From: Akkermansia muciniphila
GTDB lineage: Bacteria; Verrucomicrobiota; Verrucomicrobiia; Chthoniobacterales; Chthoniobacteraceae
NCBI GenBank assembly: GCA_945906945.1
Contig: CAMDSZ010000005.1
Location: forward strand, 1 to 38,208
Length of the DNA stretch: 38,208 bases
Direction of reading: 5' to 3'
A model generated the notes under the pieces. The model was given only the letters and a program-made list of their open reading frames with translations, was not told where the DNA came from and made no database searches. This document shows, in pieces, positions 1-38,208 of the stretch (positions are counted from its first letter, which is position 1; every line of letters starts with the position of its first letter). Position numbers and translations under genes: made by a program.

Positions 1-63
1 TAAAAAGCCAGCCAATCCGAAACTTTTGATCCTCTTGAGTGTTAGCTTCCGTGAGAGGAGACG

Positions 64-492
64 ATGCAATCCGATTTTAAATACGACCCGAACGATTCTG
101 ATGATGAGAGCGATGCTCGCTCAGAGGCGCTGCGATTCGCGCTTCTTCAGGCGAGGATGCCTCGATTGAGGCCGGGGCTGGCGGAAAGGGTGCTCGGTTC
201 AATCCATACTCTCGAGCCCAGCGACGGAGTGGAGTTTCGATCGTCGGTTCGGTGGAGGTTCTCGAAGTTTTCAGCGATGGCTGCCGCCCTTGCATTCTCT
301 GGGTTGCTGGTGTTTTTTGGAGTGAATTCGCCGCTAAAGACCCTGAGTGAGGATGAGGAATGGATCTCGGCGTTGGGTGCGTTAAACCTGAGTGCTGCGG
401 ACATCCCTTTGATCGCAAACTTGGATGAATTGCTTGAGGCTGAGATCGACTCTCAGTTCAACTCATCATGGCTCGAATCCTCAAATCCTTAG
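64..492 (+). CDS. hypothetical single-TM protein (possibly anti-sigma-like)
   Basis: ORF of 142 aa with acidic N-terminus, one central hydrophobic segment (FSAMAAALAFSGLLVFFGV) and a short C-terminal domain; overlaps the next ORF by 25 nt, consistent with an operon. Confidence 0.6.
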   Translation: MQSDFKYDPNDSDDESDARSEALRFALLQARMPRLRPGLAERVLGSIHTLEPSDGVEFRSSVRWRFSKFSAMAAALAFSGLLVFFGVNSPLKTLSEDEEWISALGALNLSAADIPLIANLDELLEAEIDSQFNSSWLESSNP

Positions 493-1091
493 CTTTCGGG
501 TTACAACTGACAGTTGTTGTGACGACTGTCTTGTTGCGTGAGGAAAAGGCTTCCGGGGCGGAGGGAGAATCGGCATCCGGGTCCCTCGCTCAAACAGAGA
601 GCCGGAAACTTCAGGCGAAGGTCCAGACAAAGCTGGAGACCTCTCAAGCGGGAACAGCCGGCGCACAGCAGACCGCGAGCAGCGACGGTGCGGCTCCGCT
701 TCAAAAGGGGGAAAAAGTCAGGGTGTCTAAAGCCGCCGATCAGGAGCATTTACTGCGAACAATCCGATCTCTACCCGCTGAAAAAAAGAAGCAGTTGATC
801 GAAAATCTGAAGGCTTGGCAGACTCTTTCTGACGAGCAGAAGCAGGTACTCAGGGACAGGGATGTACAGTTGCGCACGCGGGCCTCAGAGGAGGCGGCGG
901 CGGCCATCGCGGATGTCAACCTGAGTCCGGAGCAGGCAGAGCTCTTTCAGAAACGTTACATTGAGGAACGCCGCAAGGTGGAAGCTTCCCTCAAGCAGGA
1001 GATTGAAGTGCGGCGGAAATCCGAACTCGACGGCATCACCCGCAGGCTCAGGCAGGAGATTCAATCCCCGGAGCCGCTAAGAAATCCCTGA
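468..1091 (+). CDS. hypothetical secreted/periplasmic protein, DUF3106-like coiled-coil
   Basis: Signal-peptide-like N-terminus, then charged helical LPAEKKKQLIENLKAWQTLSDEQKQVLRDRD region reminiscent of DUF3106 proteins. Confidence 0.6.
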   Translation: MARILKSLAFGLQLTVVVTTVLLREEKASGAEGESASGSLAQTESRKLQAKVQTKLETSQAGTAGAQQTASSDGAAPLQKGEKVRVSKAADQEHLLRTIRSLPAEKKKQLIENLKAWQTLSDEQKQVLRDRDVQLRTRASEEAAAAIADVNLSPEQAELFQKRYIEERRKVEASLKQEIEVRRKSELDGITRRLRQEIQSPEPLRNP

Positions 1092-1277
1092 AAAGCCTCG
1101 CAAGGGAGCTGGGCGCGCAAGGGATCAGGGGTGGGGGGGAAATGAAGTGCCCCTCTTGGAGGTGAGGGTAGTAGAATCTCTCAGTTTCCGGTGGAGCAAA
1201 ATGCGATGCTTGAAGTGGATAAGGCTGTATGCGATGGTTGCTTTGTGTTTCCATAACCTAAAAAGGGCCCCCGTTAT

Positions 1278-1658
1278 ATGAGCGCGAAATCAGCAGCCGA
1301 AATTGGTATTAAGCAGACAAAAACAACGACTCATCCAACCCAGCCGAGTGAAGTAACGGAAAGCCGCATCACTTTGGCTGAGAAGATCGATGAGTACATC
1401 ATCCGGATGGGCTACACGAGCGTACACACCCTCGGAGTGGTGGTGCAGCTTCTGACCGTGGGCAAGGTGCGGTTGGATTTCCGCGAGTATAACGAACGCC
1501 TTCAATTGGAGGACAGGGCGGCCGTGATGAGCAGGTCCGACGCGGTGCTTCTTGTGGAAAACTACATTGCTGGAATGGTCAGCTCAGACACTGCGCTGTT
1601 ACCTGACTATGACCTGACGCAAAAAATCATCATTCAGGCACCGAAGCGAACTATTTGA
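1278..1658 (+). CDS. hypothetical protein, paralogue of 1726..2172
   Basis: 126-aa ORF; core IDEYIIRMG..VVQLLTVGKVRLDFREYNERLQLED aligns with the next ORF. Confidence 0.6.
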   Translation: MSAKSAAEIGIKQTKTTTHPTQPSEVTESRITLAEKIDEYIIRMGYTSVHTLGVVVQLLTVGKVRLDFREYNERLQLEDRAAVMSRSDAVLLVENYIAGMVSSDTALLPDYDLTQKIIIQAPKRTI

Positions 1659-1725
1659 GGCAAGTCTTTCGGCTCAATACATCATGTTGATGATGCGCGT
1701 GCGATCCTCATGGGGAGACTACTGA

Positions 1726-2172
1726 ATGTCATTACATATGAGCGCACAAAACTCGGCTAGACACGTGTTGCTTCTTAGAGAGAAGCTCTACGAACATCCG
1801 GGGTCGTCCGTGGCTGCCTCGCGAGTCCAAACAAACGTGTTTGAAGCCATCACGGATTATTTTTCTGAACTACGCTGTTCAGAAGCGCGGCTTCGAAAGG
1901 TGTTCATTCAACTCTTGAAGGCCGGGAAAGTGCGAGTGCGTTTCCCAAAGTTTGAGGAGAGAATGGAACTGATCGATCATGGCCTGCGAAGGGAGGAATC
2001 GTGGATCCAATCGCAGATTGACCAGTGCATTCTGCTCGTTCGCGAGAATTGCGACAATGCCTTCACCGGCGGACAGGAGGTCACCCGGCAGATTGGTCGG
2101 AATAGCGCGAACTCCAACGCAGTATCCGAGTTTGATGACGAAAAAACTGTGTTCCTAAGGGAGAGCAAGTGA
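1726..2172 (+). CDS. hypothetical protein, paralogue of 1278..1658
   Basis: 148-aa ORF; core ITDYFSELR..FIQLLKAGKVRVRFPKFEERMELID matches the upstream ORF. Start may be the internal ATG at 1738. Confidence 0.6.
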   Translation: MSLHMSAQNSARHVLLLREKLYEHPGSSVAASRVQTNVFEAITDYFSELRCSEARLRKVFIQLLKAGKVRVRFPKFEERMELIDHGLRREESWIQSQIDQCILLVRENCDNAFTGGQEVTRQIGRNSANSNAVSEFDDEKTVFLRESK

Positions 2173-2227
2173 CCGTTAAACGGTTCGAAACGGGTTGCGA
2201 CCGCCAGGTCGGTTAAGTCGCGCCAGA

Positions 2228-3460
2228 TTACTTTTTACCAACGCTTTGTTTTACAGAGCGCCGAAATTTAGGCACTGGATCGGGGCTAATTGGGCGCAGG
2301 ACGCTCACCGAGACCTCACTTCGCATTAAATTTAATTTTGCGAAGTTTCGAATTTTTCGGAGGGTGAGTTTAGAGACAACCGTGCCCTCTGGAGCGACGA
2401 GCAGCCCTGAAGAAGTCGGGAGTGGCTTTGAGAGCACGTCCAGCACACTGAGCTCATCTAGAGAAATCACCTGGCTGACCCGCTCATGCTTTCCGTTTGT
2501 TGCAAACTTCAATCCGCATTTGCACGCATCCAATATGGCGGAATCATACAAGTGTGATTCTGCCTTAAGCTTTTCATACGCAGCGCCCCGGCCAGCCCCG
2601 GCGGCCTCCCACCGCATGAGGTCTGCAAGCACGCGAAACAACCGGGCGCCAAAGGGTATCGCGCTCCCGGCCACACCGTTGAAAGGAAATCCTGACCCAT
2701 CAAAATTTTTGTTTTGATAAAGTACAATCTCTGCCACCGACTCGAGGCGCGGGATGCAGGACAACAGTTCACTGCCTGCCTGAGGAGCCGCGGCGAGCTG
2801 TCGTTCTTCTTGGTCTGTTAAATCATGTCCGGCTCGCGCACGGAAAAGAATGTTCGGGGGTATCGTGACATAACCCACACTCAGCAGCGTACATGCCAGC
2901 TCGATATCCCAAGGAACTGCGCAGTCGTAGAGGCTCCTATAAAACTGTGATGCGTAATCCCTTAATATTTGCCCACGTCCGAAAGCCATCGGGTCAGCAC
3001 CCTTTAGAACTTCGGCTAAGAGCTTTACGGCCCCATCAATCGTTCCGTCCAGCAGCTCCCGGTCTTTGGCGCGCTGTTCTTGCTCGCAGAAACACCCATG
3101 CAATGTTTCAACCAACGCTTCGGGTGAGTATTGATTCGGCAAAATACGACCGATTTTCCCGTCATTCAGCATCCGAATGCCGCCCTCTTGTTCCCACGGC
3201 TCCACCAACAAGATCCGCATCACGTTTGGGGCCAGCCGCGTACATTTGCTTAAAAACACGCCCCGATCCGTGGTTGCGACCCGCATATCCATCAGGAGCA
3301 ATTGATGAGTTTGCTCAGTGCGAAGAGCCTCGAGTGCTTCGGTAGGGGTAGCCGCCCAGCGGAAGGATACATGTTTTTGGAGCAGGTGATCATAACAACT
3401 GATCAAGCGGGAGTCGTCGCCAACACAGAGCAGGGTACGCGGCATAAATCGGTTCCGCAC
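2228..3460 (-). CDS. response-regulator-like protein with degenerate REC and HD-GYP-like domain
   Basis: N-terminal TLLCVGDDSRLI...LLLMDMRV (REC-like); C-terminal FDGSGFPFNGVAGSAIPFGARLFRVLADL matches the DGSGYPxGLxGxxIPxxARIxAVAD segment of HD-GYP domains, but HD residues are absent. Confidence 0.75.
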   Translation of the reverse strand: MRNRFMPRTLLCVGDDSRLISCYDHLLQKHVSFRWAATPTEALEALRTEQTHQLLLMDMRVATTDRGVFLSKCTRLAPNVMRILLVEPWEQEGGIRMLNDGKIGRILPNQYSPEALVETLHGCFCEQEQRAKDRELLDGTIDGAVKLLAEVLKGADPMAFGRGQILRDYASQFYRSLYDCAVPWDIELACTLLSVGYVTIPPNILFRARAGHDLTDQEERQLAAAPQAGSELLSCIPRLESVAEIVLYQNKNFDGSGFPFNGVAGSAIPFGARLFRVLADLMRWEAAGAGRGAAYEKLKAESHLYDSAILDACKCGLKFATNGKHERVSQVISLDELSVLDVLSKPLPTSSGLLVAPEGTVVSKLTLRKIRNFAKLNLMRSEVSVSVLRPISPDPVPKFRRSVKQSVGKK

Positions 3461-3645
3461 TAAACTCAGAATCCTTCAGGGCGCAAATGAAAGGTTGTCC
3501 GAACACGAGATGGTGAAGACCTCGCAAAGGGCATTGCACGCTGTAGCCGAGTGGGCGGTATCCGATCGCGCAACGACAACTTTCTCGAGTGACTTATTCG
3601 CTCAAAGAACCGAGACGTAGCACTGGCACGAATCAGTGGGTGGGT

Positions 3646-4620
3646 ATGGTACTCGCGGTCGTGATCGTAAACTTTCGGACTTCGGAATACACGATAGCGT
3701 GTCTCCAGTCGCTTTTCGGCGAGCGAAAAGAATTCGCCGAATTCGAAGTTTTTCTCGTTGAAAACGGCTCGGAGGATGGGTCGCTCGGGGCGTTGACAGA
3801 CGCGATTCGCGAAAATGGCTGGGAAGGATGGGTCAACTTCTTGCCACAGTCTGAAAACCTCGGCTATGCCCGCGGAAACAACGTCGGGATACGAAGGGCT
3901 CTCGAGCGCCGCCACGACACAAGACCTTGCGAGTATATCTTGTTACTCAACAACGACACGGTCGTACATCAGGGATGCCTCAGCGCCACCATTAGCAGAA
4001 TGCGCTCGGATCCTTCGATTGGCGCCCTTAGTTGCATGGTGCGGAATTCAGACGGTTCTGTGCAGAACGTTTGTCGTAGGTTTCCGCGTCCCGATCTTGC
4101 CACAATCCGTGCAATTGGACTGCCCTACCTGTTGCCGCGCACCTTCGGATGGGCGGATCCGGAAGACACTGGCTGGCGGCGCGAGGGGGCGCTGCGCAAG
4201 GTGGATTGGATCGGGGGCGCATTCATGCTGTTGCGCGCGTCCGCATTGTGTGTGGTAGGGGATCTTGACGAGCGGTTTTTTTTCTACGGCGAGGACGCCG
4301 AGCTGTGTTTCCGGTTAAAACGCGCGGGTTGGAGTGTTGTTTTTGATTCAGCAGGAACCATCACCCATCATGGAGGCGCATCTTCGGACGCGCCGCGCTG
4401 TCCCGAAGTGCAGCGGATCCGCTGGCGTTGGGCAGCAAGGCTTCGCTTCCAGCGGGTGTGCTACGGGTTACTGGCTGAAGTTTGGCTTCGCACGGTGCAC
4501 ACGCTTTTTGTTGCGTTGAATTTATTCGTGATGGCGATAAGCGGCAGGCGAAGTTCGAGTGGATGGGATCGAACCCTGCTCGACCTTCGCGTGTTGATGA
4601 AAGGTGGGTTCACGATTTGA
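3646..4620 (+). CDS. GT2 family glycosyltransferase (rhamnosyltransferase-like)
   Basis: VLAVVIVNFRTSEYTIACLQSL...LVENGSEDGS...YILLLNNDTVV...GGAFMLLRASAL...DERFFFYGEDAELCFRLKRAGW. Start chosen at the internal ATG (ORF track opens at 3589). Confidence 0.88.
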   Translation: MVLAVVIVNFRTSEYTIACLQSLFGERKEFAEFEVFLVENGSEDGSLGALTDAIRENGWEGWVNFLPQSENLGYARGNNVGIRRALERRHDTRPCEYILLLNNDTVVHQGCLSATISRMRSDPSIGALSCMVRNSDGSVQNVCRRFPRPDLATIRAIGLPYLLPRTFGWADPEDTGWRREGALRKVDWIGGAFMLLRASALCVVGDLDERFFFYGEDAELCFRLKRAGWSVVFDSAGTITHHGGASSDAPRCPEVQRIRWRWAARLRFQRVCYGLLAEVWLRTVHTLFVALNLFVMAISGRRSSSGWDRTLLDLRVLMKGGFTI

Positions 4621-5807
4621 ATTTCGTTCACACAAATAAGGACGCTATCCGGGTTTGTTTGGTTCTCCCCGGCTTGCACTGTGTGAGCAGGGGAGCCGAG
4701 TCGATGTTTGAAAGCCTTGGGGAAGAGCTGGCAAAAGACCCTGACTTTCAGATTACGCTCATCGGTTCAGGGCCGGATCTGCCACACAGGCGGTATCGGT
4801 ATTTACAGGCCCGCTCGCGGATGCGTGAAACATTCTCAGCCTGGCCGCAAATCCCACCGCTTCGGAACGTGTATCGCTGGGAAGAGCTTTCTTTCACATA
4901 CGCATTGCGTCGCGTTTATTCACCTCAGGAATACGACTGCACGATCACCTGCAGTTATCCGTTTGTGAATTGGTGGCTGCGGTCAAATCGCAGAGCCAAC
5001 AAGCCTGCGCACATCTTTGTAACTCAAAACGGAGACTGGCCTGCGAGGCGTCTCAACGGCGAATATCGATTCTTCGCGTGTGAGGGGCTAATATGCACTA
5101 ACCCTGAATTTTACCGCCGCAACAGCGCCGCATGGAACACCGCGCTCATTCCAAACGGTGTCGATGTCACCCGGTTCTCGACTGCTCATTCAGACAGGGA
5201 GGCACTTGGCGTTCCTGCCAATGCAGTGGTGGTTCTGATGGCCGGAGCTCTTGTTCCACAAAAGCGCATTCTAGATGGTATTGCGCTCCTAAAAGATCTG
5301 CCGGAGTTATTTATTTTAATCGTGGGCGATGGGCCGATGCGCGCGCAAATCGAGAACGCTGCGGCAGCGTGCTTGGGCGACCGCTGGAAACTAATCTGCG
5401 TGCCGTTCGAAAGTATGCCGCTGGTTTACGCGTCCTCTGACTTACTGCTTCACATGAGTGTGGATGAGTCGTTTGGCAATATTTACGTCGAGGCCCTCGC
5501 GGCGGGGTTGCCTGTGGTGGCGCATCACACCGAACTAACGCGCTGGATTTTCGCTCGCCGGCGCCCGGGTTCATCGGGCGACTGCTTCGAATCTGACCTA
5601 GCATCCAAAGGGCCGGGCATGTGTGGGCCTGATGCCTGGCTGGTTGACACTACACAGCATTGGCAGGTGACTTCGGCTTTGCGGTGCGCGCTTTTATCGC
5701 GGCGGTCACCCCACTCCAGCTTGAATCCACTAGCGCGCACTTATTCGTGGGAAACTGTGTCCGGGGAGTATGCAGCATTTGTGAAGAAGGTGGTGTGCAA
5801 TGGATGA
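4617..5807 (+). CDS. GT4 family glycosyltransferase
   Basis: GT-B pattern: VCLVLPGLHCVSRGAESMFESLG, LIPNGVDVTRFS, VVLMAGALVPQKRILDGI, SVDESFGNIYVEALAAGLPVVAH. ORF opens at 4482 inside the previous gene; a TTG start at 4617 overlapping the upstream TGA is most plausible. Confidence 0.85.
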   Translation: MNFVHTNKDAIRVCLVLPGLHCVSRGAESMFESLGEELAKDPDFQITLIGSGPDLPHRRYRYLQARSRMRETFSAWPQIPPLRNVYRWEELSFTYALRRVYSPQEYDCTITCSYPFVNWWLRSNRRANKPAHIFVTQNGDWPARRLNGEYRFFACEGLICTNPEFYRRNSAAWNTALIPNGVDVTRFSTAHSDREALGVPANAVVVLMAGALVPQKRILDGIALLKDLPELFILIVGDGPMRAQIENAAAACLGDRWKLICVPFESMPLVYASSDLLLHMSVDESFGNIYVEALAAGLPVVAHHTELTRWIFARRRPGSSGDCFESDLASKGPGMCGPDAWLVDTTQHWQVTSALRCALLSRRSPHSSLNPLARTYSWETVSGEYAAFVKKVVCNG

Positions 5808-6852
5808 GGCGGGAAAAACGGTGGGCATCGTGGTGATTGCGCGGAATGAGGGTGAACGCTTGAGGCGCTGTTTGCTTTCAATCTGCAGACAAGCGCAGGC
5901 GATCGTGTATGTGGATTCAGGATCGACTGACGGAAGTGTGGCATTAGCGTCGAGTATGGGCGTCGATGTTTTGCGACTGGACCTATCTGCACCGTTCACG
6001 ATGGCGCGCGCACGAAATGCAGGCTTCACGCATCTGCTAAAGATGAACACTTCGATTCAGTTGGTGCAGTTTATTGACGGGGACTGCGAATTGGAAGAGG
6101 GCTGGGTGCAAACTGCATGTGCATGGGTAAAGTTGCATCCGGACGCAGCGGTTGTTTGTGGGAGAAGGCGGGAAAAGTTTCCGAGGGCTTCGGTTTACAA
6201 TATGCTGTGCGATATTGAATGGAATACGCCTGTCGGGCGAGCGCACTCGTGCGGAGGCGATGCGTTAATTCGCGTTGATGTTTTTAAGCAGGTAGGAATG
6301 TTTGACGCTTTGTTAATTGCCGGCGAAGAACCCGACCTTTGTGCGCGCATTCGGAAGCTCGGTGGTGTGATCTATAGACTTCCCGACAATATGACGCGGC
6401 ATGATGCTGCTCTTCTCACTTTCAAGGCGTGGTGGCGACGAATGACTCGATGTGGGTATGGCGCGATAGAGGTCGTGTCAAAGCTCACCAAGAAGCTTCC
6501 GATCAGTGAGGTGCCTTTTCGAGAATTAACCAGGAGCGCTAAGCTATGGTGTGACGGTTGGTGTATGTTTGTACTTTTGATTGGTGCTCTGAGCTACATT
6601 CATGAGCGTGCGAAGACTTCCAGTGAATGGGCGCATGTTGTGGGCACGGCGATAGTAATCGGGACGCTTGCTCAGGCGCTTCAATGCGTGAGGACGGCGT
6701 GGCGTAGCCGCGCTCGCGGGTCTTTTCATGATGTATTGGTTTACTCAGTGTTTGTGCAGATCGCCAAGTGGCCGCAGCGCATCGGGCAGTTGCTGTGGCA
6801 TAGAGACCAATGGATGCACACACCGGCGCGCTTAATTGAATACAAGGTATGA
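5800..6852 (+). CDS. GT2 family glycosyltransferase, membrane-associated
   Basis: GIVVIARNEGERLRRCLLSI...YVDSGSTDGSVALA...FIDGDCELEEGW; C-terminal hydrophobic segments. Confidence 0.88.
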   Translation: MDEAGKTVGIVVIARNEGERLRRCLLSICRQAQAIVYVDSGSTDGSVALASSMGVDVLRLDLSAPFTMARARNAGFTHLLKMNTSIQLVQFIDGDCELEEGWVQTACAWVKLHPDAAVVCGRRREKFPRASVYNMLCDIEWNTPVGRAHSCGGDALIRVDVFKQVGMFDALLIAGEEPDLCARIRKLGGVIYRLPDNMTRHDAALLTFKAWWRRMTRCGYGAIEVVSKLTKKLPISEVPFRELTRSAKLWCDGWCMFVLLIGALSYIHERAKTSSEWAHVVGTAIVIGTLAQALQCVRTAWRSRARGSFHDVLVYSVFVQIAKWPQRIGQLLWHRDQWMHTPARLIEYKV

Positions 6853-7358
6853 ACTGGCTAGACACGCTTCGATTAGATCTAAAGCGATACCCTCAGCACG
6901 CGTTCCTTCGCGAACAGTCAATTTGGGCGATCGCACTGTATCGAGTCGGACATGCGATGAATACAATGCCGTATGGCATCGCGCGCCGCGTTGTTGAACC
7001 CATCTACTGGCTTGCTTTTAGAATTATGGAGACACTTACCGGCTGTAGTTTTTCAAAGGATGTGCGAATTGGAGCGGGCCTGCGGATTCATCACTTTGGC
7101 AGCATCTTTATCCACGACGATGTGCAGATCGGTAGCAATTGTACATTGAGACAGGGGGTTACTCTCGGGAATCGCCACCCGGGGGGAGGCGTACCGATCG
7201 TGGGTGATGACGTCGAGTTCGGGGCTTATGCGCAGGTGCTCGGCGGTGTAAGAATCGGGAATCGCGCGAAAATCGGTGCGATGGCTGTTGTGGTTCGGGA
7301 CGTCCCTGACGGCGCGACAGTGGTCGGAATACCGGCCCGTGTTGTGAAACGCAGGTGA
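6849..7358 (+). CDS. serine O-acetyltransferase-like hexapeptide-repeat acyltransferase
   Basis: Left-handed beta-helix repeats VRIGAGLRIHHFGSIFIHDDVQIGSNCTLRQGVTLGN...IGAMAVVVRDVPDGATVVGIPARVV; 4-nt overlap with previous gene. Confidence 0.88.
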   Translation: MNWLDTLRLDLKRYPQHAFLREQSIWAIALYRVGHAMNTMPYGIARRVVEPIYWLAFRIMETLTGCSFSKDVRIGAGLRIHHFGSIFIHDDVQIGSNCTLRQGVTLGNRHPGGGVPIVGDDVEFGAYAQVLGGVRIGNRAKIGAMAVVVRDVPDGATVVGIPARVVKRR

Positions 7359-7379
7359 TCCCTCTGTGTGTAAGCAATC

Positions 7380-8642
7380 ATGCCAAAGTCCTCCTCTATT
7401 TTGTACGTTGCATCGCGCCTTCCCTGCCGCTCAGAGACGTTTGTGTACCGTGAGGTTGTGGCCTTGCGTAGTCATGGGGTGCGCATTTTAACGGCCTCCT
7501 TAAGGCAGCCTGAATCCGGACTTGGCGAGCCGGAGTTGGAAAAAATGGCGGCAGAGTCGATAGTCGTGTACGGCTCGTTTGCCCGCTTGATTGCCGACGT
7601 ATTCTCCGAGGCGGTATTTAATCTTAAGCTTACCGCGCGCACCTTTTTAGCTGCTTTCAGGGATGGGTTTTGGGAGGAGAATAAGCAGGGTGTATCCATC
7701 TTTAAAATCCTGATTCAGGCGGCGGGAGGAATTTCGCTTTCGCGCCGGATCCGTGGGCTAGGGGTAAGTCGGATACACTGCCACTTGGCGCATGCGCCCG
7801 CCACAGTAGCGATGTACGCCGCAATGCAGTCCTGCATACCGTTCAGCTTTACCGGGCACGGGGCGGATGTATTTCGAGATGGCTCGCTTTTGAAGCAAAA
7901 GCTGTCGCGGGCTGCTCAAGTGGTTTGCATCAGCCGCTGGCACCGAGAAGTGTACCAGCGGATCCATGCTCGTCCTGTTGCGCAGTACCCGCTGGTTCGA
8001 TGTGGCGTTGACACCGAGACGCAGTCTGCAGGTTCGGATGCGCGACAAGCAGCGATTCCTGAAGGGGAAGCTCTGCCGCTGATTCTGACTGTTGCTAGAC
8101 TAGTACCCAAGAAGGGGGTGCACCTTCTTGTTCAAGCGTTGGCGCGTTTGCACTGCGCGGGTCGGCGATTCAGGGCTGTGGTCGCAGGTGATGGTCCGGA
8201 GCTGAATAGCCTTCAAAAGCTTGCTGTTCATTGTGGGGTCTCCGGTCGGATCGAATGGAAAGGAGCGCTCATACACTCAGAGGTTACGGCTCTGATGCGC
8301 GGGGCCTCGGTGTTTGTTCTTCCATGTGTGATCGCCGATGACGGAGATCGGGATGGAATACCCGTCGTATTGATGGAAGCAATGGCTGTTGGAGTGCCGT
8401 GTGTGAGTTCGGATTTTCCTGCGATACGGGAATTGATCGAAGATGGTGTGTCAGGGCGGTTAATTGCGCCGGCGGATGTGAAGGAGCTTGCTCGCGCGAT
8501 CGAAGGATTGATATGGGACTCTTCGCTGAGGGCGCGGATTTGTTGCGGTGGTAAGGAGGCGGTGTCCTCCGAGTTTTCGACAAGGCTTAATGGACACAGG
8601 TTGCTGGATGTGTTCCAAGGCGAACGGGAGGTTGTTGCGTGA
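7380..8642 (+). CDS. GT4 family glycosyltransferase (colanic-acid WcaL/AmsK-like)
   Basis: SRLPCRSETFVYREVVALRSHG, HCHLAHAPATVAMYAA, FTGHGADVFRD, LTVARLVPKKGVHLLVQAL, DGIPVVLMEAMAVGVPCVSS. Confidence 0.88.
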   Translation: MPKSSSILYVASRLPCRSETFVYREVVALRSHGVRILTASLRQPESGLGEPELEKMAAESIVVYGSFARLIADVFSEAVFNLKLTARTFLAAFRDGFWEENKQGVSIFKILIQAAGGISLSRRIRGLGVSRIHCHLAHAPATVAMYAAMQSCIPFSFTGHGADVFRDGSLLKQKLSRAAQVVCISRWHREVYQRIHARPVAQYPLVRCGVDTETQSAGSDARQAAIPEGEALPLILTVARLVPKKGVHLLVQALARLHCAGRRFRAVVAGDGPELNSLQKLAVHCGVSGRIEWKGALIHSEVTALMRGASVFVLPCVIADDGDRDGIPVVLMEAMAVGVPCVSSDFPAIRELIEDGVSGRLIAPADVKELARAIEGLIWDSSLRARICCGGKEAVSSEFSTRLNGHRLLDVFQGEREVVA

Positions 8643-9598
8643 ATGTGGATTTCGTTGAGCGTTGCGATCATTACGTGCTGATTTCGCCTTGTCGTGATGA
8701 AGCAGAGTTCATACGGCGTAGTGTAGAGTCCGTCCTTAGGCAAACCCTGTTACCGTCGGCTTGGATTATTGTGGATGATGGGTCCACTGATGGGAGCGGT
8801 GAGTTGCTTGAGGAATATTCGATGCAGTTGCCGTGGCTTCGAGTCATCAAAAGGGTGGATCGTGGCATCCGCTCTGTGGGCCCCGGAGTGGTCGAGGCGT
8901 TTGAGCAGGGGCTCCAGTGCGTGGAGCTCGATCGCTTCGAGTATCTTTGTAAGTTTGATTTGGACGTGGAAATCCCAGAGCGCTATTTCGAAACTCTTGT
9001 GGATCGGATGACCGAGGATTCTCGTCTGGGCTCCTGCAGTGGGAAACCCTACTGCAGGGTTGGCAATACATTGGTCGAGGAAAAGTGCGGCGATGAAATG
9101 TCCGTGGGAATGACAAAGTTTTATCGAACCGAATGCTTCCGTCAGATCGGAGGGTTCGTGCGGGGGGTGATGTGGGACGGAATAGACTGCCACAGGGCTA
9201 GGATGTTGGGATGGATTGTTGCAAGCTGGGATGAGGAGGAGTTGCGGTTTTTACATCTTCGTGCGATGGGCAGTAGTGAGAGGGGGCTTTTGCGCGGGCG
9301 AATGCGGCACGGGTACGGGCAGTACTTCATGGGCACCGGCTTCGTGTACATGCTTGTAAGTGCAATCTACCGTATTGGCCAGAAGCCTGTCTGCCTGGGG
9401 GGATTTGCGATGCTGCTAGGCTATTTACGCAGTTGGTGGAGGAGGGTTGAGCGGTACGAGGACGCAGCTTTCCGCAGCTTTTTAAGGGCCTACCAGAGGG
9501 ATTGCCTTTTGCGAGGCAAACGAGCGGCAACGCTGCGCTTGGACGCCCAAGCACGACTGACGCATTTCAAAAGCGCCGTATGGGGTTCTCTGCGATGA
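8639..9598 (+). CDS. GT2 family glycosyltransferase
   Basis: VLISPCRDEAEFIRRSVESVLRQTLLPSAWIIVDDGSTDGSGELL; GTG start overlapping the previous stop by 4 nt. Confidence 0.86.
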   Translation: MNVDFVERCDHYVLISPCRDEAEFIRRSVESVLRQTLLPSAWIIVDDGSTDGSGELLEEYSMQLPWLRVIKRVDRGIRSVGPGVVEAFEQGLQCVELDRFEYLCKFDLDVEIPERYFETLVDRMTEDSRLGSCSGKPYCRVGNTLVEEKCGDEMSVGMTKFYRTECFRQIGGFVRGVMWDGIDCHRARMLGWIVASWDEEELRFLHLRAMGSSERGLLRGRMRHGYGQYFMGTGFVYMLVSAIYRIGQKPVCLGGFAMLLGYLRSWWRRVERYEDAAFRSFLRAYQRDCLLRGKRAATLRLDAQARLTHFKSAVWGSLR

Positions 9599-10746
9599 AA
9601 AACCGGGCTCCCGTGCTTGTAGTTTGCTTTGGGGCGCTCATGAATGGGTGCATCTCGCCCAAGGTTGGGGTGTATGCGAGCAACGGTCGGAAGACGTCCT
9701 TTTCGCGGGAGTCGCGGGTCTTACCTCGTGAGGAATTTGCAGCGGCAAAGGCGGCGCCCTCGCTGGCCTACGCCAGCGTCAAGCAGGTGGAAGCCTTCGG
9801 GGCATCGGCCGAGCAGGAATACCGCCTCGGTCCGGGGGACAAGTTTGCATTTATCGTGAGAGGCCGCCCGGAAATTTCCCGGGAGGAAATTGTTGTATCG
9901 CCGGATGGCGAGGTAGCACTGCCGCGGGCGGGAGTAGTAAATGTGGGAGGGCGTTCGCTCAAAAATGTTACGCATGAGCTGACTCACACGCTGAAGCAGC
10001 ATTACGAGGACCCTGAAGTGACGCTGGTGATGAAGCTTTTTGCGAACAACAGAGTCTTCGTGCTGGGACGCGTGGCCAACCCAGGCGCGGTACCGTTCAA
10101 CGGGCGCGGTTCCCTACTGGAGGCTCTTTCCCTCGCAGGTGGGCTTCCTGTTGATACCGGGAAGTCGTTCCTGAGCCGCTGCATGATCGTGCGGGGGAGC
10201 GAGATGGTAGTTTGGGTGGACCTTAGGGATCTGCTCGAAAACGGCAACATGGCGCTCAACGCCAAGCTGCAAAACGGTGACGTGATTTTTATTCCACAGA
10301 GTGAGGACCAGCTAGCCTATGTGATGGGACAGGTTGTCCAGCCTGGGGTACACGTGCTGCGCTCATCTCAGACAGTGCTCGACGCTGTAATGAGCCGGGG
10401 GGGACCCAGCCGAGAGGCGGATGTTTCAAAAGTAATAATCGCCCGACAGGTGCAGGGACGCGGTATGGTCGAGCAGATAGATCTCAGGGAGATTCTCACA
10501 AAGGGTGATATGCGGAAAAACTACACCCTCAAGGATGGCGACATTGTTTATGTGGGGGAATCGGGGGCATCGAAGATCAACTACTTCATCACGCGCCTTC
10601 TCCCCTCGATGCAGGTTGTTGATTTTGCGTTGCGTACAGCAGAAAGCACAGGCGCCCTGGCGGAGCTTCGGCGCAAGCTCTGGGGGCAGGAGGGATTTGT
10701 CGGCACCGGGGCATCGCCCACGTCGGCGGGGTCTTCAGGCAAGTGA
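9595..10746 (+). CDS. polysaccharide export outer-membrane lipoprotein, Wza-like (Poly_export + SLBB)
   Basis: Lipobox-like MKNRAPVLVVCFGALMNGC; EYRLGPGDKFAFIVRGRPEISREEIVVSPDGEVALPRAGVV; SLBB-like VLGRVANPGAVPFNGRGSLLEALSLAGG and MGQVVQPGVHVLRSSQTVLDAVMSRGG. Start placed at 9595 (ATGA overlap); ORF opens at 9502. Confidence 0.9.
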   Translation: MKNRAPVLVVCFGALMNGCISPKVGVYASNGRKTSFSRESRVLPREEFAAAKAAPSLAYASVKQVEAFGASAEQEYRLGPGDKFAFIVRGRPEISREEIVVSPDGEVALPRAGVVNVGGRSLKNVTHELTHTLKQHYEDPEVTLVMKLFANNRVFVLGRVANPGAVPFNGRGSLLEALSLAGGLPVDTGKSFLSRCMIVRGSEMVVWVDLRDLLENGNMALNAKLQNGDVIFIPQSEDQLAYVMGQVVQPGVHVLRSSQTVLDAVMSRGGPSREADVSKVIIARQVQGRGMVEQIDLREILTKGDMRKNYTLKDGDIVYVGESGASKINYFITRLLPSMQVVDFALRTAESTGALAELRRKLWGQEGFVGTGASPTSAGSSGK

Positions 10747-12875
10747 GTGAGGTAAGTGAAAATCTTCAACAACCCCAAAGAGCACGGCGAAAACCATTCG
10801 ATCTGAGCGCTGCTCTGAGCAGGCGCGCGGCGATCTTGCTCGGCCTTGGGATAATTCTGTCATTTGCCACGATTCCCGTTTGCCTGGCTGTCGTGAAGCC
10901 AAAGTATAGCGCATCTGCCGTGCTTCTAGTAGATGCCACCAAAGAGATCGCGATCAACGGAAAGGAGCGCGATCTGATTCCGGGCGACATCGGAGACTAC
11001 ACTCGAACACAAATCGGGCGGATGAAAAGCGTCGCGGGAATATCCGAAGCGCTCAACACATTACCCGAAAAGGCCCGGCCTAACTTTTGTAACCCGCAAG
11101 CATCTGCGATCAGCCAGGCCGTACAGTTGTTAAAACGCTTGGTCATACAAGAAGTGCCGCGCTCTCATCTCATTAACCTCAAACTTGAATCAGATGAACC
11201 CCGCTTTCTTGGCGATGCAGTCAACGCAGTTGTGGACGGATTCATCGGGAGACTCCATCTCGAACGCGAACGGCAAAACGAGAAACGCATTGAATATCTT
11301 CAGAGCGAGCGTGCACGCGTGGTTGAGCGTATCGAACACGAGCATCGCAGGCTGCTTGCTCACGCCGAGGGGATGGCGAACCGCGCTTTTCTACACGAAA
11401 ACTACACAGTCCATCTAAACAAGGTTGATCAAATCCAAAAACTATTTTTAGAGGCAGATGCGGAGCGTATTGCGCGTCAGGCAGCACTTGCGAAAGCGCA
11501 CTCGGACCGCAGTACGATACAAAAACTGAGCTTGCAGCCCTACGCCGACGAGCGAGTCGCTGATAACTTCGGAATCAATCGCATCGAGCAATACACATAC
11601 GAACAACTGCAGCAGATGCGCGTCACCGTTGACGGCCTCACGCCCGGGAATCAAGATCGGAAGTACGTGGAGGAGCGGATGGCCGCGATGAACCGCTATC
11701 TTGACGAGTATAAGGTGACGGTAAACGAGGCCACGATGCGTAATTTAGAGCAGAAGCGCGCATACGATCTCGAAAGTGAGGTGCTCCGCGCCGAAAGCGG
11801 ACTAGGCTCTGCAACATCTCGTGCCCTGGAACTCGGTTCTATTTTATCAGCGGCAACAGCAGAGGCCTCGGCGACCTCGGAGGCGATATTTAATGCATCC
11901 AGCGTCGCATACTCAATCAGGGAGCTGAGGGAGCGCCTGACTGCAATCAACAACCGGATTGATGACTGTCAGCTCGAGGCCAAGGCTTCCGTGAAGCTAG
12001 CTGTCGACAGTCGTGCCTCAAACCCGACCGTGCCGGCTTCCAGCACCAAAGTGAATGCTTTGGCGGGAGGACTTGGACTGGCTTATGGTTGCGCTTTGCT
12101 TTGTTGTCTCGGTTTTGAGTTTTTTGATACACGGCTGCGTTCTCGTCCAGATATTCAAGCTGCGCTGGGTGGGGAAGCACCGGATCCGGTGCCATCATTA
12201 AACGGGGCACCGCTGCATGGAGTTGTGGCTTCAGACTCGCTCGCAGGGGAGGTGCTGCGATCCTTTCGCTCTCTGGCCTCCCGAGTTGAACTCGAGCGAT
12301 CTGCAAAAACGGGCAGTGTGATCCTTCTGACAGGAGTCCATTCAGGTGCGGGGACCAGCTTTGTGGCTTATCACCTTGCGATCGCGCTTTCAGACTATAG
12401 CGATCAAATTCTTTTGCTCCAAACCTCGGTTACTGAATCGGAAAGTCACGTCGCGCCCAGGCACTCGACAGTCGAAGCCAACAAAAAAATTCGCGTTGAG
12501 CGTATTCCGAGCTCACGTTCCGGCGCAGCGATAGAGTTGGGAAGCCGAATCCGGGATGCACGTGAATCGTTTGATTTGATCTTGATTGATGCTGACCCGA
12601 TTTCAGTCGAGCCCTTCACCCGATTCATGATGATGCATGCTGATATGGCGGTGGTTGTGGCAAAGGCAGGCGTGACGATGTTTCATGACCTGGTTGGTGT
12701 CTTGAATGAAATACGTAGGCGTCCGATCGGCGCCATGACCGCACTGCTGAACTTTGCGCAAAAACCGCAGCGGATAGGGGTCCAGCGCAGGATTCAAAAC
12801 GGTATTGTGGCTGTGTCGAGTCTTGCCAAAAGATTCCGGCGCCGGCTTGCCAGACTGCGGTCAAACAGGTGTTGA
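10743..12875 (+). CDS. polysaccharide co-polymerase, Wzz/Wzc-like, with degenerate BY-kinase/ParA-type ATPase domain
   Basis: N-terminal TM plus YSASAVLLVDATKE Wzz-like region, long coiled coil, second TM, C-terminal SVILLTGVHSGAGTSFVAYHLAIAL (Walker-A position) and DLILIDADPI; GTG start overlaps upstream stop. Confidence 0.85.
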   Translation: MSEVSENLQQPQRARRKPFDLSAALSRRAAILLGLGIILSFATIPVCLAVVKPKYSASAVLLVDATKEIAINGKERDLIPGDIGDYTRTQIGRMKSVAGISEALNTLPEKARPNFCNPQASAISQAVQLLKRLVIQEVPRSHLINLKLESDEPRFLGDAVNAVVDGFIGRLHLERERQNEKRIEYLQSERARVVERIEHEHRRLLAHAEGMANRAFLHENYTVHLNKVDQIQKLFLEADAERIARQAALAKAHSDRSTIQKLSLQPYADERVADNFGINRIEQYTYEQLQQMRVTVDGLTPGNQDRKYVEERMAAMNRYLDEYKVTVNEATMRNLEQKRAYDLESEVLRAESGLGSATSRALELGSILSAATAEASATSEAIFNASSVAYSIRELRERLTAINNRIDDCQLEAKASVKLAVDSRASNPTVPASSTKVNALAGGLGLAYGCALLCCLGFEFFDTRLRSRPDIQAALGGEAPDPVPSLNGAPLHGVVASDSLAGEVLRSFRSLASRVELERSAKTGSVILLTGVHSGAGTSFVAYHLAIALSDYSDQILLLQTSVTESESHVAPRHSTVEANKKIRVERIPSSRSGAAIELGSRIRDARESFDLILIDADPISVEPFTRFMMMHADMAVVVAKAGVTMFHDLVGVLNEIRRRPIGAMTALLNFAQKPQRIGVQRRIQNGIVAVSSLAKRFRRRLARLRSNRC

Positions 12876-12919
12876 TGGTCTTTCTATGACGATATTGTGG
12901 TGCTTGGTATCGAACTATT

Positions 12920-13964
12920 TCACCAATGGTAAATGCGGTTTCTAATGAGACCACTCGCCGAAACCAGCGCTGCAGTAGTAAATGCAGAGCGAAAAAGAGC
13001 GACAGGCAGTTTGAGCAAGAATTGCGGCAGTTTTAATCGGAGCGCCTGCCTGATCGGGAGGGTGATCACGTTGTAAGTAAAAAGCCAAAACTCGCGATGA
13101 TTGTGTCCGTTTGCCAGCAAGGAAGGAAACCAATCTGGCTTTTTGTCGTTCCATTCACAAATAAGTGCCCCGACAGGTTTGATGCGTCCTGAACCGATGT
13201 TTCGCAGGTGTGCAAATAACACGATATTCATCCATGTGCCGACAAGCAGTCTTACTTCGTGTTTAAAGACCGACCGTGGACTCGTCACAGCTTCAAAGGT
13301 GTGCGCTGCACCTTGAACTTGAATAAGTGCGTGTGGGTTCTCGCAGCTGGTAAAACTCTGCGTTGCGACCATCGCTTTTAAGAATCCATCTTCCACTAGT
13401 AATCCTCTCGGCATCCAGATCTCGCGAAGGACTGAGGCGCGCCCACAGTAAAGAGAGCCCGCTAATTTCGCGGGCCCCGCTTGGTTGAGTTCGGTGGCGG
13501 CGAGCGATAGCCGGTCTGTGAGGGACTGGTGTTGCTTAAAGGCGATGTCCTTCAGGATCACGTCTACCGACACTTTTGCGTCCGGATTATGGATAAGCGC
13601 ATCTACAAGCAGTCGCAGGCTGCTCGCACCCACTAAGGTGATATCCGCATCCATAAAGATAAAGAAATCCGCAAGAGTGTCTGAGAAACGATGAACATAC
13701 ATGTTCCATGCATTGCTCTTGCCTGACTCCGCAATCACCTCGGTCCGGGCACAAATTGAGGGGGTGGACGCGCCGGATAAAACCGCACGCCTGCTCGGCT
13801 TCGTGCGCGGTTGCATCCCGGCAGCCGTTTGCAAGGGTAATGACTTCCAAAAAGTCTCCGCGCTCCGCAGTGATTTTGAGAAGGTCCTGTGAGTTGAGGG
13901 ATTCGAGTAGGCGCCCGATGTGCCCTTGCTCGTTGTGCGCAAAAATGCCGATACTCACTCGCAT
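12920..13964 (-). pseudogene. GT2 family glycosyltransferase split by a single-base frameshift
   Basis: N-terminal part MRVSIGIFAHNEQGHIGRLLESLNSQDLL...FIRRVHP in ORF 13587..13964; remainder ICARTEVIAESGKSNAWNMYVHRFSDTLADFFIFMDADI... in ORF 12920..13942. Removing one base from the G5 run (13760-13764) joins them in frame. Confidence 0.8.
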
Positions 13965-14020
13965 AGGGGAAAGAATGGGCTGGATTTGCTTGGGTTGTCG
14001 ATTGGGCGATCGCTGATTTT

Positions 14021-15412
14021 ATGCATCTGACCCTAATGGTGCCGTTGATGATGTTTGGCTGGCTGCCATTCGCAGTTTGGATGTTTGGTAGGATTCGTCC
14101 GGGGCACCGCGCTGCGTTGTGTGGATTTTTATTAGCGTGGATGTTTCTTCCGCTTTACGGGTACCACCTCCCTGCGCTGCCGACCTACGATAAAATCAGT
14201 GCAGCAAGCTACGGTGTCTTGCTCGGGGCTGCGGTGCACGACCGCGAGGCATTCCGAAGATTTTCGCCGCACATCTGTGATTTGCCGGTCGCGCTTTGGT
14301 GTTTCGCTTCGATGTGTTCATCGGTGACAAACAATCTTGGCGTCTATGACGGTGGTTCCGCGATGCTCGCGAACGTGGTTGCGTGGGGAATTCCCTATTA
14401 CATTGGGAGGGTGTATTTTGATAACACAGCGGCACTTCGGGAGCTGTGCATCGGTCTGTTTGTGGGTGCAGTTGCGTATATTCCGTTTTGCTGGACTGAG
14501 TTCGCGATAAGTCCGCGGCTTCACAAGATCGTCTACGGGTGGCATCCGGGAAATTTTGGCCAAACAAAACGAAGCGGTGGTTGGCGCCCGATGGTGTTCA
14601 TGAAGCACGGGCTGATGTGTGGGATGTGGATGGCGAGCGGCGCAGTGGCTGGGCTACGCTTGTGGCAGGCGCGTTCAATCCCTGGCAAAATGCCCTGGGG
14701 AGGGATCTCAACTGGGCTTGTGGTGGGCGTGCTCATTCTAACGCTGGTGTTGTGCAAGTCTTTCGGTGCACTCGTGCTGATGATTCTTGGTGGCGTCATG
14801 ATTCCTTTTGTAGCGCGGTTCCGGATGATGTTGCCTATCGTGATTGTGTGCACGGTGCCGTCCTTGTACATGCTTGCGCGAGGGAGCGGTTGGTGGGACG
14901 CTGAGAACCTCATTGCAGCGTCGCTCACTATTTCTAATGAGGAGCGCTCTGAATCACTCGCGTTCCGGATCAAGAATGAGAATGTGCTGATCGAGAAAGC
15001 TCTTCTGCGTCCTGTGTTTGGTTGGGCAGGATGGAAAAGATCGTTTATTTTTAATGCGAGCGGTGTTGCGGTATCTGTCCCCGACGGATTGTGGATTGTG
15101 GCGTTTGGTCAGAATGGTCTTTTTGGGCTCTCAACGCTGACGCTCACTTTGCTTCTGCCGCAGATTCTGTTTCTTAAGACTTTTCCAGCCAGCATGTGGA
15201 GGCAGACGGCGGTTGCCTCGATTGCCCCTTTGTCGGTACTGCTCGGTCTGTTCATGATAGACAATCTCTTTAACGATATGTTCAACCCAGCCATGCTGCT
15301 TTCTGCAGGGGGGATCACCGGTTTGTACATCCGGCATTCGCGTGGGGAACGAGTATTGAGTCAGGGAACGATAAGCGTGAAAGAACCTGAGAATGGGGTC
15401 CGCTTGCTGTGA
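14021..15412 (+). CDS. polytopic membrane protein, O-antigen ligase/polymerase (Wzy)-like
   Basis: 463 aa with many hydrophobic segments and a large soluble loop (ENVLIEKALLRPVFGWAGWKRSF), position within the EPS locus. Confidence 0.7.
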   Translation: MHLTLMVPLMMFGWLPFAVWMFGRIRPGHRAALCGFLLAWMFLPLYGYHLPALPTYDKISAASYGVLLGAAVHDREAFRRFSPHICDLPVALWCFASMCSSVTNNLGVYDGGSAMLANVVAWGIPYYIGRVYFDNTAALRELCIGLFVGAVAYIPFCWTEFAISPRLHKIVYGWHPGNFGQTKRSGGWRPMVFMKHGLMCGMWMASGAVAGLRLWQARSIPGKMPWGGISTGLVVGVLILTLVLCKSFGALVLMILGGVMIPFVARFRMMLPIVIVCTVPSLYMLARGSGWWDAENLIAASLTISNEERSESLAFRIKNENVLIEKALLRPVFGWAGWKRSFIFNASGVAVSVPDGLWIVAFGQNGLFGLSTLTLTLLLPQILFLKTFPASMWRQTAVASIAPLSVLLGLFMIDNLFNDMFNPAMLLSAGGITGLYIRHSRGERVLSQGTISVKEPENGVRLL

Positions 15413-15598
15413 ACTCTGTTTTTGGAAGATTTGAGCGTGGACGGGTAAATCGAAATAGCGCGGAGATGTAGTGGCTTGAAGGGTGGCTGTGATTGTTGGG
15501 GCAGTGCTTACTACACCTCATGCGGTGATGGGTGTCGTTTGAGGATTTCAAATTTGGTTTATGGTTGCGTTGGCTCTGATCGCTTGGCCCTTCGTTGA

Positions 15599-17878
15599 AT
15601 GAAGGGCCTTGAGGAGAGGTTTGCAGGGCTACGAGTGGATGAACTGGCGGATGAACTGAGGGGAGGAATAGTGGAAGATCTTTCGCGGGGGACTCGCGGT
15701 GCAGCATTTACTGGCACTGTTTATACGGTTGGGGTCTATGGGGCGTCCCAGCTTATCCGTCTTGCGTCTAGCGTACTCTTGGCCCGGTTGCTTATGCCCG
15801 AAGCATTCGGATTGATGGCGCTTGTGAACGCGCTCATACAGGGCATGGAGATGCTCACCGATCTGGGTGTGAGCGCAAATATCGTTCAAAGCCCGAGGGG
15901 GCAGGACACGGGATTCTTGCGAACCGCGTGGACTGTACAGATCTTGAGATGCGCTTTGATTTGGAGTTTAAGCGTTTTTACAGCCCGGCCTGTGGCTGCG
16001 TTCTTTGCAGTACAGGATGCGCGGTGTGCGGAACTAGAGGCGATCTTGCCTGTGGCAGCGGTTTCCATTTTGATCGCGGGCTTTAATTCCACCTCGATGT
16101 CGGTACTGAACAAGCGACTGGAGTTTGGCAGCACCGTCTGGCTTCAGCTGGTGCCCCAATTAGTTTGCCTTGCAGTAACGCTTGTATGGGCAACGTACTG
16201 CTCGCGAGATGCGTGGTCGGTTGTTGCTGGTGGAATCGCTGCAAGCCTTGTTCGTTGCGGGCTTAGTCACGCTCTAAATCCATTGGAAGCGGATAAACTT
16301 GGGTGGGATGGAGTTGTAGTAAAACAGCTGTGCAATTTTGGAATGTGGACGCTTCTGAGTTCCGCTGTTGCGTTTGTGGCGCAGCAGGGTGATCGGATTG
16401 CGTTGGCCCGGCTGATATCGATTGAGGAGCTGGGGCTTTATTCTTTGGCGATGGTGTTCGCACGGGTCGCGATGAACATAGTAAGCCGTCTTTCAAGCGG
16501 AGTGATATTTCCAATTCTTGCGGGCGCACAGAGTAATCCTGCAAGGTTGATGGAGCTTGCACTGGAGTATAGGGCGGCATTGCTGCGCGTAGCTGGCGTC
16601 GTGTGCATCGGTTTCTCACTAATCGCGCCGGTATTCTTTGGAATGTTTTACGAACTGCGATTTGAGCCAGCTGGACGGATGTCTCAGTGGCTGGCCCTTT
16701 ACATCTGGGTATGGATTCTGAGTGCCAGTGTGGACCGAATTCCACTCGCGCTCGGGAAAGCTAAGTCGCTTTTGCTTCCTGGTGTGGTGGCAGGGTTTTC
16801 GCCTGCCTGCGGGTATGCAGGATTTCATTGCGGCGGATTCGGCGGCTTTGTTGTGGGAATGTCACTATGTGTGTTGGTTTCGCATTTAGTGTTGTTGGGA
16901 GCGGTCCAGGACCGTCGAATTGAGTTTATGCGCCAGGGACTGTCTGCAAGTTTGCCGGTGATTGGGTATGGAGTTTTTTCGGTGTTTGTTTGCACTGAGT
17001 TTGAAGCGCGAGTTTCGGATGTGGCGGGTTCTGCGAGTCGCATCGGGCTAGCCTTAGTTCCGCTTGTCTGCAGTCTCTCAATGATACGCCGGTTCATACG
17101 GGGACCTAAGCTTGATGATTCACTTCGGTTGTTTGCGGAGCGAGTTTGTGAAGGGGCGGTTCCTGTCGAGGTGCTCAAGGAGAGGCCGAAGGATGTGCTC
17201 GTGGCACGGGCGAGAGGGCCGGGTGGGAAGGAGTTGGTGCTGAAGCTTTGGAACAGGCGGGGTATCCGTGGCTGGCTGAGGCGCGCAACGCGGACAAACT
17301 CTGGATGGCGCGAATACAGGGCGCTGCGTCGGCTGCGCGTTCGCGGCGCCCAGGTGCCGGAGGCGCTTGGGTATTTTAAACTGAGGGCGGACTGTGGCAA
17401 TTATACAGAGGCGCTCGTGCTTGAGGACTTGGGACGATGCGGTGATCTGACTGAGCATGTGAAGCGAGTAAGGCGCGAGCATGGTGATAAAGCGCTCGAG
17501 CCGATTCAGGATGAGTTGATCCGGTCCACTCGCGAGCTGTTGGAGTCGAATATCATTGATGAAGACCACCGCATGCCAAACTTTGTGGTGCGACCGTGCG
17601 GGGGATTGTCCCGGGTTGATTTTGAGCTGGCTAAGCGGGTCCGGCGTCCGGAGGAGGAGCCCGACAAGTTGGGCGTGATGCTTGGTACATTGATTGGCAG
17701 TTATGCGTTCGCGTTACAGCCCGACACATCACCAATTCTGCCGTTTGCTGAGGGGCTCGCCCGGGCATCAAAGGCGAGCGCGAAGGCACGCAGGATTGCC
17801 CGCATTCGCGTCGATGGGATGCTTAGAAGGCAGGATGTTGAGAAAGGGGTCCGTACTTCGGTGATTTTGCCTTGGTGA
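15599..17878 (+). CDS. Wzx-like polysaccharide flippase fused to C-terminal WaaP/YrbL-like kinase domain
   Basis: N-terminal MATE/Wzx signature GTVYTVGVYGASQLIRLASSVLLARLLMPEAFGLMALVNALIQG; C-terminal ELVLKLWN (Lys), WREYRAL (Glu), DHRMPN (DxxxxN), VDFELAKRV (DFG-like). Confidence 0.82.
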   Translation: MKGLEERFAGLRVDELADELRGGIVEDLSRGTRGAAFTGTVYTVGVYGASQLIRLASSVLLARLLMPEAFGLMALVNALIQGMEMLTDLGVSANIVQSPRGQDTGFLRTAWTVQILRCALIWSLSVFTARPVAAFFAVQDARCAELEAILPVAAVSILIAGFNSTSMSVLNKRLEFGSTVWLQLVPQLVCLAVTLVWATYCSRDAWSVVAGGIAASLVRCGLSHALNPLEADKLGWDGVVVKQLCNFGMWTLLSSAVAFVAQQGDRIALARLISIEELGLYSLAMVFARVAMNIVSRLSSGVIFPILAGAQSNPARLMELALEYRAALLRVAGVVCIGFSLIAPVFFGMFYELRFEPAGRMSQWLALYIWVWILSASVDRIPLALGKAKSLLLPGVVAGFSPACGYAGFHCGGFGGFVVGMSLCVLVSHLVLLGAVQDRRIEFMRQGLSASLPVIGYGVFSVFVCTEFEARVSDVAGSASRIGLALVPLVCSLSMIRRFIRGPKLDDSLRLFAERVCEGAVPVEVLKERPKDVLVARARGPGGKELVLKLWNRRGIRGWLRRATRTNSGWREYRALRRLRVRGAQVPEALGYFKLRADCGNYTEALVLEDLGRCGDLTEHVKRVRREHGDKALEPIQDELIRSTRELLESNIIDEDHRMPNFVVRPCGGLSRVDFELAKRVRRPEEEPDKLGVMLGTLIGSYAFALQPDTSPILPFAEGLARASKASAKARRIARIRVDGMLRRQDVEKGVRTSVILPW

Positions 17879-19260
17879 TTATGCATGCGCCAAACTTTGA
17901 CCCAAAGTCGGTAGTAGTATTCGGGCATCGATTCCACGATGTAACGTTCGGCGAGGCTGTCAGCTGGGCGGTGTCTCGAATGAAAAGCGGTCCGCCTTCG
18001 TACATGGCGACCGTCAATTTGGATTTTGTCATGCAGGCTCGTCGTGATCCCGAGATGCAGCGGATACTCCTGGAGGCTGATCTGGTGACCGCCGATGGCG
18101 ACCCGTTGGTGCGTACGTCCGGCTTGTTCGGGCCGCGCCTCAGGCAGCGGGTGACGGGGAGTGATTTGGTGCCAATGCTGGCTGGCGCGTGTGCCGACGA
18201 AGGCTTGAGAGTTTTTTTGCTAGGGGGCGCAGATGGCGTCGCAGAGAAGACCGCCGCAGTGTTGAAGATCCGCAATCCTGGTCTGAAGATTTGCGGAACC
18301 TACGCGCCTCCGGTGACGGGTTTGCTTGATATGAATCACGGTGAGATTCTGCGCCGTCTGCGGTTGGCGAAGCCAGACTTACTGTTGGTGGCATTCGGTG
18401 CTCCCAAGCAGGAGAAGTTCATTAACCTGCATTTTCGTTCCTGGGGTATTCCGTTAGCCGTGGGGGTGGGTGCCACCTTTGACTTTATCGCTGGGGTTCA
18501 AAAACGGGCGCCTTCGTTTATGCAGAAGTGGGGACTCGAGTGGCTGTGGCGCCTTGGTAGTGACCCGCGTCGATTGTTTCGTAGGTACGCCAGCAATTTG
18601 CTTTTTCTGGTCAGTACATTGAAGCGGCTTCGGCGGATGTACTGGCACGCTCCCCGTCTATGTTGGCTGCAGGAGTCTAAGTTAGACTTTGGTTTGTGTG
18701 AGAGCGGCTTACTCGGTCGCGGACAGGTGATTGAGGTTTCAATTGCGGATCGCGACTGGCTCAGTAGCGACGATCTCGGGCGTATTGTTGGTGTTGCCGC
18801 CCATTTGCGCCGAAGGGGTGGTCGTTTGGTACTGCATGGCGCTACTCCGAAGCTGCGGCAACTGTTAGTGGAGGCGCGGTTAGCGGGCTATCTAGAGCTG
18901 CGAGGGAGCGAGGCGGAGGCTCGATCGAGGGTCGGGGAGTTGAGAAGCGGGAGGACACTGGGGGGAATGTATTTCGATGGAGAGCGGCTTGTATTGCGGA
19001 TGCCTGCGGAGTGTTCTGTATCGGGCCTGTCGCGTTGGGTTCGCACCGTTAGTCGAGGGATGGCAAAGCAGCCGGCGTCTGTGTTTTTGGATGCTGCGGA
19101 AAGTGAGTATCTGGACACGGCAGGCGTGATGTGGCTGCTGAGAACTCGCAGAGATTGCAACCGAAAGGGAATTCTCTTTTCCACGAGCAGGTTTAGAGGG
19201 AGTGCGAGGCGTGCGCTCCTGCTTGCTGGGGTGGAGCAACTGTTTTGTCCGCAGCATTGA
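17872..19260 (+). CDS. WecG/TagA/CpsF (GT26) glycosyltransferase with two C-terminal STAS-like domains
   Basis: GT26 motifs YMATVNLDFVMQARRDPEMQRILLEADLVTADGDPLV, VFLLGGADGVAEKTAAVL, DLLLVAFGAPKQEKFI, VGVGATFDFIAGVQKRAP; C-terminus ASVFLDAAESEYLDTAGVMWLLRTRRDCNRKGI...ALLLAGVEQLF is STAS-like, preceded by a second, more degenerate copy. Confidence 0.85.
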   Translation: MVIMHAPNFDPKSVVVFGHRFHDVTFGEAVSWAVSRMKSGPPSYMATVNLDFVMQARRDPEMQRILLEADLVTADGDPLVRTSGLFGPRLRQRVTGSDLVPMLAGACADEGLRVFLLGGADGVAEKTAAVLKIRNPGLKICGTYAPPVTGLLDMNHGEILRRLRLAKPDLLLVAFGAPKQEKFINLHFRSWGIPLAVGVGATFDFIAGVQKRAPSFMQKWGLEWLWRLGSDPRRLFRRYASNLLFLVSTLKRLRRMYWHAPRLCWLQESKLDFGLCESGLLGRGQVIEVSIADRDWLSSDDLGRIVGVAAHLRRRGGRLVLHGATPKLRQLLVEARLAGYLELRGSEAEARSRVGELRSGRTLGGMYFDGERLVLRMPAECSVSGLSRWVRTVSRGMAKQPASVFLDAAESEYLDTAGVMWLLRTRRDCNRKGILFSTSRFRGSARRALLLAGVEQLFCPQH

Positions 19261-19281
19261 GGAGGGAGGGGGTGTGTTTGC

Positions 19282-19302
19282 CACCGTCGTGTGACGACGG
19301 TG
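19282..19302 (+). terminator. perfect hairpin downstream of the WecG-STAS gene; possible terminator
   Basis: CACCGTCGT-GTG-ACGACGGTG: 9-bp perfect stem with 3-nt loop, between convergent genes; no strong T tract. Confidence 0.5.
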
Positions 19303-19540
19303 CTCGTTGGATTGCAACTCTGCGGTGTTGACGTCTCTGGCAATGGAAGCGGTGCGCGCTCCGTCTGATGGTCTTGTAGGGCTATTCTACGATTCTTTCT
19401 GCGCCATAGATGGAATCTCAGGCGATATGTGGAGGAAGGGTGTGTGCCGACTTTTACAGATTGGATGGCAAGTTGGCGCGGGGTCTCAGGCCGGAGTTCC
19501 ACAAAGACGCGCACTGATGTCTGCGCATCGAAGTGATGCT

Positions 19541-21001
19541 TTAGGCTGCAGTCAGCTGTGCCAGCAAACCTTCCAGCGGTAGACTAACGATCGCGGTAGC
19601 TTTGTCGCTCATGGCATAGGGCAGAATGAGCTGATCGCCGTGGATGAGTGAACCGCAGCTGTAGACGACGTTGGGAACGTAACCCTCGCGTTCGCTGCCT
19701 TCGGGACAGAGTAATGGCTCACGCAGGCGCCCGATTACTCGAGTGGGATCTTCGAGATCAAGCAGTGCGGCGCCAATGCAATATTTGCGCATCGGGCCGA
19801 CGCCGTGGGTGATGACGAGCCATCCTGCTGCAGTTTCGATTGGAGAACCGCAGTTGCCTATCTTCACGGACTCCCAAGCTTCGGCGGGGCGAAGTATCAG
19901 ATTTGGGTCGCTCCAGTGGTGGGGATTGTCGGAGAACATGACGAAGAGATTTTCATCGTCCTGACGCGAGAGCATGGCGTAACGCCCTCCAATGCGGCGA
20001 GGAAAGAGGGCCATGCCTTTATTTTGAACTGCAGTGCCGTTCAATGTGAGAACGCGAAAGTGAAGGAAGTCCTGCGTCTCAATGAGCTGAGGAAGGATCG
20101 CGCGGCCATTGTATGCCGTGTAGGTCGCATAGTAGAGAATGCTTCCATCGTCTTCCACGAAGCGCACGAAACGAGCATCCTCGATACCGTTGCTTTCATT
20201 CTGACTCACTGGGAATAGGATTCGTTCGCTGAGCGCGAGTTTTTCAGCGAAACGCAGTTCGTAATTCGAATCGGCCAGCCATTGAATACACTCAAGTGTG
20301 CGGCGGGTTTCATGAGAGAGAGGAAGACTTTCCCGACGCGCCCGGGCTACGCTGCCGGAGAGGTCGCTGCGGGTGAAATCAACGCCGAGAGTGCCCATGA
20401 CGGAGGTTGTGCATTCGTTGTCGAATCCCATTTCGTGCAGTTTGATCAGGAAGCGTTTTTTGCGATAGCTGGGGTTTGGCAGGACTTCAGGCAGGCTCAC
20501 GTATCGCGAGACGGGGGTGAAGGAGATGCCCCCGTTCGGAGAGAGCAACCCCTCCCGAAACTCGATAGACGATATATGCCCTTCACCGGTGGCGCGGAGG
20601 CTCATGATAAAGCGTAGTCCGCCCGCAGGGACGTTGCTTTGATCGGGGTGGGGTACGATGGAGGGATTGAACAGTGCAGCGGATTCCAGAGAGTATTCGC
20701 CGGAGAAAAGAGCGCCGATGAGCAATTGGCGCGAGCGGCTAAGCGGACGTTGCGTGAATATGTCCGATTGTACGCGGGCGAAGTGCTCTAACAAAGTCGG
20801 CTCAATGTCAAAATGGCGACCATCGAAGTCAGCGCGCACGGCCCGGATCTCCATTTCCACCTCATCCTCGGTGAGGGCAAGTGTGCGGCCTATGATTGCC
20901 GCGATACTGCGGGCGCTCGAAGGGATGAACGGGCGGATGATCACCCTTGCGCTCTCTGGTTGGAGGATGATTTGGTGGCGGGTGAGATTTAGGCAGCTCA
21001 T
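19541..21001 (-). CDS. GH130 family glycoside phosphorylase/hydrolase-like protein
   Basis: NGIEDARFVRFVEDDGSILYYATYTAYNG (GxEDxR-type motif of GH130), KGMALFPRRIGGRYAMLSRQDDENLFVMFSDNPHHW, WLVITHGVGPMRKYCIGAALLDLEDPTRVIGR. Confidence 0.88.
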   Translation of the reverse strand: MSCLNLTRHQIILQPESARVIIRPFIPSSARSIAAIIGRTLALTEDEVEMEIRAVRADFDGRHFDIEPTLLEHFARVQSDIFTQRPLSRSRQLLIGALFSGEYSLESAALFNPSIVPHPDQSNVPAGGLRFIMSLRATGEGHISSIEFREGLLSPNGGISFTPVSRYVSLPEVLPNPSYRKKRFLIKLHEMGFDNECTTSVMGTLGVDFTRSDLSGSVARARRESLPLSHETRRTLECIQWLADSNYELRFAEKLALSERILFPVSQNESNGIEDARFVRFVEDDGSILYYATYTAYNGRAILPQLIETQDFLHFRVLTLNGTAVQNKGMALFPRRIGGRYAMLSRQDDENLFVMFSDNPHHWSDPNLILRPAEAWESVKIGNCGSPIETAAGWLVITHGVGPMRKYCIGAALLDLEDPTRVIGRLREPLLCPEGSEREGYVPNVVYSCGSLIHGDQLILPYAMSDKATAIVSLPLEGLLAQLTAA

Positions 21002-23271
21002 GTGGGAAGCGTAAGGGGGTGCGTGGCAAAGGTCATTTCCGCCAGAGCGATGTGGAAGGCGAGGGTGGATTCGGCGCCCTGATTTTCGTTGAGGCGATCG
21101 TGATGCAGGCCATCGGCGCAGCCACCGGTGGCGGGGTCGTAGAGGGGGAGTGCCAGATCGTTACGCCCGAGGAACCAGTCAAATGCGCGTCTTGCCTCGC
21201 GGGACCAGGCCGGATCCGAAGTCACTTGATAGGCGCTAAGGCAGGCCGAGACCATGGCCTGTGCCTCGACCGGTTGTTGGTCAAAGTGCGCACGGGCTCC
21301 CTCTCTCACGTAAAAGCCTGCACTTCCAATCGGACGGAAACAGCCGTTGGGGGTTTTCTGAATGGAGACAAGCCAGCTCAGTGACTTTAAGCCGATTTCC
21401 AGCGCCTCAGCATCTTCCATGGCCTGTCCGCTCAGCAGTAGAGCTTGTGACAAGCGGGCGTTGTCATAGGTGGCGCTGGATTCAAACCAAGGCCAGTCAG
21501 TGGTCGCGTAGTTTTTCCAAAGCTGTTTAAGACGCAGGGTCAGCGTTTTGCGGGTGGCGGTGGCGCGTTCATTCTCAGTAAAAGCTCGCAGATACTCATG
21601 AATCCCAAGAAGGGCGAAGGCCCATGCTCGAGGTGAGTTGAACGCGTCTACCTTACCCAAACCGATGTCAAACAATTGCGTGCAGAGGCCCTGCTGACCA
21701 CTGTGGAGTGCATGAGATTTTCCGGTGCCCAGCGCCCAAAGTGCGCGGCCATGGCTGTCCTCGCTGCCAATGGCCTCCAGCCAGCGGCGCTCAAAGCTCA
21801 TGAAATTACGGAAACCGCCGGTGTCTCGGTTTAACGCGTTAGCTAGAAATGCAAGATAGGTGGAAGACAGTCGATTCAGACTCTCGTTAGGCGGATGTCC
21901 TCCGAGGTTATCGCGCAGACAACAGAGTATGAATGCTCGTGCGTTGTCGTCGGTGCAGTAGCCGTGGTGAAAGTCTGGTACCGTGAAGAGCGCGTGCTGG
22001 AAGATGCCCGTGCTGTCAGTCATGCGCTCGAGATGCTCGAGCTTTAAAGTGGGCAGCTCGTGGTCTCGATCTGCCGCCGCCAATCCGGCGAAGGCCGTGC
22101 GCGGAAGAACCTGGTGATGAGCGCAAGCATTGCTGAAGCTCTGCAAGTAGCGTGAGGCCACTGCCGGCCAGATCATCTCGCGCCCTGCGTGCCAGGCAGT
22201 CTCCTGTGTGCGCTGCATTAGGTCGGGATGGTCGAGGTAGTTGCACACTGCTCTAGCAATATCCGGCGGGCTTGCGAAAGGCACCAGCGTGCCACGCCCG
22301 TCTCTAAGCAGTTCCTGCGCGTGCCAGTAAGGCGTCGACACCACCGCTTTGCCAGCGCCAAAGACTTGGGCAAGCGTGCCGGACGTGATTTGGGCCTGAT
22401 TTAAGTAAGGGGTTAAATAAATATCGCTGGCTGCGATGAACTCCTGCAGATCCTCTGCTGTGACAAAGCGGTTGTAGAAAATAACGTGCTCTTTTACTCC
22501 GAGTTCTTCAGCGAGCCACTCCAAGCTAAGCCGGTAGCGTTCGCCCTCGCGGGCGAGCAAATGTGGATGTGTCGCTCCGAGCACGATGTAAACCACCTTC
22601 GGATAATTGCGCACGATCTGGGGCAGTGATTGGATGACATTCTCGATCCCCTTACCCGGGCCGATGAGCCCGAAGGTGAGCAGCACGGTACGCCCAGCCA
22701 CCCCGAATTGGGTCTTTGAGTCCGCCGAATTTGTGATCGGCATGTCTTGAATGCCGTGGGGGATGATGTCCACCTTACCATCGGGCACCGCATAGACCTC
22801 ACGGAGAATTGCAGCACCCTTATGCGCCATCACCACGAGTCTGTCGCTTCGGCGAGTGAGCTCATCCATCACCCTCCGCTGGGCTGTATTGGGTTCGCCC
22901 AAAATAGTGTGCAGAGTCGTGATCACCGGCATACGGACCTCTTTGAGCAGCGCGAGGAGATGACTCCCCGCCGGTCCGCCGTAAATGCCAAACTCGTGCT
23001 GCACACAGAGGATCCCGACGTTGTTGAAGTTCAGAAGGTCTGCCGCGCGCCGGTAAGAGTCGACGTCCTTTTCTAAAAGCTCAAACCGAACTCTCGGCGG
23101 ATACTCGTAGCCTTCCTCTCGGTCATTTACTGCACCGACATAACATTCGGCTTCGGGTGCTGCTTTGCTGATTGCTTCGCACAAATCACGAGTGAAGGTC
23201 GCAATTCCGCAGAGACGGGGAACATAGTCACCGAGAAAAGCAATCCGCTTTAAAGGCGGCCGGCGACTCAC
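20998..23271 (-). CDS. GT4 glycosyltransferase fused to C-terminal (alpha/alpha)6-barrel-like domain
   Basis: N-term FLGDYVPRLCGIATFTRDLCEAI, DIIPHGI, LTFGLIGPGKGIENVIQSL, SDIYLTPYLNQAQITSGTLAQVFGAGKAVVSTPYWHA; C-term YCTDDNARAFILCCL...SRAWAFALLGIHEYL...TYDNARLSQALL helical repeats. 4-nt overlap with the GH130 gene. Confidence 0.85.
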   Translation of the reverse strand: MSRRPPLKRIAFLGDYVPRLCGIATFTRDLCEAISKAAPEAECYVGAVNDREEGYEYPPRVRFELLEKDVDSYRRAADLLNFNNVGILCVQHEFGIYGGPAGSHLLALLKEVRMPVITTLHTILGEPNTAQRRVMDELTRRSDRLVVMAHKGAAILREVYAVPDGKVDIIPHGIQDMPITNSADSKTQFGVAGRTVLLTFGLIGPGKGIENVIQSLPQIVRNYPKVVYIVLGATHPHLLAREGERYRLSLEWLAEELGVKEHVIFYNRFVTAEDLQEFIAASDIYLTPYLNQAQITSGTLAQVFGAGKAVVSTPYWHAQELLRDGRGTLVPFASPPDIARAVCNYLDHPDLMQRTQETAWHAGREMIWPAVASRYLQSFSNACAHHQVLPRTAFAGLAAADRDHELPTLKLEHLERMTDSTGIFQHALFTVPDFHHGYCTDDNARAFILCCLRDNLGGHPPNESLNRLSSTYLAFLANALNRDTGGFRNFMSFERRWLEAIGSEDSHGRALWALGTGKSHALHSGQQGLCTQLFDIGLGKVDAFNSPRAWAFALLGIHEYLRAFTENERATATRKTLTLRLKQLWKNYATTDWPWFESSATYDNARLSQALLLSGQAMEDAEALEIGLKSLSWLVSIQKTPNGCFRPIGSAGFYVREGARAHFDQQPVEAQAMVSACLSAYQVTSDPAWSREARRAFDWFLGRNDLALPLYDPATGGCADGLHHDRLNENQGAESTLAFHIALAEMTFATHPLTLPT

Positions 23272-23335
23272 AATAAAACCTTACAATAAATTTGCATCGA
23301 ATAAGGACCAAAGACTTCCATCCCACGACACCAAG

Positions 23336-23378
23336 AAAAAAGCCGACACGCAGGGCAGACCGTAAAGTAAGCGTCGGC
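23336..23378 (-). terminator. rho-independent terminator on the minus strand, downstream of the type III PKS operon
   Basis: Minus-strand reading: GCCGACGC-ttactttacggtctgccct-GCGTGTCGGC followed by TTTTTT; 8-bp stem with a 2-nt bulge. Confidence 0.55.
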
Positions 23379-23637
23379 AGGATTTTGTTTATGAAGGACC
23401 GGCAGAAGATTGAAGAACGATGAGAATCTTCTCAAAACTGTGAAATTCCAGAAGCTGAGTCTCGACGCGCATACTAAACGATGGGACCTTAGCGTCTACA
23501 GTAAACGTAATCATTTAAATCCTACTCGCAAAACCATGGTTCGTTCTCACAGAACTTTTAAACAAATGGCAGCATAGCAAGTAGGCGCTTCGGGTGGTGC
23601 GCCCTTCGTCTTTGCTCCCGCGAGTGGGTGTTGGGCA

Positions 23638-24663
23638 TCATTCACGCTTGAGCTCGCCGCAGTGGGCGGAAAATCCGGCGCCAAAAGCGGTGAGCCAGAG
23701 GGTGTCGCTCTCCGGGAAGTTCTCGAGTGATTCCTCAAGCGCAGCTAGCACGCTAGGGCTGCTGATGTTTCCGAATTTGCGGAGGACCGCGCGCGTTTCG
23801 GTCAGCCGGTAGGCGGGGATCGCTTGCTCGATCGCATCCACGACATCGCGGCCGCCGGTGTGCGCGATCAGGCGGTCCGGGTTCGCCGATTTCATTTCGA
23901 ATAGTTCAGAAACGGTTTTGGCTGCGAGCCCAGGAACATCGCGATGCAGCTGGTTTTTGAGTCGCCCGTCGGAGTTTACGAAGCGGATTTTCTCCCTGTG
24001 CTCCGGCTTGTGGATAGTCCGGAAATTTTGAAAGCGGAATTGTTCCCCTTGGTTTTTGCCTTTCCAGATCGCAGCCGCTGCGCCATCGCCAAAGAGGCAC
24101 AGGCTGATGAGCACGCCGGGTTCATCGTCCAAGTAAAAGGCGGCGGAGGAGATTTCCACCGCCACCGTCGCGATCGTGGCCTGCGGTTCTGCCGCAAGAA
24201 TGCCGCGCGCTGTCTCGAGAAGCGGTAGGGCGGCCCCACAGCCCAGGCCAAGCAGATCCTGCAGAAAGGCATTGGGCTGAAGCCCGAGAATTTCCGAAAC
24301 GTAGCTGCTCAAGCCCGGACAAAGGTATCCGGTGCAAGTGCAGATAAGGAGAGCGTCGATACTGGAGGGCTTAAGCGAGGCCGATTCGCAGGCCTTGAGA
24401 ATGGCATCTGACGCGAGTCTTGGCGCGTGCTTTTCAAAATACCGGTGTAGTTCGCCTGCATTCCATTGGAAGGTGTTCTGCAACTCCGGATCACAAAATC
24501 GCCTTGCTTCGATTCCGGAATCGCCCGCGAGAACCTTGTGGAGCAAATCCCTTGAGCGTCCTCGTAGTTGATTAAGCGCTCCTGATTTGTTGAGTATTTG
24601 CAAGCAGTCCGCCTGTGAGAAGGAGTGGGGAGGAAATGCGGTGGCAAGGGATTGGAGGTACAT
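23638..24663 (-). CDS. type III polyketide synthase (chalcone/stilbene synthase family)
   Basis: LLICTCTGYLCPGLSSYVSEILGL, LLGLGCGAALPLLETARG (catalytic Cys region), FGDGAAAAI, IAHTGGRDVVDAIE (His), LRKFGNISSPSVLAALE (Asn). Confidence 0.9.
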   Translation of the reverse strand: MYLQSLATAFPPHSFSQADCLQILNKSGALNQLRGRSRDLLHKVLAGDSGIEARRFCDPELQNTFQWNAGELHRYFEKHAPRLASDAILKACESASLKPSSIDALLICTCTGYLCPGLSSYVSEILGLQPNAFLQDLLGLGCGAALPLLETARGILAAEPQATIATVAVEISSAAFYLDDEPGVLISLCLFGDGAAAAIWKGKNQGEQFRFQNFRTIHKPEHREKIRFVNSDGRLKNQLHRDVPGLAAKTVSELFEMKSANPDRLIAHTGGRDVVDAIEQAIPAYRLTETRAVLRKFGNISSPSVLAALEESLENFPESDTLWLTAFGAGFSAHCGELKRE

Positions 24664-25661
24664 TAGCGGACCAGATTGAGAAGGGTCTGAAATGGCAGAA
24701 ATCTGCGGCGGGCGAGCGCGCCGATGAGCTTCAGTCCCGTTCGGTTCGTCAGGCAGTGATGCAGCAGTCCTGCGGCCGTCATGCGGCGTCTAAAGCGGAT
24801 AGCCTGGGCTGCTGTCGATATTTCTCCCGCTTCGCGCCATGGTATGCGGCCCGAAGCGTAGTCGAGTGCAGGTTGCAGCGCGCATTCGGCAGACTGAAAC
24901 GCCATGCTCATCCCATTGCCGGTGAAGGGAGGAATCATGCTGGCTGCGTCGCCAATGCTAAAGGTAGGGCCGCGTTGAAAACCTGGCTTAAATCCCGCGA
25001 CTCCGCAGAAACTCGACTCTGCTAGTTCTGCGCTCTCGAGACGGTCAGCAAGGAGATGGAGGGACGCCCGCCGAAGCACTGAAATGAGAAGGCCGGCGCC
25101 CTTTGCGCCAGAGCTAGGTCGATTGGTGAATAGACCGCAAATGTTGACCTTCCCGTCCTCAATTTTTGCGAGACCGACGTAACCGTCCGGCGAGGTGAAC
25201 ATCTCGAGATCATGTGAGAGTTCGAGATTGCGCGCATGGCACTTCAACCCGAGCCAGTCCGATGGCTGCCGTGGGCGGCCCGCAGCCCAGATGACGCCGG
25301 GAGCCGATGCGATGCGGGAGTTTGTCACGAGAGTGCCCCCCAAAGCTGTGAATTGCTTTTGTAGGATATCATCCAACTTCCAGCGGGAGATCCCGTGTCC
25401 CGGAGCGTTCATTTCGGCAAGTCTGCCAGACGCGTCGCTCCATGACGCGCTTTGCAAATTTGTAGCTTCGCTGAGGCAATTGCCGATGCCGAGCGATTCG
25501 AGCGTTTCGTTGCTCACGCCGCTGATAAACTCTCCGCATACGCGATGTCGCGGGTAGGTAGAGGCTTCGTGGAGCGTGACGGAGACGCCGCGCGACTGCA
25601 GCCCGATAGCAAGCGATAGCCCAGCCAGTCCTCCACCCGCGATGGTGATTGAGTGTTTCAA
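24663..25661 (-). CDS. FAD-dependent oxidoreductase/monooxygenase
   Basis: SITIAGGGLAGLSLAIGLQSRGVSVTLHEASTYPRHRVCGEFISG dinucleotide-binding motif; FSIGDAASMIPPFTGNGMSMAFQSAECA. Confidence 0.9.
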   Translation of the reverse strand: MKHSITIAGGGLAGLSLAIGLQSRGVSVTLHEASTYPRHRVCGEFISGVSNETLESLGIGNCLSEATNLQSASWSDASGRLAEMNAPGHGISRWKLDDILQKQFTALGGTLVTNSRIASAPGVIWAAGRPRQPSDWLGLKCHARNLELSHDLEMFTSPDGYVGLAKIEDGKVNICGLFTNRPSSGAKGAGLLISVLRRASLHLLADRLESAELAESSFCGVAGFKPGFQRGPTFSIGDAASMIPPFTGNGMSMAFQSAECALQPALDYASGRIPWREAGEISTAAQAIRFRRRMTAAGLLHHCLTNRTGLKLIGALARRRFLPFQTLLNLVR

Positions 25662-26410
25662 CGGCGCGAGACTAGCAACCTGAGCGATCCGCGCCAGAGG
25701 GATGATTCATTGATTTTCCAAACGCCCGAGTCCAATCCGAGCAGCGCGGGGAGTTCACCTAGCCGGAATCCCGCCCGTATACTTACGGGCATGTCGTGTT
25801 GTGTGACCTCCCCCATGAATACGGAAGACACTTGGGAGAGAAAGAGCGGCGCGCGCCCACGGAGGGGCTCGCAGAATGCTAAGCAGCGAAACGATTTTAC
25901 ACGGGATCCGAGTTCACGCAGGGCACGATCTGAAAAATGGTGCAGAATGAGGCTTCCAACACAAGTGTCAGCGTTTGTCGCTGGCAGAGTGTCGAAGAAA
26001 TCTCCACTGATCCAATCGATGTCTGGCGATAAGTGTGCGGGACGCTCGATTAAGTCTAGACCCGTGATGCTGGAAGAGGGTAGCGAAGCATTGATTCTGC
26101 GACAAAGTTCGCCTTCGCCTGCCCCGAGTTCGAGAACGCGTGCTGGGACAGGCTCTTGCTTTTTAAGCTGGTCCACAATCCAACGAGAGTTACCGAGGAA
26201 AAGGTCGATCAAGCGCAGATCCGTGCGACTCCTCATCGCGCGCGGATCCGAAGGATCCAGTGAATCCAGAATTTCGGGAACGATGACACGATCGAGTTTC
26301 CTCATGAGTGGCGAGGCGGGAAGTTTAGGTGACACTTCAAAATCATCCAGCTCCACTTGCGACGGGGCTGTATTGAAGTGCCCATCGAGCGAGCGGTTTC
26401 CGACACACAA
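25658..26410 (-). CDS. class I SAM-dependent methyltransferase
   Basis: ARVLELGAGEGELCRRINASLPSSSITGLDLIERP (motif I); 4-nt overlap with the oxidoreductase gene. Start uncertain: TTG at 26410 or ATG at 26305. Confidence 0.85.
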   Translation of the reverse strand: MCVGNRSLDGHFNTAPSQVELDDFEVSPKLPASPLMRKLDRVIVPEILDSLDPSDPRAMRSRTDLRLIDLFLGNSRWIVDQLKKQEPVPARVLELGAGEGELCRRINASLPSSSITGLDLIERPAHLSPDIDWISGDFFDTLPATNADTCVGSLILHHFSDRALRELGSRVKSFRCLAFCEPLRGRAPLFLSQVSSVFMGEVTQHDMPVSIRAGFRLGELPALLGLDSGVWKINESSLWRGSLRLLVSRR

Positions 26411-26469
26411 CCAGTGTTTGCCTGTTATGAAAGGTTGTACTGCTGGAAAGTTTGCAACAGGATGGGCTT

Positions 26470-27219
26470 ATGACTTCACGTGCGTCTTCATTTGTAGCGT
26501 TGCTGCTTTTGCTTTCTGTATCCTCCGCAGTTTCCGCTCCCCAGTTCGACCTCGACTTGGAATCCGGAGCGGTTTGGAACTCAAAGTCCGATGTGCGTAT
26601 TCCGAACAATGGAGGCAGTTTCTTTTCACTCTCCAAGGACCTGGGAGCTGACGATCCGCGTGCATTCTTCCGCGGGCGGCTCACCTGGCATCCCTCGCCA
26701 AAACACGACTTCTCGCTGCTCTACGCTCCATTGGAAATGGACTTTCGGGGCCAATTCAATCGAGCGGTGCGTTTTGCAGGCACAGATTTCGCGCCCGGAA
26801 CCGCAACCACTGGGGCGTTTCGGTTTGATTCCTATCGGCTGACCTACCGGTACAATTTCATCCACACCGAGCGTTGTGTTTTCGGACTGGGGCTTACAGC
26901 CAAGATCCGGGACGCTGAAGTTGCCCTTAGTCAAGGGGGCAGATCCGCGAGCGATTCCAATACCGGCTTTGTCCCGTTGCTGAACTATCGTTTACTTTGG
27001 CGTTTCTCGAGACCTTTCAGTCTTCTCTCAGAGGGTGACGCGCTGGGCGCTCCGCAGGGCCATGCCATTGATGCTTCCGCCGCGGTGCAATGGCACGCAA
27101 CAGACAATCTCTCCGTTAGGATCGGCTACCGGATTCTGGATGGTGGAGCCGATAGCGACACAGTCTACACCTTTAGCCGCTTCCATTACTCACTGGTGGG
27201 ATTGAATTTCCGGTTTTAG
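26470..27219 (+). CDS. outer-membrane beta-barrel protein, unknown function
   Basis: Signal peptide MTSRASSFVALLLLLSVSSAVSA, alternating hydrophobic/polar strands, C-terminal Phe (YSLVGLNFRF). Start set to 26470 (ORF opens at 26452). Confidence 0.75.
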   Translation: MTSRASSFVALLLLLSVSSAVSAPQFDLDLESGAVWNSKSDVRIPNNGGSFFSLSKDLGADDPRAFFRGRLTWHPSPKHDFSLLYAPLEMDFRGQFNRAVRFAGTDFAPGTATTGAFRFDSYRLTYRYNFIHTERCVFGLGLTAKIRDAEVALSQGGRSASDSNTGFVPLLNYRLLWRFSRPFSLLSEGDALGAPQGHAIDASAAVQWHATDNLSVRIGYRILDGGADSDTVYTFSRFHYSLVGLNFRF

Positions 27220-27370
27220 CAGGGTCTCGAGCCCCTGTTGGGATGCGAGTAAAAGCAGTGATGGGTGAAATTACAGTGCCATCAAAGCCGTTGTCTACAA
27301 GCTTGATGCATCGGAAATGGATGAGGCGAATCTTGCCCGGGGGCAGCAGCCCGCTACGCCTATCCCCGAG

Positions 27371-28729
27371 CTAGGGATGATGTCCCTTCAGATCCTCAGG
27401 AAGGGTGGGGTTGTCCAGGCTCAGATGTGCATCAAGTGCGCGAAGCATCCGCGAAGCTACGGTAGGTTGCTCTTTTGCGCACTCCTGCTTTTCGTAGGGA
27501 TCCTCTGAGAGATGAAACAGCTCGGTGGATTTTCCGGTGCGGATGAGTTTCCACTCACCCTGGTGCAAGCTCTGGCCATTCTTCATTGCGATGTAAATCG
27601 CACGCTCCGTGTCCGCCGGGGCGGTTCCGCTGAGCGCGGGCCACTGGTTTAATCCGTCCCAATGTAGATCTTCCTTCGGCTCGAACCCGGCAAGCGAGGC
27701 GATTGTAGGAAACCAGTCCACGGCATGTATCGGCGCGGTGTGTTTACGAGGCTTAAGCTTTGCAGGCCAGTTCACAAACGCGCACACGCGGGTTCCGCCC
27801 TCGTAAAGTGTCGCCTTTTGACCGCGTAACGGGTCGTTTTCGCTGTTGAGCGGCGAATGCGCCACGTTGCCGACGTACGCATTTTTGAGCGATTCGATTC
27901 CGCCGTTGTCACTGGTAAAAATGATCAACGTATTCTGACGCTGGCCCGTCTGCTCCAAAGTGTCCACCAGCTGGCCAATCTTCGCATCCAGTTGGCTCAC
28001 CATTGCAGCAAGCCTTAGACGGGAATCCTGCCGCTCCGGATCCTTATCAAAAACCACGCCTTCGTAGAGTTTCTTGTATTCCGCTGGAGCATCAACCGGG
28101 GTGTGGACCGCATGAAAGGGAACGTAAACAAACCAAGGTTCGCGCTTTTCGCCGATAAAGCGCATCGCTTCCGCCGCAACCAACTCGGTCGCGTTGCCCT
28201 CCTCATCGATGCGCTGCGCATCTCGGTGCCAAGTGTCCTCCAGGGGGCCTTGCCGGTATTTGTGCGTCCAAGGGTCTGCAGCACCGGTAAGGCTTCCGTA
28301 GCTTTTCATGAAACCGTACTGGTTTGGGCCCCACTCGGACAGCCCTCCTAGATGCCATTTGCCCGCCATGGCGGTGAAGTAGCCTTTTGATTGCAGCGCG
28401 GATGCAACCGTACAGGTGCCCAGCGGCATCGCGCGCAGGTTTGATGGTGCCAGTGGATGCGGCCCAAAACGGCCTGGATAACGCCCGCTCATCAGAGCCG
28501 TTCGCGTCGGTGTGCAGACCGGCTGCACATAATGGCGATCCAGCTCGACTCCCTCGCCGACAAGCGCATCCATCCGCGGTGTCTTGGCAAGCCCCCGATG
28601 CCAGCCCACATCGGACCAACCGAGGTCGTCAGCGACAATCATCAGGACGTTCGGCCGCTCTTCGGCATTGGATCCGACTGCAGCAACAAAGAGAAAAAGC
28701 GCGGCTGATCTGGAAAATCTGAGAAACAT
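27371..28729 (-). CDS. sulfatase (arylsulfatase A-like)
   Basis: RPNVLMIVADDLGWSDVGWHRG, VQPVCTPTRTALMSGRYPGR (CxPxR formylglycine motif), GKWHLGG, LIIFTSDNGG. Start placed at internal ATG giving signal peptide MFLRFSRSAALFLFVAAVGSNA. Confidence 0.93.
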   Translation of the reverse strand: MFLRFSRSAALFLFVAAVGSNAEERPNVLMIVADDLGWSDVGWHRGLAKTPRMDALVGEGVELDRHYVQPVCTPTRTALMSGRYPGRFGPHPLAPSNLRAMPLGTCTVASALQSKGYFTAMAGKWHLGGLSEWGPNQYGFMKSYGSLTGAADPWTHKYRQGPLEDTWHRDAQRIDEEGNATELVAAEAMRFIGEKREPWFVYVPFHAVHTPVDAPAEYKKLYEGVVFDKDPERQDSRLRLAAMVSQLDAKIGQLVDTLEQTGQRQNTLIIFTSDNGGIESLKNAYVGNVAHSPLNSENDPLRGQKATLYEGGTRVCAFVNWPAKLKPRKHTAPIHAVDWFPTIASLAGFEPKEDLHWDGLNQWPALSGTAPADTERAIYIAMKNGQSLHQGEWKLIRTGKSTELFHLSEDPYEKQECAKEQPTVASRMLRALDAHLSLDNPTLPEDLKGHHP

Positions 28730-28847
28730 TGTAAGGACAGTTTTCTGAAGCTCGCCTTTTAAACCCCGAAAGATTCCACAGGTTACGGACGAGACTCTGC
28801 TACAAGCGACGAAGAACATCAGCGGCGGGTGGGATTGCTTTGTTCAA

Positions 28848-31439
28848 TCATGGCCAGAGAAGTCCCGAGTACTTTGCCCGGATGGCCGCGCGTTTTTTGG
28901 GGTAATGTGTTTCACGCCATGCAGGAAAGTCCGTGGTGTCGTCCAACCGCTTGCCATCGGGCAGCATCAAGTAGAGCCGCACGGGAACCTTGCCCTCGCC
29001 CAGCGTGGGTTGTTGTTTGAGCGCCCAGCACTCGGAGAGCTTTACCTGCGCCTCCGGCCAGGCGGGCTCAGCGTTGGGGGCTCTTTCGGGATAGCTCAGT
29101 TTGAGGGTGCGCCCTCCCAGCCACTGGATGGACAGAGGCAAAAGCTCATCGAGCCACTCCAATTGTTCGGGAGCGAGGTGGCGCTTGAAATGCTTTCGCA
29201 GATCTACCTCACGCGCCTCCTTGAGCAAGGTAAGACCTTTGAACGCTCGCGTCAGCGCGGCCTCTAGAGCTGCCGCGTCAAATGCAGGAAAATCAAGCTC
29301 AGGCAGCGCAGCGCACAACAAGTTCACGCGCGAGACAAACTGTTTCTGCTCGTGGCCAAGGTTTGGCAGATCAAAGCATCCTTTGGAAAATGCTTCTGCA
29401 AGCGTGCGCCCTGAGGCGTCCCCATCAATCACTCTCTGTTGTTTTTCTGAGATGAGCAGTCCAAGACAGCGCTCCTGAAGCACTGCGGCCACCCGTTTAT
29501 GCGTGCGGTTGAATACATGTTCAACGGTGGTATTCAAATGCTGAGGAAAAATTTCTGAGATCCATTCCTGCCGCACCGCCGTGGCGAGACTTAGTAAGAG
29601 CGTCCGGCCGCCGCGCGCATCCACTTCGCGGATTGAGCTAATCACAAGTAGTGGAGCCTCCACCACGCTTTCGCGAACAAGCGCGCCAGTGCGTCCCTCG
29701 CTCAAAACACATGACAGCGAGCCTTCGGCTGTCCGGACCGCGAGTTGGTCAATGAATCCCGCGAGCACACATTTCGCGAGGGACTCGCTGCCAGTTTGAC
29801 CGCAAGTTTTTTTGTGCGCCGCGACTTCTTTTCCGTCAAACAGCTGCTCTTTTGCAGCGATCTGAAGCAGTTGGCGAAAGGTCTCATCAACCTGCCGTGC
29901 GGTTTGAGCGTGGATTCCCGCCTGCTGGCAGGTGTGCAGGTCGAAGTGGCAGTCCCTGGCAAATTCTTGTGCCCGCAGCAGCGTGTGGAAGTCGCTCTCG
30001 GTGTCCTCTTCGAAGCGCTCGCGAGCAGGTGGCCCTTGGTTTTGCTCGCCGCTTTGCCTCAGCAGTAGATCGCGTCCGCTCACCAGTGCGGCGCAATGCG
30101 CAGCGGTTGGAACGCAGCCCAGCCTGGCTGCCTCCACCAACATGCGAGCGTAGCGCGGGTGCATCGGCAGTCGCAGCATCGTGCGTCCAACCGGGGTGAG
30201 CATGCCGTCGCTCAGTGCCCCGAGCAGAGCTAACAACGCTTCAGCCCGCTCCACAGACTCAGGCTCCGGCCTGTCCAGCCAGTCGAATCCCGCTGCCTGC
30301 CGCACCCCGAGCGAATGAAGCAGCAATATGGTCTCAGCGAGGTCCGCGCGCTGAATTTCCGGCGTGTTTTTATCCTCTCGCAAGAGATGGTTGCCCTCGG
30401 TCCAAAGGCGCCAGCAGGTGCCTGGCGCTGTCCGCCCTGCACGGCCCGCGCGTTGATCGGCGCTTGCGCGGCTGATTTCTTCGCAGGCCAAAGTCTGCAC
30501 GCCTCGCTCGGCATCGTAACGCGCGATTCGTGCCAGTCCCGCGTCGACTACATGGCAGACGCCGTCAATGGTCACACTGGTCTCGGCGACGTTGGTTGAA
30601 ACAATAATTTTACGACGGTGCGTTTTGGCGAATGGTTGGTCCTGTTCTTCAGGAGAAAGGTTCCCATGCAACGCAAGGAGTAGGCAGTCGTCCCCAAAAC
30701 GCATCGCGCGAAGGGCATTTAAAGTGGATTGGATTTCAGCCACGCCCGGCATGAAAACCAACACATCCCCGCGATCGCCCCCATGCACGATACGCTCAAC
30801 CGCTTCTGCTGCGCGTTCAGCCGCGGGCCGCTGATCCGTATGCTCAGCCCAGCGAATGGACACTGGGAACGCGCGCCCGTCGGAAACCAAAATTGGAGCC
30901 GGCGCTTCACTGTTGGATGTGAGAAAGCGTGCGACTGGTTGGGCATCCAATGTCGCGGACATCACGATGATTTTCAAATCGGGTCGACTACTCCGCTGCA
31001 GTCTCTTTACGAGAGCGAGTGCCACGTCACTAAGCAGATTTCTTTCGTGAAATTCATCAAACACTACGACACCCACCCCGTGCAACTCGCCGTTGTTTTG
31101 GAGCCACCTTAAAAAGATTCCCTCGGTCACAAAGCAGAGGCGTGATGCCTCTGAAAGCTGCTCTTCGAATCGCACCTGATAGCCAACCTCACCACCAATC
31201 CGGCATCCCCGCTCCGATGCAACGCGGCTCGCAACGGTTCGTGCCGCGACTCTTCGAGGCTGCATGATGACAATCCGCTTGTTGCCCGCGATCCCCGCAT
31301 CCAAAAGCATCTGGGGCACCTGGGTGGTCTTGCCAGAACCCGTGGCGGCAATAAGTACAAGCTGGTTGCCCAACGTCAGGGTTTTGACGATCTGCGGCTG
31401 CAACTGCCAGACGGGAAGACTATGATTGGGCATGGACAA
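28848..31439 (-). CDS. hrpB: ATP-dependent helicase HrpB
   Basis: ATGSGKTTQVPQMLLDAG, VVFDEFHERNLLSDVALAL, MSATLD, QRAGRAGRTAPGTCWRLW, ANAEP...FPAWRETHYPKKRAAIRAKYSGLLWP C-terminus. Confidence 0.93.
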   Translation of the reverse strand: MSMPNHSLPVWQLQPQIVKTLTLGNQLVLIAATGSGKTTQVPQMLLDAGIAGNKRIVIMQPRRVAARTVASRVASERGCRIGGEVGYQVRFEEQLSEASRLCFVTEGIFLRWLQNNGELHGVGVVVFDEFHERNLLSDVALALVKRLQRSSRPDLKIIVMSATLDAQPVARFLTSNSEAPAPILVSDGRAFPVSIRWAEHTDQRPAAERAAEAVERIVHGGDRGDVLVFMPGVAEIQSTLNALRAMRFGDDCLLLALHGNLSPEEQDQPFAKTHRRKIIVSTNVAETSVTIDGVCHVVDAGLARIARYDAERGVQTLACEEISRASADQRAGRAGRTAPGTCWRLWTEGNHLLREDKNTPEIQRADLAETILLLHSLGVRQAAGFDWLDRPEPESVERAEALLALLGALSDGMLTPVGRTMLRLPMHPRYARMLVEAARLGCVPTAAHCAALVSGRDLLLRQSGEQNQGPPARERFEEDTESDFHTLLRAQEFARDCHFDLHTCQQAGIHAQTARQVDETFRQLLQIAAKEQLFDGKEVAAHKKTCGQTGSESLAKCVLAGFIDQLAVRTAEGSLSCVLSEGRTGALVRESVVEAPLLVISSIREVDARGGRTLLLSLATAVRQEWISEIFPQHLNTTVEHVFNRTHKRVAAVLQERCLGLLISEKQQRVIDGDASGRTLAEAFSKGCFDLPNLGHEQKQFVSRVNLLCAALPELDFPAFDAAALEAALTRAFKGLTLLKEAREVDLRKHFKRHLAPEQLEWLDELLPLSIQWLGGRTLKLSYPERAPNAEPAWPEAQVKLSECWALKQQPTLGEGKVPVRLYLMLPDGKRLDDTTDFPAWRETHYPKKRAAIRAKYSGLLWP

Positions 31440-31627
31440 AAGGGCGGAGGAAGCGCGGGTGAGGGGGAGGCGCGAAAAAGACTCAAATTTGGCTGCGGCA
31501 TCCCGCTAGCGTGACTTTCTGCCGCACGGACTTTTTTTGCGAGTTCCAAGAACCAGGTGGAGAGAATATCGCCACTCACACTTCATTGCGACTTGCCCTG
31601 TAAAAAGAGTTCGCGCTGCAAAGGGAC

Positions 31628-32272
31628 TCAGCGCTTCAACAGGGTACGGGACGCAAGCCAAAGCGCCACCGGCATGAGCACGCTCAGGGCAAGCGCGTAG
31701 GACGGCTCGTCCTGGCCCAGAGCTCCGATTGCTGCGAAGAGAAAACCTGTCGGCACGCTGCCGCAAAGCAGTGAAAAAAAGAAGGGCTGGAAAGGCATCC
31801 GATTCAGCCCTGCAAGACACGCGATCGCCTCGGGTAGGATCGGCAAGCAGCGGGATCCAGCGACAAGAAAAGGGCCGCCTTTAGCAAAGAGGCTTTCGCC
31901 CACGCGCAGACCATCCTCTCCGGCCAGATGGAGAGCGATCGGGCGGCCCAGCCAGCGGCTGAGGACGTACGCAACGATTCCCGCGAGCGCAGTCCCCGAG
32001 GCTGCGTAGAGGCCTCCGAGGAACGTGCCAAATGTCAGCCCGAGTGCGGACATAACGAGTGTACTTGGGATGGGCAATGCGAGGTCCGCCACCAAGAGGC
32101 CGATACCGGCGAGTCCCGCGCCCGCTCCAAAGCGCGCCATCCAATCTCGCGCCCCGTTGACGGTAAAAGTTGCCTCAAGCGCGGAGCCCCATATGAGGTA
32201 CGGGATGATTGTGCCCGCTAGAAGCAGCAGGCCGCTCAACACTAGGACTCGGTAACCGAGGGCGGCTTTCAT
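31628..32272 (-). CDS. VTT-domain (DedA/TVP38-like) membrane protein
   Basis: Hydrophobic protein with LPIPSTLVMSALGLTFGTFLGGLYAASGTALAGIVAYVLSRWLGR and GSRCLPILPEAIACLAGLNRMPFQPFFFSLLCGSVPTGFLFAAIG. Start at the MKAALGYR ATG; the upstream ORF extension looks non-coding. Confidence 0.85.
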   Translation of the reverse strand: MKAALGYRVLVLSGLLLLAGTIIPYLIWGSALEATFTVNGARDWMARFGAGAGLAGIGLLVADLALPIPSTLVMSALGLTFGTFLGGLYAASGTALAGIVAYVLSRWLGRPIALHLAGEDGLRVGESLFAKGGPFLVAGSRCLPILPEAIACLAGLNRMPFQPFFFSLLCGSVPTGFLFAAIGALGQDEPSYALALSVLMPVALWLASRTLLKR

Positions 32273-32514
32273 GTGGTTGGTATTTCCTGCATCGGTACGC
32301 AGTTTCCTGTCTGGAGCGATAATGCTGAGAGTGGATGAAATACGTTGTGCTGCGCAAAGAATGGATGATCGGGAGCTCTCACTCCGTGCAAACTCCAAAG
32401 AAGTCTGCATCAGCTGGACAATTGCGGTGAGTGCGGAGGTGGAGTGGAGCCAGATGCATATAAGGATGGGCGGTGCCCGGGATTTTCTAGTTTGGTGGAC
32501 TTCACGCTGGAGCC

Positions 32515-33558
32515 TCAGCTCCTCGATGCGCGAATGCTCGGTCCCTCGACCCATTGAGGTGGAATCATGATATGACGCGGTACCTCGGGCACTCCCTGCT
32601 CTCGTAGCGAGAGCTGGGAGACCACGAGGTCCACCGCTGCAGCCGCAAGTTGATCGCGACGTTGGTAGATGCCGGCAAACGTTTCCATCCTTGGCGTCCA
32701 ATCGTGAACGACAAATCCGATGTCCTCCGGAATACGGTAGCCCAGTGCGCGGAGCCAATCTGGAACGTGGGTGTCGAATGTGATGAGTGCATCGGGCCGG
32801 TATTTGTTCAACCACTGGGTGAATGCTTCGCGTCCCTTGCTGATTTCATTGCTCGGGAAGAGGAGTAGCGGCACGCGATTCCTCGCGGGCAGGCCGTGCT
32901 GCCAGTGGAAGAGACCGCCGCTGTAGCCGAACTGTGAACGCGTTACAATCCACTGGGTCACCGCCACACCAATTCGGCGATAGCCCCGTGCGCTGAGTTG
33001 TTCGGCCGCGATTTGGATGCCCACTGTCATGTTGCCAGCGCACATGTGCAAAGCAGGCTGCTGCATGGCATTTCCAAATGTAACGACGGCAAACGGCGAG
33101 TAGTCAATTTGGGCGCAGGGAAGCTGCATGCTTTGAGGGGAGACGATCACTGCTTCTGTGCCGCGCGCATGTAGCATCTCTTGGAGGCGCTTTGGCGTGA
33201 GCCTGTCTTTACCGAGAAAAAATTCCTCAACTTCGTATCCGTAACCTTGCGCCCGGCGGCGGATGTCTTCCACGGGCACGTATTGATATGAGGGACCGAG
33301 CAAACCGTCCTGTGGAACGTGTTCACGGATCACTGCAATGGTGGCTCTTACAACGCTCGTCTTTTGGCTGCGCACGGCCTCCATCAGACGTGCGAGATGC
33401 GGGTCGGGCTTGTATCCCAGCTTTTGCGCGGCACCGACTACGATGTCCCTCGTGGACGGAGCGACTTTTGGGGCGCCGCGCAGCGCCCGGGAGACGGTCA
33501 TGGTCGAGAGTCCGACCATCCTGGCTACGTCGTGGAGGGTGGGGCGCTGGTCTGGCAT
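32515..33558 (-). CDS. LacI family transcriptional regulator
   Basis: TLHDVARMVGLSTMTVSRALRGAPKVAPSTRDIVVGAAQKLGYKPDP helix-turn-helix; periplasmic-binding-like sensor domain. Confidence 0.93.
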   Translation of the reverse strand: MPDQRPTLHDVARMVGLSTMTVSRALRGAPKVAPSTRDIVVGAAQKLGYKPDPHLARLMEAVRSQKTSVVRATIAVIREHVPQDGLLGPSYQYVPVEDIRRRAQGYGYEVEEFFLGKDRLTPKRLQEMLHARGTEAVIVSPQSMQLPCAQIDYSPFAVVTFGNAMQQPALHMCAGNMTVGIQIAAEQLSARGYRRIGVAVTQWIVTRSQFGYSGGLFHWQHGLPARNRVPLLLFPSNEISKGREAFTQWLNKYRPDALITFDTHVPDWLRALGYRIPEDIGFVVHDWTPRMETFAGIYQRRDQLAAAAVDLVVSQLSLREQGVPEVPRHIMIPPQWVEGPSIRASRS

Positions 33559-33571
33559 GGCGTTAACATAA

Positions 33572-33581
33572 CACCTAGGTG
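33572..33581. promoter_or_regulatory. candidate LacI-family operator
   Basis: Perfect 10-bp palindrome CACCTAGGTG inside the imperfect dyad AACATAACACCTAGGTGAATGTT, in the 68-bp divergent spacer. Confidence 0.5.
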
Positions 33582-33626
33582 AATGTTGTCATCCGTTCAG
33601 AGCGCCTGTCATTTTTATAATCGTTT

Positions 33627-36600
33627 ATGAAACGAGTCTCCCCTTGCTGGGCGCTTGCCCTTGCGTGCTTTCTTTATTTTCTCCCCCTTGCCCTTCCGGC
33701 CAACTCAGGGAGCACGCAAATCAAGGAAATAATTGCGAACCGGTCATGGCAGGGGATCCCCGGATTGGAGCGCACCGCGAGGGGCAGGGTGTTCGCTTCT
33801 TGGTTCACCGGCGGGCCGAAGGAGCCTGCGCCCGAAAACACCGTGCTTTTGTCCTGGAGTGATGACGGGGCGAAGACCTTCACCGTCCCGCAGGCGATGG
33901 GCGAACCGAAGGACGGGACTCGATGCTACGACCCGACGGTGTGGATCGATCCGAAGGGAAGACTTTGGTACATTTTTAATCGCGGAAACAAGGACACAGC
34001 CCAGCACGACATCTGGGCGCGTATTTGCGACCAACCTGATGCGCAGACGCCTGTGTTTGGTCAGGAGTTCAGGGTGGGCTATGACGTGCCCTTCGCATTT
34101 CGCATGAACAAGGTAACGGTGCTATCTTCAGGGGAGTGGTTGATGCCGGTGACTCTCGCGCAGAAGCGGATACCAGCTTGGAGCACCGGTTACAACGACC
34201 AGCAGGAACCCACGCTGCATGGCGTGGGTATTTCAGGCGACGAAGGCAGGACCTGGACTCTTCATGGCGCCGTGAAATCAAGGCCATGGGCCCTCGAAAA
34301 CATGATCGTCGAACTCAAGGATGGTCGCCTGTGGATGCTCATACGCACCAGCAGCGGTGTCCTCTGGGAGAGTCATTCCTCCGACAAAGGGCGCACCTGG
34401 AGCGAGGGAAGGGCTAGCACCATCCCAAGTCCTGGTTCGCGCTTCTTCATCCGGAGGCTGGCGTCTGGAAACCTGCTGCTCGTGAATCATTTTAACTTCA
34501 AAGGCCGCAACAATCTCACCGCGCGGGTTTCCACCGATGACGGCATCACGTGGTGCGACGGTCTGCTGCTCGATGAGCGGGCGGGCGTTTCGTATCCCGA
34601 CGGAGTGCAGGATAAGGACGGCCTGATCTGGATCACATATGACCGTGACCGGCAGGGTGACGGCGATATTTTGCTGGCGAAGTTTAAGGAGCAGGATGCG
34701 CTCGGCGGAAAAAATGTGTCGGGTGCAGTGAGCTTGAAGCAGGTGATCAATCGGATCGACCATCCAAAGCTGGTGTCATCCGGATGGGATGCGGCGCTTG
34801 CGGGCGATATGGTGATGCAGCGGCTGAGCAGGGTCACCGCGCCACATGTTAAAGGAGCGCATGACGCAGAGTTTGTGTGCATCGGGGGGCGGGCCTACAT
34901 CGTCGAGCACGACAACGATATTCAGCCGGGGCACGGTGCGGGGAAGGCCGAGTACTGCGTGCTTTCCATCGTGGATTTAAAGACGCAGGCGGTGGAGAAA
35001 GTGATTCCTTTAGCGAAATCAGAGGAGGTTTTTGAGAATGAGACTCTGCCTGTCGGTGCGTGCTTTGTGCCGCGCATTCTGCAAAAAGACGCGTCTACCT
35101 TGAGGTGCTACTTCGCGAGTGAGGATGGCAACAAGCGCGAGGCGCAGATGTGGTATCGCGATTTTGATCTGAAGACCGAGAGCTTCGAGAAACGCATTCA
35201 CAAAGCGATGCTCAAGACTGCAGCGGGTGTCTTTGACATGCAGCCGCGTTACTTTCATGCCGATGCGGCAGCACTCGGATTTAAGAGGCCCGCGCAGAAG
35301 CATGGCCTCTACATTTTTGACTCGTTCAAGCAGTTTGACGGGAAGCGCTACATCGCCATTAACAACTTTCCAGGCAAACAAAATGCCCTTGCGATTCTGC
35401 ACGGTGATTTCGAAACGTTCGAAATCGTGGGCCACTATAACGAGCCTGAGGAAGCGCAGTTGAGCGAGTCTGCGGTGAACCGGCTTCCAGACGGAAGCTG
35501 GATGGCAATCTGCCGCAATGACCTTGGGAATTACCACTTCACGACAAGCAAGGACGGGAAGCAATGGACCGTAGGCCGTGAGATGCCGTTTGTGAGCGGC
35601 GGGCTCAATTCAAAGCCGATTTTCGAGAAGTTTGGCGGCGCGTACTATCTCGGCTGGCAGGAGAATACCAAAATCGGCGGCTCGAATCGGAGCGTTTTCA
35701 ACATCGATATTTCACGAGACGGTAAAAACTGGGAGCGCAAATACCGGTTTGAAACGCCGCAATCCTTTCAATATCCGAGCTTCCATGAGCACGAGGGTGT
35801 GGTCTGGCTTGTGGTCACCCAAAGTGATCATGGAGGCACGACGGACCGGATTATGTTCGGCAAACTCGAAGAGTCAGGCCGGTTCGAGACTCAATCGGGG
35901 AAACAACGCATCACTTGGCCCGCTCCGGCCGAAGAGCCCGCGGTGATGCGCAAGGGAGTCAGGCTTTTCGCAGACCGCGACTACACCCTCACCGAGGCGC
36001 CCGAGTTTTTGCTGGGACGCTCTTTTCTGCGCACAAGCATCGGCGGATATGAGCTCGACTGCACAAAACCCGGTGAGCTTTCTGTGATGACCCTCAGCAA
36101 GCCGCATGAGGCTAACCAGAGCGCGGCTCTCGAGAAAGCCGGGTTCGTGAAAACCGGCCCGCCCGAGTTCCAGCTTTTCCCTGGTGAAATCAATCGGGTC
36201 TCGACTTGGCGCAGGCATTTGAACCCGGGAGATCGCGTTGCCTTCAAGAAACTCGCCTTCGCCGTTTTTGGGGAGGGATTAGAGGTGAAATTAAGATCTG
36301 GAAGCGAACAGAAGCCGGAAACCCCGGAGCAACGGGCCGCTCGAATCGCGGAGATGGAAAAGATCGCGGAGCACGCGCTTGTGCCCCCTGTTTTAAACAC
36401 GTCGCCTCTTCCAAGGTATGACTACGAGAACTTGGATTATGGAATGACGATCGGGATCGAGCGTACACCGGGCGGACGGTTGTGGGCTTGCTGGGTGGCC
36501 GGTGGGGACAGTCCGCAAGCTTACTTCGTCCTGGCAACCTCGGATGACGACGGCCAGACATGGTCAAAGCCGCGTCTGGTGGTTGATTCGCATTCGAAGG

Positions 36601-38162
36601 AGCTGCCGCGCGAGCGCAGCATTCTGGTCGGGAACTTGTGGACGGATCCGCTTGGTAAGCTGTGGCTCATCTTTGATCAATCGATGGACATGTTCGACGG
36701 GCGCGCTGGGGTTTGGGCGACCGTTTGCGAAAATCCGGATGCGGATTCGCCGGCATGGTCCGCTCCAAAGCGAATATGGCATGGGGTGACGCTGAATAAG
36801 CCGACGGTTCTCTCAAACGGGGAATGGATGCTGCCCATCTCGCTGGATCAACGGGGCGGCTTTGGTGCCTTCAAGGGATGCTTTTCCGAATTGGACCCGG
36901 TGCGTGGCGCCAACGTGTTTGTTTCTGCAAACCAGGGAAAGACTTGGGAGCGTCGTGGAGTGGCCACTTTCCCGAATCCTGACTGGCAGGAACATATGAT
37001 TGTAGAGCGCAAGGACGGGTCTCTGTGGATGCTCGCCCGGACGGGGCAGGGGATTATGGAATCGGTCTCAACGGATGGTGGGCGGAATTGGACGGAGGCG
37101 GCTGAACCGGAAGGAATGCGCCAGCCGAATGCACGGTTCTTTGTAAGGCGATTGCTTTCCGGACGCTTGCTGTTTGTGAAGCACGGGGACCAGATCGACT
37201 CGCATCAGGGACGAGTTCAGCTCAGTGCGTGGCTTTCGGATGACGATGGAAAGACATGGCAGGGCGGCCTCGTCTTGGATGAGCGAAAAGGGGTTTCCTA
37301 CCCCGACGGATTTCAGGCGCCGGACGGGACTATTTACATTTCGTACGATCGGAACCGGTCCCCCGACGGGGAGATTCTGCTCGCCCGGTTTACGGAGGCG
37401 GATGTTCTGGCAAAGGAGCTGACGGGACCAAAATCCAAGCTGAAGATGCTGATCAGCCGCCCGCTCGCGCGCTTCACCAAACCTGAATCGGAGTTTTCGC
37501 CACTCTTCGACGGCAAGAGCTTCTCGGGCTGGGAGCAGTCGGGAAACTGGAGTATCGAGGATGGCGCGTTTTATCGGAAGTCAGCTGGAGGTTCGCTTAA
37601 ATACTCGGCTGCGACGGTGCCAGATGACTTCGAGTTGCGCTTTGAGTGGAAAGTGTCCCAAGGATGCAACAGCGGCGTGTACTACCGTCCGGGGCAGGTG
37701 GAATATCAAGTGCTGGACAATCGCGGAAGTGCGTATGGCGAAAATGCGAGGCAGTCGGCGGCGGCGCTTTTTTTCTGCATGGCTCCGTCCAAGGACGCGA
37801 CGCGGCCGGTGGGCGAATGGAACACCGCACGGATTCTTTGCAAAGGGACGGTGATCGAGCACTGGCTCAACGGTGAGCGGGTGTTGTCGTTCGATTACGC
37901 GGACGCTAAGTGGGAGTGGTATGTCCAGTTGCTTGCCGCGCGGGGCGGTGACTTGACGGGGCGCACGGGGCAGATTTCGCTTCAGGACCATGGACAGGAT
38001 GTTTGGTTCAAGAATCTGCGCTGGCGCGAGATCCCGAGGGGCGAGGTGGTGGTTGCGGAGCCTTATTTCGAGCCGCTGCAGGTGAGTGGCGCTGCGCTCG
38101 AGAAGGAAAATGCGAGGGTCAAGGCCATGCTCGAAGCAAAGGAAAAGCAGAGGAAACCGTGA
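33627..38162 (+). CDS. secreted multidomain protein: two sialidase/BNR-type propellers flanking a third propeller-like region, plus C-terminal DUF1080 (3-keto-disaccharide hydrolase-like)
   Basis: Signal peptide; many Asp-box-like motifs ([70 protein letters not shown]); C-terminal [26 protein letters not shown]...[18 protein letters not shown]...[22 protein letters not shown] typical of DUF1080. Confidence 0.88.
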   Translation: [1511 protein letters not shown]

Positions 38163-38208
38163 GGATGCGCGGGTGTTCAGCCTTCGCGCATCTGGGCGGT
38201 AAGGCGGC

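Follow-up and report, generated by a model that had tools for sequence, protein, structure and literature searches.

The window, i.e. the whole stretch of 38,208 nucleotides analysed here, carries on its forward strand a set of genes whose content and order match those of Wzx/Wzy exopolysaccharide clusters with an outer-membrane polysaccharide export (OPX) protein and a Wzc-type co-polymerase. Glycosyltransferases of the GT2 and GT4 types and a hexapeptide transferase (3589 to 9598, assigned by Pfam) are followed by the OPX protein with its SLBB domains (9502 to 10746; PF02563, PF22461) and by a Wzc-like polysaccharide co-polymerase (10743 to 12875; weak Wzz and AAA_31 matches). The latter is a BY pseudokinase with a degenerate P-loop, no Walker A motif and no C-terminal tyrosine cluster, and is of a similar kind to EcpK, a pseudokinase of Myxococcus (PMC12004946). 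A polytopic Wzy-like protein (14021 to 15412) gave no Pfam match and is called a polymerase by its position, homologues of 41-57% identity being encoded immediately upstream of wzx in related clusters. Downstream of it lie a gene encoding a flippase joined to a kinase-fold domain (15599 to 17878) and, overlapping the 3' end of this fusion gene, the frame of a WecG/TagA/CpsF glycosyltransferase (17872 to 19260; PF03808, E 3e-53) with two C-terminal STAS domains (STAS_2 in two stretches). The cluster departs from standard Wzx/Wzy clusters in the kinase fused to or paired with Wzx, in the STAS-bearing WecG and in the co-polymerase without a working P-loop. On the reverse strand, a GT2-type glycosyltransferase gene (12920 to 13964), which is a conserved opposite-strand gene in related clusters, is apparently split between two frames, with the N-terminal part in 13590 to 13964 and the remainder in 12923 to 13942, and is therefore either broken or mis-sequenced.

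The fusion gene is a single frame of 759 uninterrupted codons, as an initial annotation made from the sequence alone had described it, and the kinase follows the transmembrane (TM) region of the flippase in frame. A start/stop artefact turning two genes into one, which that annotation had named as a possible error, and an assembly join are both ruled out by the same fusion in two other genomes. The N-terminal half (residues ~1-501, 15599 to 17101) is, by homology, the Wzx flippase of an exopolysaccharide pathway. Its Polysacc_synt profile match (PF13440, residues 60-347, E 6e-42, 144 bits), its 14 TM segments predicted by hydropathy scan, the last ending at about residue 496-501, and its MOP fold agree with the profile, 12-14 TM bundle and fold of Wzx/MOP flippases. 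In the full-length AlphaFold model (mean pLDDT 79; kinase part mostly >90) the closest solved structures to the first half are MurJ and WzxE. With the N-terminus inside, the cytosolic loops contain 17 Lys/Arg as against 9 in the others (both termini excluded), so that the C-terminal kinase domain is predicted to face the cytosol.

The kinase-fold domain (residues ~506-759, 17114 to 17875) has its motifs where the initial annotation had placed them. These are the VAIK-type ATP lysine Lys549 in KLWN (17243 to 17245), the alpha-C glutamate Glu572 in WREY (17312 to 17314), the catalytic loop D-x-D-H-R-M-P-N (17558 to 17581), which contains the catalytic base Asp656 of DHRMPN (17564) and the metal ligand Asn661 (17579), and the DFG-type metal aspartate Asp674 in VDFEL (17618 to 17620). 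All five residues are invariant across nine kinases that are 38-48% identical to that of the window, and so are D, D, H, R, P and N of the loop (9/9 each). Conservation of these catalytic and metal-binding residues in such diverged proteins suggests that activity is selected for. The domain thus appears catalytically active, with all ATP and Mg residues in place in sequence and model, and we reject an identity as a pseudokinase on the strength of these residues. The Pfam and AlphaFold checks that the initial annotation had proposed both pointed to a kinase fold. PF06293 (Kdo/WaaP kinase) matches residues 565-626 of the full protein with 22.6 bits and the domain alone with 25.0 bits, each above the cut-off of 21.3, although the latter match is partial (53-115 of 207). 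Modelled alone with nine homologues, the domain adopts a kinase fold (pLDDT 92.9) whose best Foldseek matches are PRPK/Bud32, WaaP (6dfl) and Rio2; WaaP and Rio2 are also the closest solved structures to the second half of the full-length model. A profile of the nine sequences finds WaaP 6dfl among PDB sequences (E 2e-4); hits to PPR and WD40 repeat designs arise spuriously from short repeated stretches.

The term 'WaaP/YrbL-like' used initially holds for the WaaP-like fold and the intact catalytic residues, as does the flippase assignment, but is too narrow, since Bud32/PRPK and Rio2 are equally close. The kinase shares with WaaP/KdkA (PF06293) the kinase fold, the Lys-Glu-Asp-Asp core (K549, E572, D656, D674), a profile score above the Pfam cut-off and, by cluster context, a role in surface-glycan assembly. 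Its catalytic loop differs: the HxD of WaaP/Kdo kinases is DxD in 9/9 family members, the second metal site is Asn661 instead of the His168 of WaaP, and the invariant HRxP signature is a further departure (PMC6147952 for WaaP, in which H161A supports no growth). Moreover, WaaP and KdkA are encoded in LPS-core loci, whereas the fusion kinase is joined to or encoded beside Wzx. We therefore regard the domain as a relative, rather than a proven member, of the WaaP/Kdo kinases. Bud32/PRPK and Rio2 are among the nearest solved folds (TM 0.6-0.7 to PRPK), and a weak RIO profile match occurs in 3/3 family members scanned, with the RIO1 Pfam score below cut-off; yet they are only 14-21% identical, have no membrane partner and lie outside glycan clusters. 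Kannan and colleagues group KdoK, Rio and Bud32 loosely together and regard the four residues that separate the catalytic Asp from the Asn as diagnostic of a family (PMC1821047). The fusion-kinase family would fit this group as a further branch with D-x-D-H-R-x-P-N as its own signature. The fusion also indicates a small kinase subfamily, lying between WaaP and Bud32, that is apparently uncharacterised.

Few members of this family were found. Single-sequence searches revealed no other member in the window's order (213 genomes), where only coiled-coil and reverse-frame noise and one LanKC-like protein were returned, or in its class (385 genomes sampled), where the window itself was the only match. 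PF06293 matches across the order are mostly Ser/Thr kinases and LanKC-like proteins, as we read their sequences. Several loci from another family of the order (L026-L035) encode ~450-aa proteins in which a Kdo-profile kinase region is preceded by a part resembling class III/IV lanthipeptide synthetases. In the phylum sample, an uncultured Verrucomicrobia genome (G550, identical to the L069 record) has the same fusion with 43% identity over residues 33-759, and in Kiritimatiellaeota bacterium B1221 (G587) flippase and kinase are two genes; the nine-sequence profile found a close member in only 3/360 phylum genomes. The kinase alignment, run against 85,462 species genomes, yielded eight loci including these two; the scan is pattern-limited, so further members may exist. 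The other loci are a further fusion (L066), from the family to which G550 belongs, and stand-alone kinase genes of Desulfonatronospira, Desulfonatronum, a PVC bacterium, a gammaproteobacterium and Candidatus Thiosymbion. The whole fusion used as query gave no match in the genome-contig scan, in which the kinase alignment did match, and the kinase query gave none in plasmids. The constant partner of the kinase is Wzx, to which it is fused in three clusters including the window, the other two also from Verrucomicrobiota, and which it directly follows in the other six, from Kiritimatiellota/PVC, Desulfovibrionales-type and gammaproteobacterial genomes.

The gene order OPX, co-polymerase, Wzy-like protein, Wzx, kinase and WecG is shared across clusters, and genus mates of the window's organism have the same OPX-PCP-Wzy-Wzx-WecG backbone without kinase. 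A degenerate co-polymerase P-loop is found in kinase-positive and kinase-less clusters alike; that the fusion kinase replaces the inactive BY kinase is therefore unsupported. A branch of the Wzx tree with support 100/99 separates the three fusions from the other sequences, and a topology in which the window's wzx goes with the genus-mate genes is rejected (p-AU 7e-5). Conversely, the Wzy tree places the window with its kinase-less genus mates (98/97), a topology uniting its wzy with that of the fusion cluster is rejected (p-AU 0.014), and the OPX tree agrees in placing the window's opx with the genus mates. The flippase-kinase gene was hence probably swapped in as a unit. The simplest account is a single fusion event and, in the lineage of the window, horizontal exchange of the flippase gene for the flippase-kinase gene; the long branch of the window's wzx makes this likely rather than certain. 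The kinase tree leaves the grouping of the fusions as a single group unresolved.

What does the kinase phosphorylate? The initial annotation had suggested that it modifies the lipid-linked oligosaccharide at the flipping step or acts as a checkpoint on export, and from context this is the best-supported mechanism. The best explanation is that the lipid-linked repeat unit receives its phosphate ahead of flipping, and we give it an even chance of being right. The fusion would be a bifunctional repeat-unit export protein with a 14-TM Wzx half and a cytosol-facing kinase-fold half. At the cytosolic face, the kinase would transfer phosphate from ATP to a sugar of the undecaprenyl-PP-linked repeat unit, shortly before the fused Wzx takes the unit across or while it does so, and Wzx would handle and perhaps prefer the phosphorylated unit; the end product would be a phosphorylated, anionic exopolysaccharide. 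This explanation draws on the fusion, the intact active site, the constant pairing with Wzx and the glycan-cluster context, with the cytosolic side coming from prediction. It is supported by the fold, which places the domain with WaaP, a kinase acting on lipid-anchored sugars, and by the predicted position of the domain on the side of the ATP. The kinase-less backbone of the genus mates is as expected if the phosphate is an optional decoration. The wzx gene follows the fusions and wzy the genus mates, as though the flippase and its kinase moved together as matched partners, and their being neighbouring genes in relatives suggests that the phosphate is added as part of export. Against glycan phosphorylation, the DxDHRxPN loop differs from known LPS sugar kinases, the nearest fold, Bud32/PRPK, is not a sugar kinase, and the clusters encode STAS domains, well-known targets of phosphorylation.

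In the manner of WbdD-type kinases, which cap O-antigen chains, the phosphate might be a terminal or capping one that curbs chain growth or tags the first unit instead of decorating each repeat. In favour of this, the kinase is predicted to sit on the cytosolic side, where the assembly of single units is completed. In the Wzx/Wzy pathway, however, chains are built in the periplasm out of units flipped one by one, so that a cytosolic kinase encounters units and not chains; Pfam showed no methyltransferase partner in the cluster either. We consider such a cap very improbable.

MviN of Mycobacterium tuberculosis is a MurJ-type flippase of the MOP superfamily. It is the closest precedent for the fusion, i.e. 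a MOP flippase and a C-terminal kinase-fold domain on one chain, but its domain is a pseudokinase which cannot bind ATP, has lost all three catalytic motifs and recruits FhaA as a scaffold (PMC12599244). A kinase-fold domain on a MOP flippase is thus already known, albeit a dead one, which qualifies the initial remark that no characterised example of such a fusion was known to the annotator. Within a word search of the open literature, no Wzx joined to a kinase with an intact catalytic site came up. MviN serves peptidoglycan and the fusion exopolysaccharide synthesis; the fusion has neither the degenerate motifs nor the ActPs3 sequence of MviN-type flippases, and the nine-sequence kinase profile matched no MviN structure at E <= 10. 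Following the MviN example, the domain could be a Bud32-like ATPase, a nucleotide sensor or a scaffold bringing Wzx together with WecG and the co-polymerase, without phosphotransfer to glycan or protein. PRPK/Bud32 as the nearest solved fold and a co-polymerase that is itself a BY pseudokinase are in keeping with this. We nevertheless hold it to be improbable, for the catalytic and metal-binding residues that MviN has lost are all invariant in nine diverged homologues.

The STAS domains of WecG raise the question of a protein substrate. STAS-bearing WecG proteins occur in the kinase clusters with enough sequence. Related WecG proteins have two, one or degenerate STAS domains, and in clusters with a two-STAS WecG the second domain keeps D-[ST]-[AS]-[GA], which reads D-T-A-G in the window. 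This lies at a SpoIIAA/RsbV/SypA-type phosphosite, presumably equivalent to Ser58 of SpoIIAA. The kinase might accordingly regulate export by phosphorylating the STAS domains of the neighbouring WecG, or the flippase, thereby turning the supply of repeat units on and off. A precedent is SypA, a STAS protein encoded in a polysaccharide locus and controlled by serine phosphorylation (PMC4517449), and Bud32 and Rio, among the nearest folds, are protein kinases or ATPases. Yet the fusion partner is Wzx and not WecG, and strict pairing of kinase and STAS is unsupported, as two genomes (G036, G652) have a STAS-bearing WecG without a close kinase of the family. Furthermore, in two gammaproteobacterial clusters WecG is not beside the kinase (~15 kb off in one, none found in the other), and the usual STAS pair, a response regulator-PP2C and an RsbW-like ATPase, is encoded beyond the kinase on the opposite strand (L073 9691-11489, L072 9360-11131), so that ordinary partner switching likely controls STAS there, and with it perhaps the synthesis of the exopolysaccharide. 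We therefore judge a regulatory protein kinase, the main rival, unlikely, though less so than a cap or a scaffold. The locus also points to exopolysaccharide clusters controlled through STAS domains.

If the repeat unit is the substrate, as we favour, the flippase might read the phosphate. Wzx prefers its cognate repeat unit (PMC6436433). TacF of Streptococcus pneumoniae is a MOP flippase that reads the phosphates on phosphocholine and holds back units lacking this modification, its transport depending on this phosphate-bearing decoration; the decorating enzyme is, however, unfused and not a kinase of the present family (PMC13385700). Against the favoured explanation, Arg289 is the only flippase column that separates kinase-linked from most kinase-less Wzx, a weak signal that could be chance. 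The fusion could be a self-licensing flippase, in which a new Wzx-fused kinase subfamily phosphorylates the lipid-linked unit and export through that same protein is open to phosphorylated units only; a single polypeptide would then both write and read the export permit. We advance this tentatively and consider it rather doubtful. The locus bears on how Wzx flippases check repeat-unit completeness, and a flippase joined to an apparent cargo-modifying enzyme makes modification and export dissectable by point mutation in a single protein.

Elsewhere in the window, a type III polyketide synthase-like gene adjoins one for an FAD-dependent oxidoreductase (23638 to 25661), and a 1511-aa protein combines BNR repeats with a 3-keto-disaccharide hydrolase domain (33627 to 38162).
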